From Staphylococcus simiae (GTDB lineage Bacteria; Bacillota; Bacilli; Staphylococcales; Staphylococcaceae), in assembly GCF_017357005.1 (NCBI RefSeq), contig NZ_CP071589.1:1240001-1304000 (forward strand): a stretch of 64,000 nt of DNA. Reading direction: 5' to 3'. Positions 1 through 64,000 of the stretch are shown piece after piece; position 1 is the stretch's first letter, and each line of letters starts with the position of its first letter. The position numbers and the translations under genes are program-made. A model generated the notes under the pieces. It had not been told where the DNA came from. It did no database searches and saw nothing but the letters and a program-made list of their open reading frames with translations.

Positions 1-703
1 GCCACATATCTATCAAATAATTGTTAAGTAACTTTATATTATTAAAATTAATGATCACATATTTATAAGTAAATTGCGACCGCAATGTATTTATCGATGT
101 ATCCTCTATTAAACCTCCATTATGTATCAGAACTTTATGACTAATTAATTGTTGTACGTCTTGATCATGACATGTCAAGATCACTGTATGTCTGTCTTTA
201 AGCTGTAATAAATACCTTTTAATAAATGCTACTGATTTTTTATCTAAAGCATTAAATGGTTCGTCCAAGACATATAAATCTTTATTAACAACTAAACATT
301 GAATTAGATTTACCTTTTGTCTAGTACCCAAAGAGCAATCCTTTAATTTAGTAGTTAAAAATGGATGTATGTGTAGTTGAGAAATAAATAAATCAAAGAT
401 AGGTTGTTGAAATGCAGTACGATTTACTTGTTTAATATATTTAAAATAATCTCTGATAGTTATATTTAAATTATCAGGAAAATATTCAGGTGCATAACTG
501 ACATCATTCGTTGACATAATATAACCTTGATTTGGCTTTATTAGTTTACATAATAATTTTATAGTTATACTTTTACCAGAACCATTTTTCCCTTCTAATA
601 ATGTAATGCTATGTTTAGGTATCTTAAAGCTAATATTATCTAATATATCTTGATGATTAAGACGTTTAGAAACATGTTGAAATTCAACTGCATAAGATGA
701 CAT
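1..703 (-). CDS. ABC transporter ATP-binding protein (3' end outside window)
   Basis: My translation of the minus strand is open from ATG 703 to the window edge (234 codons), so the C-terminus is missing. A good ribosome-binding site (AAGGAG, 9 nt upstream) supports the start. Visible ABC ATPase motifs in order: Walker A GKNGSGKS near residue 40, a signature SLGTRQ near 137, Walker B LYVLDEP followed by the D-loop NALD near 160, and the H-loop CHD near 190. This is a soluble nucleotide-binding subunit of an ABC transporter. The substrate cannot be told, because no permease lies inside the window. The signature and the short alpha-helical region resemble small exporters of the CcmA type. Confidence 0.85.
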   Translation of the reverse strand, partial: MSSYAVEFQHVSKRLNHQDILDNISFKIPKHSITLLEGKNGSGKSITIKLLCKLIKPNQGYIMSTNDVSYAPEYFPDNLNITIRDYFKYIKQVNRTAFQQPIFDLFISQLHIHPFLTTKLKDCSLGTRQKVNLIQCLVVNKDLYVLDEPFNALDKKSVAFIKRYLLQLKDRHTVILTCHDQDVQQLISHKVLIHNGGLIEDTSINTLRSQFTYKYVIINFNNIKLLNNYLIDMW

Positions 704-841
704 CGCATTAGGCTCCTTATTTTTGACATAACCTTAATTTAACATAACAAAGATATTGCCACATCATACTAAAGTTATAATTGCAACGGATATTAACTAT
801 TCCCTAGCCTTTGTACTAATACTTAATAATTGATGTTAATT

Positions 842-879
842 AAGTAAAAAAATACAACGACGATATACGCCGTTGTATC
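842..879 (-). terminator. Rho-independent terminator of odhAB
   Basis: Inverted repeat ATACAACG / CGTTGTAT (852-859 and 871-878) followed on the minus strand by a T-rich tract (842-851). It lies 30 nt past the odhB stop. Confidence 0.75.
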
Positions 880-907
880 AAAGTTTGTTACTATATTTTG
901 GTCTATA

Positions 908-2161
908 TTATGATTCTAATAATAAGTCTTCTGGATTTTCAATTAATTCTTTAATTGTTTTTAAGAATCCAACAGCTTCTTTACCATCAATAATTCTATG
1001 GTCATAGCTTAATGCAATATACATCATTGGACGATTTTCAATTGTATCTTGATCAATAGCAATTGGTCTAGTAATAATTGAATGCATACCTAAAATAGCA
1101 GCTTGACTACCATTAATAATTGGCGTACTCATCATTGAACCAAAGATACCACCATTCGTAATTGTAAATGATCCATTGACCATATCGTCTAAACCAAGTT
1201 TTTTATCTCTAGCTTTAACTGCCAAGTTTGCAATTTCAGCTTCGATTTCAGCAAAGTTCTTCTTATCACAGTCTCTGACAAATGGTACTAATAATCCGTC
1301 ATCAGTAGAAACTGCTACACCAATATCATAATATTGTTTAGTAATCATGTCATCGCCATCAATTTCTGCATTAACTTCTGGGTATTTTTTCAGTGCTGCA
1401 ACAGCTGCCTTAGTGAAGAATGACATAAATCCTAATTTAGTGCCATCATGATCTTTCATAAATTGTTCTTTTTTACGTTTGCGTAATTCCATCACATTCG
1501 TCATATCAACTTCGTTAAATGTTGTTAACATAGCTGTATTATTAGAAACTTCTAGTAATTTTTTAGCTGCAGTTTTCTTTCTACGAGACATTTTTTCTCT
1601 GATAACTGGTTTAGATGGATTTTGATTAGTTGCTTTTGGTGCTTTTTCAGGTGCTTTAGTTTGTTGTTTAGCTGGTGCTTGTTGTTTATTATCAATATCT
1701 TCTTTTCTGACAACATCATTATTTTTAGCACTTACTTCTGCTAAATTCACACCATTTTCTCTAGCATAACGTCTTGCTGATGGTGTAGCATTCACTCTTT
1801 GGTTGTTATCATCAGTTTGTTTACTTTCTTCACTAGCATTAGAAGTTTGTTCAGTAACTTCTGATTGAGTAGTTTCTTCTTTTTGTGGAGTATCGTTGCT
1901 TGCTGTTTCATTTGAAGCATTACCACTACCTTCACCAATAACTGCAATTGCTTGGCCAACTTCAACTGTGTCGCCTTCTTTTGCTAATTGTTGTGATAAT
2001 ACCCCTGCCTCTTCAGAAACAACTTCAACGTTGACTTTATCAGTTTCTAATTCAAGGATAGCTTCACCTTTATCGACTTGATCGCCTTCATTTTTTAACC
2101 ACTCTGCAATGGTACCTTCTGTAATAGACTCTGCTAATTCTGGAACTTTTACTTCTGACAT
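908..2161 (-). CDS. odhB: Dihydrolipoyllysine succinyltransferase, E2 of 2-oxoglutarate dehydrogenase
   Basis: E2 core of the 2-oxoglutarate dehydrogenase complex (also called sucB). It moves the succinyl group from E1 via lipoyl-lysine to CoA in the TCA cycle. The 417 residues show an N-terminal lipoyl domain with the lipoylated Lys42 in ETDKVNVE, then a Gln/Thr/Ser/Glu-rich linker (about 85-125). A peripheral subunit-binding domain follows (about 125-160: [12 protein letters not shown]), then an Ala/Pro/Lys linker and the catalytic acyltransferase domain ending with the HRIIDG active-site motif (His388, Asp392). Length is usual for the family. It lies 15 nt downstream of odhA, so the two are co-transcribed, and a terminator follows. 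The succinyl rather than acetyl assignment rests on the odhA neighbour. Confidence 0.96.
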
Positions 2162-2176
2162 AACTTTATTTTCCCC

Positions 2177-4975
2177 CTAGTTATTTTTTAATGCATATTC
2201 AATGATTTTACTTTGCACCAACTTATGGATTTCCCCATCGCCTTCTGCTGGAGCAGCTCTTTGAATTCTGCCATGATAACTTAAATCATATTTATCTGCA
2301 ACTAATGCTTTGATATATGGATATACAAATAACCATGCTCCTTGATTCTTAGGCTCTTCTTGTACCCATGATACTTCTGTTAAATTAGGTAATTGTGATA
2401 ATAGTGCATCAATTTCCTCTTGTGGGAATGGATACAGTCTTTCAACTGCTACAAGTAAGACAGAATCATCAGGATTTTTTGCAAGTTGTTCTTTTAAATC
2501 AATAAACATTTTACCAGTTGCTAAAATTACTTTTGTTACTTTATCTTGTTGATGTTCTTCAACTAAGATAGGTTGGAAACCACCACTTGTGAATTCATCA
2601 ATTGGTTTTGCGACTGTTTTATTACGTAATAAACTTTTCGGTGACATAACAACTAACGGACGCATTTGTTCTGTACCTAAACTTGCTGCTTGAGCACGTA
2701 ATAAATGGAAGTAGTTACTTGAGCTGGATAAGTTGACCACTGTACTATTATTTTCAGCTGCCAGTTGTAAGAAACGTTCTAATCTTGCTGATGAGTGTTC
2801 AGGCCCTTGACCTTCGTATGAATGAGGTAGGAATAATGTTAAACCTGAGCGTTCTCCCCATTTAGCTCGTGAACTGAATAAGAAGTTATCAAATATCATT
2901 TGTGCCATGTTAGCAAAATCACCATATTGAGCTTCCCAAATATTGAAACTTTCTTTATTTTCAACGTTGTAACCATATTCAAATCCAACCACAGCAGCTT
3001 CAGACAATGGTGAGTTATGAATATCAAATGTTGCTTTTTGGTGTGGCACGTGATGTAAAGGTGTATATGTTTCTCCAGTTTCTTCATCATGTAATACTGC
3101 ATGACGATGACTAAAAGTACCACGTTCACTATCTTGTCCAGTTAATCGAATTGGTGTACCATCTTGAAGAATTGTAGCAAAGGCTAATTGTTCTGCTTGA
3201 GCCCAATCCACTAAACCATCTTCTTTATTAAATGGTTCATGACGTTTTTCAAGTACTTTATTTAATTTTTTTAAAATATGGAATCCTTCTGGATAAGTAA
3301 GCATGGCATCATTAATTTCTTTTAAATGATCATAACTGAAACTTTGTTCATCAGCTTGTAGTGGTAATGCTAAATCTTCAGGTTTTTCCATATCTGGGTT
3401 ATCCATTTTATCAGCTTTATCAATTTTATCATGTGCTTGTCTTAATTCTTTTTGAACATTATCAATAACTGAATTCATTTCTTCTTCAGTCATGACACCT
3501 TCTTCAACAAGCTTGTTACCAAAGACATATTCTACTGAATCGTGTTTACGAATATTTTGATACGGTAGTGGGTTGGTAATAGATGGTTCATCCATTTCAT
3601 TATGTCCATAACGACGATAACCTACTAAATCTATAACAACGTCTTTATGAAATTCTTTTCTAAATTCCATAGCAATATCAATGGCTTCGATTGTTGCTTC
3701 CACATCATCAGCATTAACATGGAAAATTGGAACATCGTAACCTTTAGCAACATCAGTTGAATAAGTTGTTGAGCGACCGTCAATGGGTTCTGTTGTAAAA
3801 CCAATTCTGTTGTTTGTGATAATATGCAATGAACCACCAGTTGTATATCCTTTAAGATTACCTAAGTTCATCGTCTCAAAGTTAATACCTTGACCTGGAT
3901 ATGCTGCATCACCATGTATAATAATTGGCATAGCTTTATGATGATCTGTCGTTGGTGCACCAGCACGATGTGTATCGTCTTGAGCTGCTCTTGTTCTACC
4001 TTCTACAACAGGCGCAACGATTTCTAGGTGACTTGGGTTATTGGCTAAAGCAATTCGTTGTGTCGTTCCGTATGAATCAGTCGTCTTAATACCACCTAAG
4101 TGATATTTAACATCACCTGTCCAACCAGCAGTTAGCTCTAAACTACCATCTTTAGGTAAGAATTTCATTGGATCTGTATGCATAAATTCTGAAATCATCA
4201 TTTCATATGGTTTTTCTAACACATGTGTTAAGACATTTAAACGTCCACGGTGAGCCATTCCAATTTGAATATTATTAATACCTTCTTTACCAGCTAATGT
4301 AATTGTGCGTTGTAACATTGGTACTAACGCATCTACCCCTTCAATTGAAAAACGTTTGGCCCCTACAAAGTTTTTGTGTAAATATTTTTCAAAGCCTTCA
4401 ACATATGCTAATTTTTTAAACAAATCTTTTTTCTCACTATTATTTAGCGTCACTTTATATGGCGTTTCAATGCGTCGTTTTAACCAACCACGTTCAGTAT
4501 TATTGTTAATATGTGTATATTCAAAAGCAATTGGTCCTTTATAACGCTTTTCCATTCTTAAAATTGCTTCATATGCATTGTCATAAATTTCTGAAAAATG
4601 ATCGGAAACAATACCTGCAGAAATCTCTTCCAAAGTCTCTTTGTCTAAATCAAATTCTTCAATTTCTAATCTAGGAACATGATTACGCTTTGGAGGATTA
4701 ACAGGATAGATATCAGCTTTTAAATGCCCATATTGTCTAATGTTATCTATTAAGCGCATCACACGTTTAATTGTTCCATCACTATTTTGACTACTTACTC
4801 CATGTGATGTTGGAACAGTAGCATCATCATTTTTTATTGCATTAAACAAGACTTGTAAATCTTCAGGTACAGATGATGGATCTTGCAGAAAATCATCATA
4901 TAAATCTAGCATTAAGCCTAGATTTGCACCAAAGTTTACAGGCGCCTCTGTCACTTCTTTTCTTTCGTTAGTCAT
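2177..4975 (-). CDS. odhA: 2-oxoglutarate dehydrogenase E1 component
   Basis: Thiamine-diphosphate enzyme (also called sucA) that decarboxylates 2-oxoglutarate and passes the succinyl unit to the lipoyl arm of OdhB. At 932 residues it has the full family length. The N-terminal E1o segment ([16 protein letters not shown] near 30-45) is present. The phosphate/ThDP region holds [11 protein letters not shown] near 240 and [10 protein letters not shown] near 356, followed by NNRIGFTT. The transketolase-like pyrimidine domain ([19 protein letters not shown]) and C-terminal domain complete the protein. The start ATG at 4975 has a GGAGGG-type ribosome-binding site (tccaca..accctcc read on the minus strand). 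First gene of an odhA-odhB operon. Confidence 0.96.
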
Positions 4976-5060
4976 TTTACACCCTCCACAAAAATGTTGA
5001 AACGCTTACAATGTAATAATATCACTTATTGTCTATTTGTTAAAGTAGATTTACCTATTT

Positions 5061-5099
5061 ATTGTATAAAAAAGAGAATCAACAAAACCGTTGATTCTC
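5061..5099 (-). terminator. Terminator downstream of arlRS
   Basis: Perfect 10-bp inverted repeat GAGAATCAAC / GTTGATTCTC (5074-5083, 5090-5099) with a 6-nt loop, followed on the minus strand by TTTTTTATA. It lies between the arlS stop and the odhA promoter region. Confidence 0.85.
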
Positions 5100-5164
5100 C
5101 TATATTTTCGTGCTTATTATCGGCATTACGTTGCATTCAATTTATTACATAAATACAACTTTAT

Positions 5165-6520
5165 TTAAAAGATAATTTTAAATGTTGTACCTTCATTTAT
5201 GTCACTGTCAATTTGTATTGTACCACCATTCATTTGAATGATTTTTTGAGCAATGGATAAACCAAGTCCATTACCACCTTGGCTTCTAGCTCGAGATTTA
5301 TCAACTCGATAAAATCTATCGAAAATAAATTCTTGATCTTCTTTCGGTATCCCCATACCATGATCTCGTATTTCAATAATTTTTTGCTTATTTTTCAAAA
5401 ACATACTCACCACGATATGCTTGTGTTGATTATCATATTTTATAGCATTATCTATAAAGATTAAAAATAACTGTTCAAATTGATGTGGTTTCATTTTAAT
5501 TTCTAAAGTCTTTGAAGTTAGATTTGTCTCGAAACGATAATCTGGATGTAATTGTTTTAATGAATGTATGCGGGAGGTAATCTCATCATTAATATTAACA
5601 ACTTGTTTGTCAGAAGAAATATCATTCACATCGCCTTTTGTTAATTGCAATAATTCTTCTACTAATTTAATAATGCGATTCATTTCTTCAATTGAAATAT
5701 TTAAAGATTCTTCTAATACGGCTGGATCTTTTTTTCCCCAACGTTGAATAAGATTTAAATGCCCTTGAATAATTTGTAATGGTGTTCGTAATTCATGAGA
5801 AGCATCTTCTACAAATTGTCGCTGTTGATTGAATGATTCTTCAATTTGACTCATCATGGCATTAAATGTACTTGCTAAATTTTCAATTTCTTCATAGTTT
5901 GTATTTAATTGTAATTTATTTTGAAAACCATCTCGTCTAATTTTAATCATTTTATTAGATAACGTAACTAATGGCTTGGTGATTTGTGAAGAAAATACGT
6001 AACTAATCGTCGCTGTAATAATAGTTGCAATAACGCCGAATGCAAATGCAATGATGTATAATGATTTAACAATATTATCATAATTTTCTAGAGAGTGGAT
6101 TAATAAGCTATAACCTTTGAAATCTTTGGTTACTATTGGTTCGGTAATAATGAGATAATCTACCCCATGATAATTTTTCATCATTATTCTATCAGTATGT
6201 CCATAATCAAAATCAGGAACAACATGCACGGTATTATCATTTGATGTTTCAAATAATTTATTATTATGATCGTCATAAATGATTATTTCTTGAAAATTGC
6301 CTAAAGATGCATTTAAATCAAGTGCCGAAATATTTTTAACACTTTTAGAATGAAATAAATTATTGATGTCACTGGAACTTCGTTCTGCATCATCTAGCTC
6401 ACTATTATGCAAAGTATCTTTTAAAAAGAAAATAATAATTAGGCAAAATAATAAGATGGTAAAGAAAGTAATCATTGTCGTAACAAGTATCCAATTATGT
6501 CTTAATTTTCTCTTTTTCAT
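5165..6520 (-). CDS. arlS: Sensor histidine kinase ArlS
   Basis: Membrane sensor kinase of the ArlRS system, which in S. aureus controls adhesion, autolysis, capsule and (through MgrA) large surface proteins including Ebh. That regulon is established knowledge, not visible here. The 451 residues show TM1 (about 13-35), an extracytoplasmic sensor region (about 36-150) and TM2 (about 150-175). A HAMP domain follows, then the dimerisation/phosphoacceptor box [10 protein letters not shown] with His242. The HATPase domain has its N-box (NAIKYDN), G1 (DHGMGIP) and G2 ([10 protein letters not shown]). All catalytic boxes look intact. The start overlaps the arlR stop by 4 bp, indicating translational coupling. 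Confidence 0.95.
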
Positions 6521-7176
6521 CTAATCACATATCCTACACCACGCACGGTTTCTATCATTTTATCCCGATTATATGGTTTTAATTTATTACGTAAATAGCG
6601 GATATAGACATCAACAACATTTGTTTCAACTTCACTATTATATCCCCAAACGTGATTTAAAATTTGTTCACGCTGTAAAACATGATTACGATTTTCGGCA
6701 AGAACATATAATAAGTCATATTCAGTTTTCGTTAAATCAATTTCATGACCTTCAAATGTCACTTTAAAAGCATTTTTATCTATAGTTACGCCATGTACAT
6801 CAATAATATCTTTTTGTGGTTGACGACGTAATATTGCTCTTATTCTTGCTAACAATTCTTCAATATCAAATGGCTTGACGATATAATCATCTGCCCCATA
6901 ATCTAAACCTGCCACTTTATCATATGTATCACTTTTCGCTGTAATGATAATAATGGGTGTTTCTTGCTGTTGTCTAATCTTGCGACAAATTTCAAGACCA
7001 TTAATACTTGGAAGCATCAAATCTAGAATAATTAAATCATATTGATTATTTAAAGCCTGATTCAATCCTTGTTGTCCATCATACTCTATATCTACTTTAT
7101 AATTCTCATGTGTCAATTCTAATTCTATAAACCTTGCTAAATTTTGCTCATCTTCAACAATCAAAATATGTGTCAT
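6517..7176 (-). CDS. arlR: Response regulator ArlR
   Basis: OmpR/PhoB-family DNA-binding response regulator paired with ArlS. The 219 residues contain a receiver domain with acidic pocket ED (9-10), phosphoacceptor Asp52 in ILDLMLPS, Thr/Lys switch residues (ITAK; VKPFD), and a C-terminal winged helix (about 125-219, ending [10 protein letters not shown]...GVGYVIR). Length and motifs are canonical. It is about 90% identical to S. aureus ArlR as I remember that sequence. First gene of the arlRS operon. Confidence 0.96.
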
Positions 7177-7211
7177 ATTTGTACCTCTTATTACTATACA
7201 ATTTTAAAAAA

Positions 7212-7370
7212 GGGAGTAGGATAGAAATAATTTTTATAAAATTTATTTCATAATCCCACCCCGGTAAGACTGACTAGGGTTTTAAACATTGATCTCTCAA
7301 TATTTTGAAAAGCAGACAGTTACTGCTAAATGCTTAATTTTAAGTGTAAAATGCATTCTGTCCCACTCTC
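7212..7370. repeat. Intergenic palindromic repeat, staphylococcal type
   Basis: The ends are imperfect inverted repeats: GGGAGTAGGATAGAA (7213-7227) against the complement of TTCTGTCCCACTCTC (7356-7370). An internal block AATCCCACCCCGG sits at about 7252-7264. Similar 'gggagtgggacagaa ... cccactcccaa' elements are scattered between genes in staphylococcal genomes as I recall. It lies upstream of arlR, and transcribed either way it would fold into one long hairpin. No ORF. Confidence 0.65.
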
Positions 7371-7631
7371 AACTTATTGTGTACTTTTCACTTCTTATAT
7401 AAATTTTAGCATAAAAAAATAATGTTGTTATTATTTTTCTCATATTTAAATTGTATATGCTTAAGCGCCATTGTTATTTATTTAATCTTTTAATGTAAGA
7501 TTTTACATCATATCTAATGGTTAATTGTTATTTAAAATGAAGACAATGACTAAGTTACAGTTATTTTAATGAGGCAGATTTAAAAAGATATTATAAACTA
7601 AAAAATTTTATTAAAAATTTTACCGAAGTAA

Positions 7632-7680
7632 TTGACAATGATTCTCAATAGTGTATAATACTATTTGAAAATGATTATCA
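7632..7680 (+). promoter_or_regulatory. Fur-type iron-regulated promoter of isrR
   Basis: Sigma-A promoter with -35 TTGACA (7632-7637) and a perfect -10 TATAAT (7654-7659), 16-nt spacer. Two Fur-box-like 7-1-7 elements overlap it: TGACAATGATTCTCA (7633-7647) over the -35 and TGAAAATGATTATCA (7666-7680) over the predicted start. They match TGATAATNATTATCA at 12 and 14 of 14 defined positions approximately. This layout predicts repression by Fe-Fur. Confidence 0.85.
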
Positions 7681-7842
7681 ATACCAAATAGAACATTCCC
7701 CCCCACATACGTTTCGTTCAAAATTGGATTGGTCATTTTCAGATATTCCCCTTTTATATGCCCGTAAAAGACTATATACGTTATAACAACGTTTTTTATA
7801 AAAGCAGTAAACCTTATGACACTTTAGGTTTACTGCTTTTAT
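7666..7842 (+). ncRNA. isrR: IsrR-like Fur-regulated small RNA
   Basis: A noncoding transcript of about 175 nt is predicted from the +1 (about 7666) to a strong terminator (7801-7842). It contains three unpaired C-rich stretches: seven C at 7698-7704, TCCCC near 7748-7751, and GCCCG near 7760-7764. In S. aureus, IsrR is a Fur-repressed sRNA of about 174 nt lying between arlR and pgpB. It has C-rich motifs that pair with the Shine-Dalgarno sequences of mRNAs for iron-using enzymes, so iron is spared when scarce. Location, size, promoter, Fur boxes and C-rich motifs all agree, so I call it IsrR. The pairing targets here are inference. Confidence 0.85.
7801..7842 (+). terminator. Terminator of isrR
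   Basis: Perfect 14-bp stem AAAGCAGTAAACCT / AGGTTTACTGCTTT (7801-7814 and 7826-7839) with an 11-nt loop, then a short T tract. Confidence 0.9.
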
Positions 7843-8219
7843 TAGTTGATACAGTTGGATTATATTACTATTAATTAAAGGCTCTCTAACAATTGGGACT
7901 ACTATTTTGATAACCTAGCAATGCTCATACTTTTTCCATCTTGCACATTTAAAAATTTTATTGGATTCTAGTTTTCCAAATTAGAGTTTGTAAAAACTTG
8001 AGAATCGGCTTTTTGTTACATTTCTAACGCGGAAACGTCAACATCATTCACTTTATAATTTCCTTAAAGATTTAATAATATAACATATTTTTCTTTAAAA
8101 ACTAAGTTGACATATACTATCGATAAGGTAATAATACACTTAAATATTTTGAATTTTCGAAATATTATACAATGTTATATCCGATCAATTTATCTTTAAT
8201 TACTGGAGGTCTTATAATT
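7843..8219. other. AT-rich gap between isrR and the MFS pseudogene
   Basis: No ORF or RNA family recognised. A plausible plus-strand promoter lies at TTGACA (8107-8112) and TAATAA (8129-8134), 16-nt spacer, about 85 nt upstream of the MFS start. The stretch is more AT-rich than the flanking core genes and may have come in with the MFS gene. Confidence 0.4.
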
Positions 8220-9433
8220 GTGAAAAGAAACTTCATTTTTTTAATTATTTTTACTTTAATTAGTAATTTTGGTAGTAGCATTTTTGCTTTTATAGTTTCT
8301 TTTTATTTTCTAAAGCAGAGTAATAATGCTATTGTATTCTCAATTCTTATAGCTACTACAACTTTATCTAATATAGTATTTAAAATAATAGCTGGCTACT
8401 TCGCTGATTTATTAAACAAAAAATACCTAGTGTTAGTTACTCAATTTTTATCTGTATTAGTTTTAGCTATTTTTTCTTTAAATACCGATTCAATAGAAAA
8501 TTATAAATTTGTAATTATTCTTTTAATAATTTTAGCTATGTCGGATAGTTTTTCTTCTATAGTATTTAATAGTGGAATGGTAAATATTGTAGGAGAACAA
8601 TATTTACAAAAATTTATTACAGTAAATATGGTAGTGCTAAATATTATCACAATTTTTTCTCCAATTATCGGTGGGATATTATTTTCTATATTTGATATTA
8701 AAGTATTTATCTACCTAATATTTAGTACGGAAACCATTAGTCTTCTCATCCTTATTTTAATTAAAATTCCAGAAATTAGAAATAATTTGAGTGAATCTAA
8801 AGATATTATTTCTATTAAAAGATTTTTCAAAGACTATATCAAAACTTTTAAGTATATTAGTGAATTTCAAGAATTATTGATATTATTATGTTTATCACTA
8901 GCAATGAATTTTTTCTTTTCAATTTCTAATATTGGCTTGCAAACAGGTCTCGTAAAAGTTTTTAAATTTGATTCACTAACTTATAGTTTAATAGTTTCAG
9001 CATTATCACTTGGTATAATTTTAATAAGTTTAGTTTTAATAGGATTAAAAGACCTCAATATTAAAAAAATCTTACATTGTCTATCAGTGTGATGTCGTTA
9101 TCTTATTTAATATTATCTTTAAATTTCATATATTCTAATGTCGAAATAAGCAAATATACATTATTTTTTATCATGTTAGTTATAGGAGTAAGTTTAGGAT
9201 TATATAATGCTACTAGTAGTATTTTTAAACAAACAGTTATTCAAGATAATTTAAAAGGAAAATATTTTGGTTTAGAAACTATGGCAGCACAAATAGCTAT
9301 GCCCTTAGGATATATATTAGGTGGCATACTTTTTGAAATAAATACTTATATATATCCACTTATTTTTATCACTATCGTGTTTATATTAATAATTGTTCTA
9401 TTTATATTAAGAAGAAATTTTAAAATAATTTAA
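8220..9433 (+). pseudogene. Frameshifted MFS (DHA3-like) efflux transporter
   Basis: Two consecutive reading frames together make one 12-TM-like MFS protein of about 400 residues. The first frame (to 9092) gives helices including FIFLIIFTLISNFGSSIF and an A-loop-like ADLLNKKY. The second (in frame from about 9065 to 9433) gives the C-terminal helices through MAAQIAMPLGYILGGILF. The first frame ends with a missense tail ILHCLSV right after a run of seven A (9063-9069). One base inserted or lost there restores a continuous protein (…NLTLSISVMSLSYLIL…). I chose GTG 8220 as start because GGAGG (8205-8209) lies 10 nt upstream. The topology resembles macrolide- or peptide-efflux MFS proteins, but the substrate is unknown. 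Very AT-rich codon use and position between isrR and pgpB suggest acquisition. A sequencing error in the A tract is the main alternative. Confidence 0.75.
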
Positions 9434-9749
9434 CACAAGTTGCAGTATATATTTCTGCTAGTTATTTTAATGAAATGTACAAGTAAGTTTTATCATAGTT
9501 ATATTAAAATAATAAAACCATATTCATCAAATATTAAAATCTTTAATTCACCCCCCTCAACTTAATCATTATAGTGAGGGGGGTGATTAAATATCATCTT
9601 TTAATTAGTTGCATTATTCTACGTCGATTATGTTTTCACTTTTAATAGTGCAAAGTGTGCTACATATCAATTTATATTGACTTTGCTTTCACTTTCAATC
9701 ATGTTGAAATTTGAACAATACATTTCATATCAGCATATGTCCATAATGA
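9434..9749. other. Gap between MFS pseudogene and pgpB
   Basis: Apart from the C6/G6 hairpin at 9548-9586, I see no gene or RNA. It holds the convergent 3' ends of the MFS gene (plus) and pgpB (minus). Confidence 0.4.
9548..9586. terminator. GC-rich hairpin, likely bidirectional terminator
   Basis: Perfect 12-bp inverted repeat TCACCCCCCTCA / TGAGGGGGGTGA with a 15-nt loop. It lies between convergent genes. The following T tracts are poor on both strands, so termination is likely but not certain. Confidence 0.5.
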
Positions 9750-10373
9750 CTACGATACATTAACAGATAATTTGTTTTTCAATAACAATGTTGAAAGTAC
9801 AATACAAAAAGCGCCACCTATGATACCTGCGATAATATCAGTTGGATAATGTACACCTAAATACACACGTGAAACTGAAACTAATAAAATCATTAGTGCA
9901 CATAATCCTATCAATAATCCTTGTGAATAGCCATGATCTATTCGATTAATTATATAGGCTACACTGCCAAAATATGCTGTGGAACCCATGGCATGACCAC
10001 TTGGAAAGCTGAAACCACTTATATCAATCAATCTTAATAATGTTGGACGTTCACGATCAAAGATATTTTTTAAAACTGGGTTTAATATGCCCGATAAAGC
10101 CATTGTTAACATAAAGAATAGTGCTTCAATTTTGTATTTCTTTAACTTTAAGTAAGCCACTAACAATAACGATAGACTCAGCATGGCACACACTTCTCCT
10201 ACTTTGGTTGCACCAAGCATAATTGCAGTAGTAATAAAGCTTTCAGATGCATAAATAAAGTCATACACTTCATTATCAATCCATTTTCCTAGTCGTGATT
10301 CATGAAAAAAGGCGATAATCCCAAATATTAGTGTAAATACAATGAGTAACGAGATGCGTTTCCATCTACTCAA
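9750..10373 (-). CDS. pgpB: PAP2-family phosphatase (PgpB-like)
   Basis: Membrane lipid phosphatase of the PAP2 superfamily, acting on phosphatidylglycerophosphate or undecaprenyl pyrophosphate at the membrane surface. The 207 residues hold about six TM helices. The three-part phosphatase signature is complete: KNIFDRERP near 105-113, PSGH near 129-132 and SRVYLGVHYPTD near 170-181. The last gene of a murG-pgpB pair (13 nt apart), its placement after MurG fits a role in lipid-carrier recycling, which is inference. Exact substrate cannot be read from the sequence. Confidence 0.85.
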   Translation of the reverse strand: MSRWKRISLLIVFTLIFGIIAFFHESRLGKWIDNEVYDFIYASESFITTAIMLGATKVGEVCAMLSLSLLLVAYLKLKKYKIEALFFMLTMALSGILNPVLKNIFDRERPTLLRLIDISGFSFPSGHAMGSTAYFGSVAYIINRIDHGYSQGLLIGLCALMILLVSVSRVYLGVHYPTDIIAGIIGGAFCIVLSTLLLKNKLSVNVS

Positions 10374-10386
10374 TTATCATAACCCC

Positions 10387-11460
10387 CTATTGGTTTAATG
10401 CATCTTTAATCATTTTGTTAAATAAGTCTTCTTTAGTATAACTTTGTTGGTAACTAGACATTTGATCAACTATTTGTTGACGTTGATCTTCAATTTGATT
10501 TAATTCTTGCATCAATAATTGTGATGTAAGTTGATCTTCTTGAATCGTCTTACCATAACCTTTATCTTCAAAATGTTTAGCATTATCAATTTGATCTCCT
10601 CGAGATTGATCCAAACCTAATGGGATTAGTAACATAGGAATGCGTAATGTTAAGAATTCATATATCGCATTTGAACCTGCTCTACTTATTACAGTATCTG
10701 TTATTGCAAGTAAATCTGTTAAATCTTCTTTAACAAATTCATACTGTACATAGCCTTTTTTCTGAATTGATTCATCTTTCAAACCTTTACCAGTCAAATG
10801 AATAATTTGATAATTGTGTAATAAAGCATCTAAGTTTTCGCGAATTGTGTCGTTTAATTTTTTACTACCTAAACTACCTCCCATGATAAGTAAGACTTTT
10901 TTATGGTTTGCAAAGCCAGTTAATTTATAACCTCTTTCTTTACTACCATTTTTCAAGTCTTCTCTAACAGTGGCACCGATAAAATCAGCTTTGTCTTTAG
11001 GTAAATAATTTAATGTTTCTTCAAATGTTGTATATATTTTCTTAGCAAATTTTAACGCAATTTTATTAGCTAATCCTGGTGTTAAATCAGATTCATGAAT
11101 GATTGTAGGTATTTTTAAAGATTTAGCAGCAATAACAACTGGTACTGACACGAAACCACCTTTTGAAAATAATAAATCTGGTTTCTCTTTTTTTAATACT
11201 TTACGTGCATCTAAAATGCCTTTTAACACTTTAAAGACATCTTTAGCATTTTCTAAAGAAATATAGCGTCGTAATTTACCACTTGAAATAGCATAATATT
11301 TAATGTCTGGTAATTGAGATTCTATCATTTCTTTTTCAATACCGTTTTTTGAACCAATATAAAACGCGTCATGTCCTTCAGATAATGCTGTAGGAATTAA
11401 ACTCAGATTGACAGATACATGTCCAACAGTACCGCCACCTGTAAATGCTATCTTTGTCAT
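10387..11460 (-). CDS. murG: MurG, lipid II synthase
   Basis: UDP-GlcNAc:undecaprenyl-pyrophosphoryl-MurNAc-pentapeptide GlcNAc transferase. It converts lipid I into lipid II on the inner membrane face in peptidoglycan synthesis. The 357 residues show the GT-B fold: an N-terminal Gly-rich loop GGGTVGHV (8-15), HESDLTPGLAN near 125 in the membrane-association region, a second Gly-rich loop MGGSLGS near 193, and the C-terminal UDP-GlcNAc site ISRAGSNAIYE near 261 with LGLDQSRGDQ near 287. Full family length. It is 11 nt downstream of a GNAT gene and upstream of pgpB, likely one operon. Confidence 0.96.
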   Translation of the reverse strand: MTKIAFTGGGTVGHVSVNLSLIPTALSEGHDAFYIGSKNGIEKEMIESQLPDIKYYAISSGKLRRYISLENAKDVFKVLKGILDARKVLKKEKPDLLFSKGGFVSVPVVIAAKSLKIPTIIHESDLTPGLANKIALKFAKKIYTTFEETLNYLPKDKADFIGATVREDLKNGSKERGYKLTGFANHKKVLLIMGGSLGSKKLNDTIRENLDALLHNYQIIHLTGKGLKDESIQKKGYVQYEFVKEDLTDLLAITDTVISRAGSNAIYEFLTLRIPMLLIPLGLDQSRGDQIDNAKHFEDKGYGKTIQEDQLTSQLLMQELNQIEDQRQQIVDQMSSYQQSYTKEDLFNKMIKDALNQ

Positions 11461-11471
11461 TTAAATTACCT

Positions 11472-11990
11472 CTATTCATCTAAATTTTTATAATATGCAT
11501 AAAATGGTTCACCTTTGTCATATGGTGCATAATCCATTTTTTGCTCGCCTACTTTATGAAAACCAAACTTTGCAAATAATCCTTGAGCTGGTTTATTTAA
11601 TGCAAAAGTGTCAGTTAAAATAATATTAACGCCTCTATTTTTAACTAAATCAATGACATATTGAAATAGTTCAGTTGCAGCACCTTTGTAATCTTTAGAT
11701 CCTGTTAATCTATGTATTACATAAGCGTTATCTCTATTTATAGGCCAGTTAATGTCATCATACCATTCTGCTTGGTTTTGGTCGATAACTATAAACCCAT
11801 AAATGTGATCATTTTCTTCTAAGACATATAAATAATCTTTAGCAATATCTTCTTCAAAATGTTCTATAAGTGGATATTGATCATCCCATTGATGATTATC
11901 TTGCTCTTTCATTATTCCTTTTGCTTCTTCTACAAGCTTTAAGATATTATCTAAATCTGATTTCTTACCTAATCTAATCATAAACATCAC
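11472..11990 (-). CDS. GNAT-family N-acetyltransferase
   Basis: 172-residue acetyl-CoA-dependent acyltransferase of the GNAT superfamily. The fold is visible as an N-terminal IRLGKKSDLDNILKLVEEA helix, the central strand YVLEENDHIYGFIVID, and the acetyl-CoA loop replaced by a relaxed HRLTGSKDYKGAATELFQYV (near 110-128). The C-terminal NKPAQGLFAKFGFHKVGE is typical of GNATs. Substrate unknown. It is always next to murG in S. aureus as I recall. The start could be either of two Met codons (11990 or 11981); the second has spacing as good as the first. Confidence 0.85.
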   Translation of the reverse strand: MMFMIRLGKKSDLDNILKLVEEAKGIMKEQDNHQWDDQYPLIEHFEEDIAKDYLYVLEENDHIYGFIVIDQNQAEWYDDINWPINRDNAYVIHRLTGSKDYKGAATELFQYVIDLVKNRGVNIILTDTFALNKPAQGLFAKFGFHKVGEQKMDYAPYDKGEPFYAYYKNLDE

Positions 11991-12229
11991 TCCATTTCAT
12001 CGCTTAACTATAAAATAACCTTTCACTTTTGAAGCCAATTTGAAACAATTAATTTGTTCATTTATTGTTGTTATTATCATTTTTAAGTACTTTTGTTTTT
12101 AAATTTTACTTGTTCATCTTATAATAAGATGCCATTTATCGTAACAAATAGCAGCTAGTTAGCAAAGTAATTTGCTATGTTAAGACCATTTTTAAAAAAT
12201 AATATCTGATCTCACTTACATAGCTAATA

Positions 12230-12283
12230 TAAAAAATAAAACCTAGCAATAGAATAGACCTATGTCCATTGTTGCTAGGTTTT
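12230..12283. terminator. Terminator between ctpA and the GNAT-murG operon
   Basis: Perfect 11-bp stem AAACCTAGCAA / TTGCTAGGTTT (12238-12248, 12272-12282). On the minus strand it is followed by TTTATTTTTTA, so it ends ctpA. The rest of 11991-12237 holds no gene I can support. Confidence 0.85.
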
Positions 12284-12289
12284 ACTTTA

Positions 12290-13780
12290 TCATTTCAATT
12301 GTTGTAATAATTTTTTAAGAACATCATCATCTTTGTTGGCTTTTTCAACTAATAACATTGTAAATCTGTTATTCGTTTTTTTATCAAAGACGCCATTGAC
12401 AGTTAAGTGTTCATCTTGTTGGAATTTTTTGATAGCATCTTCTAATTCACTATCAAATGTTGTCGATTCATTATTTACTTTATAACCTAATGCAGATAAT
12501 CCTATTTTTATAGTCTTAATATTTTTATTATCATCACCTAACTTAAACGTCTTGTCATTAGGAATGACACTTAAAGATTGGTACTTAGGCGTAGCAATAT
12601 TAACATCAGGCTGAATACCTTTACCATGAATATAATGACCGTCTGGTGTTAACCATTTCATTTCAGTGTATTTTAATAAAGAACCATCTTTAAATTCTCT
12701 TGTTGTTTGAACAATACCTTTACCAAATGTTTTTGAACCATAAACTTTAGCTTTATGATAATCTTTCATTGCACCAGTAAAGACTTCAGATGCACTTGCT
12801 GATCCTTCATTAACTAATATAGATATATGCATATCTTTAGCCTCTTTTAAAGCATCATTATCCGTCTTAACAGCTTCTTTATGATCGCCTTTTTCAAGTT
12901 GTACGACTGTTTTATTTTTATCTATAAATATATTGGCCATTTTAACTGCTTCATCCAGTAATCCACCTGGATTATTACGTAAATCTAACACAATATTATT
13001 TAAACCTTGCTTATGCGCTTTTAATACTGCTGATTTTAATTCACCAGAGGTATCACTTTGAAATTTATTAATAGTTATAACGCCTACATTACCTTTTTTA
13101 GTATATTCCACACTTTTTACATGGATTTTTTCACGTTTAATCGCAATATCTTTTTCTTCGCTACCACGTTTAATCGTTAATGTAACTTTTGTATTTTCTT
13201 TACCTCGTACTTTTTTAACTACTTCATCTAATGATTGTCCTTTAACTGACTTACCATTAACTTTCGTTAAGACATCCTTAGGTTGAATACCTGCTTTTTC
13301 AGCTGGTGAACCTTTCATAGGACTAGTTACCATGATCGTATCATTTTTCTTCTGCATTTCTGCACCGATACCCACAAAATCACCTGAGACATCTTCATTA
13401 AATGACTTTGTTTGATCCTTAGTCATATATTCAGAGTATGGATCTTTTAGCTCTTTAATCATTCCATCAATTGCTGCTTGAGATAATTTTTCAGAGTTTT
13501 GTTTCTTATAATAATCTTTGTTTAACGTTTTATAAACATATTCAATTTTATGTAAATTAGCTCGATCTGTTTTATTCAAACCACTTATCTTATTATTGAT
13601 AAATATGTATGACACGATTGTAAGTGCAATAGTAATAAGTACTATAGCAATGAGTAACACTATAAAATGCCATAATTTCAAATTAATTATTTTCGAACGT
13701 TTATTCTTATTTTTTTTAGACTTATTCGATGTCTCGTCTGGAGACTGATTTTGATATTTCGACGATTGATCTTTATCCAT
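12290..13780 (-). CDS. ctpA: Carboxy-terminal processing protease CtpA
   Basis: S41A serine protease, membrane-anchored and acting outside the cytoplasm. In S. aureus CtpA contributes to stress tolerance and cell-wall processing. The 496 residues show a Lys/Asn/Ser-rich cytoplasmic start and one TM segment (about 36-62). A PDZ domain follows (about 125-205, including VGIGAEMQ and KGSPAEKAGIQPKDV), then the catalytic core. The core has Ser329 in GSASASE and Lys354 in FGKG, exactly 25 residues apart as in Prc-type proteases. A C-terminal peptidoglycan-binding-like domain (about 415-480: LSALGYKVNN...VNGVFDKKT) completes it. Complete and apparently functional. Monocistronic, with its own terminator. 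Confidence 0.94.
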   Translation of the reverse strand: MDKDQSSKYQNQSPDETSNKSKKNKNKRSKIINLKLWHFIVLLIAIVLITIALTIVSYIFINNKISGLNKTDRANLHKIEYVYKTLNKDYYKKQNSEKLSQAAIDGMIKELKDPYSEYMTKDQTKSFNEDVSGDFVGIGAEMQKKNDTIMVTSPMKGSPAEKAGIQPKDVLTKVNGKSVKGQSLDEVVKKVRGKENTKVTLTIKRGSEEKDIAIKREKIHVKSVEYTKKGNVGVITINKFQSDTSGELKSAVLKAHKQGLNNIVLDLRNNPGGLLDEAVKMANIFIDKNKTVVQLEKGDHKEAVKTDNDALKEAKDMHISILVNEGSASASEVFTGAMKDYHKAKVYGSKTFGKGIVQTTREFKDGSLLKYTEMKWLTPDGHYIHGKGIQPDVNIATPKYQSLSVIPNDKTFKLGDDNKNIKTIKIGLSALGYKVNNESTTFDSELEDAIKKFQQDEHLTVNGVFDKKTNNRFTMLLVEKANKDDDVLKKLLQQLK

Positions 13781-13994
13781 TGTTTCACTTCCTTAGATGT
13801 ACAATTTACATTTATGTAGTTTATCATATCAATATCTTAGTTATAGCGCACTATTTTTAATAATAATTGTATTATAATATTTCAAACACACACAATTTAA
13901 AGTTGCTATCAATTTATTAGTATGAGTATTGACATTTATTTTATTGATATTCAATCAGCCCTAAATAATAGAAAAAGTAAATAACAGAGAATCA
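13781..13994. other. Upstream region of ctpA
   Basis: Non-coding, AT-rich. It presumably carries the ctpA promoter (minus strand), but I cannot pick one with confidence. Confidence 0.3.
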
Positions 13995-14063
13995 TGGTTC
14001 TCTCCCAAATTGGACTGATACATAATTATTCATTTTTTATAAGTTCTGAAAAATAGAGAACCA
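13995..14063. repeat. Short form of STAR-associated intergenic repeat
   Basis: TGGTTCTCT (13995-14003) and AGAGAACCA (14055-14063) form the outer inverted repeat. Between them lies CCCAAATTGGACTGATACAT. The same left and right borders recur at 58277-58622, where about 280 bp of STAR-like hairpin units are present between them. Here the interior is absent. Confidence 0.7.
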
Positions 14064-14096
14064 GAATCATTTGACTTGATTATGACAAAACAAATA

Positions 14097-14130
14097 AACT
14101 GTCAACAAAATTCTAATTTGTCGACAGTTT
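14097..14130 (-). terminator. Terminator of the thyA-yozE cluster
   Basis: Stem AAACTGTCAACAAA / TTTGTCGACAGTTT (14097-14110, 14117-14130) with one mismatch, followed on the minus strand by TTTATTTGTTTTG, just past the yozE stop. Confidence 0.75.
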
Positions 14131-14150
14131 AAAAATCATATAACTAATGT

Positions 14151-14372
14151 TTAAAATTTAAGCCATTCTGTATATTCTTCATATAAGTCATCAAATACCG
14201 CCATAGATACTGTAAAGTCACCATGTGTCTCAATATAATCTGATAACGTATTGAATTCTGTGTCATATTTTGGAAAAGCTAAATCTTCAAAGATTTCTTC
14301 TGCTAATTTTCCTTTGTCATCATGACGTCCACGTACAGTCATAGCAAATTGATAAAATGAATAATTCTTCAT
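14151..14372 (-). CDS. YozE family (UPF0346) small protein
   Basis: 73 residues: [11 protein letters not shown] near the N-terminus, then the acidic [13 protein letters not shown] and [18 protein letters not shown]. This matches the YozE/UPF0346 family, a small sterile-alpha-motif-like helical fold of unknown role that is conserved in Bacillales. The ATG overlaps the crr stop by one base, so it is translationally coupled as the last gene of the cluster. Confidence 0.85.
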
Positions 14373-14872
14373 TAGTTCATTGTCACATCTACAACTTTTG
14401 TTTCACCTTTAATTAAAGCATTTGTAGTTTCGATATTAATTGATGCTGCTTGATCTGAATTTGTAATAATAATTGGTGAAATGACAGATTTAGCATTGTT
14501 GTTAATAAATTCTAAATTAAAGCGAATAAGTGGGTCTCCCACATTTACTTCATCACCACTATTAACTAACACTTCAAAGCCTTCTCCATCTAATTGAACA
14601 GTATCTAAACCAATGTGTACAAGTAATTCAAGACCGTTATCAGCTTTTAAACCAATCGCATGTTTAGTTGGGAAAACGTTATCTACTTTACCAGAGATTG
14701 GTGAAACGACTTCACCTTCAGTTGGATTAATACCAAATCCTTCACCCATCATTTTTTGGGCAAATACAGGATCTGGAATATCTTCGATTTTAACGTATTC
14801 ACCAGTTAATGGTGCATAAATTTCTATTTCTTTACTTACTTCTTTACCTTTACCAAATAATTTTTTAAACAT
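14372..14872 (-). CDS. crr: PTS glucose-specific EIIA (Crr) protein
   Basis: Single-domain EIIA-Glc phosphocarrier. It takes phosphate from HPr-His and passes it to EIIB domains of sugar permeases, and in some firmicutes signals sugar status. The 166 residues show the EIIA beta-barrel with an [16 protein letters not shown] start, [26 protein letters not shown] carrying the two active-site His (the phosphorylated one in LVHIGLDT), and [10 protein letters not shown]. It stands alone without EIIBC and sits 12 nt after msrB. No truncation. Confidence 0.9.
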
Positions 14873-14884
14873 AACAATCCACTC

Positions 14885-15313
14885 CTATTTTTCAAAATGT
14901 GAAATTAAATCTCCATAACCTAGTTCTTCTAACTTATCATATGGTATAAATTGAACAGCAGCTGAATTAATACAATAACGTAAGCCACCACTTTCTCTAG
15001 GACCATCATTAAAAACATGACCTAAATGACTATTTGAGTCATCAGCCCTAACTTCTGTTCTTACCATACCGAATGATTTATCTACTAGCTCAACAATTTC
15101 TTCATCATTTAAGGCTTTGGAAAAGCTAGGCCAACCACAATCTGAATGAAACTTTTCTTCAGAAGTAAATAATGGTTTACCAGAAATTTTGTCTACATAA
15201 ATTCCTTTATCAAAATGGTTCCAATATTCATTTTGAAATGGTGGTTCAGTACCATTTTCTTGAGTAACTAGATATTCCATATCTGTTAATTCATTTTTAT
15301 TTTTTTTAATCAT
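14885..15313 (-). CDS. msrB: Peptide-methionine (R)-S-oxide reductase MsrB
   Basis: Reduces the R epimer of methionine sulfoxide in proteins, protecting against oxidants. The 142 residues show the MsrB fold with DCGWPSF near 58, [22 protein letters not shown] near 80-100, and the catalytic cysteine in [11 protein letters not shown] near 117. Paired zinc-binding CxxC motifs are not seen, as in other zinc-free bacillar MsrB. The start overlaps the msrA end by 8 bp. Confidence 0.95.
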
Positions 15314-15839
15314 GTTGATTCCCCCAATGTGATTCTATAAATGCTTTACGTCCTGAACCACGTTGATATTGATTATAATGCATAGGGTTCTTTCGGTAGT
15401 AATCTTGATGATATTCCTCTGCTGGATAGAAATTTTTATATGGTCTAATAGGTGTAATCACCGGCTTATTGAAAATACCTTGTTCATTTAACTGTTGCTT
15501 TTTAAATTCTGCTGCTTGTTTTTGGTGTTCATCATGATAAAAAATAACTGGCTCATAACTTTCACCTCTATCAAAAAACTGTCCCTTATCATCTGTTGGG
15601 TCAAACGTTTTAAAATAAATAGCTAAAATATCTTCAAATGATGTAATGTCAGGGTCAAAAGTAATTTGAACAGCTTCAACATGTCCTGTTTGATTGGTAC
15701 AAACTTGTTCATATGTTGGATTTTCAACATGACCACCACTATATCCAGAAACTACACTTTTAATACCTGGATATGTAGTAAATGGTTTAACCATACACCA
15801 AAAACATCCACCTGCAAGTGTTGCATATTCCGTTGCCAT
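15306..15839 (-). CDS. msrA: Peptide-methionine (S)-S-oxide reductase MsrA
   Basis: Reduces the S epimer of methionine sulfoxide. 177 residues with the catalytic GGCFWC motif (Cys12) near the N-terminus, GYSGG, GHVEAVQ with the conserved Glu/Asp pocket, and [10 protein letters not shown] near the C-terminus. It pairs with the overlapping msrB to cover both stereoisomers. S. aureus has several msrA copies; this is the one fused in operon with msrB-crr. Confidence 0.95.
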
Positions 15840-15922
15840 TTGAATTACCTCCCATCTATCTATTTATTAATGTAGTCTATAACTTTTATAATTGAAAGTA
15901 ATTCACATCGATTTAACTTAAA

Positions 15923-16762
15923 TTAGTTCTTAAGTACTACAAGACCTATAGCACCTTGACCAGTGTGTGTAGAAATGACTGGTGTTGTCACATTGACATC
16001 GTATTCATTAATTTGGAATGCATCATTAAATACTTTCTTTAATTTATCTACGAATTCAATAACATTGGCATGAGCAACACCAATTGATTTAATTTGATGA
16101 TTGCCTAAAAATTCAGTTATTTCTTTTTTCAAATACTGAATACTACTATTTTGTGTTCTCGCATTATGCACAAGTTCAAGACGACCGTCATCTAACGTAC
16201 CTATAGGTTTAATTTTCATAATATTACCTATTAAACCTTTTGTTTTACTAATTCTGCCGCCTTTAATTAATTGATTTAATTGCCCAATAACTACAAAAAG
16301 TTTAATATTTTGTCGAAACGCTTCTAAGTCAGCGACGATATCTTCAGTTGTATTACCTTGGTCAACCAATTCAACTAAATGTTCAATTTGATAACCTAAA
16401 CCGTAGGAAATAGATTTTGAATCTATAACTGTAACATTGGCATCAACCATTTGGCTTGCTTGATATGCAGTATTAAACGTGCCACTTAAACCTGATGACA
16501 TGTGTATACTAATAATTTCTGCTCCATCTTTACCTAATTCTTCATAAGTTGAAATAAATTCTCCAATTGGTGGCTGACTTGTTTTAACATCTTCATCTGC
16601 TTCGATACGGTCTATTACCTCAGCAGATGTAACGTCTACTTGGTCAATAAAAGATTGGCCATCAATCGTTAAACTTAATGGAATGACATGAATATCATGT
16701 TGGTCTAAAAATTCTTTAGACAAATCCGATGTTGAATCTGTAACAATAATTTGTTTAGACAT
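15923..16762 (-). CDS. fakB2: DegV-family fatty acid-binding protein FakB2
   Basis: Binds a free fatty acid and presents it to the kinase FakA, giving acyl phosphate for phospholipid synthesis from host lipids. The 279 residues follow the DegV fold: [10 protein letters not shown] (6-15), TSQPPIGEF near 61, the fatty-acid carboxylate-binding SSGLSGT near 91, [13 protein letters not shown] near 165, and the C-terminal [14 protein letters not shown] with a conserved His. The FakB2 rather than FakB1 assignment rests on close similarity to the dfrA-linked S. aureus protein as I remember it. It lies 14 nt after dfrA. Confidence 0.88.
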
Positions 16763-16776
16763 AAAATTTCTCCCCT

Positions 16777-17301
<525 letters not shown>

Positions 17302-17442
17302 CTATAATTTAACATAATTTACTTATTGACGTATGCGTGTACGATTAATTTTTAATAAAAATTGAAACCGTTTAACAAAAACATGTCAATGACTATAATA
17401 TTTCTAGTTACATTTATATATAATTGACAATTTGTAATACTT

Positions 17443-18399
17443 TTAAACAGCAATTGGTGCTTTAATTGCTGGATGAGATTCATAATTAACTATTTCTAAG
17501 TCTTCATAGTTAATGTCGAATATAGATTTATCCGAATTAATCTTTAATGTAGGAGGATTAAAGCTATCTCTTGCCAGTTGTGTTTCAATCGCATCGATAT
17601 GATTTGAATAAATGTGTGCATCTCCAAATGTATGGACAAATTCGCCTACTTCTAAACCACATTCTTTTGCAATTAAATGTGTTAATAATGCATAACTTGC
17701 TATATTAAATGGTACACCTAAAAAGATATCTGCACTTCTTTGATATAATTGACAACTTAATTTTCCATCTTGCACATAAAATTGGAACATTGTATGACAT
17801 GGAGGTAACGCCATAGTATCGATTTCAGTTGGATTCCATGCTGACACAATATGTCGTCTTGAATTTGGATTATGTTTTATTTGATCAATAACAGTTGCTA
17901 ATTGGTCAAAATGATTTCCCCCTTTATCTTCCCAATCTCGCCATTGTTTACCATACACATTACCTAAATCGCCATATTTACGAGCAAAATCATCATCTTC
18001 AAGGATACGTGTTTTAAACTTTTTCATTTGGTCTTTATATTGCTCATTAAAATCTTGATTTTCTAATGCTCTGTGACCAAAATTCGTCATGTCTGGACCA
18101 TGATAATCATCTGATTGAATGTAATTTTCAAAAGCCCATTCATTCCAAATGTTATTGTTATATTTTAACAAGTATTGAATATTAGTATCGCCCTTAATGA
18201 ACCATAGTAATTCAGTAGCAACTAATTTGAACGATACCTTTTTGGTAGTTAATAGTGGAAATCCTTGAGACAAATCAAAACGTAATTGATGTCCAAATTT
18301 CGAAATTGTACCTGTATGAGTACGGTCATCTCGTTTATTTCCTATTTCTAAAATTTCTTCACACAAATCATGATATGCTTTATCAAATGAATTTAGCAT
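17443..18399 (-). CDS. thyA: Thymidylate synthase
   Basis: Methylates dUMP to dTMP using 5,10-methylene-THF, producing the dihydrofolate that the next gene recycles. 318 residues. Catalytic Cys in [13 protein letters not shown] near 197, [12 protein letters not shown] near 180 (dUMP phosphate-binding Arg), [18 protein letters not shown] near 217, and [14 protein letters not shown] near 260. It carries the usual small-domain insert of bacillar ThyA. The ATG at 18399 has an AGGTG ribosome-binding site. Confidence 0.96.
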
Positions 18400-18785
18400 A
18401 TATTAAACACCTCAATTTATAAGTTTATATTTCATTCAATTATTAGTCGATGCAGTTACTTTATTCAAATGTTTTATTAGATTAATTTTAAGTGAAATGT
18501 CATAGTTAATGAAAGAAAAATTTATGTCATATCTCTCATAAATGTGTATAACTTTACTTAAATATGGATATTTCATGATATTGTTATTTAATTACAATAA
18601 AAAAAGGATAAAACAGTTCATTAATATTTGTACAGAATTACGCCGTAGTAAGTAATAATATAAATGATGATTATGGTATTTATCATTTTCAGTTAACTGA
18701 GTTAATATACCAAACACACCTATATATTACATTGACTAATGCCTTATTCTATTACCTTTAATGAATGCTTATCCTTTTATAGTTA
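18400..18785. other. Intergenic region thyA-brxA
   Basis: 386 bp with no convincing ORF, RNA family or terminator. It includes the thyA upstream region. A short palindrome AGTTAACT at about 18692 lies inside a weak GGTAT/ATACC inverted repeat, without a T tract. Confidence 0.35.
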
Positions 18786-19232
18786 TTATTGACAATTTTC
18801 GTCAAAGGCATCTTTTAAATCCATTGCAATATCATTGATATCTCTGCCTTCGATATGTTCACGTGGCATAAAATGTACTAAATCTCGACCTTTAAATAAA
18901 GCGAATGAAGGGCTTGATGGTGCTTGACCAATATATTCTCTCATTGTTGATGTTGCTTCTTTATCTTGACCAGCAAATACAGTAACAGTATGCGTTGGTT
19001 TATATTCATTTTGCGTTGCTACAGCTACTGCCGCAGGTCTTGCTAAACCAGCCGCACAACCACAAGTAGAATTAATGACTACAAATGTTGTATCGTCGTC
19101 ATTCACTTGAGTCATATAATCTTTAACATCGTTTTCATTTTCTAGACTAGTAAAGCCATTTTGAGTAAGTTCATCGCGCATTTGTTGCGCAATTTCTTTC
19201 ATATATGCATCATAGGCATTCATTATTATCAC
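18786..19232 (-). CDS. brxA: Bacilliredoxin (BrxA/YphP family)
   Basis: Small thioredoxin-fold protein that removes bacillithiol from mixed disulfides on proteins after oxidative stress. 148 residues with the active-site CGC in [14 protein letters not shown] near 55-68, then [10 protein letters not shown] and [15 protein letters not shown] typical of the family. The C-terminal Cys in DENCQ is an extra cysteine. The gene sits 6 nt after cvfC. The family is often listed as UPF0403. Confidence 0.9.
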
Positions 19233-19238
19233 TCCATA

Positions 19239-20354
19239 TTATTTATTTCTATTGGCAATTTGTTTCCAAACTGATCCTAAAGCTTCGTCCCCATTCTCAA
19301 TGCGAGAAATAGCCATTTCTATTTGCAATTTAACTTCATATGCTGGGTCATCGACATGAGCTTTTAATGATGCTAATTGTTGTTCGTTACCTTCATCAAA
19401 GATAAACATAGCTGCACGCCATCTAACAATTTTTTGAGGGTCATCTAACAACTGTTCCATCTCAGGTAAAGCTTGTTGAAATCCTAAATCACTAATACAA
19501 TCACCAGCAGTTCTTCTGACTGCAGGACTCTTATCATGTAAACCCTGATAAATATAAGGTAATACAGCTTCATCATTAATCATACCTAATAGGACAACAG
19601 CTTGTCGTCTGAGAGGAACTTTGTCTTCTTGTAGTGCTGTCTCTAATACAGGAAGATCGTTGAATGTTGGCGTTGGGAACTGATTTAACATTCTAAGTCT
19701 CTCTTTCCAGTCGCTAGCTTGTTGATATTCAGTTAATGTCACTCTATTATAGACTGGTTCTGGGACGGTTACAGATGTAGCAATTGCTTCTTTAACCATG
19801 TCATCTAATTGTTCAATTGGATAAATAGCTGTAACTTCTTCCATGATGTCAGACATAACCTCTTCCATATCACCATATCGTACACCTAAATCCAGCCACT
19901 TTCTCATAAAAACAACGTTATCATGGTCTTGTTGTGCTGCAAGCATGCTGTCAACATATACTTCTGGTAATTGTTTACGTTTTTCTTCGTTATTAGATGT
20001 CAATTTAATTTGATATGGGATACCTTTAAAGACAAGGATTTCAGCTTTAACTTCACCATAATGAGAATCTGGTGTTGGTTCTGACTGGACGATATCCTGT
20101 TCCGTATTTATTGTAGCTGTAATTTTCGGTAAGACGTCTTCCCAATTTGCTCTAGGCATTTTATCAATCGCAAGAAAATCCATAACATGAAAAATCGACT
20201 TAACATCATCAATAGCTAATAAATCGTTAATATATTGTGGTTGTTCATTATTAATTGATGTATACGTAGCTGATTTATTATCTTGTCGTTTAAAATTCAG
20301 TACTACTTTCATGGTGTTTGGACTTGGCGTTGGTTCAACACGAACTATTTCCAT
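19239..20354 (-). CDS. cvfC: Conserved virulence factor C (CvfC): Nfu-N domain plus HEAT repeats
   Basis: 371 residues. Residues 1-85 form an Nfu/NifU N-terminal-type domain ([40 protein letters not shown]). Residues 140-370 are alpha-helical and read as HEAT-like repeats ([31 protein letters not shown]...[22 protein letters not shown]). In S. aureus, loss of CvfC lowers virulence gene expression; the biochemistry is unclear. The Nfu-N domain hints at Fe-S handling, but no CxxC cluster-binding motif is present. It starts 30 nt after a gene for a free-standing copy of its own N-terminal domain. Confidence 0.88.
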
Positions 20355-20384
20355 TTTTTATTCCCCCGTTAAATACACTAGACC

Positions 20385-20636
20385 TTAATTGAATACAGCT
20401 TCAATTTTAGGTAAAAGAGACTCCCAATCTGCATCATTTTCTTTATCAACAGAAATGAAATCCATAACATGAAAAATTGATTTAACTCCGTCAATATTCA
20501 AAATATCATTGATAAATTGTGGTTGTTCGTCACTCACTTTAGTATAAGTAGTAGAAGTCATACCTTCTCTCGACTCGTTTAAAGTAATCTTCATAGTATT
20601 ATGATTGGGTGTTTCTGAAATTGATAATATTTGCAT
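20385..20636 (-). CDS. Stand-alone Nfu N-terminal domain protein
   Basis: 83 residues, clearly homologous to CvfC residues 1-85. Shared blocks include NTMK, DEQPQFIND (QPQYIND in CvfC), and [12 protein letters not shown]. No C-terminal NifU cysteine domain. Tandem paralogue made by duplication with later loss or gain of the HEAT part. Start ATG 20636 has GGAGG nearby. Function unknown, perhaps an adaptor in Fe-S cluster transfer. Confidence 0.85.
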   Translation of the reverse strand: MQILSISETPNHNTMKITLNESREGMTSTTYTKVSDEQPQFINDILNIDGVKSIFHVMDFISVDKENDADWESLLPKIEAVFN

Positions 20637-20647
20637 TTGACTTCCTC

Positions 20648-20857
20648 CTATTGAAGTTCATTTCCTAATTGTTTAATTTGTTTTCCTATTGAACACTCAT
20701 TGATACAAAAATGATGCGCTTTTGTCTTGCCTTCATTTTTACGTAAAGTCGTTTTAATTGGGCATTGATTGCAATAAGTATTCATTAAGTCATCTATTTT
20801 TGCGAGTGCATTTTGCTCAGAATAAGTTAAAATGACTAACACTTCCTTTATATACAC
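20648..20857 (-). CDS. Small Cys-rich (zinc-finger-like) protein
   Basis: Up to 69 residues, with two cysteine pairs: YCNQCPIK (residues near 29-33) and FCINECSIG (near 50-56), about 20 residues apart. This spacing suggests a zinc site and fits small zinc-finger proteins encoded next to CvfC in staphylococci. The start is uncertain. ATG 20857 has a poor ribosome-binding site, while AAGGAAG lies about 10 nt before an ATT codon (20833-20831) that begins ILTYSEQ. The true protein may therefore be about 60 residues. Confidence 0.65.
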   Translation of the reverse strand: MYIKEVLVILTYSEQNALAKIDDLMNTYCNQCPIKTTLRKNEGKTKAHHFCINECSIGKQIKQLGNELQ

Positions 20858-20992
20858 ATAACAAGTTATTGCAATCTTGTTAACGAGTGTTTCTTAATTT
20901 AAATTAGCATAACGATATTATAACATCTTTAGCTTATTGATTTGAATAATACGATTGTAGATATTTTATGTTTTAATTTTATGATTTGTCTA

Positions 20993-21021
20993 TTGCTAAT
21001 GTCTATGATTTTCTGTAGAAT
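20993..21021 (+). promoter_or_regulatory. Promoter of the queuosine-precursor transporter
   Basis: -35 TTGCTA (20993-20998) and -10 TAGAAT (21016-21021), spacer 17 nt, placing the start a few bases upstream of the riboswitch. Confidence 0.55.
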
Positions 21022-21037
21022 AATTAAGTTGTTTATT

Positions 21038-21076
21038 GAGCGGTTTCTAAACACCCGCATTATCAAAATTTAGGAG
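21038..21076 (+). promoter_or_regulatory. preQ1-I riboswitch
   Basis: GAGCGGTTTCTAAACACCCG, with P1 stem GCGG (21040-21043) / CCGC (21055-21058), a loop with the conserved ACACCC, and an A-rich tail CAAAATTTAGG that runs straight into the Shine-Dalgarno sequence GGAGG. This matches the compact class I preQ1 aptamer. Ligand binding should form the pseudoknot and hide the ribosome-binding site, shutting translation of the transporter when preQ1 is present. The downstream gene fits. Confidence 0.85.
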
Positions 21077-21087
21077 GAAATTAAACA

Positions 21088-21792
21088 ATGTATAATGAAT
21101 TATTAGGACTATGTTCCTTTATTATCACCTTTATTTTAATGGTCTTAATGTATCGTGCATTTGGTAAACAAGGTTTAATTGCTTGGGTAGCCATAGGTAC
21201 GATCATTGCTAATATTCAAGTTATAAAAACAGTCGAAATATTTGGTATTTCTGCAACATTAGGTAACGTCATGTTTGCATCTATTTATTTAGCTACAGAT
21301 ATTTTAAATGATATTTATGGTAGAAAAGTAGCTAAGCGTGCTGTATGGCTAGGATTCTCATCAACATTAGTAATGATTATCGTCATGCAGGTATCTTTAC
21401 AATTTATACCATCAGCTGATGATGTTGCTCAACAAGGACTGGAGACAATTTTCAATATTGTTCCAAGAATTGCCTTAGGTTCAATTATCGCTTATATTAT
21501 TGGTCAACATATAGATGTCTTTATTTTTAGTGTTATTAAAAAGATCTTTAGTTCAGATAAGACATTTATTATTAGAGCATATGGTAGTACGATTATAAGT
21601 TCAATTATTGATACTGCATTGTTTGTAACGATAGCATTCTTAGGTAGTTTGCCAAACGCAGCTGTCTTCGAAATCTTTATTACGACATATATACTTAAAT
21701 TAGTATCCACAATCTTCAACGTGCCATTCGGCTATATTGCTAAATCATTTTATCGTAAAGGTAAAATACAAAAATTAGACGAAGGTTATTAA
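21088..21792 (+). CDS. Queuosine precursor transporter (YhhQ/VUT family)
   Basis: 234-residue integral membrane protein of the DUF165/VUT (YhhQ) family, with about six helices. Family signatures are visible: IATILGNVMFASIYLATDILNDIYG-type block (here NVMFASIYLATDILNDIYGR, near 60-80), PRIALGSIIAYIIGQHIDV near 130, and IRAYGSTIISSIIDTALFV near 158. The family takes up queuine or preQ1/preQ0 for tRNA queuosine. The preQ1 riboswitch in the leader supports the preQ1 assignment. The start at 21088 follows AGGAGG by 8 nt. Confidence 0.88.
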   Translation: MYNELLGLCSFIITFILMVLMYRAFGKQGLIAWVAIGTIIANIQVIKTVEIFGISATLGNVMFASIYLATDILNDIYGRKVAKRAVWLGFSSTLVMIIVMQVSLQFIPSADDVAQQGLETIFNIVPRIALGSIIAYIIGQHIDVFIFSVIKKIFSSDKTFIIRAYGSTIISSIIDTALFVTIAFLGSLPNAAVFEIFITTYILKLVSTIFNVPFGYIAKSFYRKGKIQKLDEGY

Positions 21793-21805
21793 TCATTTAG
21801 ATGAC

Positions 21806-21850
21806 AACACCAACTAGGAATTAGAAGTTCTTGGTTGGTGTTATTTTCTT
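21806..21850 (+). terminator. Terminator of the queuosine-precursor transporter
   Basis: Inverted repeat AACACCAAC / GTTGGTGTT (21806-21814, 21834-21842) with further pairing inside, then TATTTTCTTTT. Confidence 0.85.
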
Positions 21851-21928
21851 TTAAAATGATTTCATTAACAACGATGGCATCAGTTTGATACAATAACTAC
21901 AAATATTTAATAAAGAGGATGACAATCA

Positions 21929-22324
21929 ATGGCGCAAATTTATTTTGATGCTGCAACAAGTGGTAATCCTGGACATAGTGCATGTGGCATTATCATCAAT
22001 GAAAATGGAGAAAAGTATGTTTATACTCATGATTTAGGCGTTATGGATAATCACAGTGCTGAATGGGCAACGTTTATTCGTGCTTTAGAACATGCTAGAT
22101 CATTAAACGTGACGACTGCCTTATTATATACAGATTCGAAGGTTATTGCTGATAGTGTTGACAAAGGCTTTACGAAAAATTCGAAATTCAAACCTTATTT
22201 CGATCAAATGTCTATATTAGAACAAAGTTTTGATTTGATGTTTGTCAAGTGGATTCCACGTGATCAAAATAAAGAAGCAAACCACCATGCTAAACAAGCT
22301 TTATATAAAATGACTAAAAAATGA
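21929..22324 (+). CDS. RNase H-like protein (reverse-transcriptase-like family)
   Basis: 131 residues with RNase HI fold. FDAATSGNPG gives catalytic Asp7, SAEW gives Glu45, and YTDSKV gives Asp69. The fourth acidic position, normally EAD in the last helix, reads EANHHAKQAL here (Asn118). Related bacillar YpdQ/YpeP-type proteins degrade or bind RNA-DNA hybrids; some are inactive. The Asn could mean reduced activity. Start ATG 21929 with GAGG about 10 nt upstream. Confidence 0.85.
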   Translation: MAQIYFDAATSGNPGHSACGIIINENGEKYVYTHDLGVMDNHSAEWATFIRALEHARSLNVTTALLYTDSKVIADSVDKGFTKNSKFKPYFDQMSILEQSFDLMFVKWIPRDQNKEANHHAKQALYKMTKK

Positions 22325-22364
22325 TATTCATTGATATGATGGTGATGATATTGAAAATAGCAGC

Positions 22365-22396
22365 TATTAAAAGCGAAATAGCTTTTAATAAATAGG
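22365..22396 (+). terminator. Weak terminator of the RNase H-like gene
   Basis: Stem TATTAAAAGC / GCTTTTAATA (22365-22374, 22381-22390), 6-nt loop. The T tract is interrupted. It lies just outside the 3' boundary of the group II intron. Confidence 0.55.
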
Positions 22397-22450
22397 TATA
22401 AGTTTAATCGAGTAGGAGGATAACCATTATTTGATTATCCGTCCTCTCAC

Positions 22451-22484
22451 ACCACCGAGCGTACGGTTCCGTACTCGGCGGTTC
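22451..22484 (-). ncRNA. Group II intron domain V
   Basis: RNA on the minus strand: lower stem ACCGCCGAG / CUCGGUGGU with one G-U pair, upper stem UACG / CGUA capped by a GAAC tetraloop, and a 2-nt CG bulge on the 3' side. This is the compact domain V layout that forms the catalytic core. Confidence 0.8.
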
Positions 22485-23778
22485 AATATCTTGCGTAAGC
22501 CGTCTCTGCGAGTTGGGTTAATGGTTCTAACCCCCACTTGTAGAGACGTTTTGTTGTAAGTGCACGATGAACTTCATGCGTTGATGATAAGCGCCAGTAT
22601 TTCTTTCTTGAATTGGCAATTTTCATTGCACTCTTATGGTCAAGTCCATACTTACGTAACATCTTATATTTGGTTTTTATTCTTTTCCATCTTTTGAGGA
22701 TTAGTTGTCTAATGCGTCGGTTTAACCATGATTGTAACTTCGTTACAAAACCTGTAATAAATCCTTTACCAAAGTAATTTATCCACCCTCGTGTTACTTG
22801 ATTAATTTCTGATATAATCTCTTTAAAGGTACCTGGTCTATTTCGTTTCGTTAGACGTCTTAAGGTGCGTTTTAAATTTCTTCTTGCTTCCATAGTCGGT
22901 CTGAAACGATAAGTGCCATTTACTTTGGTCATTAGACAACTCAAGAACTTTAAACGTGTGATAGAACCTACCTTGCTCTTTTCACTATTTACAATAAGTT
23001 TAAGGTCTTTTTCGATAAACTTTGTCACACTTTCCATGACACGTTGACCCGCTCGTTTTGTACGTACAAAGATGACGAAGTCATCTGCATAACGAACAAA
23101 GCGATGACCACGTTTCTCCAATTCATTATCTAATTCGTGAAGATAAATATTACAAAGTAACGGGGAAATAACACCACCTTGCGGTGCACCTATTTCTCTA
23201 CTTCGATAATTACCATTGAGGTCGATTGCACCAACCTGTAGGCTTCTACGAATAAATTTAGAAATGGCTTTATCTTGAACATGTCGTTCAAATAGATACA
23301 TTAATTTATCATGGTTCAACATATCAAAGCACTGTTTTAAATCACAATCAACTGCAACTAAGTAACCTTCTTCATAGTATGTTGCACATTCTTTAAGTGC
23401 AGTTCCTGTACTACGATTCGGTCTAAAGCCATGACTGTGTTTTGAGAAAGTACGGTCGATACTAGGTTCAATGACTTGTTTAATGGCTTGTTGGATAACT
23501 CTGTCTCTTGCGACAGGGATTCCAAGCACGCGCTTTTTCCCATTTGATTTAGGTATTTCAACCTTTCTTACTGCTTGTGGCTTATACGTGCCATCAAGCA
23601 GTTTTTGTTTAATTTGTGGAAAGTATTTTGCGAAATGTGATGTTAATTCACTTACTCGCATGCCATCGATGCCAGGTGCACCGTTGTTTTTCTTCACTTT
23701 CTTAATTGCTTTTTGTATATTATTCTCTCTTACAACAAGCTCCATCATAGATGGAGACTCACGATACATTTCTTTCAT
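22483..23778 (-). CDS. ltrA: Group II intron reverse transcriptase/maturase
   Basis: 431 residues. RT domains: NGAPGIDGMRV near 33-43, a template-contact block (GIPVARDRVIQQAI), CDLKQCFDMLNHDKLM near 140, and the catalytic YADD near 224 (RYADDFVIF). The maturase X domain (GIIM: GTFKEIISEINQVTRGWINYFGKGF near 315-340) aids splicing. There is no C-terminal HNH endonuclease, as is usual for class C. The ORF appears intact. The TGA stop overlaps the 5' edge of domain V. Its role is splicing and retrohoming of the intron. Confidence 0.93.
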   Translation of the reverse strand: MKEMYRESPSMMELVVRENNIQKAIKKVKKNNGAPGIDGMRVSELTSHFAKYFPQIKQKLLDGTYKPQAVRKVEIPKSNGKKRVLGIPVARDRVIQQAIKQVIEPSIDRTFSKHSHGFRPNRSTGTALKECATYYEEGYLVAVDCDLKQCFDMLNHDKLMYLFERHVQDKAISKFIRRSLQVGAIDLNGNYRSREIGAPQGGVISPLLCNIYLHELDNELEKRGHRFVRYADDFVIFVRTKRAGQRVMESVTKFIEKDLKLIVNSEKSKVGSITRLKFLSCLMTKVNGTYRFRPTMEARRNLKRTLRRLTKRNRPGTFKEIISEINQVTRGWINYFGKGFITGFVTKLQSWLNRRIRQLILKRWKRIKTKYKMLRKYGLDHKSAMKIANSRKKYWRLSSTHEVHRALTTKRLYKWGLEPLTQLAETAYARY

Positions 23779-24271
23779 TTCACCTAAGATTTACTGTACG
23801 CACTCATATATCCTTTTTCGTTCCACTACTTACCTTTCTATGAGTTGCCAATCATTAATTGTATTCTGTACGTTGTAAATCTCTAACCTCCATTCTTTAC
23901 TTTGTATGAATATTGTTCAGTCCTTCAGTATTTCTACCTACTATGACCTCTGCTGACTTCTCATCATTCGTTATTACTACGATTTTTTTATCGCTGATGA
24001 GACCTCCCCGGGTAAGAGTAACCACTTTCCACTCATTCCACTGCATCATTTACTATATAGAACTCGGGTAGTATCGGACTTTATCTTGTATTGCAGATTC
24101 ATCCATTCCACATAGCCTTGTATGATATTTCTGTTCGTCAGTGCGAGTGTTTGCGTCCGACTTCCTTCAGATTCCATTTCACAATGGACACCCTTGTCTT
24201 TCGCTAACAGTTCCTACTACCAAGCCTGTAACGGACTTTCACCGTCTAGTAATTACCCATGCCGGGCGCAC
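23779..24271 (-). other. 5' ribozyme part of the group II intron
   Basis: About 490 nt of domains I-III between the 5' splice site and the maturase ORF. It is G-rich and GC-richer than flanking core sequence, with conserved stretches such as GACGGTGAAAGTCCG and GAAGGAAGTCGGACGC. No protein gene. Confidence 0.75.
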
Positions 24272-24273
24272 AA

Positions 24274-24313
24274 TAAAAAAAGACGGTAGGAATTCAAGTT
24301 ATTCCTACCGTCT
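24274..24313 (-). terminator. Terminator of ebh; landing site of the intron
   Basis: Perfect 13-bp stem AGACGGTAGGAAT / ATTCCTACCGTCT (24281-24293, 24301-24313), 7-nt loop, then seven T on the minus strand (24280-24274). It lies 18 nt after the ebh stop and 3 nt before the intron. Confidence 0.93.
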
Positions 24314-24330
24314 CTATTTAATTTGAAAAG

Positions 24331-27300
24331 TTATTTTTTCTTGTTATTACTTTTCTTTTTCTTTCTTTTTGCTACTACTTTGTTATTTTTTCTCTTTGTT
24401 GTTGCTTGTTTAGACCGTTTGTTAGTACTTTGTTTTGTTGGTTTTGACGCTGCTTTTGGTTGTTTAGTTTGACGTTTATCAATGTTCTTCGTTTTTGTCT
24501 CAGAAGATACTTGTTTTACTTTAGTTTGTTGTTTGTCTTGTGAATCTTTCTTTTGTTTAGTAGCAACTAATAAATGATCTGGATTTAAATCATCTGCATC
24601 TATAGATGATTGCTCTTCTTTTTTATGTTTAGCTCCTACTAATAGATCACTTGGATTTAAAGTAGCTTTTAAATCATTATCTTTATTGACGTTACTATCT
24701 TCTACTACTTCTTCATCTTCTTTACGTCTTCTCTTAGCTAAAATTAACCATAAGCTTGTGAATATACCACCTATTGCAGCTGCGCCAATTGATTTTTCAA
24801 GCGTACTAATAATATTGTCTATTAAGTGATTCGTATTTGCTACTGGATGTTCTTTAGAGTTATGTGCTTTATCTTTGTTATCTTTATCTGCACCGTTAGC
24901 ACCATTTAACACTAAATGATCGTTTAAATATGACTCATGTAAATCTTCAAAACGATTAGCCAAGTTTGCAATCTTATGAACTGCATTGACATCACTTGTA
25001 ATGAAATGAGGACCATTAGGTAGTACGATATTGGCCAATTGTTGTAAACCTATATTCAATGCTTTATAAACATCTGCTATAGTATTTGCATTATTAATGG
25101 CCTTAATAGTATCTTGCTCAATTTGATTAACATGACTAATCATTTGACCTTTATCTGAATCAGTTACAAAAGGATTACCTATAATCTCTTGAATCTTATT
25201 AGCAGCAGCTTTTCTAATTTGTTGTTGCGCTACATTTTGTGCCTGAGATTTATTTAAAGCTTTAATCACTTCTTTAGGATTTAAGTTTGTTAATTGATCA
25301 AGTGCACGATGCTTAATTTGTTCAACTTGGTTCACAGATGTAGCTTTATTAATGTCTGACAGTGCTTTCGTAATAATTTGATCGATCACTTTATTAATAG
25401 CATCTTTTTGAACCGATGTTAACTTAGGCAGTTGTTGAATTTGTTGTTTCTTAACAATACTTTGTGTTGTTAACTGCTGTTTAGCTTCAGCTTTTGCAAT
25501 ATTTAATGGTGATTCGACAACCACGACTGGTACTTTTACGACTGTATTTGTACCATCTGCTAAAGTTACAGCAACAATTGCATTTAACGAATCTGATAAT
25601 TTGTTAGTTGGTGGTATTAAAATAACATCTGCTTTAATTTCATCATTTAAATCTAAATGTTCTAATACCTGTTGCTTAGTAATTTTATCATCTCGATAAA
25701 CAGTTATCTTACCTTTAACTAAAGCATCTTGAATTGATAATGCAGGAAGATCATGTACTAATGCTTTATGGTCTGTATCCCAAATTGTAACATTAGCTAT
25801 ATTATTCAAATCATTGTTCAAGTCATGTGATAGTTGATTACTAGTTAAAGCATTTTCAATATCTGATAATGCCTGTTGACGAGCATTTTCAAGTGCTTTT
25901 AAGGCATTTTGACGTTGAGCATCAGTTAAATCAGGATTTTGTTCTATTTCTTGACGTTTTCTATTAACTAAATCTTCAACTGCTTGTTTAGCAGCTTCTT
26001 TAGCATTAATTAAATCTTTAATAGATTGTAAAGCATTTTTAAATTGCTCTTTAGCTTGATTGATTGCATCTTTAGTTGTTGCATCATTAATTGCACTATT
26101 TGCTTGTGCTAATGCCTGATTAACTAAATCTTTAAGTTTTTCTTTTTCAGTCGTAGTTAGATGATTATTGTTGTTAATATCATTAATGAGAGAATCACTT
26201 AATTGTGTTACATCGTCTTTAGCATCAAGTTTAGCTTTTGGTAATTCATCAGCATGTATTGATGGAATTATTTTATTGGCATTCGCAATCACTTGATCAA
26301 CATCATTATTAGATTGAGCATTGTTTAAATTATCAATAGCTTGCGATAATGCTTGATCAACTTCTGCAATTGCTTGTTGTTTAGATTGCTCAGTAGCATT
26401 AGCATGATTGATTGCATCTTTTTGTGCTTCAGCTAAATGTTGAAGTTGTGCAAGAGCTTTAGCTTTACTATCTGCTAAACATTGCTCACCGTTTAAGGCT
26501 TGTTTAGCATTAGCAATGGCTTGTACTAATTGATGCACTTGATTACTATCTAATGCACTTCCTGTTGTAGGATTTAACGCATTTTTAGCTATGTTAATTA
26601 CTTGATCAAAGGCTTGTTGTAAATCTTTATCCGCATTTTGATATGAAATGCTATTTTTAACTTCATTTTCATTTGTATCAACATTTTGTTGTAAAGCTTT
26701 CATAGCCTCATTTAATGACGTTGCATCACTCACTACTTTATTCACTGTTGGTATATCATTTGCTTGATTTATGTTAGCTTTGGCTTGTGCTTTTTGTGCA
26801 TCGTTCAAAGCATTCAAATGATCAATCGTTTGTAGTGCATTAGCTTTGGCATTAGCAAGTTTTTCATTACCATTTAAGGCGTCTATTGCTTGTTTAATTT
26901 TACCAATAGCTTGTTTAATCTTAGCTGGTAATTGACTATTATCTTTAGCTAATTGTCGACCATCATTGATAGCTTGATTATAAGCTTGCTGTTTATCATC
27001 ATCAGCTTGCGTATAATTATTATTTGTTGTAATGTCAGGATATTTATTTATTAAGTCTTTTAATTTAGCCATAACATCATTGACTTTATCAGCTAATTTC
27101 ACAATATTATTTACTTTATTGATTGTTGGTACAGCATCAACAGCTTTATTAAACGCTTGTTTTTGTTTGTCATTCAAGGCTGGTAATTGATTAATGTGTG
27201 CTTTAGCTTGATCTTTGAATTTAGCAATTTGTGCATCGCCATCTAAATGATTTAGGGCTTGTTTTAACTTGTCAATCGCTGTTTGAACATCTGATTGACT

Positions 27301-30300
27301 TGTATCTGGACCTGTAACTTTATTAATTAATTGTTCCGCTTCATTCAAACTTTGGTCAAAGGCTTGTTTATTAGTTGAAGTAGCATCAATATAATTAGGC
27401 GTTGTCTTTGTTTGTTGTGATTTATTAACTAAATCATTTAAATCTTTCATACTGTTATTTAATTGTGTTGCATTGGCAACGATATTATTGACAGCTGTTC
27501 TCGCAGGTGCTTGATCAATTACTTGATTGATAGCTGCTTTTTGGGCATTTGTTAACGCATCAAGTTTTGCTACTACATCTTTCGCATCATTTTTATCTCT
27601 ATCAAGTTTATCTTGACCATGGAGTGCTTGTTTAGCCGCTTCAATATCTGCTATAGCTTGATCTATCGTAGTCTTATCAACAGTAACATTTGTACCATTA
27701 ATGATGTCTTCTGCCTTCTTAACTGCATCATCATATGCTTGTTGTTGTGCAGGGTCTTCGTTGATGTAGTCACTACTTTGTTTTATTTGATCTTTCTTAG
27801 CAACTTCACTGCGTAACGCATTCATGGCATTATCCAAATCTTGTGCTTTAGCAACAAGTTGTTTCACTTGTTCTCTTGTTGATGCTTGATCAATGTCATG
27901 ATTCAATGCATCTTTTTGACCTTGATTCAAGTTAGATAAACCATTAATCGTTTGTGTCGCAGTTGTTTGATCCACTTGTAATTTATGAGCACCATTTAAA
28001 GCAGCTTGTGCTTGAGTAACACGTTGTGTCACTTGGTCAACTAATGCTTTATCCATAGTTGGATTTGTAGTTGCATTAATCATATCATTCGCCGCTGTTA
28101 TAGCATCAGTATAAGCATCTTGTTCAGGTTGATCTTCATTAATGAAATTACTACTTTGTTTCACTTGGTCGGCATCTTGGATACTGTGTCTCATCGCCGC
28201 CATAGCATTATTTAAGTCTTGTGCTTTATTAACTATATTAGCGACATCTGTTCTAGTTGGTGCATTTGTGACTTCGTCTACTAAATGTTGACGTTGTAAA
28301 TCAGTTAAGCTTGATAATTGACCTAATGTTGAATTAGCCGTTGTTTTATCATGTGCTAGTTGCGCTTGACCATCAAGATTTTGTTTTGCTTGTGTCACAT
28401 TATTAGTAGCTTGATCAACTACATCTTTATCTAATGTCGGGTTAGTAGTATTATTAATAATTTGTTCTGCATGAGCTACAGCATCAGTATAAGCTTGTTG
28501 CTGTGGTTGATTTGCATTAACATAATTACTACTTTGTTTAATAGTATTTTGATCTTGGATACTATTACGTAATGCTGACATCGCATTATTTAAAGCTTGT
28601 GCTTTCGCAAGTTGTGCTGCAACTTGATCGCGTGTTGTTGCATTTGTCACAAGTTGTTGTTCAGCTTGTTGTTGTGCTGTAGTTAAAGATGATAATTGAC
28701 CAATGTCATGGTTCGCACTATCTTTAGCATTTTGTAATTTAGTATCACCATGTAAATTATCTTTCGCTTGGTTGACAGCTTGTAACACATTGTTAATTGT
28801 ATCAACAGACATTGTTGGGTTTGATGTTTCACCAATTAAACCTTGAGCATGTGCAACTGCATCAGTATATGCTTGTTGTTGAGTTGGATCTTCATTAATG
28901 AATTTGGAATCCGCTTCAACTTGTGCATGATCTTTGATACCGTTACGTAAATTTGTCATGGCACTGTTCAATGCTTGAGCTTGTGCTAATTTAGTTGCCA
29001 CTTCTGTTCTAGTTGGTGCTTGATTAATATCATTGGCTAGTTGTTGACGTTGCGCTTGATTTAAATCTTGTAAACCAGCTAGTTGAGTTAATGCATCTTG
29101 TTTATCGTGTGCTAATTTATCGTCTCCATGTAATGCATCTTTAGCATTATTGATTTGACTTAAAGCGCTGATTACAGCATTTTTGTCAATGACTGGGTCA
29201 TTCTGTTTATTAATTAATGCTTCTGCATCACGGATAGCTTGATCATAAGCATCTTTTGGACCTTGATCTTCATTGAAATAATTGCTGCCATTTCTAACAT
29301 GTTGTTGTTCTGCAACAGCTTGTTTCAGTGCTTGCATTGTGTTATCCAATTCAGCAGATTGGGCTTTAACTTGATTCACTTCGCCACGTGTTGTTGCTGC
29401 ATTCACTAATTCTTTTTCTTTCGCTTTTTGAGCATTAGTTAAACCAGGCATAGCGTCTATAGCTTGTTCAGCAGCTAATTTATCATTTGCTAAATTACTA
29501 TTACCATCAAGTGCTTTAATCGCGTTAACAATTTGATCTTTCACGGATGTCACTTGACTTGGTGTTAACACTGGATTGTTCGCTTCATTGATAAGTTGAT
29601 TTGCTGCTTGTTGTGCTTGATTAACAGCATCTTGGCTATTTTGTGAAGCATTGATGTAATTACCTGTTGCTTTTGTTGGATCTATTTTCGCTACTTCGTC
29701 ACGTAGTGCTTGCATCGCTGCATTTAAATGTTGCGCATTTGTCACTACTTCGGCAACTTTGTCTCTAGTTGTTGCCGCTGTAATTTGATCTTTTATAGCA
29801 TGACGTTGTGCATCACTTAAAGCTGTTAATCCATCAACCGTAGTCGTTGCTTGTGTTTGATCTTTTTGTAATTTACTAGCACCTTGTAATGCATCTTTAG
29901 CTGTTGTGATATTTTGAGCTGCTTGATTAATAACATCAACATCAGTATCAGGATTAGTTGTTTTAGCAATAATAGCTTCAGCAGCTTTAACCGCATTATC
30001 ATAGTTATCTTTAGGACCTTGATCTTCATTAATGTAATTACTGTCATTGTGAACTTGGTCTTTGGCATTAACTAAGTTGTGTAATGTTTCCATCGCAGTG
30101 TTAAGTGCTTGCGCTTGTTGTAATTGTGCTTTAACTTCGTCCCTTGTTTGTTTAGCATCCACTTTGGCTTTTTCAGCTGTTTGTTGAGCTGCAGTTAAAT
30201 GATTTAACGTATCAATTGTATTGTCAGCTTGTTGTTTATCATGAGCTAATTTTTGTTCACCGTGCAAGTTGGCTTTTGTTGTATCAACACTTTGTGTTGC

Positions 30301-33300
30301 TTGTTCAACTTGTTGTTGATCAATGATGACATTAGGACTATTAGCTATAATGTCTTTGGCATGTTGTACTGCTTGATCATACGCTTGTTGAACTGGTGGA
30401 TCTTCGTTGATGTAATTACTACTTGCTGTTGTTGCTTGATTATCTTGAATGCTATGACGTAATGCTTCCATCGCACCATTTAAAGCAGTTGCTTGATTTG
30501 TTTGTGATGTGACGTCCGTACGCGTTGGTGCTGCATTCACTAATTCTTTTTCTTTAGCCTTTTGTTCATCTGTTAATGCAGTTAACTGATCAATCGTATT
30601 ATTCGCATCAGTTTTAGCTTGTGCTAACTTAGCGTCACCATCCAAATGTTGCTCTGCAGATGTTACTGCTGCCGTCTTCGCTTCTACTTCTGCCTTGTCT
30701 AGTGTAGGTGAAGTTGTTTGATTAATAATTGCTTCAGCATCTGTGACAGCTGTATCGTATGCTTGTTGTTCTGGTGTATCAGCATTAACATATTTACTTT
30801 GTTGTTTCACTTGATCTTTATTAACGATACTTTGACGTAAAGCATGCATAGCTGTATTCAATTGTTGTGCTTTATCTTTTTCAGTAGCAACGTTTGTGCG
30901 TGTATTGGCATTGTTGACTGCTGAAATCAATGCTTGTCTTTGTGGTGCATTTAAATCTGTTAAATCGTTAATGGCTTGAACTGCTGCCGCTTGGTCAGCC
31001 GCTAATTTTTGTGAACCATGCAAATTGTCGAATGCAGTTGTAACATTTGTTGCTAATTGATTTACTTGAGCTGGATCCATCGTAGGTGTTGTCGTTTGAT
31101 CAATTGTGTTTTGAGCATTAGTTACAGCTGTATCATAAGCTTGTTGTTCAGGTTGATTTTCATTAATGTAATCGCTACTTTGTTTCACCTGATCTTTATT
31201 AGCAACTTTATCTCTTAACGTTTGCATTGCATTGTTTAATACTTTTGCTGCATCCAAATATTGTGTTACAGCAGTTCTTGTATCAGCACCAGTAATTTGT
31301 TGTTCAATTGTTTGACGTTGTGCTGGATTTAATGCTGAAAGTTTCGCTAATTCTGCTGTTGCTGTCGTCTTATCATTTGCTAACTTAGTTGAGCCATGTA
31401 AATTATTTTTAGCGTCATTAATTTGTTGGATTGCTTGATCAATTTCCGCTTTGTTATTAACTGGCTGTTGCGTATTATCAATAATTGCTTGTGCTTTGGC
31501 AATTGCATTGTCATATGCTGCTTGTTCAGCATGATCCTCATTTATATAATCACTTGTCGCATGAACTTGATCTTTCGCACTGACTAAGTTTCTTAAATCG
31601 CCCATAGCGTTATTCAGTGCTTGTGCTTGTTGTAATCGACTTTGAACATCACTACGTGTTGGTGCTGCATCAATGTCATGATCGGCACTTTGTTGTTGTC
31701 CACTATTTAAGTTAGATAATTGTCCAACTGTTTGTTTCGCTTGTTGTTGAGCATCATGCAGTTTTTGCTCACCATGTAAAGCTTGAATGGCATTTTCAAT
31801 CGTATTAACTACTTGATCAACATCGTGACTATTTAATGTTGGATTTGTTGTATTATCAATAATTTGTTGACCAGCTGCTATTGCTTGATCATAAGTTTGT
31901 TTAGGTCCTTGGTCTTCATTGAAATAATTACTTGTAGCGTGAACTTGATTTTGTGCATTCACTTTTTCACGTAATGCTTTCATTGCGTCATTTAATGCAG
32001 TGGCACTTTGAACTTGTTGTGCGACAGCCGTATTGGTAGTGGCTTGATTAACTAATTCTTTTTCTTTATCTATTTGTGTTGGTGTTAAATATGTTAAGCC
32101 ATCAATCGTACGATTCGCATTATTTTTAGCATCTATTAAGTTTTGATTACCATTCAAGGCAGTCTTTGTATCCATCACAGTCGTAGTTTTAGCTTCGATT
32201 GCTGTTTTATCAAGTACAGGTGTACCAGTTGATTGGTTAATCAAATCTTGTGCTGCTTGCACTGCAGCTTCATAAGCTTGTTGTTTGTTAGGATCTGCAT
32301 TGACAAAGGCACCAGATTGTTTTGTTTGTGCTGCATCTGCAATACTTCCTTTTAATGCACCCATTGCCGTATTCAAATCATCGGCGAGTGTTTGTTTATC
32401 AGCAACGATTTGTCTTGTTGGCGCGTTAACAATTGCATCGATTAATGCTTGACGTTGCGGTGCATTTAAATCGGCTAAACCATTAATGTGTGCTTTTGCT
32501 GCTGCTTTATCATTAGCTAATTTATCAGCACCATGCAAGTTGTGTTTCGCTTGTTCAACATTATGCATCACTTGTTCAATTTGAGTCGGTTGCATTGTGG
32601 CATTAGCTTGTTGATTCAACAGATCTTTTGCTGCTTGAACAGCATTATCGTATGCAGTTTTGGCGTCTGGATTTTCATTAATGTAATCACTGCTTTGTTT
32701 TGTTTGTTGCTCATCAGCTATCGATTGTTTCAATGCTGTCATTGTATTATTAATTGCTGTTGCGTCATTGACATGTTGCGTTACATCAGTACGCGTTGTT
32801 GCACCATTGATTTGTGCTTCAATGTCATGGCGTTGAGCTGGATTCAAGTCTGCAAGTTTGGCAATTTGTGCTAAGGCATCTTGTTTAGTATGTTGTAATT
32901 TTTGTTCACCTTGTAATGCATCTTTAGCTTGTGTAATCGCTTGAGCCAATTGATTAATATCAGCAGCTTGTAATACTGGTTGATTTGTTTTAGCTATTGC
33001 ATCTTTAGCTGCTTGAATCGCAGTTGTATAAGCGCGTTGCTTATCTGGATCCTCATTAATATAATTACTGCTTGCTAAAACATCATGTTCAGCATCAACT
33101 AATGCTTGTAATGCACCCATTGCTGTATCTAAGTTTTGAGCTTGTTGTAATTGTTGAGCAACTTCAGGACGATGTGTAGCAGCATTAATTAAATCTTTTT
33201 CAGCTTGACGTTGTGCATTAGTTAAATGTGTTAAACCATCAATTGTTTGATTGGCTGCTTGTTGTTCTTGATGAAGGATATCTTCACCGTGTAAATCAGC

Positions 33301-36300
33301 TTTAGCTTGATTAACTGCAGTTAAAGCTTGTGTTACAGCATCTTTATTAAGTTGTGGATTGGTAGTTGCATTAATGATTGCATTGGCAGCATCTACAGCA
33401 TGATCATACGCCTGTTGTTTAGGTGCATTTTCATTAAAGTAATTGCTACTAGCTTTGACTTTAGCCACATCTTTAACGCCATCTCGTAAAGCTTGCATTG
33501 CTGTATTCAATTCTTCAGCATGCGTCACTTGTTGTTGAACTTGACCTAATGTTGTTGCATTATTTACTGCTTGTTTTTCAGCTGCTTTTTGTGGATCATT
33601 TAACGCTGTTAAACCATCAATTGTTTGATTAGCATTAGCTTTGGCTTCAGCTAGTTTAGCAACACCATTTAAATCATTATTCGCTGTAGTAACAGCTGTT
33701 GTTTGATTGTCAATTTCTGTTTTATTTAATGTTGCTGGTGCTGCTTGATTAATGGTGTTATTGGCAGCATTTACTGCATCAGTATAAGCACGTTGTTTAT
33801 CAGCATCTGCATTGACATATTTCGATTCAGTTATCACTTGATTATAATCAGCAATACTTTGACGTAAATTACCCATTGATGTATTCAAATCATTAGCTTC
33901 TGTTCTAATATCTTGAACTTTAGTACGTGTTTGTGCTTGGTTCACTCGTGCTTTTTCAGCATCTCGTTGTGGTCCATTTAAATTAGTCATTTGATCAATT
34001 GCAGCATTGGCTTGTTGTTGATCATGTTCTAATTTAGTTTGACCATGTAAATTACCAAGTGCAGTTGTCACTTCATTAGCACGTTGCGTAACTGTTTGTG
34101 CATTCATCTCTGGATTTGATGTCGCATTAATAATATCGTTAGCTGCTTGTACTGCATTTGTATAAGCTGTTTGTTCAGGTTGATCTTCGTTAATAAAGTC
34201 ACTACTTTGTTTCACAGTATTGTCATTAGCGATACTATCACGTAATGCTTTCGTCGCGTTATTTAAGTCTTGTGCATGTTGTAACTCGTTAGCAACATTT
34301 GCTCTAGTGTCCTGAGCATCTACTAATTGTTGAGCTTTTGTTATTTGAGCTGGTGTTAAGTATTGTAAGTTACCTATTGTCGCTTTCGTTGTTGTTTTAT
34401 CTTGTTGTAGTTTAGCTGCACCATCTAACGCGTTTTTAGCAGTATTAATAGCTGTGATTGCTTGTTGAACTGTAGCGTTATCTACTACTGGATCAGTTGT
34501 TTTAGCAATGATTTGTTCTGCTTGTTGGACAGCATTATCATAATTCGCTTTTGGTTGAGGGTCTTCGTTAATATAGTTACTTTGTTGTTTTACTTGTGTA
34601 CTATCAGCAACTAAACCTTTTAACGTACCCATTGACGTATTCAAATCTTGCGCTTGTTGTAATACTTGTGCTACTTCAGTTCTTGTAGCTTTGCCATTAA
34701 TACTAAGATTAATGCTATCTTTTTGAGCTTGTGTCAAGTTCGGTAATCCATTGACATCAGCATTGGCATCATGCTTAGCTTTAGCTAGTTTTTGTGCACC
34801 TTGTAAAGCATTTTTAGCTTGAATAATTGTATTAAGTGCTTGTTCAACTTGTGCTTTCGTCATTGTTGCTTGCGGAGAAGCATTAACAATATTTTGTCCA
34901 GCTTGTACTGTATTATCATAATTTGCTTTCGGTTGTGCATCTTCGTTAATGTAATCACTACTAGATTTAGTGGCGTTAACTTTATTTAGTTCAGCACGTA
35001 ATGCTTCCATAGCTGTGTTCAATTCTTTAGCTTGTGCTAATTGACTAGCTACGTCAGGTAACATTGTAGCTTGGTTAACATTTGCTTTTTCAGCTATTTG
35101 TTGTGCTGTATTTAAACCTTGTAAGCCATCAATTGTTTGAATTGCATCTGCTTTTGCTTGTTGTAAACGACGATCGCCATCTAAAGCTTGTTCAGCATCA
35201 GTAACTGCTTGGGTCTTATGCTCAATTGCTGTTTGATCTAATGTCGGTTGACCATTTTCATTGATGATAGCATTCGCTGCGTTCACTGCATCCGTATAGG
35301 CAGTTTGTTTAGTAGTATCAGCATTAATGTAATTACCTTGACCTTTAATTGTATTAACATTAGCTACACTATTGCGTAAAGCTTGCATTGCAGTATTTAA
35401 ATTATTAGCTGTTTGTTCTGTAGTTGAAACTTCTGTTCTTGTCTTAGCGTTGTTAATAGCTGCAATTTCAGCATCGCGCTGTGGTGTATTTAAGGCATGT
35501 AAGTTATTAACATTTGCTTTCGCTGCATCTTTCGCTTGTTGTAGTTTAGTTTCACCATGTAAACCTGCAATAGCTTGTTCGATTGCTTGTACAGCAGTAT
35601 CAATATTAGCTTTTGTCAATTCTGGATTTTGCGTTTTAGCAATGATATCTTCGGCATGTTGTATTGCTGCATCATATGCTTGTTGCTCATTATGATCTTC
35701 ATTGACATAATTACTGCTTGCTTTAACCGTATTTTTATTATTGACTAATTGGTTTAGTGTACCCATTGCGCCATTAAGTTCGTTAGCTTGTTGCTCAATA
35801 GCAGAAACTTGTGTTCTTAATGTTGCGGCATTGACTTGTGCTTTTAATGCATCTTTTTGAGCTGCTGTTAAGTTAGGTAAATGATCAATATCATTATTTG
35901 TTGTTGATTGTTGTTGATGTAATTTACCATCACCGTCTAACGCATCTTTGGCTGTAGTTACGGCATTCGCTGCATTTTGAACTGCTTGTTCAGACATTTC
36001 AGGATTATGTTGCTCATTAATGATTGTATTCGCTGCGTTCACTGCATTTGTATAATTATGTTTTGGACCTTGGTCTTCGTTTACAAAGTTTCCACCAGCG
36101 ATAATAGTTTGGTTATCTTTGATGTTATCGCGTAAACTCTTCATCGCACCATTTAACGCAGTCGCTTGTGATACTTGATCTGTTACTTTAATTGTTGTAT
36201 CGGCTGCATTAATTAAACGTTTCTCTTCATTTTTTTGAGCATCTGTTAAAGATGTTAAACCATCAATATCAGCTATAGCTGCTTGTTTAGCATTGGTTAA

Positions 36301-39300
36301 TTGACTATTACCATCTAACGCTTGTTTTGTTGCAATCACTTGAGCTGTTTGTGCTTCTATCGCTGCTTTATCTAATGTTGGTTGCGTTTGTTGACCTTCA
36401 GTCGCTTGAGCTGCAGCAACTGCTTGATCATAGGCTTGTTTCTTAGCTTGATCAGCATTGATATAGTTACCATCTGCTTTTGTGGTGTTGACATCGGCAA
36501 TAGATGCTTTTAATGCTGTCATAGCACCATTTAACGCAGTAGCATTATTTTCAATTGTTGTCACTTCTGTACGTCTAGTTGCATTATTGACTGCTGCAAT
36601 TTCAGCATCACGTTGTGCTTTATTTAAATCTCCTAATTGTTTGATTGCATTAACTGCATTTTGCTTAGCAGTAGCTAATTTTTGATCACCATGTAAATTA
36701 GCTTTAGCTGCAGTAACAGCATTAGTTAATTGTTCAATTTGAGCTTTATCCATTTGTGGATTAGCTGTTGCATTAATGATTGCTTGGGCATTAGCCACAG
36801 CTTGATTATAGGCATGTTGTTCATTAGGATCTTCATTAAAGTATTTACTATCAGCTTTAGTTGCTTGTACATCATTAATAGCTTGTCGTAATGCTTGCAT
36901 TGCTGTATTTAATTGTTGGGCATCATTTAACGCACTTTGTACAGCTGGCAATGTTTGAGCATTGTTAACATTTTCTTTAGCTTTATCTTTTTGTAATGGT
37001 GTTAAGGCATCTAAACCATTAATAGTGTTTGCAGCATCAGCTTTTGCTTGTCGTAAACGTTCAACACCGTTTAATGCTTGTTTAGCTTGATTAACGGCAG
37101 TTGCTTTCGCAGTTATGGCATCTTTATCCATAGTAGCGTTCGTTGTTTCATTAATAATATCGTTAGCTGCTGTAACGGCATCGTTATAAGCATTTTGTTT
37201 ATCATTATCAGCGTTTATATATTTGCTCTCAACTTTTACTTGGGCGTTATCTTGAACACTTTGTTTCAATTGTCCCATTGCTGCATCCAAAGCTTTAGCA
37301 TGTGCTAATTGTTCAGCAACTTTTGTACGTGTATCTTGGGCATTGACTAATTGTTGTTCTTGCGCTTTTTGTGGTGCATTTAAATTTGGTAAATTTGTAA
37401 TTTCTGTATTGGCTTTAGTCTTGTCTGTTTGTAATTTATCCGCACCGTGTAAGGCATCAACAGCATTAGTGATTGTTTGTGTTGCTTGATTAATTGTTGA
37501 TTCGTCTATGTCAGGATTTTGCGTTTTATTAATAATATTATTCGCAGCTGTTATGGCATTGTTATAGGCCTGTTGTTCAGCTTGATCTTCATTGATGTAA
37601 TTACTGCTAGTTTCTACATTATGTTGTTGGCCAACTTTGTCACGTAAATCATGCATTGCTGTATTTAAGTTTTGTGCTTGTTGTACTTGTGTTGTAACTT
37701 CTGTACGTAACGTTTTAGCGTTGACTAATTCTTTTTCTTTAGCTTTTTGTGCATCAGTTAATGATGATAAACCGTCGATAGTGTGTTCAGCTTGAGTCTT
37801 CGCTTGTTGCAATTGTTGTACACCATCTAAAGCATTTTTAGCAGTAGTGACAGCAGTTGTCTTACTTGTGATAACATCTTTATTCAATTCTGGTCCTTGT
37901 TGTGCATTGATAATTGATTCTGCACTTTGCACAGCTGTATCGTAATCAGCTTGTTTAGTAGGATCAGCATTGACATATTCACTCTTACGTTTTAGAGCAT
38001 CTTTATCAGCGATTGCTTGACGTAATCCTTGCATTGCTGTATTTAATGCCTCTGCTTCAGTTTGTTTTTGAGCTACTAATGTTCTAGTTCCTGCTTGATT
38101 AATTGCTGCAATTTCTGCGTTACGTTGAGCATCAGTTAAATACTGTAATTGCCCAATGGCTTGGTTAGCTTGCTGTTTCGCTTGTTGCAATTTGTGCTCA
38201 CCTTGTAATGCAGCTTTAGCATTATTAACCGCTTCAGTTGCTTTAGCAATTTCAGCTTTATCCATTTGTGGATTATTAGTATCATTAATGATGTTTTGAG
38301 CAGCAGTCACTGCTTGATCATATGCCTGTTGTTGTTGCGTATCTTCATTAAAGTAATTACTGCTTGCTTTAACTGTATGCACATCTTGAATGCTTTGTTT
38401 AAGTGCTTGCATTGCTGAATTTAATGCTATGGCATGATTTTCAGCAGCTGTTACTTGTTGTAATGATGTCGCAGTAGCAACAGATGCTTTCTCATGATTG
38501 ATTTGACCTTGGTTGAGTGAAGTCAAACCATCAATCAAGTTATTAGCATGTGCTTGTGCATCACGTAAACGTTGATCTCCATTTAATGCTTGTTTAGCTT
38601 GGTTAACAGCTTGTGCTTTTTGATCAATGTCCTGTTTAGAAATTGTAGCAGTTGTTGTTTCATTAATAATGTCATTAGCTTGATCTACTGCTTGATTGTA
38701 TGCTTGTTGTTTATCTGCATCTGCATTCGTGTAGTTGCCTTGTTGTTTCACTGTAGCATTGTCAGCAACTGCTTGTTTTAATGCTGCCATAGCAGTATTC
38801 AATTCTTTAGCCGTAGCTAACTGTTGTGCCACTGCTGTTTTAGTATCTAAGGCATTTATTAATGCTTTTTCTTTATCTTTTTGTGGTTGATTTAAAGCAC
38901 TTTGTTGATCTATATCATGATTAGCTGCATCTTTCGCTTCTTGTAAACGTTGAACACCATTTAAATCATTATCTGCTTGTGTCACTGCTGTTGCTTTTGC
39001 ACTAATAGCATCTTTATCCAATGTTGGAGTAGTAGTTTCATTAATAATCGTTTGAGCATTAGTTACTGCTGTATTGTAAGCTTGTTGCTTATCTATGTCT
39101 GCGTTGACATATTTACTTTGTGTACGTGTTGTTGCATCATGTTGAATGCTTGTACGTAATTGACCCATTGCTGTATTTAATGCTTCTGCTTGTGCTTTGA
39201 TTTCAGCTACTTTTTGACGTGTTTGAGCAGCATTGACTGCTGTAATTTCAGCATTACGTTGTGGTGTATTGAGATTATTTAATGCACCAATTACTGTATT

Positions 39301-42300
39301 AGCAGCTTGTTGGTCTTTTTCAAGTTTTTGTTGACCGTGTAAATTACCAAAAGCAGTAGTCACAGCTGATGTTTGTTGCTCAATGACTGCTTTATCCATT
39401 TGTGGATTAGCGTTCGCACTGATAGTATCTTCAGCTGTTGAAACGGCATTATCGTATGCTGTTTGTTGTTGACTGTCTTCATTAATATAGTTGCTAGATT
39501 TTTTCACAGTAGCAACATTTTGAATACTGTCACGTAATGCTTTCATTGCATTATTTAACTCTGTCGCATGTTGCACTTGATTGTTAACAGCTGAAATTGT
39601 TGTAGCTGCATTAATACGAGTTTCCTCTTCAGTACGTTGAGCAGTTGTTAAATATTGCATATGACCTAAATTAGCAATGGCATCACGTTTAGCATCCGCT
39701 AATTGACCAATACCATTCAAAGCACTTTTAGCAGTTGTCACGGCATTCGTTAGTGCTTCAATCTGTGCTTTCGTCATTGTTGGATTTGACGTTTGTGCTA
39801 TAGCTTGTTCAGCGTTGCGTAATGCTTGATCGTAAGCATCTTTGTGCTGTTGATCCGCATTGATATATTTGCTATCACCTTTGATCGTTGTTTGATCAGC
39901 AATACTTGCTTTTAATGCTGTCATCGCATTATTCAAATCAGTTGCTAATGTTTTAACATCTGTGACTTGTTGACGACGTTGTGCTTGGTCAACTTGGTTA
40001 TTCAATGCTTGTCGTTGTGCATTATTTAAGTCATGCATTTGTGCGATTGCAGCTTTAGCTTCAATTTGTGCTTGATGTAATTTATCTTCACCATGCAATT
40101 GATTTGTAGCTTGTTCGATAGCTTGCGTTGCACGTTCAATTGTTGCTTTATCTAAATCTGGATTTGCAGCTTTATTGATAATTGCTTTCGCTGCTTGGAT
40201 AGCCGTATTGTAAGCATTTTGTTGTTGTGCGTCTTCATTGAAATAGTTAGAACTATTCGTTACTTGTTGTTCTTTGGCAACTTGTGCTTTTAAGGCTTGC
40301 ATTGCAGTGTCTAAGTCACTTGCTGTTTGTTGTTGGCTAGTCACTTCTGGAATTGTTTGTTTGTCATCTACTAATGCCTTTTCAGCAGTTTTTTGCGCTG
40401 GTGTTAATGATGTCATCGCATCAATGGCTTGTTTAGCTGCTGTTTTACTTTGTGCAAGTCTTTCAACACCATTTAATTGATTGTTAGCATTATTAACTGC
40501 AGTCGTTTGTTGTTCAATGTCAGCTTTCGTTAATGTTGGGTTTGCTGTTTGATTAATGATGGCATTGGCAGCTGTTACTGCATCATTATATGCATGTTGC
40601 TTATCTTGATCAGCATTAATATATTTACTACTGTTTAAGACATTTTGATTATCTGCCACACTTTGACGTAATGCTGTCATGGCACCATCAATTGATTTAG
40701 CATCAGTTAACTGGCTATTGACATCTGTAATCGTATTTTTAGCATTAACTAATTCTTTTTCTTTGTCTTTTTGAGCATTATTTAAACCATGTAATGCTGT
40801 AATTTCGTTGACTGCGTTTTGTTTAGCTTCTCTTAAACGTTGTTCACCATTTAACGCTTGGTATGCAGTTGTAACATCATTGGCTTTTTGCGTTACTGTA
40901 GCAGGTGTCATTGTTGGATTATTTTGCTCTCCAATAATAGCTTCAGCTGCTGCCACTGCTTGATCATAAGCTGTTTGATTAGCACTATCTGCGTTAACAT
41001 ATTTAATCGCTGCTTTTGTAGCCGTTTTATTAGCAATACTATCGCGCAGTGATTGCATAGCATTATTTAATGTATTAGCGTCAGCTTTAAGTTGGTCTAC
41101 TGACGTAATTGTATTAGCACTAGTGATATCTGCTTTAAACTTATCACTTTGTGGTTTGTTTAAGGCATGATAACCATTGATTGCTTGCATAGCCACTTGT
41201 TTCGCTTGTGCCAAGCGTGTATCACCATCTAATGCTTGTTGTGCACGACTAACATTTTGAGCTTGACTAATAATCGCTGTTTTATCCATTGTTGGATTTG
41301 TTGTTTGTGCGATTGTTGCTTTTGCTACACGTACTGCGTCATTATAAGCACCTTGTTTTGATGTTTCGGCATTGACATAGTTTGTACCAGTTACTATTTG
41401 TGAATTATTAGCAATGGCATTTTCTAATTGACCCATTGCTGTATTCAAGTCATCAACATGTTGTTGTTGAGTTGCTACGTCTGTTTTAGTTGTTTTAGCA
41501 TTAACTAAATTTACTTCTTCATCTTTTTGTGCTTGGTTTAAATGACTTAACGCATTGATATGATTAATTGCCGCTGTCTTAGCTTCTTGTAACCGTTGAA
41601 CACCATTTAATGCTGCTTTAGCATTTGTCACAGCAGTCGTTTTTGCTTGCACATCTGTAGCTGACATTGTTGGATTAGCTGTTTGTGCAATTAAAGTATT
41701 AGCGTCTGTTACAGCTTGATCATAATTGTGTTTCAAATTATCGTCAGCATTAATATATTTGCTTTCACCTTTAACTGTTGCATCATCTGCTACACTTTGT
41801 CGTAATTGTTGCATAGCATTATTAAGATTTTGGGCATCACTAACAATTGTTGGTAATTGGCTTCTTAAATGAGCAGCATTAATTAATTGTTGTTCTTTCG
41901 TTTGTTGTGCTTGGTTTAACGCTGATAATTGATTAATAATTGCTAGATCTTTGGTTTTATCTGCTTGTAATTTTTGATCACCATGTAATCCTGTTATGGC
42001 ATCATTAACTCGTTGTGTTACTTGTTCGATTGAAGTCTTATCCATAATTGGATTGTTATTTTGATTGATATCGTGCTGTGCTTGAGTTACAGCAGCTGTA
42101 TATGCTGTTTGCTCTGCTGAATCTTCATTTAAGAAATTACCACTAGCTTTAATATCTTGTTGATTGGCAATACTATCACGTAATGCTTTCATTGCACCGT
42201 TTAAATCTGTTGCATTAGTCTTAATACTTTCTAGTTGTGCATGATTTGGTGCTTGATTCACTTGATTTAAATATTGTGCTTTTTGACCATCATTTAAGCT

Positions 42301-45300
42301 TGTCATGCCATTAATCGCAGAAATGTATGGTTGACGATCAAGTGTTAATTGTTGACGTGCTTGTTCTAGTTCATTTTTAGCATTGTCATCTTTTGTCACC
42401 GCTTGACGAATGTCAGCAACTGTTGGATGACCTGCTAATAAAGCTTTACCTTCATTTAATGCTTGGCGGGCTGCTGTAAGTTTTGCATTATAAACATCTA
42501 ACGAACTTTGTGTCATACCGACTGTGTCAGTTGGTGTATTGATGCTAGCTTCTAAAGCATTTTGTGCTGTAGTTAACGGTGCTTTGTCTGGTGTTAAGTT
42601 AGCAACTGCTTGTTTGTAACTACTATTTTTTGCATCAACATTAGAAGTCTCAGTGGCGATTTGTTGTGCTGTCGCGTCACCATTGTTAATCACAGAATCA
42701 GCTTGAGTAATTTCCGCTTCAGCTTGTTGACGTGCTGTATTGTAAGCAGCAATTGATTGTTGTGTCATACCATCAGTTGAAACTGCTTTGGCAAGTTCTT
42801 GCTGTAATTTAGCTTTGGCAGCTTGTAATGCACTGTTATCTTCTTTTGGATGCAATTGATTAATAGCATTTGTGAGTTCGTTATTGACGCGATTTACTTC
42901 TTGCAACGCATGTTCCACTTCACTAACTGTACGAATTGGTTTGTTAATCACTGTGTTAGCTTGATTTTTGGCATGAGTAATGTCATTTCTAATAGCGTTA
43001 TAAGCTTTGTTATAAGCTGTGACACTCGCTGGTTTCATACCTGTTGTTGTACCAACACGATCCAATTTAGCTACTGCAGTTTGTAAAGCAGTAACATCAG
43101 CTGTTAAGTGTGCTTTAGCATCATTTAATGCTGATAATGCTTGTTCAACTTTTGTCTTTTCATCGGCAATTTGTTGCTCTGTAGCATCACCATTATTGAT
43201 GACATTATTTGCTGCTGTAACAGCTGCTTGTGCCTCGCGTTGTTTAGCTTGATAGTCATTAACACTTTGGCTCGTCATACCAGTCGTTGATGGTACTTGA
43301 TTAATAGATGCTTGTAATTGATCTTTGGCATGTACTAATTGACTATTATCAGCTTTTGGCACTAATTGATTAATGGCAGCTGTAACTTTAGTTTGAACGG
43401 CTTGAACTTTTGCTAAGGCATCTCTTACTGATTGTACAGAAGGATTAGCATTATCAATGACACCTTTTGCTTCAGCTTTGGCAGCATCTACTTCATGTTG
43501 AATCGCATGCATTGCTTGATTGTATTTTGTAACACTGGCTGGGCGTTTGTCCGCTGTATCTACATGTTCATTCAATTTATCGTATGCTGCTTGTAATGCT
43601 GTTTTATCTGCTCTTAAACCATCTTTAGCTGCATTATAGGCTTGTAATGCTTGCTCTACTTGTGCTTTTTCATGCGCAATATCTTGATCTGTCGCATCTC
43701 CATTATCAATAACACGTTGTGCAGCTGTCATTGCTTGACGAGCAGCAGTCAATTTTTCATTGTATAGTTGTGCTGTTTGCGCTGTCATACCATCAGTACT
43801 AGCTGGCGTCGCAATTGCTTGTTCTAATTGTGCTTTAGCTTGTTTTAACGTACTATTGTCAGCTTTTGGTACTAATTTTGCTTTCGCTGCGTCGACTTTA
43901 GGTTGTACAGCATGAATTTTAGCCAAGGCATCATTAACTTGAGCTACTGTTGGATTATTATTTGCAATTACACTAGTCGCTTCATTTTTCGCAGTATTAA
44001 TTTCGTTTTGAATTTGACGCATTGCATTTTGATATGCTGTGACACTTGCTGGACGTTTATCGGCAGTTGTCACTGAACTATTTAATTGTTGCAATGCTTG
44101 TTGTAACGCTGTTTTATCTGCTCTTAATCCATCTTTAGCAGTGTTATATGCTTGCAATGCTTGATTAACTTTTGTTGTTTCATCACTAATTTGTTGCGCT
44201 GTGGCATCGCCATTGTTAATTACTGCATTAGCATTCGTAATTGCTTGGCGAGCGGCTGCTAACTTGTCGTTATAGTTACGAGTTGTATCAGCCGTCATAC
44301 CAGTAGTATCGGCAGGTGTAGCAATAGCATGTTCAAGATTTTGTTTAGCTTGGACGAGTGCACTATTATTTTCAACTGGATGCAGTTTAGCTATAACAGT
44401 AGTTAATTTCGCATTAACATTATCAACTTGTCTTTGAGCTTGTTCTACTTCTTGTACTGTTCTAATTGGTTTATGAATAATAGTTTCAGCTGCTCGACGT
44501 GCTTGGTTAATTTCAGGTGTTAGAGCTTGATATGCATGATCATAATCAGCTATACTTGCTGGTTTTTTACCTGTTTTATCTCCAACTCGATTTAAATTAT
44601 TAACTGCACTTTGTAATGCTGTAACATCAGCTGTTAAATCATGCTTAGCTTGATTTAAAGCAGTTAACGCATTATCGACTGCTGTCTTTTCTGCTGCGAT
44701 TTGTTGCTCTGTGGCATCACCATTATTGATGACATGTTGTGCTGCTGTAACTGCTGCTTGAGCTTGTTGTTTATTAGTATTGTAATTATTAATACTCGCT
44801 TGTGTCATACCAGCTGTTGATGGTACTTGAGCAATCGCTTGTTCTAATTGAGCTTTTGCTTGTTGTAATGCACTGTTATCTGCTTTTGGCACTAACTTCG
44901 CTTTCGCAGCGTCTACTTTAGTTTGAACTGCTTTTATTTTGTTTAAGGCAGCCGTTACTTGGGCAACTGATGGATTGGCATCTTGTAAGATTTGATGTCC
45001 TTCTTGTTTAGCAGCATCTACTTCATGTTGAATCGCTTGCATAGCTTGATTATATTTTATGACGCTTGCTGGACGTTTGTCTGCTGTATCTACATGTTCA
45101 TTCAATTTGTCATATGCTGTTTGTAATGCTGTTTTATCAGCTCTTAAACCATCTTTAGCAGTATTATATGCTTGTAACGCTTGATCAACTTTTGTTGTTT
45201 CAGCACTAATTTGTTGAGCTGTGGCATCACCATTGTTGATAACTGCTTCAGCTGCGTGAATTGCTTGCTCTGCTTCACGACGTTTATCATTATATGCTTG

Positions 45301-48300
45301 AGTTGTTTGTGCAGTCATACCTACCGTTGAAGCGGCTGGTGTCAGTGCTTGTTGTAATTGATTTTTTGCATGTACTAACGCAGAGTTATCAGCACGATTT
45401 TGTAATAAGGCTTTCGCTTCATTGATTTTAGTTTGTGCTGCTTGGACTTTTGATAATGCTGCAGATACTTGTTGTGGTGTTGCAGTTTGGTTAGCAATAA
45501 CTTGATCTGCTTCTGTTTTAGCTGCTTGGATTTGTGAATGTGCAGCTGACATTTTGTTGTTATATGCTGTAATACTTGCTGGTGTTTTACCATTAGTATT
45601 TATCGCATTGTCTAATTGATGTCTTTCAGTGATCAATTGACGTTTATCGGCACGTGTATAAATATTTTCAGTAACTTCTTCAGTACTATTATCGTTATAT
45701 GTGATAGTAACTGGAATTGGTGTTGTACTTCCACCAGCTAAGTTAGTAGGCATTACAGTACCATGTTTAATAGTAGCATTACGTTTATTTGCTACTTGAA
45801 CTGCGTTATTAATTTCATTGGCTGTAACGTTACTTCCATAATCTTTATTGATTTGGTTGATTGTCACATTATGTGCAGCTGGTGCTGTAATTGTACTCAC
45901 TTTTGTACGACCTGTTGCACCACTACTAGCTTTCGCTGTAACTGTTATTGATGAAGTTGGTTTGATCGTATTAGCGTTAAATGTTACTTTGCCCGTTGCA
46001 CTGTCCACTGTGACATAAGCAGGTTTATTGGTCATTGACCATTGACCATTGCTTCCTTTTGTTACAGTTATCGTTTTTTGTTGCTCTCTACCGTTAGCTA
46101 ACTTTTCAATATAAGCAATGTCTAGAGCATCAGTTGGATTTGTAGTGTTAACTGGATTGTTAGGTGTAATGTCTAACGTACCATTTTGCCATTCTTTTGA
46201 ACGTGCTTGATTTGGTTCGGCTGCTACAACGACAAAGTTATCGCTTGCTATACTATCGCTGGCAATTTCACCGGTACCTTGTGTAGCTACAACAACAATA
46301 TTATCTCCCGGTTGTAGTACACCAGCGTTAATTGTAATACCAGAAGCACTACCATTTATACCAGTTACTGAAGTAGCTGCAGGTTCTTTAGACCATGCAC
46401 TTCTATTATTTGCTCTAACAAACGTTGTTAATGTTTGACCATTTTTCTTAATTTCTAAGTGATCTGCGTATTCAGTAACATTGCCTGCATGTGTTGCAAC
46501 TGATTTATCTAGACCTGGTGTGATCGTAATCGTACCATTAACAGTCTCTGAGATTGTTGCTTTATTCGGTTGTACATGTTTAACAATGAATTTAGCTGGT
46601 TGTGACGTCATCCATAAATGGTTAGAACTATCATAAATGTTGTATTGAGCATTATATACTTTAGCAATATTAGGACGATTCATTGCTGTCCGTGTAGCAT
46701 TACTACTTCCAGTGGCAGTATTATTCCATGTGTAATGCCATAAGTTTGTTGGTACGCCATTACCGTTTTCTAAATGAACATAGCTGTTTACATCTATTCC
46801 TGATGCTAGCGTTTGTCCAACTGTAGTAACATATTCAGGTTGTGCAAAGTCGAAATTGTAAACATAGTAATCTACTGGCACTCTATAAGGTGTTGAAATG
46901 CCATCATAGGATACATTTATTGCTAAATGCTGTACACCTGCTTGTTGTGCGTTTGGCGCAGTATTATGATCCCATTGTGCAGTAATACCTGTCATATCTG
47001 TATTTCTAGGGAAGTCTAAATAATGCATTGGATCTGTACCTTTACCAGGTTGATTACCTTTTTTGTCATACACAGGTGCTGCAGTTGGTTTGGCATAGAC
47101 TTTTACTGGTACATTTACTTCTCTAGTACCCTGTCCATTAGGTAATGTGACTGTAATTGTCTTAGTAAAGTTGCCTACCGTATCTTTCCATGTATCTGGT
47201 GCTTCATTCCATTGCGCCGTCGCTCTTCTTGGTAAATGATCTATATAATGCGCAGCATCATTATTGAGATTTGTACCACCTTGTAAAATGACTACACCTG
47301 GATTGGTCGCATGTAATTGTGCTGTAACACGCACATGGTTACTATCAAGTGACTCAATAGATTCTGCTTGTGTTAGACGTACTGCTTGACCAGCACTATT
47401 TAAAGTGTCATAAGTCATATTTGGATCAGTTATGAAAGAACGCGCATAAATTTCACCTTCAGGCAATGCCTCAGTTACCGTAGCTACTGATGAGTTATTA
47501 CTACCGTATGTTACATTGCTAACTGTTAATTTTGTACCATCTGCTTTAAATATTTCTAATGGTGAATTTGTTAAAACATTATTAACAGTAATTTGTTGGT
47601 TCGTTAATCCCGCTTTATATGTCACAGAATTACCATCTACTCGTGGTGGGTCTGGTCGAACTTTAGCCAAGATTTTAACTTCTTCTACTTGACCGTTAGG
47701 ATATGTGACACGTGCAGTTTTAGATTGTAGACCTACAACTGTCCAGTTTGGTCCATCACCATTAGGGAAATTAAAGTTCATCGCACCTGCGCCACCAGGC
47801 CATGAATTATTAACTGGTTTCAAATATTCTCCCGGCCAGTATCCATTATTAATACCATTAAATTTTCTACCTCTAGAAGTAATGAATATTTCTTTCGGTA
47901 CACTTCGTGCAACCATATAAGATGATTCTTTAACTATCGGTGTTGTTTCTCCATCGTATAAGATATTAGCTCTAACCGTAATATCACGACCATAGTCTGT
48001 ACTATTAATATTTGGTTCATTACCTGCAACCCATGTGATTGTAGCATCAGGAACTGCTCTACCATCTGCTAATTTAAAGAAGTTGGCAGCACCTGAACCT
48101 TTACCAGCTGGGAAATTTTGTCCATAAACTGTATATTTAGGATCTGCAATCACTTCATATAATGCATGTTTAACAAGTACATCAATTTGAGAAGTTGTAC
48201 CATCTGCATAACGATATGTTACTGTCACTTGTGCGTGATTACCGTTACGACTAACATTACTTACTTCTTTAGCAGTAATTTCATTAGTTGGTGCTGTCAC

Positions 48301-51300
48301 ATAACTACGATTTGGTATTTTTTCAGTTGCTGTAATACTATTTAAAATCAATTGTTTATCAGCATCTGACACCGTTGCATTATTATGAATATTCGCAATT
48401 CTAACAGGATTTTGTTCACTTGAAGATGTTGATAAACGATATTTATCATTTAACGGTTTAATTGTTGCTGTAAATGAATGTTGTGTTTCATTGTTACTTG
48501 TATCTGTTGCTATGACATTCACTGTTTGTGTCTTAGGTGCAGTGACGTTTTCAGCAACGACTGTAATCAAATTATTGGCAACATTAATCGTAGCATTTGC
48601 ATGTGAACGTTGATCTACAGTAACACTTTTTAATTGATAGTTATCTGTAGCTACTGCTTGGTTACGATATGATTCACCTGAATAGACAACTCTATTTGTA
48701 TAATCATCAAGTCTTAATGTAGGTTTAATCGTATCACTAGGTACAAAATAAACGTTAATAACATCTGTTGTATTATCAAAGGTTTGATTTAAACGATTTA
48801 AATATGTACTTGGCCATGACGGTACTAAGTATAATTGCGCTTTAAATATCGTATCTGCTACATTACGAACATTATTTGGTTTAATGATATGTTCTAAAGT
48901 AAATGCAGGCACACCATTTTGAGCTGCAATTGGTGCATTAACTAATGAAGAATTACGGAAATCAGAACGTACATTAGAATATGGTACATTCACGCCACCT
49001 ACGCCATTACTACCTTGTACTAAGTCTAGAACTTGAGTAACTTGTCCGTTCAATGTATATTGACGCAAGCTAATATTGGAATCATTCGTCATAGAGAAAC
49101 CATTTCCTGCTTGTCCTCGTCTAGCATTTTCAGCATCTAATTTATCACTACCAGATATATTATTGCGTAAGCCTGCTTGTGAAGTTGTTGCTGTAATGAT
49201 ACGTAATACATCGTTGAGATTAAGTTGTCGACCTGTTGTCGCATCATAACGATAAAGTAATGATTTATGATCTGGTCCCCATTCAAAGCCGATATCCGTA
49301 GTTCGATTCGGCACATGTTGACTTGTCCATGTCACTTGATAATCATGTGGGAAATCAACCCAGCGTAAGAAATTCATGTGATCAAAGTCAGAAGTAAATG
49401 CTTTGTCTATACTATTTTTATGAATAGATACAGTCACAGTACTTACATGACTCGTATCTTCAGGATTATTAACAGTGATTTGATCAGGTGTCAATGCTAA
49501 TACACCTCTATTAGCATTGATAAATGCTTCTTTCACTCTATTGACTTCATCATCTGTTAATTTAAATGGTGATGTACGGAATACTCTTTGATCACCACTT
49601 GGCTGTTGAATATCATAAACTGCAAGTTTGATTAGCATTTCTTCAGTCGCTTTGTGATAGGCATTAGCAACATTAATATGATAAATATAACTTCCTGCAT
49701 CTAATCGAGATACTTCATCTGGCGTCGGAATATGATCACGTGCCGTAAAGCTGATATAAGCATTATTTGGTAAACGTGAACCATCATTTAATGTGAAATA
49801 TTGTTTAATATCGCCAATATCAAAATGTTGGCCTTTAGCTATCATAATCGTAGCTTGTTTCATATTACTGCCGTCAGCATATTGGTCTGCTCGAATTGGT
49901 TCATATGTAATTACTTCACTTGGTTGTAAACGGTTAGTTGAACCATCTTTATAACGTACTTCTACTGAACCATTTGCAGATGCTGAAAATGGTTTAGTTG
50001 TTTGTAGATATTGGCTAATTGCCGTATTTTTAGCTGCGACTGCATTAGCAATTCGCTCTCTCATGTCTGGTAAAATACCCACTGGATTATTGACAACTAC
50101 TTTTTCTGCATCAGGTAAGCCGACAGCGCGATGGTCGCTTGCTAATTCACCGATATCAATAGCTAATGTCTTCGTTCTTGTGTTATTCGCGTTATCAGTA
50201 GCATTAACAGTCACTTGAATATGTCTATTAAATACATTACTTAATGGTAACGTACCACTAATTGTTAATGTTCCTGACATATTATCTGCCGCTTTAGTCA
50301 CATTGAAAGTTAGACCTTGAGGTAAACCTTGGACATCTACTTGTTTAATTCCTGTACCATATGCTTCCTCATTAATATTCATTGTGATATTAACTTGATC
50401 ACCATTATAATATTTATTCTGTAATCCTGTTGGTTCACTAATTGTTGGCGCGACATCGTCTGGTAGCATTGTGACACTATTACCATAATTCGATTTTATA
50501 TCTTGATTAATAACGAAGACTGCTTTAATATTGCCACTCGTTGGTAATGGTTGAATAAAGTCGTATTTATTAGGACCACCAATGACCATCGTACTACCTT
50601 GACCATCGTATTGTGCACCAGCTAAAATATTATATTTTGTAGGCATAGTACTTGGATCGTTGGTACCATCAGTTGCTAACGGTCCCGTATTGACGATTTG
50701 AACTGTACCTGGCGTTCCGACTGGCAAGTTGCCAACTGTAATAGGTGTTGTCATGGAGCCACCTTTACCACGTAATTCATTTTCAGTTGTTAAAATGATT
50801 GGTGGTCTAGGTTTAGAACGAATTTCAAAGATTTGTTCCACATTACCGAAACGGATTTTACCGTAGTAGTCTCCAGGTGGCATATTACCTACTAATTCTA
50901 AGTTTTTCTCCGTAGCTGTATTTGTTCTACCAACAGCAGGTTCTATTCTTATGCTATCTGGAATACCACTAATATCATAGTCACTATCATCAAACGGCTC
51001 ATTACTTTGTAAATGAATACGAATAGGTTGAACATAGACGGTTGGATGATTACCTATAGTGTCTGCTCGGTTTTCTAATGGACCTGAATTGACAAAGATG
51101 ACAGGGTGTCCTGCATCTTGTGATACTTGTTGGTCACCACGTCTTGTTGTTTCATCATTAGAGAAGAATTCAACATTATATGTTACTGGTGGTTTAAGAT
51201 TTAACCAAGCATGTTTAATTGTTTGGGTATTTCCTATATTATCCGGGAGATTAAACAATAGTAAGACATGCATATGATGTCCAGGGTCATTGAGTGCACG

Positions 51301-53202
51301 TTTCATATTCGCTTCTGAAAAATAATTGTCTATTTCTTGTTGCGTCATTGGTTTAACAGTACGGTGACGGTTATACATGTAGTTCATGGCACTAATTGGT
51401 GCAAAGCCCATCAATCTATCGCTAGGATTAACGACATAGCTTTGTGGGTCCTTAACATAGTCGCCATCTTCACCTTTAAGTGGATCTAATACATCTTTTG
51501 TAACATATGTCCAATTATCATAATCAATCACTTCTTTAGTATTACCTAAATGATAGGTACGGTCTTGTGTAGCTAAGATACTTTGAATTCTGTGGGAATA
51601 TTCTCCTCTTGGTTCAACATATAATTGTTCATAGTTAAATTTTTGATTGTATTCAACTGAACGTGCACCAGCAGCATAGAACAACCTTGTATCAATTGGT
51701 CCTCTTGTCTTGAATTTAATAACAAAGTTACTGTTACCATTACCGACAAATGAATACATTGTTTTTAAGCCAGGAATTTCGCTTTTATCTTGACCATTTA
51801 ATTGTCGGAATAGCTGGTCTCCATAGTTTCTATATACTGGATTGGCATTATCTTGGTTAAAATAGTCGGGCGCATGTGCAAAGTCTGAAAAGTTTTGAAT
51901 AATTTGTTGTGGCCAATCGTAAAAAAGATGACCTGTGGTTGCTGGACCCATTTTAAAGTCATGCGCTCTACGATCCATACCTCCTGATGATGTCCACATT
52001 TCTGGTAATGGCTTACCTTCTTTATTACCAACACCAGAACCAGTAAAGCTGCCAGTTTTTTTAGGTGTTAAGATTGAAAATTGTACTCTACCTACTGGAA
52101 CTTGATCTTGTGGAATACCAAACCAGTAAATCATAGATTCATGTGGTCGATGCCCTTTATTATAATTAATCGTCCATTCGTAACCATCCGATACACGTTT
52201 CGCAGTGATATAAACTAAGTCTTTAACATTGGTAACCAGCACCTGATTCCATGGTGTTGTTGGTAAATAATATGGTGCCCCTTTATTAGAAGCCTCAATA
52301 TATGTACCTGCTGGATAGCCTACTTTATCATCTTCATTTAGAAAATAATAAGCATTAAATGCACGGTTATAATTGACATTGCCAGCATCTCTCTCTGCAA
52401 TTTGATGCTTTTTACCTTTCTTTGAAGGCTGAAGATGTGGCATGGTACGAATCGTTGCCACTGCTTGCTCTAATTCTTTATATAACAATTCTAGTGATTT
52501 GCTATCTGGTTCATCATTATTTCCAAGTAGTGTATTTACTTTATCGAAGACTGCCTTAACATGATTAAATGCTGTTTTATCAGCTTTATCTTTATCGATA
52601 AAGCGATAATCATGGTAACTTGCATCGAAAAATGCTTGTAACTTTTGTTTATTATATTGTGTTGATTGCGCACTATCTTTATTGTCACTTTGTGTAGGCG
52701 CAACGTTATTACTTTCTGATTGTTCTGTTAATTTAAATTGTGGTTTGTTTTGATGTTTACGATCACTTGTAGTTACTTGTTTGTCGCTATCTGCAGCTAC
52801 ATCTTTATCGTTTTTTGTTGCGATATTGTCTGCTGCTTTGACAGTTTTAGAATTTTGTTGTTGTTGTTCTGCGTGTTCAGCAGTCGTTGTATCTGTTGTT
52901 GAAAGTTGTGCGACATCTTTATTATTCGTCGTATTATTAGTATTACTAGCGTCAGTTTGATCTTGTTTCATCATTGACTGCGTGTCATTTTGTGGTGCAT
53001 CGTTATGCACTACAGTTAATTTACTGTCATTTTCATCTTTGTTCGTCGCTGAATGAATTGCTTTGTCAACTGTTTGTTGTTCTTCAGCATGTGCTTGTGA
53101 TGTATTTAACCCTAAAAATACTAACGTCGCAATGACTGTTGAAAATGTACCCACAGTGTATTTACGGATACTAAATTTCTGCAATTTATCACGATGATTC
53201 AC
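24331..53202 (-). CDS. ebh: Ebh, giant cell-envelope/ECM-binding protein
   Basis: 9,623 residues, 28.9 kb, one open frame. GTG start at 53202 with GAGGAG 9 nt upstream. Order: YSIRK-like signal peptide (KFSIRKYTVGTF...SQAHA, cleaved near residue 40); low-complexity Gln/Asn/Thr region (40-180); helical FIVAR-like segment (about 185-260); mixed beta-rich Ebh N-terminal region with bacterial Ig-like stretches (about 270-2515). Then 13 FIVAR-type units (2517-3620), 42 modules of 126 residues (3620-8910), and DUF1542-like helices with a small beta domain (8911-9450). The C-terminus has one TM helix (about 9468-9490, ending LAKRRRKEDEE) and a Lys-rich tail of about 130 residues ending KKKKKSNNKKK. 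There is no LPXTG, so it is membrane anchored and spans the wall. In S. aureus Ebh binds fibronectin and supports envelope integrity, osmotic resistance and cell size; ArlRS-MgrA affects its expression. Start and stop contexts are normal and I see no frameshift. Confidence 0.96.
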   Translation of the reverse strand: MNHRDKLQKFSIRKYTVGTFSTVIATLVFLGLNTSQAHAEEQQTVDKAIHSATNKDENDSKLTVVHNDAPQNDTQSMMKQDQTDASNTNNTTNNKDVAQLSTTDTTTAEHAEQQQQNSKTVKAADNIATKNDKDVAADSDKQVTTSDRKHQNKPQFKLTEQSESNNVAPTQSDNKDSAQSTQYNKQKLQAFFDASYHDYRFIDKDKADKTAFNHVKAVFDKVNTLLGNNDEPDSKSLELLYKELEQAVATIRTMPHLQPSKKGKKHQIAERDAGNVNYNRAFNAYYFLNEDDKVGYPAGTYIEASNKGAPYYLPTTPWNQVLVTNVKDLVYITAKRVSDGYEWTINYNKGHRPHESMIYWFGIPQDQVPVGRVQFSILTPKKTGSFTGSGVGNKEGKPLPEMWTSSGGMDRRAHDFKMGPATTGHLFYDWPQQIIQNFSDFAHAPDYFNQDNANPVYRNYGDQLFRQLNGQDKSEIPGLKTMYSFVGNGNSNFVIKFKTRGPIDTRLFYAAGARSVEYNQKFNYEQLYVEPRGEYSHRIQSILATQDRTYHLGNTKEVIDYDNWTYVTKDVLDPLKGEDGDYVKDPQSYVVNPSDRLMGFAPISAMNYMYNRHRTVKPMTQQEIDNYFSEANMKRALNDPGHHMHVLLLFNLPDNIGNTQTIKHAWLNLKPPVTYNVEFFSNDETTRRGDQQVSQDAGHPVIFVNSGPLENRADTIGNHPTVYVQPIRIHLQSNEPFDDSDYDISGIPDSIRIEPAVGRTNTATEKNLELVGNMPPGDYYGKIRFGNVEQIFEIRSKPRPPIILTTENELRGKGGSMTTPITVGNLPVGTPGTVQIVNTGPLATDGTNDPSTMPTKYNILAGAQYDGQGSTMVIGGPNKYDFIQPLPTSGNIKAVFVINQDIKSNYGNSVTMLPDDVAPTISEPTGLQNKYYNGDQVNITMNINEEAYGTGIKQVDVQGLPQGLTFNVTKAADNMSGTLTISGTLPLSNVFNRHIQVTVNATDNANNTRTKTLAIDIGELASDHRAVGLPDAEKVVVNNPVGILPDMRERIANAVAAKNTAISQYLQTTKPFSASANGSVEVRYKDGSTNRLQPSEVITYEPIRADQYADGSNMKQATIMIAKGQHFDIGDIKQYFTLNDGSRLPNNAYISFTARDHIPTPDEVSRLDAGSYIYHINVANAYHKATEEMLIKLAVYDIQQPSGDQRVFRTSPFKLTDDEVNRVKEAFINANRGVLALTPDQITVNNPEDTSHVSTVTVSIHKNSIDKAFTSDFDHMNFLRWVDFPHDYQVTWTSQHVPNRTTDIGFEWGPDHKSLLYRYDATTGRQLNLNDVLRIITATTSQAGLRNNISGSDKLDAENARRGQAGNGFSMTNDSNISLRQYTLNGQVTQVLDLVQGSNGVGGVNVPYSNVRSDFRNSSLVNAPIAAQNGVPAFTLEHIIKPNNVRNVADTIFKAQLYLVPSWPSTYLNRLNQTFDNTTDVINVYFVPSDTIKPTLRLDDYTNRVVYSGESYRNQAVATDNYQLKSVTVDQRSHANATINVANNLITVVAENVTAPKTQTVNVIATDTSNNETQHSFTATIKPLNDKYRLSTSSSEQNPVRIANIHNNATVSDADKQLILNSITATEKIPNRSYVTAPTNEITAKEVSNVSRNGNHAQVTVTYRYADGTTSQIDVLVKHALYEVIADPKYTVYGQNFPAGKGSGAANFFKLADGRAVPDATITWVAGNEPNINSTDYGRDITVRANILYDGETTPIVKESSYMVARSVPKEIFITSRGRKFNGINNGYWPGEYLKPVNNSWPGGAGAMNFNFPNGDGPNWTVVGLQSKTARVTYPNGQVEEVKILAKVRPDPPRVDGNSVTYKAGLTNQQITVNNVLTNSPLEIFKADGTKLTVSNVTYGSNNSSVATVTEALPEGEIYARSFITDPNMTYDTLNSAGQAVRLTQAESIESLDSNHVRVTAQLHATNPGVVILQGGTNLNNDAAHYIDHLPRRATAQWNEAPDTWKDTVGNFTKTITVTLPNGQGTREVNVPVKVYAKPTAAPVYDKKGNQPGKGTDPMHYLDFPRNTDMTGITAQWDHNTAPNAQQAGVQHLAINVSYDGISTPYRVPVDYYVYNFDFAQPEYVTTVGQTLASGIDVNSYVHLENGNGVPTNLWHYTWNNTATGSSNATRTAMNRPNIAKVYNAQYNIYDSSNHLWMTSQPAKFIVKHVQPNKATISETVNGTITITPGLDKSVATHAGNVTEYADHLEIKKNGQTLTTFVRANNRSAWSKEPAATSVTGINGSASGITINAGVLQPGDNIVVVATQGTGEIASDSIASDNFVVVAAEPNQARSKEWQNGTLDITPNNPVNTTNPTDALDIAYIEKLANGREQQKTITVTKGSNGQWSMTNKPAYVTVDSATGKVTFNANTIKPTSSITVTAKASSGATGRTKVSTITAPAAHNVTINQINKDYGSNVTANEINNAVQVANKRNATIKHGTVMPTNLAGGSTTPIPVTITYNDNSTEEVTENIYTRADKRQLITERHQLDNAINTNGKTPASITAYNNKMSAAHSQIQAAKTEADQVIANQTATPQQVSAALSKVQAAQTKINEAKALLQNRADNSALVHAKNQLQQALTPAASTVGMTAQTTQAYNDKRREAEQAIHAAEAVINNGDATAQQISAETTKVDQALQAYNTAKDGLRADKTALQTAYDKLNEHVDTADKRPASVIKYNQAMQAIQHEVDAAKQEGHQILQDANPSVAQVTAALNKIKAVQTKVDAAKAKLVPKADNSALQQAKAQLEQAIAQVPSTAGMTQASINNYNTNKQQAQAAVTAAQHVINNGDATEQQIAAEKTAVDNALTALNQAKHDLTADVTALQSAVNNLNRVGDKTGKKPASIADYDHAYQALTPEINQARRAAETIIHKPIRTVQEVEQAQRQVDNVNAKLTTVIAKLHPVENNSALVQAKQNLEHAIATPADTTGMTADTTRNYNDKLAAARQAITNANAVINNGDATAQQISDETTKVNQALQAYNTAKDGLRADKTALQQALQQLNSSVTTADKRPASVTAYQNAMRQIQNEINTAKNEATSVIANNNPTVAQVNDALAKIHAVQPKVDAAKAKLVPKADNSTLKQAKAQLEQAIATPASTDGMTAQTAQLYNEKLTAARQAMTAAQRVIDNGDATDQDIAHEKAQVEQALQAYNAAKDGLRADKTALQAAYDKLNEHVDTADKRPASVTKYNQAMHAIQHEVDAAKAEAKGVIDNANPSVQSVRDALAKVQAVQTKVTAAINQLVPKADNSQLVHAKDQLQASINQVPSTTGMTSQSVNDYQAKQREAQAAVTAANNVINNGDATEQQIADEKTKVEQALSALNDAKAHLTADVTALQTAVAKLDRVGTTTGMKPASVTAYNKAYNAIRNDITHAKNQANTVINKPIRTVSEVEHALQEVNRVNNELTNAINQLHPKEDNSALQAAKAKLQQELAKAVSTDGMTQQSIAAYNTARQQAEAEITQADSVINNGDATAQQIATETSNVDAKNSSYKQAVANLTPDKAPLTTAQNALEASINTPTDTVGMTQSSLDVYNAKLTAARQALNEGKALLAGHPTVADIRQAVTKDDNAKNELEQARQQLTLDRQPYISAINGMTSLNDGQKAQYLNQVNQAPNHAQLESIKTNATDLNGAMKALRDSIANQQDIKASGNFLNEDSAEQTAYTAAVTQAQHDINQNNNPIMDKTSIEQVTQRVNDAITGLHGDQKLQADKTKDLAIINQLSALNQAQQTKEQQLINAAHLRSQLPTIVSDAQNLNNAMQQLRQSVADDATVKGESKYINADDNLKHNYDQAVTDANTLIAQTANPTMSATDVQAKTTAVTNAKAALNGVQRLQEAKTAAINHINALSHLNQAQKDEEVNLVNAKTTKTDVATQQQHVDDLNTAMGQLENAIANNSQIVTGTNYVNAETSKQGAYNDAVRVAKATIAQTTNPTMDKTAIISQAQNVSRAQQALDGDTRLAQAKQVAMQAINGYHALNKPQSDKFKADITSANTITSVDQLKADANTLNNAMQSLRDSIANKTATKAAIKYVNADSANQTAYDQAVAAAEAIIGEQNNPTMTPATVTQKANDVTTAYQALNGEQRLREAKQNAVNEITALHGLNNAQKDKEKELVNAKNTITDVNSQLTDAKSIDGAMTALRQSVADNQNVLNSSKYINADQDKQHAYNDAVTAANAIINQTANPTLTKADIEQQTTAVNNANNQLNGVERLAQSKTAAKQAIDAMTSLTPAQKTAEKALVDDKQTIPEVTSQQQTASDLDTAMQALKAQVAKEQQVTNSSNYFNEDAQQQNAYNTAIQAAKAIINKAANPDLDKATIERATQAIEQATNQLHGEDKLHQAQIEAKAAIAQMHDLNNAQRQALNNQVDQAQRRQQVTDVKTLATDLNNAMTALKASIADQTTIKGDSKYINADQQHKDAYDQALRNAEQAIAQTSNPTMTKAQIEALTNAVTTAKSALNGIGQLADAKRDAIANLGHMQYLTTAQRTEEETRINAATTISAVNNQVQHATELNNAMKALRDSIQNVATVKKSSNYINEDSQQQTAYDNAVSTAEDTISANANPQMDKAVIEQQTSAVTTAFGNLHGQQKLEKDQQAANTVIGALNNLNTPQRNAEITAVNAAQTRQKVAEIKAQAEALNTAMGQLRTSIQHDATTRTQSKYVNADIDKQQAYNTAVTNAQTIINETTTPTLDKDAISAKATAVTQADNDLNGVQRLQEAKDAANHDIDQQSALNQPQKDKEKALINALDTKTAVAQQLATAKELNTAMAALKQAVADNATVKQQGNYTNADADKQQAYNQAVDQANDIINETTTATISKQDIDQKAQAVNQAKQALNGDQRLRDAQAHANNLIDGLTSLNQGQINHEKASVATATSLQQVTAAENHAIALNSAMQALKQSIQDVHTVKASSNYFNEDTQQQQAYDQAVTAAQNIINDTNNPQMDKAEIAKATEAVNNAKAALQGEHKLQQAKQQANQAIGQLQYLTDAQRNAEIAAINQAGTRTLVAQKQTEAEALNTAMQGLRQAIADKDALKRKSEYVNADPTKQADYDTAVQSAESIINAQQGPELNKDVITSKTTAVTTAKNALDGVQQLQQAKTQAEHTIDGLSSLTDAQKAKEKELVNAKTLRTEVTTQVQQAQNLNTAMHDLRDKVGQQHNVETSSNYINEDQAEQQAYNNAITAANNIINKTQNPDIDESTINQATQTITNAVDALHGADKLQTDKTKANTEITNLPNLNAPQKAQEQQLVNAQDTRTKVAEQLAHAKALDAAMGQLKQSVQDNAQVKVESKYINADNDKQNAYNDAVTAANDIINETTNATMDKDAITAKATAVNQAKQALNGVERLRQAKADAANTINGLDALTPLQKDKAKENVNNAQTLPAVQSALNDAQQLNTAMQALRQAINDVQATKADSKYFNEDPNEQHAYNQAVANAQAIINATANPQMDKAQIEQLTNAVTAAKANLHGDQKLATAKQNAVNAIKQLGDLNKAQRDAEIAAVNNATRRTEVTTIENNATALNGAMTALKASIADVNTTKADGNYINADQAKKQAYDQAVAAAQATEGQQTQPTLDKAAIEAQTAQVIATKQALDGNSQLTNAKQAAIADIDGLTSLTDAQKNEEKRLINAADTTIKVTDQVSQATALNGAMKSLRDNIKDNQTIIAGGNFVNEDQGPKHNYTNAVNAANTIINEQHNPEMSEQAVQNAANAVTTAKDALDGDGKLHQQQSTTNNDIDHLPNLTAAQKDALKAQVNAATLRTQVSAIEQQANELNGAMGTLNQLVNNKNTVKASSNYVNEDHNEQQAYDAAIQHAEDIIAKTQNPELTKANIDTAVQAIEQAIAGLHGETKLQQAKDAAKANVNNLHALNTPQRDAEIAAINNAKTRTEVSTTEQTANNLNTAMQALRNSVANVNTIKGQGNYINADTTKQTAYTDAVNAANAIINENGQPTLDQTAIEHKTQAVTDAEQALDGDRRLQQAKADAIQTIDGLQGLNTAQQIAEKANVNQATMLPDVASQLAQAKELNTAMEALRAELNKVNATKSSSDYINEDAQPKANYDNTVQAGQNIVNASPQATMTKAQVEQALNTIIQAKNALQGAQKLAKAKHDANADVNGLPNLTQAQKDSINLSINGKATRTEVAQVLQQAQDLNTSMGTLKGLVADSTQVKQQSNYINEDPQPKANYDNAVQQAEQIIAKTTDPVVDNATVQQAITAINTAKNALDGAAKLQQDKTTTKATIGNLQYLTPAQITKAQQLVDAQDTRANVANELQHAQDLNNATKALRDSIANDNTVKQSSDFINEDQPEQTAYTNAVQAANDIINATSNPEMNAQTVTQRANEVTTALGNLHGQTKLEHDQQQANAAIDQMTNLNGPQRDAEKARVNQAQTRTKVQDIRTEANDLNTSMGNLRQSIADYNQVITESKYVNADADKQRAYTDAVNAANNTINQAAPATLNKTEIDNQTTAVTTANNDLNGVAKLAEAKANANQTIDGLTALNDPQKAAEKQAVNNATTLGQVQQQVTHAEELNTAMQALRDGVKDVAKVKASSNYFNENAPKQQAYDHAVDAANAIINATTNPQLNKDAVTQALTAVNQAKADLHGEDILHQEQQAANQTIDGLTHLTNAQRQAEKDLINAATHRPEVAQQLQQAQNLDTAMGALQALVDAEHDVLASSNYINEDPDKQRAYTTAIQAAKDAIAKTNQPVLQAADINQLAQAITQAKDALQGEQKLQHTKQDALAQIAKLADLNPAQRHDIEAQINGATTRTDVTQHVNDATAINNTMTALKQSIADEQQTKQSSDYINENPDAKTAYDNAVQAAKDLLNQQANATMQPTQIEQVMHNVEQAKHNLHGADKLANDKAAAKAHINGLADLNAPQRQALIDAIVNAPTRQIVADKQTLADDLNTAMGALKGSIADAAQTKQSGAFVNADPNKQQAYEAAVQAAQDLINQSTGTPVLDKTAIEAKTTTVMDTKTALNGNQNLIDAKNNANRTIDGLTYLTPTQIDKEKELVNQATTNTAVAQQVQSATALNDAMKALREKVNAQNQVHATSNYFNEDQGPKQTYDQAIAAGQQIIDNTTNPTLNSHDVDQVVNTIENAIQALHGEQKLHDAQQQAKQTVGQLSNLNSGQQQSADHDIDAAPTRSDVQSRLQQAQALNNAMGDLRNLVSAKDQVHATSDYINEDHAEQAAYDNAIAKAQAIIDNTQQPVNNKAEIDQAIQQINDAKNNLHGSTKLANDKTTATAELAKLSALNPAQRQTIEQQITGADTRTAVTQYLDAAKVLNNAMQTLRDKVANKDQVKQSSDYINENQPEQQAYDTAVTNAQNTIDQTTTPTMDPAQVNQLATNVTTAFDNLHGSQKLAADQAAAVQAINDLTDLNAPQRQALISAVNNANTRTNVATEKDKAQQLNTAMHALRQSIVNKDQVKQQSKYVNADTPEQQAYDTAVTDAEAIINQTTSPTLDKAEVEAKTAAVTSAEQHLDGDAKLAQAKTDANNTIDQLTALTDEQKAKEKELVNAAPTRTDVTSQTNQATALNGAMEALRHSIQDNQATTASSNYINEDPPVQQAYDQAVQHAKDIIANSPNVIIDQQQVEQATQSVDTTKANLHGEQKLAHDKQQADNTIDTLNHLTAAQQTAEKAKVDAKQTRDEVKAQLQQAQALNTAMETLHNLVNAKDQVHNDSNYINEDQGPKDNYDNAVKAAEAIIAKTTNPDTDVDVINQAAQNITTAKDALQGASKLQKDQTQATTTVDGLTALSDAQRHAIKDQITAATTRDKVAEVVTNAQHLNAAMQALRDEVAKIDPTKATGNYINASQNSQDAVNQAQQAANQLINEANNPVLTPSQVTSVKDQIVNAIKALDGNSNLANDKLAAEQAIDAMPGLTNAQKAKEKELVNAATTRGEVNQVKAQSAELDNTMQALKQAVAEQQHVRNGSNYFNEDQGPKDAYDQAIRDAEALINKQNDPVIDKNAVISALSQINNAKDALHGDDKLAHDKQDALTQLAGLQDLNQAQRQQLANDINQAPTRTEVATKLAQAQALNSAMTNLRNGIKDHAQVEADSKFINEDPTQQQAYTDAVAHAQGLIGETSNPTMSVDTINNVLQAVNQAKDNLHGDTKLQNAKDSANHDIGQLSSLTTAQQQAEQQLVTNATTRDQVAAQLAKAQALNNAMSALRNSIQDQNTIKQSSNYVNANQPQQQAYTDAVAHAEQIINNTTNPTLDKDVVDQATNNVTQAKQNLDGQAQLAHDKTTANSTLGQLSSLTDLQRQHLVDEVTNAPTRTDVANIVNKAQDLNNAMAAMRHSIQDADQVKQSSNFINEDQPEQDAYTDAITAANDMINATTNPTMDKALVDQVTQRVTQAQAALNGAHKLQVDQTTATQTINGLSNLNQGQKDALNHDIDQASTREQVKQLVAKAQDLDNAMNALRSEVAKKDQIKQSSDYINEDPAQQQAYDDAVKKAEDIINGTNVTVDKTTIDQAIADIEAAKQALHGQDKLDRDKNDAKDVVAKLDALTNAQKAAINQVIDQAPARTAVNNIVANATQLNNSMKDLNDLVNKSQQTKTTPNYIDATSTNKQAFDQSLNEAEQLINKVTGPDTSQSDVQTAIDKLKQALNHLDGDAQIAKFKDQAKAHINQLPALNDKQKQAFNKAVDAVPTINKVNNIVKLADKVNDVMAKLKDLINKYPDITTNNNYTQADDDKQQAYNQAINDGRQLAKDNSQLPAKIKQAIGKIKQAIDALNGNEKLANAKANALQTIDHLNALNDAQKAQAKANINQANDIPTVNKVVSDATSLNEAMKALQQNVDTNENEVKNSISYQNADKDLQQAFDQVINIAKNALNPTTGSALDSNQVHQLVQAIANAKQALNGEQCLADSKAKALAQLQHLAEAQKDAINHANATEQSKQQAIAEVDQALSQAIDNLNNAQSNNDVDQVIANANKIIPSIHADELPKAKLDAKDDVTQLSDSLINDINNNNHLTTTEKEKLKDLVNQALAQANSAINDATTKDAINQAKEQFKNALQSIKDLINAKEAAKQAVEDLVNRKRQEIEQNPDLTDAQRQNALKALENARQQALSDIENALTSNQLSHDLNNDLNNIANVTIWDTDHKALVHDLPALSIQDALVKGKITVYRDDKITKQQVLEHLDLNDEIKADVILIPPTNKLSDSLNAIVAVTLADGTNTVVKVPVVVVESPLNIAKAEAKQQLTTQSIVKKQQIQQLPKLTSVQKDAINKVIDQIITKALSDINKATSVNQVEQIKHRALDQLTNLNPKEVIKALNKSQAQNVAQQQIRKAAANKIQEIIGNPFVTDSDKGQMISHVNQIEQDTIKAINNANTIADVYKALNIGLQQLANIVLPNGPHFITSDVNAVHKIANLANRFEDLHESYLNDHLVLNGANGADKDNKDKAHNSKEHPVANTNHLIDNIISTLEKSIGAAAIGGIFTSLWLILAKRRRKEDEEVVEDSNVNKDNDLKATLNPSDLLVGAKHKKEEQSSIDADDLNPDHLLVATKQKKDSQDKQQTKVKQVSSETKTKNIDKRQTKQPKAASKPTKQSTNKRSKQATTKRKNNKVVAKRKKKKSNNKKK
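26470..42345 (-). repeat. Ebh array: 42 modules of 126 residues (GA-like plus FIVAR)
   Basis: Counting the landmark 'SxYxN(A/E)D...QxAY' gives 42 modules; the span (about 15,876 bp) divided by 378 bp also gives 42. Each module has a three-helix GA-like part (ALNxAQKxxxxxxINxAxTRxxV), then a FIVAR-like part (LNxAMxxLRxSIxDxxxVKxSSxYINED). Two subfamilies are interspersed: NAD modules ending LNG/LDG..RL and NED modules ending LHG/LQG..KL. Confidence 0.9.
42346..45652 (-). repeat. Ebh block of 13 FIVAR-type units, two alternating types
   Basis: Thirteen units of about 85 residues. They mostly alternate between a 'DNS(A/T/Q)L...(S/T)TxGMT' type and an 'ADKTALQ/ADVTALQ...KRPAS/KKPAS' type, so the higher-order unit is a dimer of about 170 residues. 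The last two units are both of the first type, next to the 42-module array. Confidence 0.85.
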
Positions 53203-53810
53203 AGCGTTCCACTCCTCTTCTTGATGTTATGTCTTGTTGTTATTGTTGTGAAAGTATGAGTCTCTATCTATTAACTTATTACTTTGTCGTTTCGTCCTTG
53301 CAAAATTAAATAGAGGTTAAGACAAATGTAGTTTGTATTTGAACTAAACCTGATATGAAGACATATTGTTAGTTACATGATATTCAATCAATGATGTTCT
53401 CCTACAACACCTATCTTCGAAAAATAATGACGATATCTTCCATTATCAAACTAATAATGTCCTAGCCCCCAAAAAATAAGAGTCCATGTTGTTCACTCAA
53501 AAATTTATTAAGTACATCATGCTCTCTCATACATCACAATTTATTCTTGAACAAATTAAATCATGTTCTATTTAATATTATCACAACTCTTATAAATAAG
53601 TAAATCGAATTTGTGAACAATTAAAATAATTATAAATAAAAATCATTCAAAGAGAAGATTGACACATTTTTTCTCAATCAAAATAAAATATTTAAGCTCA
53701 GATGGATTACTTCGAAAATTTTTCAAAATGATTTGTAGTAAAAATTATTTTAACTTCTTCAAAACAACATAAAAATTAATGCTCATCATGCCAAAGCGAC
53801 AACAAATAAA
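53203..53810 (-). other. Upstream region of ebh
   Basis: About 600 bp of AT-rich non-coding sequence carrying the ebh promoter region. A TATAAT on the minus strand (53634-53629) has no good -35 partner, so I do not assign the promoter. No small ORF with a credible ribosome-binding site was seen. MgrA/ArlR sites could lie here. Confidence 0.4.
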
Positions 53811-53850
53811 AAACCAACCTGCAGAGATTTTGACATCCCCAGGTTGGTTT
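53811..53850 (-). terminator. Terminator of the exonuclease operon
   Basis: Perfect 10-bp stem AAACCAACCT / AGGTTGGTTT (53811-53820, 53841-53850) followed on the minus strand by TTTTATTTG, just past the exonuclease stop. Confidence 0.8.
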
Positions 53851-53866
53851 ATTGTTATCTATTCAG

Positions 53867-54745
53867 TTAAAAATTGCTAGCAAGATATTTTCCTGATACA
53901 TATAATTCATGTTCATTACAAATTGATAATATGTCATTTAATGAATGTGCATACGTCATATCTTCAAATAATGCATCACTATCTAAAGGTACATCAGTAT
54001 AAATTTCTGCAAGTCGTTTCGACAAGTGTAAATTATCAATATTGTCATTAATCTTTTTTTGCTGTCCTGCTGTTAAGTCATTGATATGTTCAATTACATT
54101 TTCGACGGATTGATATTGTTGAATTAATTTGATAGCCGTCTTTTCGCCAATACCTTTAACACCTGGATAACCATCTGCAGTGTCTCCCATAAATGCTTTA
54201 ATATCAATTAATTGAAGCGGTTCTAGTCCATATTCCTCTTTAAAGCGCGCTAACGTATAACGATTATAAATAGAAAAACCTTTCTTGATTAACCATACTT
54301 CAACATTAGGATTAACACATTGTAAGATATCTTTATCTCCAGTAATAATATAGACGTCACTATGTTCACTATATTGTTTGGCTAAACTACCTATAACGTC
54401 ATCCGCTTCATAATTGTTAACACCTATATTAACGAAACCTAATTGCTGTGAAATCTCTTTAACATAATCAAATTGTGGAATAAGTTCGTCTGGTGGCGCT
54501 TGTCTATTTTGTTTATAGCCGTCAAACATGTCATTGCGAAATGTTGATTGTCCCATATCCCAACACACAGCAACATGCGTTGGATTAGCATCATGAATCG
54601 CCGTATAAATATGTCTGACAAAGCCTTGAATACCATTCGTTGGCACTCCTTGTGAATTGTACATAAATTGTTGATGTAAGCTCGTAGCATAAAAATGTCT
54701 AAATAATAATGCCATACCGTCAACAAGTAATACTCTATTTGTCAT
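53867..54745 (-). CDS. 5'-3' exonuclease (PolA N-domain type, YpcP-like)
   Basis: 292-residue FEN-family nuclease related to the N-terminal domain of DNA polymerase I; likely removes RNA primers or flaps. Acidic metal sites are visible: LVDGMALLFRHF near 7-18 (Asp9), CWDMG near 60, NNYEADDVIGSLA near 109-121, ITGDKDILQCV near 134-144, and IKAFMGDTADGYPGVKGIGEKTA near 187-209 (H3TH DNA-binding). It lies 15 nt after the dynamin-like gene. Confidence 0.9.
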   Translation of the reverse strand: MTNRVLLVDGMALLFRHFYATSLHQQFMYNSQGVPTNGIQGFVRHIYTAIHDANPTHVAVCWDMGQSTFRNDMFDGYKQNRQAPPDELIPQFDYVKEISQQLGFVNIGVNNYEADDVIGSLAKQYSEHSDVYIITGDKDILQCVNPNVEVWLIKKGFSIYNRYTLARFKEEYGLEPLQLIDIKAFMGDTADGYPGVKGIGEKTAIKLIQQYQSVENVIEHINDLTAGQQKKINDNIDNLHLSKRLAEIYTDVPLDSDALFEDMTYAHSLNDILSICNEHELYVSGKYLASNF

Positions 54746-54760
54746 TGCTAGTCCTCTTTC

Positions 54761-57700
54761 CTACTTTAAAATATCATTTAATTGCTGATGTTTAAGTTGT
54801 AATTGGTTAATCAAGTCATCATCAATATTAAATGATAATAATTCATTGATTTGCATCATTATATCTTGCTCTAAATGATTAAAATGTTCATTAGCAACTT
54901 GTGACATTTGCGCCACTTTACTATCTAATTGTTGTCTTAATTGATTTAAGCCATTTTGTAATAAGGCTAACGTTTGATCAGTGATTTGCTGTTGAATCTC
55001 TCTTTGTGATGTTGGATTTAAAATTTTCCTTTTTGTTAATTGTTTCGGTAAATGATTTAACATGTCGTCAAATTGAATTGTTAACAATGATTGGTCAACT
55101 GAATCAAGCTCAATATCAAAGTTTGGCGTAACAAACACATGTACATCTGCTAACTTTTTAACCGTTGGTGCTAATTGTTCTATTAATTGTTCATTATAGT
55201 AGCGTTTAATACGTTCAACTAATACTGATTGTTCTTGGTATAAACGTTGATGAATTTGATCCAAATAACGTTTCGTCGCCATTTTCTTTTCTTCATTAAA
55301 ATCATGGTATTGTGTCATTTGTGTATTAAATATCGCTTTTGCATCATCCAAAATTTGTAGTTGTAAGCGTCCATTTAAGTGATAAATTTGGTCTTCAATT
55401 TCATTAATTGTATATTGCTCTGTTGTTGATATTAAGTTTGGACTTAATAACTGTTGTTGTTGGTATTGTTGTAAACGCTGTTGTCTAGACTCTAATTTAG
55501 CTTTATTCGTGTGATAATCATTAATCATTTGTTGGTATGATGCATTGATTTGCTGTAATTGATAAGTCATTTGTTGCTCTAAAATGACTTTCGACTCAAC
55601 AGTTGCAAAATGATCAATACTATCACGTAGCTGATTGATACCGTTATCATGTCCTTGTAACGCTTGTCGACTTGATACACTGTAAATATCAGATTGTAAA
55701 TTCACTTGATTTAAGGCATCTTCAACATATGCTTCAACAGCTTGGCGATCTTCATCAGATTCAGCTAAATCTACCGCATTGATAATCATCTTAAAGGATT
55801 GATTATCATGTAGTTGGTTCATATTTTTCATATGCTCAATAAATGCTTTATCATTATCTGTAAATGAATGGTTGAAATAACTGACATATAAAATTAAATC
55901 TGATGATGTTAAAATTTGTTCCGTTTCATTAGAGTGACGTTGGTTATTCGAATGTAATCCTAATGAGTCAACGATTATTTTATCTTTCAACCAATCATGA
56001 GGTAATGCAATGTGCACTTTTTTGACGAAAGTAGCATATTCATCTTCAGCACTCCATTTTTTCAAGTCATCTTGCTGAATCGTGTGTTGTTCTCCTTGCG
56101 CAATCATATCTTCATACATTTCATAATGCTTTTCTACTGCATTGATAAAAGCAAGTTGATTTTTTTCTAACTGTGCTGTCAAGGCTGATATATCACTGGC
56201 AATAAATTCTTCCAACGTTGAAAAAGACATGTGGTGATAAGTGACTACTTGATTAATGTCATCTAATAATTGTGCCTTTGATTTCAACGAAATACTACTC
56301 GTATTGCCATATGAAATTTCTGTCGTTGCTGCTGTAGTTGGATTTGGCGAACTAACGAGTATGGTGTCACCTAATAAAGCGTTAATTAAACTACTTTTAC
56401 CTGCACTAAATGTACCAAAGACACCAATTTTAACTACTTTATCATCTAGACGTTGCAGTGTGTCAGCAATATCTTGTTTAGTTTGTTCAAATAAAGGTAC
56501 ATCTTGAATCACATTTAGCGCTGCTGTTATCGTCTGTTGATTTGAAGTTGTAACATGAGCTAGTGTTGTGTCACGCTCGCAATTTGTGTCTTTACTTTCA
56601 TATTGTTGGTGTTGATATGTCGTTTTTGTACGATCGATCAACTTATCTAATGATTCATCTAAATGAATATAATAATGGCGATAATTTTTTGTTTCTAAAG
56701 AATGGCGTAAGTCGCTTAATTCCGTATAACGTTGGAAATCTTCTAAATCGCTATTTTCATTCGTCGCTAATTCGTCGGCTTGAACATTGGCTACAACATC
56801 TTCAAATATAGGTGTCGATTCCTGTTCCACTAATTTTCTAATTGCTTTTACTACCTCATCTGAAAACGTTAAAACATAAGTATTACTGATAGACGTTTGA
56901 GGTTGATATAAATCTTCAATTAATGCGGCTGTGATTTCATAATGTTGATTGAGCACACGGTCAGTAGTACCTTTGGTCGTAACAAATCTAGTAACAAATG
57001 ACATATCCTCACGCATGGGCTGACGTATTTGTTGATTCACACGTTGTTGTAATGCATCAACTGCTTGTTCTAAACGTTGTTGTTGCATATCGTATTTTTT
57101 CTTCTTCTTATTAAATAGACCACCCATGTTAAAATCTTTAGACATACTTTCCAAATAACTACGCAATAATTCTCGCATATCATGTGTCATGATATAGGCA
57201 TTTTCAAGAATATTTTTACGCTGTTCTTTTAAAAATACCATAAGTTCTTGTGGATTATTTAATAATTGTGCCTCTTCACTAACGGCTTGATTTTGTTGCG
57301 TATTAATAAATGCTTGCTCAAAATCTTCTTCTGCGATACCCAAATCATCAAGGATATCTTGAATTTCATTTTGCAAATAGGATAATTGTGCCTCAGTAAT
57401 GTAATCGATGGTACGATGTGTGAAACTGTCAAGGCTCTCTCGATGTTCATCTAAATACAGCATATAATCAGATAACGCTGATAACTCATTATTAGGCCCA
57501 TCGTATTTAGACACATAAAATAAGCGTTCTAAGTTAATATCCCAATCCACAATCGATTGTTCTACGCGTGATTTAAAAGTGTCAAAAGTGAGTTCATCTT
57601 CGTTATGTTTATCAACTTGATTAATCACAAAGACAACCGGTATACCCACTTCGTTCATATGTTTCATAAATTTAAAATTCAAGGCGGATTGTACATGATT

Positions 57701-58201
57701 ATAATCAACAGTATAGAAAACCATGTTACTGGTATACATATATTGTTCAGTCATCGCTTGGTGGGAAGACACATTAGAATCTACGCCTGGTGTATCTTGT
57801 AACGTAAAACCTTGATTAAATTTAGAAGATTGAAAGTTAATTTCCACTGACTCTACATCAACATTTTGTCTATTCATTGCTTTCACTTCATCATAAGAAT
57901 TCAATGTCGTGTATTGTTGATTTGGCAAATTAGCAATAATCTCATTGTTGTCAGCAACTGAGACGATAGCCGTATTACTCGTTGTTGGTACTGGTGAACT
58001 TGGTAATATTTGTTGTTCTAAGAGCAAATTAATTAACGTTGATTTCCCAGCTGAAAAATGCCCTACAAATGATAAAGTATACTGTTGCAAGTAAACTTTT
58101 TTAATTACTTGGTTAATCGTATCTACTAATGCTGTGTTATTAGACTTTTCAACTTCTTTTTTTAATTTATATAAACGGTCTAATTGTTCTGAATTTGTCA
58201 T
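54761..58201 (-). CDS. Dynamin-like protein with two GTPase domains (DynA type)
   Basis: 1,146 residues, similar in length to Bacillus DynA, which tethers and fuses membranes and protects against phage and membrane damage. Two dynamin halves. In the first, the P-loop GHFSAGKST is near 42-50 with DTPGVDSN near 137 and NQVD near 193. In the second, GTFSAGKSSLIN is near 597-608 with VDSLGLHSN near 745 and NAVD near 807. Each half is followed by long Gln-rich coiled coils. Membrane contact residues cannot be picked out. Co-transcribed with the exonuclease. Confidence 0.9.
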   Translation of the reverse strand: MTNSEQLDRLYKLKKEVEKSNNTALVDTINQVIKKVYLQQYTLSFVGHFSAGKSTLINLLLEQQILPSSPVPTTSNTAIVSVADNNEIIANLPNQQYTTLNSYDEVKAMNRQNVDVESVEINFQSSKFNQGFTLQDTPGVDSNVSSHQAMTEQYMYTSNMVFYTVDYNHVQSALNFKFMKHMNEVGIPVVFVINQVDKHNEDELTFDTFKSRVEQSIVDWDINLERLFYVSKYDGPNNELSALSDYMLYLDEHRESLDSFTHRTIDYITEAQLSYLQNEIQDILDDLGIAEEDFEQAFINTQQNQAVSEEAQLLNNPQELMVFLKEQRKNILENAYIMTHDMRELLRSYLESMSKDFNMGGLFNKKKKKYDMQQQRLEQAVDALQQRVNQQIRQPMREDMSFVTRFVTTKGTTDRVLNQHYEITAALIEDLYQPQTSISNTYVLTFSDEVVKAIRKLVEQESTPIFEDVVANVQADELATNENSDLEDFQRYTELSDLRHSLETKNYRHYYIHLDESLDKLIDRTKTTYQHQQYESKDTNCERDTTLAHVTTSNQQTITAALNVIQDVPLFEQTKQDIADTLQRLDDKVVKIGVFGTFSAGKSSLINALLGDTILVSSPNPTTAATTEISYGNTSSISLKSKAQLLDDINQVVTYHHMSFSTLEEFIASDISALTAQLEKNQLAFINAVEKHYEMYEDMIAQGEQHTIQQDDLKKWSAEDEYATFVKKVHIALPHDWLKDKIIVDSLGLHSNNQRHSNETEQILTSSDLILYVSYFNHSFTDNDKAFIEHMKNMNQLHDNQSFKMIINAVDLAESDEDRQAVEAYVEDALNQVNLQSDIYSVSSRQALQGHDNGINQLRDSIDHFATVESKVILEQQMTYQLQQINASYQQMINDYHTNKAKLESRQQRLQQYQQQQLLSPNLISTTEQYTINEIEDQIYHLNGRLQLQILDDAKAIFNTQMTQYHDFNEEKKMATKRYLDQIHQRLYQEQSVLVERIKRYYNEQLIEQLAPTVKKLADVHVFVTPNFDIELDSVDQSLLTIQFDDMLNHLPKQLTKRKILNPTSQREIQQQITDQTLALLQNGLNQLRQQLDSKVAQMSQVANEHFNHLEQDIMMQINELLSFNIDDDLINQLQLKHQQLNDILK

Positions 58202-58276
58202 CTTACTTACCCCTTTAATCCAATACTAACTATATCCATCCTTGTAATAGCTATACACATTCATTTTTGAAAAATA
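58202..58276. other. Short gap upstream of dynA
   Basis: No gene. It holds the dynA ribosome-binding site region (GGGGTAAGTAAG) and the edge of the STAR-like element. Confidence 0.3.
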
Positions 58277-58622
58277 TGGTCTCTCCCAAATTGGACTGAT
58301 ACATAATTATTTTTTTAAGCCTCGCTATGCCCAACTTGCATTGCATGAAAAAACTGGATAACCAGTTTTTCTGTGTTGGGTCCCTTCCTAGGGTGCTGTC
58401 TCAGCCTCCCCAACTTGCATTGTCCGTTGAAACTAAATGATTAGTTTCTTTTTGTTGGGGCCCCGGTCTTCGACTAGCACTGTTGCCCAACTTGCATTTC
58501 TTGTAGAAACTGTTTCACAGTTTCTCTGTGTTGGGTCCCTACCTCAGGAGTCTCGGCTTTAAAATAATTTTTATTTTAAATTAATCATTTTTTATTTATC
58601 AGTCCTAAAAAATAGAGAACCA
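58277..58622. repeat. STAR-like intergenic repeat cluster (three hairpin units)
   Basis: Borders TGGTCTCTCCCAAATTGGACT on the left (first 20 bases matter) and AAAAAATAGAGAACCA on the right match the short element at 13995-14063. Inside are three units CCCAACTTGCATT-hairpin-TGTTGGG(T/G)CCC (58330-58384, 58409-58466, 58487-58540). This fits the S. aureus STAR consensus TGTTGGGGCCC. Stems: GAAAAACTGG/CCAGTTTTTC, GAAACTAA/TTAGTTTC, AGAAACTGT/ACAGTTTCT. Confidence 0.8.
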
Positions 58623-58844
58623 AAAATATAAGTCTACACTATTACATTGTTTATTTTGTACTTCTAAATTTTATCATAGGGACATGTTAAAACCTATGTA
58701 AAAAGCTATTAATTCATTATTAAGACTATGATTTTATTGAAATATTACAACTTCGAATAAAATAGGAGTATCTCTATTTATTTGTCACAAAGTGTTCACA
58801 CACACTAAAAATATAAAACGTATAATATTTGAGCGGAGGGAAAT

Positions 58845-60188
58845 ATGAAAAATACATTTAATCCATTACAAAGATTACATTTTTATGCAGCTTTATTTAT
58901 TTCACCGTTACTTATCACACTTACCATTTCGGGTATCGGATATCTATTTTATCCAGAAGTGGAAAATAATATCTACAAAACTGAATTTTTCGGTGATAGT
59001 AACATAACAGAACATCAATCGTTAAACAAAGCAGTACATCAAGTCGAACATCAATTTGATGGCTTTTATGTTAGTAAAGTAAGTGTCATGGCACCACCTT
59101 ATAATACGCGTATAACAATAGATGATATGGCGGGTAATCAAAGATATGTCTTTTTAGATCACAATAATCAAATAGTTAGTGACCAAAATGCTAAACACAC
59201 GTATTCAAATGTAATGAGAAATATACATAGTTCACTATTCACTGAAAATACGATTATTAATTATTTAGTTGAACTCACAGCGTGTTGGACAATTTTTATG
59301 ATTTTGTCTGGAACCTATTTACTCGTTAAAAAGAAACTGTTAACTAACAAGAGCAAAGCATTACGTTTTCAAAAATGGCATGCCGTCATCGGTGTGATTA
59401 TAGCAGTTCCAGTCTTTATTCTTGTGTTAACTGGTCTTCCTTGGTCAGGATTTATGGGTAGTAAAATTGCTGACTTAATGGATAATCATGGCAATTTAGG
59501 TCAAGGACAACTTGCAATCAATCCACCTAAATCAGATGTTAATGAATTACCTTGGGCTACAAGGAAAAATAAACAACCAGCATCTGAAAGTGGCGGTGCA
59601 CACGCACATCATGGCAATATGGCTATGCCTCTAACCAATTTGGACCATCAAATATCCATTGATAAAGTGGTGACCAATGCTGAACATGCCGGTATTAAAA
59701 AGCCATTTTCAATTGTCTATCCATCTGATATTAAGGGTACATTTGTCGTTTCTAACTCTAGTAACACTGGCGTTACAGGTTTAGATGTCTCTCCTTACGA
59801 TGAAAAGACGCTATATTTTGATCAATATAGTGGTAAAAATTTAGGAGAAATTAAATATCAACAATATGGCATTATTGCAAAGTGGTTTACTTGGGGTATT
59901 CCATTACATGAAGGTCACTTATTTGGTATTGCCAATAAAATTATTAACACACTGGTATGCTTATTATTATTAGGTGCTATTGCTTTTGGATTTACATCTT
60001 GGATCAAACGCGTCAAAGGTTCTTCAGTAAAAGTGCCTCGACGTGTTAAAAAACCGATGTCTATTTCGGTTGTTGTATTCTTAATTATTTTAGGTGTCTT
60101 AATGCCTTTATTTGGAATGTCACTCATTGTTATTTTTATTATTGAAGCATTACTCTATGTCAAAGATTATAAACAAAAACAAAGCTAA
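58845..60188 (+). CDS. PepSY-associated TM domain protein
   Basis: 447 residues, no assigned function. An N-terminal TM (about 14-35), an external PepSY-like region (about 40-145), TM pairs near 150-170 and 185-210, and a second external region carrying GGAHAHHGNMAMP (about 245-260). Further TM helices lie near 385-405 and 415-440. This is the architecture of PiuB/PepSY-TM proteins, often linked to metal or siderophore uptake. The His/Met-rich loop suggests metal contact. Start ATG 58845 has GGAGGG 3 nt before. A TATAAT at 58821 may be its -10, but the -35 is not clear. Confidence 0.75.
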   Translation: MKNTFNPLQRLHFYAALFISPLLITLTISGIGYLFYPEVENNIYKTEFFGDSNITEHQSLNKAVHQVEHQFDGFYVSKVSVMAPPYNTRITIDDMAGNQRYVFLDHNNQIVSDQNAKHTYSNVMRNIHSSLFTENTIINYLVELTACWTIFMILSGTYLLVKKKLLTNKSKALRFQKWHAVIGVIIAVPVFILVLTGLPWSGFMGSKIADLMDNHGNLGQGQLAINPPKSDVNELPWATRKNKQPASESGGAHAHHGNMAMPLTNLDHQISIDKVVTNAEHAGIKKPFSIVYPSDIKGTFVVSNSSNTGVTGLDVSPYDEKTLYFDQYSGKNLGEIKYQQYGIIAKWFTWGIPLHEGHLFGIANKIINTLVCLLLLGAIAFGFTSWIKRVKGSSVKVPRRVKKPMSISVVVFLIILGVLMPLFGMSLIVIFIIEALLYVKDYKQKQS

Positions 60189-60191
60189 AGT

Positions 60192-60240
60192 AAAAACGAG
60201 ATTGTCAGCACTGGTTTAAGTGCTAACAATCTCGTTTTTG
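60192..60240. terminator. Bidirectional terminator between convergent genes
   Basis: Long stem AACGAGATTGT(C)AGCACT / AGTGCT(A)ACAATCTCGTT with A and T tracts on both sides, between the PepSY gene (plus) and the small membrane protein (minus). Confidence 0.88.
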
Positions 60241-60261
60241 TTATATTTATTTAATTAGGTT

Positions 60262-60315
60262 CGATATCAAATTGGACTGCTGGTTGTTATAGGCTAGTTG
60301 CCTAACTTGCACATT
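60262..60315. repeat. Decayed STAR-like remnant
   Basis: TCAAATTGGACTG (60266-60278) and CCTAACTTGCAC (60301-60312) match parts of the left border and the internal CCCAACTTGCATT of the element at 58277-58622. The hairpins and GGGCCC are gone. Confidence 0.5.
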
Positions 60316-60343
60316 AAATAAAAGATATAGACATTTAAATTAA

Positions 60344-60688
60344 TTATTGCATATTCATGCTCATGTGCATTTCATGGATTTTCATCATTAAACCATGTGG
60401 AATGTCATCATGTTTAACTATATCTTTTTTATAGAATGTCTTGCCATCATCTTTAGAAATCAACTTCACGAAGTCACCTTTTTTAGGCTTGAAGTCACTA
60501 TCTGTGTCAATTTTAACATTATGTTTTACTAGTCCATCTTTTTCACTTACTACTTTTTCAGCAGTTGTTGAATTACTCATATAACCATAATACGTTGTCT
60601 TCTGACTTGAAAATACCATCATGCAAATAATAACAATACCTATAATTAATAGTATTGCTGATAAGCCAATTCCCATTTTTTTACTCAT
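60344..60688 (-). CDS. Small membrane-anchored protein with Met/His-rich tail (DUF4889-like)
   Basis: 114 residues: an N-terminal TM segment (about 8-28), an extracytoplasmic KVVSEKDGLVKHNVKIDTD-type beta region with FKPKKGDFVKL, and a C-terminal tail with three His and six Met in the last 17 residues (HGLMMKIHEMHMSMNMQ). I think it belongs to the staphylococcal DUF4889 family; function unknown. The tail looks able to bind a soft metal such as copper(I). It is transcribed toward the PepSY gene. Confidence 0.7.
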   Translation of the reverse strand: MSKKMGIGLSAILLIIGIVIICMMVFSSQKTTYYGYMSNSTTAEKVVSEKDGLVKHNVKIDTDSDFKPKKGDFVKLISKDDGKTFYKKDIVKHDDIPHGLMMKIHEMHMSMNMQ

Positions 60689-60758
60689 TTAAGTTTGCTC
60701 CTCTTACTTAGACATATTCGTCTTTATTTTTCTTCATTTAATATAATATCACAAAATG

Positions 60759-61907
60759 TTAGTTACTTTGTTGCTGAGTTTTGTCTAATTTTTTACCCCA
60801 ATATTGATAATAGGTACATTCAATATAGCCATTAAATAATTTTCGACGCTTAGTTGCTTTACGATTTACTAAATATTCAAATTCTTTATTACTTGTTAAA
60901 ATATATGTTGATAAATATGGATGTTGTTTCATTAATTTACCAATATAGCGATACATTTCCTCAACTTCTTCACGATCGCCAATACGTTCACCGTATGGTG
61001 GATTACCGATTAAAGCAATAGGTTCTTCGCTATCAATTGTTAATGTATTAACATCTTTAACAGTAAATTGAATAATATCTGCTAGACCTACTTCTTCAGC
61101 ATTACGTTTAGCAATGTCAATCATTTGTGGATCGATATCTGAAGCATACACTTGTATTTCTTTGTCATAATCTGCCATTTTATCAGCTTCATCACGAAAT
61201 TTGTCATAAATATTTGCTGGCATGATATTCCATTGTTCAGAAACAAAGTCACGATTAAAGCCAGGTGCAATGTTTTGAGCAATTAAACAAGCTTCTATAG
61301 CAATTGTTCCAGAGCCACAGAACGGATCAATTAACGGTGTATTACCATCCCAATTGGCAAGACGAATTAAACTTGCAGCTAGCGTCTCTTTAATTGGCGC
61401 CTCACCTTGCGCTAATCTATAACCACGTCGATTTAACCCAGAACCTGAAGTATCGATAGTCAGTAACACATTATCTTTTAAAATTGCTACTTCAACCGGG
61501 TATTTCGCACCACTTTCATTTAACCAACCTTTTTCTTGATATGCATGTTTTAAACGTTCAACGATGGCTTTTTTTGTTATAGCTTGACAATCTGGTACAC
61601 TATGTAAAGTAGATTTCACACTTCTACCTTGCACGGGAAAGTTACCTTCTTTATCGATAATAGTTTCCCATGGTAATGCTTTTGTTTGTTCAAATAATTC
61701 ATCAAAGGTCTTAGCGTTAAAACGTCCTACAACGATTTTGATACGATCAGCTGTACGTAACCATAGATTGGCTTTAACAATTGCTGACTCATCACCTTCG
61801 AAAAAGATACGTCCATTTTCTACTTGGGTCTCATAACCTAACTCTTGTATTTCTTTCGCAACTACCGCTTCTAAGCCCATTGGACATACGGCTAATAATT
61901 GAAACAT
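60759..61907 (-). CDS. THUMP-domain rRNA methyltransferase (RlmL-like, YpsC)
   Basis: 382 residues. A THUMP RNA-binding domain (about 45-155) and a class I SAM-dependent methyltransferase with DPFCGSGTIAIEA near 192-204 and the N6/N2-type catalytic NPPYGER near 302-308. This fits the RlmL/YcbY N-terminal half that makes m2G2445 in 23S rRNA. AAAAGGAG ribosome-binding site just before the ATG. Substrate is by family analogy. Confidence 0.88.
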   Translation of the reverse strand: MFQLLAVCPMGLEAVVAKEIQELGYETQVENGRIFFEGDESAIVKANLWLRTADRIKIVVGRFNAKTFDELFEQTKALPWETIIDKEGNFPVQGRSVKSTLHSVPDCQAITKKAIVERLKHAYQEKGWLNESGAKYPVEVAILKDNVLLTIDTSGSGLNRRGYRLAQGEAPIKETLAASLIRLANWDGNTPLIDPFCGSGTIAIEACLIAQNIAPGFNRDFVSEQWNIMPANIYDKFRDEADKMADYDKEIQVYASDIDPQMIDIAKRNAEEVGLADIIQFTVKDVNTLTIDSEEPIALIGNPPYGERIGDREEVEEMYRYIGKLMKQHPYLSTYILTSNKEFEYLVNRKATKRRKLFNGYIECTYYQYWGKKLDKTQQQSN

Positions 61908-62280
61908 ATTTTATCTCCTTTTGTCTTCATCATTGTAATACTGTAATCAAAATTTATAATTTAAGTCATTTCATACTATTAATCTACATTTTGATGTTAA
62001 ACATTCCTATATATATTATGGGTTTGTGATCATCTTTTAAGCTTAAAAATAGATGTTTAAAAAGTAACTATCGTAACTGATGACTGTCATTATGTTAAAC
62101 ATTCCTATTATTTTAATACTCTATATTAGATAGTCATATTATATCAACTGTAGCTATATTATTTAAATATTTATAATGATATGATTCGTTTGCGATAAAA
62201 TCTAATACAAATTAATCATACTCAGATGAACGTCTAAATTAGAAATTAACAACCTTTAACATATTTTTCATTTTCCCATT
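61908..62280. other. Gap between rnpB and the methyltransferase
   Basis: 373 bp without a gene. It holds a 16-bp direct repeat TGTTAAACATTCCTAT at 61995-62010 and 62093-62108, 98 bp apart. No terminator or RNA recognised apart from the rnpB terminator at its end. Confidence 0.45.
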
Positions 62281-62308
62281 AAAAAAGCTCTCCAGTATTT
62301 AGGAGAGC
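62281..62308 (-). terminator. Terminator of rnpB
   Basis: Minus-strand AGCTCTCC ... GGAGAGCTTTTTT hairpin (stem arms 62287-62294 and 62302-62309 on the plus strand) with T6. Confidence 0.88.
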
Positions 62309-62318
62309 TAAACTAGTA

Positions 62319-62710
62319 GTGATATTTCTATAAGCCATGTTCTGTTCCATCGTACTCATCACGTGCACTAGTCACACTGGTACTCAGGTGATAACCATCT
62401 GTCTACACCATTTCAATCACTGAAATGTGTCTCGTTTATACGTTGAATTCCGTTAAACAAGTGCTCCTACCAAATTTGGATTGCTCACTCGAGGGGTTTA
62501 CCGCGTTCCACCTTTTATATTTCTATAAAAGCTACGTCACTGTGGCACTTTCAAACTACTCTAACCATATCTTAAAGACTTAGGTTATTTCATTGCCGTC
62601 AACTTAATGCCTTGATTTATTGTTTCATCAAGCACGAACACTACAATCATCTCAGACTGTGTGAGCATGGACTTTCCTCTATATAATATAGCGATTACCC
62701 AAAATATCAC
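62319..62710 (-). ncRNA. rnpB: RNase P RNA (class B)
   Basis: Catalytic RNA that trims the 5' ends of tRNA precursors. On the minus strand the P1 ends GUGAUAUUUU (62710-62701) and AAAUAUCAC (62327-62319) pair. The universally conserved P4 strands are present: GAGGAAAGUCC near 62680 and ACAGAAC / GGCUUAUAG near 62335-62350. Length about 392 nt and position between the methyltransferase and gpsB match the staphylococcal rnpB. Confidence 0.95.
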
Positions 62711-62769
62711 TTTTAAGATTATAACATAGTCATAATTAGTTAAACAGTTAAACTTTATGTATTCGGATA

Positions 62770-63120
62770 TTATTTACCAAATACAGCTTTTTCTAAATTA
62801 GAAATTCGTTTTAAAATATCAACATTGTTTGATGATGCTGAAGTTGAAGCGTTTGAATTATTTGAAGAAAAACTTTTATTGTCTTGAGGTCTAGATGTTG
62901 CTACACGTAGTCTTAATTCTTCTAATTCTTTTTTCAATTTATGGTTCTCTTCAGATAATTTTACAACTTCATTATTCATATCGGCCATTTTTTGATAGTC
63001 TGCAATAATATCGTCTAAAAATGCATCTACTTCTTCTCTTCTATAGCCGCGAGCCATTGTTTTTTCAAAATCTTTTTCATAAATATCTTTTGCTGATAAC
63101 TTTAATGAAACATCTGACAT
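62770..63120 (-). CDS. gpsB: Cell division regulator GpsB
   Basis: 116 residues with the chosen start ATG 63120. DivIVA-like N-terminal domain ([32 protein letters not shown], residues near 5-37), coiled coil to about 75, Ser/Asn linker, and a C-terminal multimerisation helix [15 protein letters not shown]. GpsB links divisome (FtsZ) and penicillin-binding proteins in S. aureus. The start was chosen over GTG 63129 because GAGGTGG is 5 nt before this ATG. Confidence 0.92.
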
Positions 63121-63133
63121 ATTTTCCACCTCA

Positions 63134-63697
63134 TTAGAATCTTTGATCTTCAGACCACTGTAAGTCGTTGATAAATGCTGTTAATTCATCAAACGTCACA
63201 ATATCACAAGTATAGTTTGTTTTTTCCATAAAATCAACTAACATCTGCTTGAAAAACTTAGGACTTGCTTCCTGTTCTTCATCATAAATAAGCAATGTTT
63301 GATCGGTATGTTCAAGCATAAATTGATCGGCTTGCTTAAATTGATAAGGTCCCTGGTATGGTGCATGAAAAATACTATCAACATAATCTGCATGTTCAGT
63401 AATATTGGCATACTTTGCTTGATTATGTTCGTTCCATTTTTCAGTATGACCAAGAAACGGTGTGATAACAGCATATTTTAGTTCTGGATAATTTTGTTGC
63501 AAATCAATTACAACTTCTGCAGTCCATAATTCAATACCCATTTGTCCTTGGATTAACACCCACTCTAATCCTTCATCTAACAGTTGCTTAATTTTATGTT
63601 TAATAAATTCCTTTAAATAGTACACTTCAGGTGCGTCATCTTTAAAAATGTTCAATTCATATGATTTATATCCTGTAATATAGACTGTTTTTATCAT
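63134..63697 (-). CDS. ypsA: YpsA (SLOG/DUF1273 family)
   Basis: 187 residues from ATG 63697 ([12 protein letters not shown]). DUF1273 / SLOG Rossmann-like fold with [15 protein letters not shown] near 50-64, [14 protein letters not shown] near 80-93, and [14 protein letters not shown] near 138-151. YpsA affects cell division in Bacillus and Staphylococcus and is linked with gpsB, its downstream neighbour (13 nt). An upstream in-frame start (63730) exists, but it overlaps the previous gene's end and lacks conservation with the S. aureus start as I recall. The AAGGAG lies 13 nt before the ATG. Confidence 0.88.
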
Positions 63698-63698
63698 G

Positions 63699-64000
63699 TT
63701 AAGATAACGTCTCCTTATTAGACAACTCATCTTCTATCGTTTGTAGATCATAATGCACACTCTTTATCTTTTCCATGAATAACTTCCTACTTGTTCGTTG
63801 AAAATGACATTCGACAGATAATTCCTCGATATGTTTCATTAGTAATTCAAACTTGTTGTCATTCATATATGGCATATGAATAATGTGTAGCTTATACGTT
63901 TGAAATTGAGCGAGAAAATGATCTATTTTTGATGCATATGGTTGTACAACTTGATAAAAATCATGATCACATTGATTTGTTTTAACATGCTCATACGTTT
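63699..64000 (-). CDS. DUF1798 (YppE-like) protein, 3' part
   Basis: Open frame entering from the window edge, 100 codons ending TAA 63701-63699, one base before the ypsA ATG. Ends ...[17 protein letters not shown]. It contains helical, Cys-poor segments ([36 protein letters not shown]) that fit the YppE/DUF1798 family found between recU and ypsA in staphylococci. The N-terminus is outside the window. Family call is tentative. Confidence 0.65.

Follow-up and report, generated by a model that had tools for sequence, protein, structure and literature searches.

Ebh of Staphylococcus aureus and Embp of Staphylococcus epidermidis belong to a family that includes some of the largest bacterial proteins, and the repeats in them are commonly treated as a single variable family. 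Surface-bound fibronectin is a ligand of both the F- and the FG-repeats of Embp (PMC7587433). The solved repeat (PDB 6GV5, Embp residues 6777-6902) carries a strong dipole: the N-terminal ends of helices 1 and 3 make up its positive side, and helix 4 with the C-terminal end of helix 6 its negative side. Adjacent repeats were suggested to hold each other by means of this dipole (PMC7587433). We describe here the ebh gene in a stretch of 64,000 nucleotides (the window) from a genome of one contig (2,621,864 bases), whose odhA is 97% identical to that of Staphylococcus simiae and whose ebh surroundings share 91-95% DNA identity with that species. What is new is a signature that crosses the joints between modules, the old age of the module subfamilies, and an S. 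epidermidis-like array in S. simiae and its kin.

The ebh gene and its module array

The gene lies at 24331-53202 on the minus strand and encodes, from a GTG start, a protein of 9623 amino acids, Ebh, which is homologous to Embp of S. epidermidis. From the N-terminus it comprises a YSIRK-type signal peptide (residues 1-41 match those of S. aureus Ebh at 90% identity), an extended region free of repeats, FIVAR-like repeats of shorter length, the array of 126-residue modules, DUF1542 repeats, a membrane segment and a basic tail. The region behind the array (24331-26490, minus strand) contains five DUF1542 repeats by Pfam, followed by a hydrophobic, membrane-spanning segment and a Lys-rich tail that were read from the sequence; it is 90% identical to S. 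simiae over 331 residues and 30-36% identical to other staphylococci with an Ebh C-terminus. Ahead of the array, within the FIVAR-like repeats at 42355-45702, residues 3197-3616 are nearer to S. aureus (55%), while residues 2501-3616 as a whole follow the S. epidermidis layout (44%), and from these comparisons separate parts of ebh may have separate histories.

A group II intron occupies 22409-24275, immediately downstream of ebh and next to a terminator-like hairpin; it has a reverse transcriptase frame at 22483-23778 and Rfam matches to RF02001, RF01998 and RF00029 on the minus strand. This intron is missing from the S. simiae type strain, where the counterparts of window positions 22408 and 24276 are 4 bases apart. 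On the other side, exonuclease and dynamin-like genes directly adjoin ebh, and in the genomes we identify as S. aureus (G019) and S. argenteus (G061) permease-like genes adjoin the N-terminal side, joined in the latter by alanine dehydrogenase-like and threonine dehydratase-like frames. Elsewhere in the window, RNA matches at 7656-7840, 10758-10932, 58377-58589 and 62326-62706 belong to the S. aureus families tsr25, S414 and S35 and to RNase P RNA class B.

Landmarks and an HMM cut divide the array (26491-42354, minus strand; protein residues 3617 to 8904) into 42 full A-S modules of 123-127 residues, spaced by about 126, nearly where the original prediction had placed 42 modules of two interspersed kinds (26470-42345). 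These tandem repeats, each with a GA plus a FIVAR domain, are the hallmark of Ebh and Embp; in the modules tested (33-36) both domains score far above the Pfam cut-off. By landmark, 23 modules are of NED type (NED/NEN) and 17 of NAD type (NAD/NAE/NAS/NAN), and two are divergent (one IDA, one TQA), in the order EAAAAEAEAAEAEAEAEEAEEEAEEEAEEEAEEAEEAEE-IDA-TQA-A from the N-terminus, where E stands for NED type and A for NAD type. Modules 40-42 (26491-27618, minus strand), with the landmarks IDA, TQA and QNA, form a divergent array end, and landmarks of TQA/RQA type and QNA/RNA/LNA type occur near the array end in other species also.

The interleaving is irregular, as had been predicted, with 24 type switches along the array where shuffled orders gave 18.9 +/- 3.0 (p=0.06). 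Regular alternation of the two types was considered and dropped at this p value, and a higher-order repeat of A-E-E-E blocks was rejected as well, there being no identity peak at lag 3 or 4 (amino acid identity 39.5 and 41.7 against 38-42 elsewhere). The predicted dominance of NED modules in the C-terminal half is not significant at the midpoint, the two halves having 10/21 and 13/21 (p=0.54); when the last three modules are left out, NED modules make up 6/16 of modules 1-16 and 17/23 of modules 17-39 (p=0.046), at a cut-point that was picked after seeing the data.

Age of the module types and history of the gene

The reference S. simiae Ebh is that of the type strain CCUG 51256 (locus L001, genome G016), in which 42 of 43 modules pair in order with the 42 of the window at a mean identity of 93%. 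For every module of the window, the best match in the type strain sits at the corresponding place (86-98%), and the runner-up reaches at most 59%. The one difference is an additional module in the type strain, its number 40, which follows module 39 (27619-27993 in the window, minus strand). The S-half of this extra module resembles module 39 of the type strain, yet at only 69.5% DNA identity, and the module differs from its neighbours, which suggests a loss in the window strain rather than a recent gain in the type strain. Within the window array, modules share a mean identity of about 39%, the most similar pair reaches 67.7% at the DNA level with no preferred lag, and no long high-identity DNA repeats were found, so that recent block duplications of the kind that had been anticipated are not seen. 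Given the one-to-one match with S. simiae and the lack of any closer pair, the array was in place before the split from S. simiae.

For the wider comparison we took G021 as S. epidermidis, as its residues 6777-6902 have exactly the sequence of PDB 6GV5, and G019 as S. aureus, on the strength of 96% identity to 2DGJ; G095, G017 and G061 complete the S. aureus complex, and G061 we take to be S. argenteus MSHR1132. As stated in the original prediction, NED modules with LHG ends are few and near the C-terminus in S. aureus: they account for 4 of the 52 modules in G019, at positions 43 and 45-47 (the array of G017 also has 52 modules). The arrays of the S. aureus complex and of two further genomes, G025 and G104, consist mostly of modules of a third type, DAD, with an E-A-E-E-E stretch near the C-terminus and are mutually collinear at 57-94%. 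The S. epidermidis array (23/39 NED) and that of G002 (29/47) are NED-rich mosaics collinear with each other at 67%. Against both of these kinds of array the window reaches about 38-41% along the best path. In the set without S. simiae its collinearity score peaks at 30.6, with G002 (shuffled orders 16.6 +/- 2.1); with S. aureus it is 24.4 (shuffled 16.5 +/- 2.2), compared with 139-286 between S. aureus and its own relatives, so that the position-by-position pairing with S. aureus modules that would have spoken against reshuffling is indeed absent.

The contrast with S. aureus had been read as a lineage-specific expansion, in which NED modules were rare in the ancestor and were multiplied and shuffled in this lineage alone. 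Such an expansion would fit the mere 4 NED modules in each array of the S. aureus complex, G025 and G104, and the fact that the window's order differs from that of every array but S. simiae's. However, the arrays of S. epidermidis and G002 are equally NED-rich, the low ceiling on DNA identity between window modules gives no sign of recent duplication, and NED modules of different species intermix in a tree almost at random, which together make an expansion restricted to this lineage quite improbable. The tree comprises 247 units, with the type-defining columns left out, and although trees from 126 columns are poorly resolved, its units group by type (22 changes; shuffled 108 +/- 4) and not by species (131; shuffled 159 +/- 4); among NED units alone, species changes number 40, compared with 44 +/- 2.4 when shuffled. 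This grouping indicates that the subfamilies predate these species. Likewise, window NED units (cut as S-A) are nearer to S. aureus NED units (43%) than to the window's own NAD units (38%), with 39% to those of G002, which argues that the NED subfamily is old. We therefore favor, with reasonable confidence, the view that the array of this giant adhesin from an S. simiae-like species interleaves two ancient subfamilies, both older than the split between the S. aureus and S. epidermidis groups, that its order has been fixed since before the strain and S. simiae parted, and that the subfamilies correspond to two kinds of head-to-tail joint.

A different history, one of gene lineages instead of module turnover, could also underlie the contrast between arrays. 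Either the simiae lineage would have acquired a different ebh (a xenologue), or the S. aureus complex and G025/G104 would share theirs by transfer. Trees of the gene disagree with that of the core genes odhAB: in the odhAB tree (4.1 kb) the simiae pair and the S. aureus complex group together (100/100), a grouping that has been published (PMC8593685), whereas in the tree of the Ebh N-terminal region S. aureus falls with G025/G104 (94/96; the simiae plus aureus alternative has AU p=0.015, on long branches), as it does in that of the C-terminal region (100/99). S. aureus modules are, moreover, collinear with those of G025/G104 at 57-63% and not with those of simiae. Nevertheless, these trees can be misled by their long branches (0.73 and 1.29), and Ebh is a fast-evolving protein throughout. 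The 5'-3' exonuclease and dynamin-like genes upstream also occur in other species, the G+C content is no different, and a donor was not found among 84 genomes of the genus. On balance we lean slightly away from replacement or transfer, while giving it substantial weight beside the preferred account of two old subfamilies in a long-settled array.

The NED/NAD mosaic had also been expected to alter the chemistry of the cell surface over about 5,300 residues. In the window the two types do carry different charges (mean net charge per module about -5.5 for NED and -2.3 for NAD), but this part of the expectation does not extend to G002, in which the types are alike (-3.5 and -3.8), and the spread between species, from about -1.9 (G019) to -8.7 (G104), exceeds that between types. 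NED content alone thus does not set surface chemistry.

Linked residues across module joints

The residues that distinguish the two types are not confined to one module. The original prediction had NED modules ending in LHG/LQG..KL, and indeed residue 126 is H or Q in 20/23 NED modules compared with 0/16 NAD modules (p=2.6e-8), while residue 4 of the following module (4') is K after 22/23 NED modules. The counterpart proposed for NAD modules, LNG/LDG..RL, holds for residue 126, from which H/Q is absent, but the RL is found in only 8/16: residue 4' after NAD is R in 8, Q in 4, K in 2 and N in 2 (p=5e-8 for the difference between types). Mutual information with the landmark type was computed for all columns of a module and of the two modules flanking it. 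In the window it picked out columns 23, 75, 77, 83, 114 and 126 within the module itself and 2, 4, 8, 29, 31 and 40 in its successor, the strongest being 126, 4' and 40'; the linked stretches are residues 74-126 in a module and 2-43 in the one behind it. The type signature thus crosses the boundary, with E79 and H126 in the second half of one module and K4' and R40' in the first half of the next.

This linkage is seen in four groups of genomes. In the window R40' follows 23/23 NED modules and 4/16 NAD modules; in G002 and S. epidermidis the figures are 39/46 and 7/22, and in S. aureus (G019) R40' occurs after 4/4 NED, 0/32 DAD and 1/12 NAD modules. Over six genomes, 74/81 NED modules are followed by R40' against 14/148 of the others, H/Q126 is present in 67/81 against 0/148, and K83 in 7/81 against 98/148. 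Given that the linked residues straddle the boundary, the two "subfamilies" are mainly two kinds of boundary between the S-half of one module and the A-half of the next. In what would be the NED-type joint, an S-half (FIVAR) with N-E79-D and H/Q126 is followed by an A-half (GA) with K4' and R40'; in its NAD-type counterpart an S-half with N-A79-D, N/D126 and usually K83 precedes an A-half in which 4' is R/Q and 40' is usually hydrophobic.

Modules 36-37 (28372-29127, minus strand), which include a NED-type joint (FINED...LHG, then K4' and R40'), were modeled by AlphaFold2 with a pLDDT of 97. The model shows helices at 2-17, 24-35, 40-63, 67-77, 81-98 and 108-123, forming two three-helix bundles as in 2DGJ and 6GV5, and its best Foldseek matches in the PDB are 2DGJ (E 2.4e-9), 6GV5 (TMt 0.96) and 4KJM. 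On the predicted helices, the positive face holds positions 4' and 40', and the negative face holds 74-80 and 126. The solved S. epidermidis repeat, itself an FG-repeat of NED type, has its charge on these very faces, and the subfamilies therefore resemble two sorts of joint between repeats. The linked residues, for instance E79 and R40', may contact each other directly across the joint, in which case they would lock adjacent repeats into a rod.

The same linkage could, in principle, arise from pure co-descent, with the S-half and the following A-half copied as one unit with breaks in the long helix 3, and with no selection for contact. When phased as S-A, the units do give a slightly cleaner separation of the types than A-S modules (judged by same-type minus cross-type identity), they need 12 type changes on their tree where A-S modules need 18, and the extra S. 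simiae module resembles a copy of S39 joined to the start of an A41-like half. What speaks against co-descent alone is that, at a mean identity of about 39%, few positions retain the link and those that do lie at the two charged faces of the solved repeat, while the residues between them are only weakly linked. The similarity of A-halves outside the linked positions tracks the type of their own module about as well as that of the previous one, so the picture of a single S-A unit is not clean either; a test by phylogenetically independent pairs had only 2 usable pairs. Overall, co-descent without contact appears to us a somewhat unlikely explanation, and we retain the reading of two matched kinds of joint.

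More tentatively, and with about as much doubt as we attach to co-descent, Ebh and Embp might follow a joint code with at least three matched boundary types (NED-H/K-R, NAD-N,D/R-V,I,L and DAD-N/N-V,I), each set jointly by both neighbors. The order of joint types could then tune the stiffness and break points of a fiber of about 5,300 residues, and lineages would differ in which type fills the array.

Relation to Embp and S. aureus Ebh

By homology to the Embp repeats, the window Ebh is probably a long, fibronectin-binding rod. In several of the compared genomes ebh seems shortened or broken: G061 (L020-L021) has one frame of 4464 amino acids, G022 (L016-L017) only a C-terminal frame of 1094, and G095 (L014-L015) frames of 8715 and 1673.

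Among the described proteins, S. epidermidis Embp shares with the window the NED/NAD mosaic of FG-repeats and a matching joint signature. It differs in that module identity is about 40% with no clear common order; the frame in G021 is 10,203 amino acids long, and its region ahead of the array has 4513 residues compared with 3616 in the window. Ebh of the S. aureus complex (PDB 2DGJ and 4KJM) has in common with the window the 126-residue A-S fold and the general layout, but its arrays, where read whole, consist mostly of DAD modules with 4 NED modules near the C-terminus, and identity to the window is 40-57% in the N-terminal regions and about 34% at the C-terminus. The lineage closest to the S. 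aureus complex thus has an array of the S. epidermidis kind, not of the S. aureus kind. Sorting repeats by joint type provides a simple, testable rule for how neighbors fit together, and it separates S. aureus-like from S. epidermidis-like arrays.
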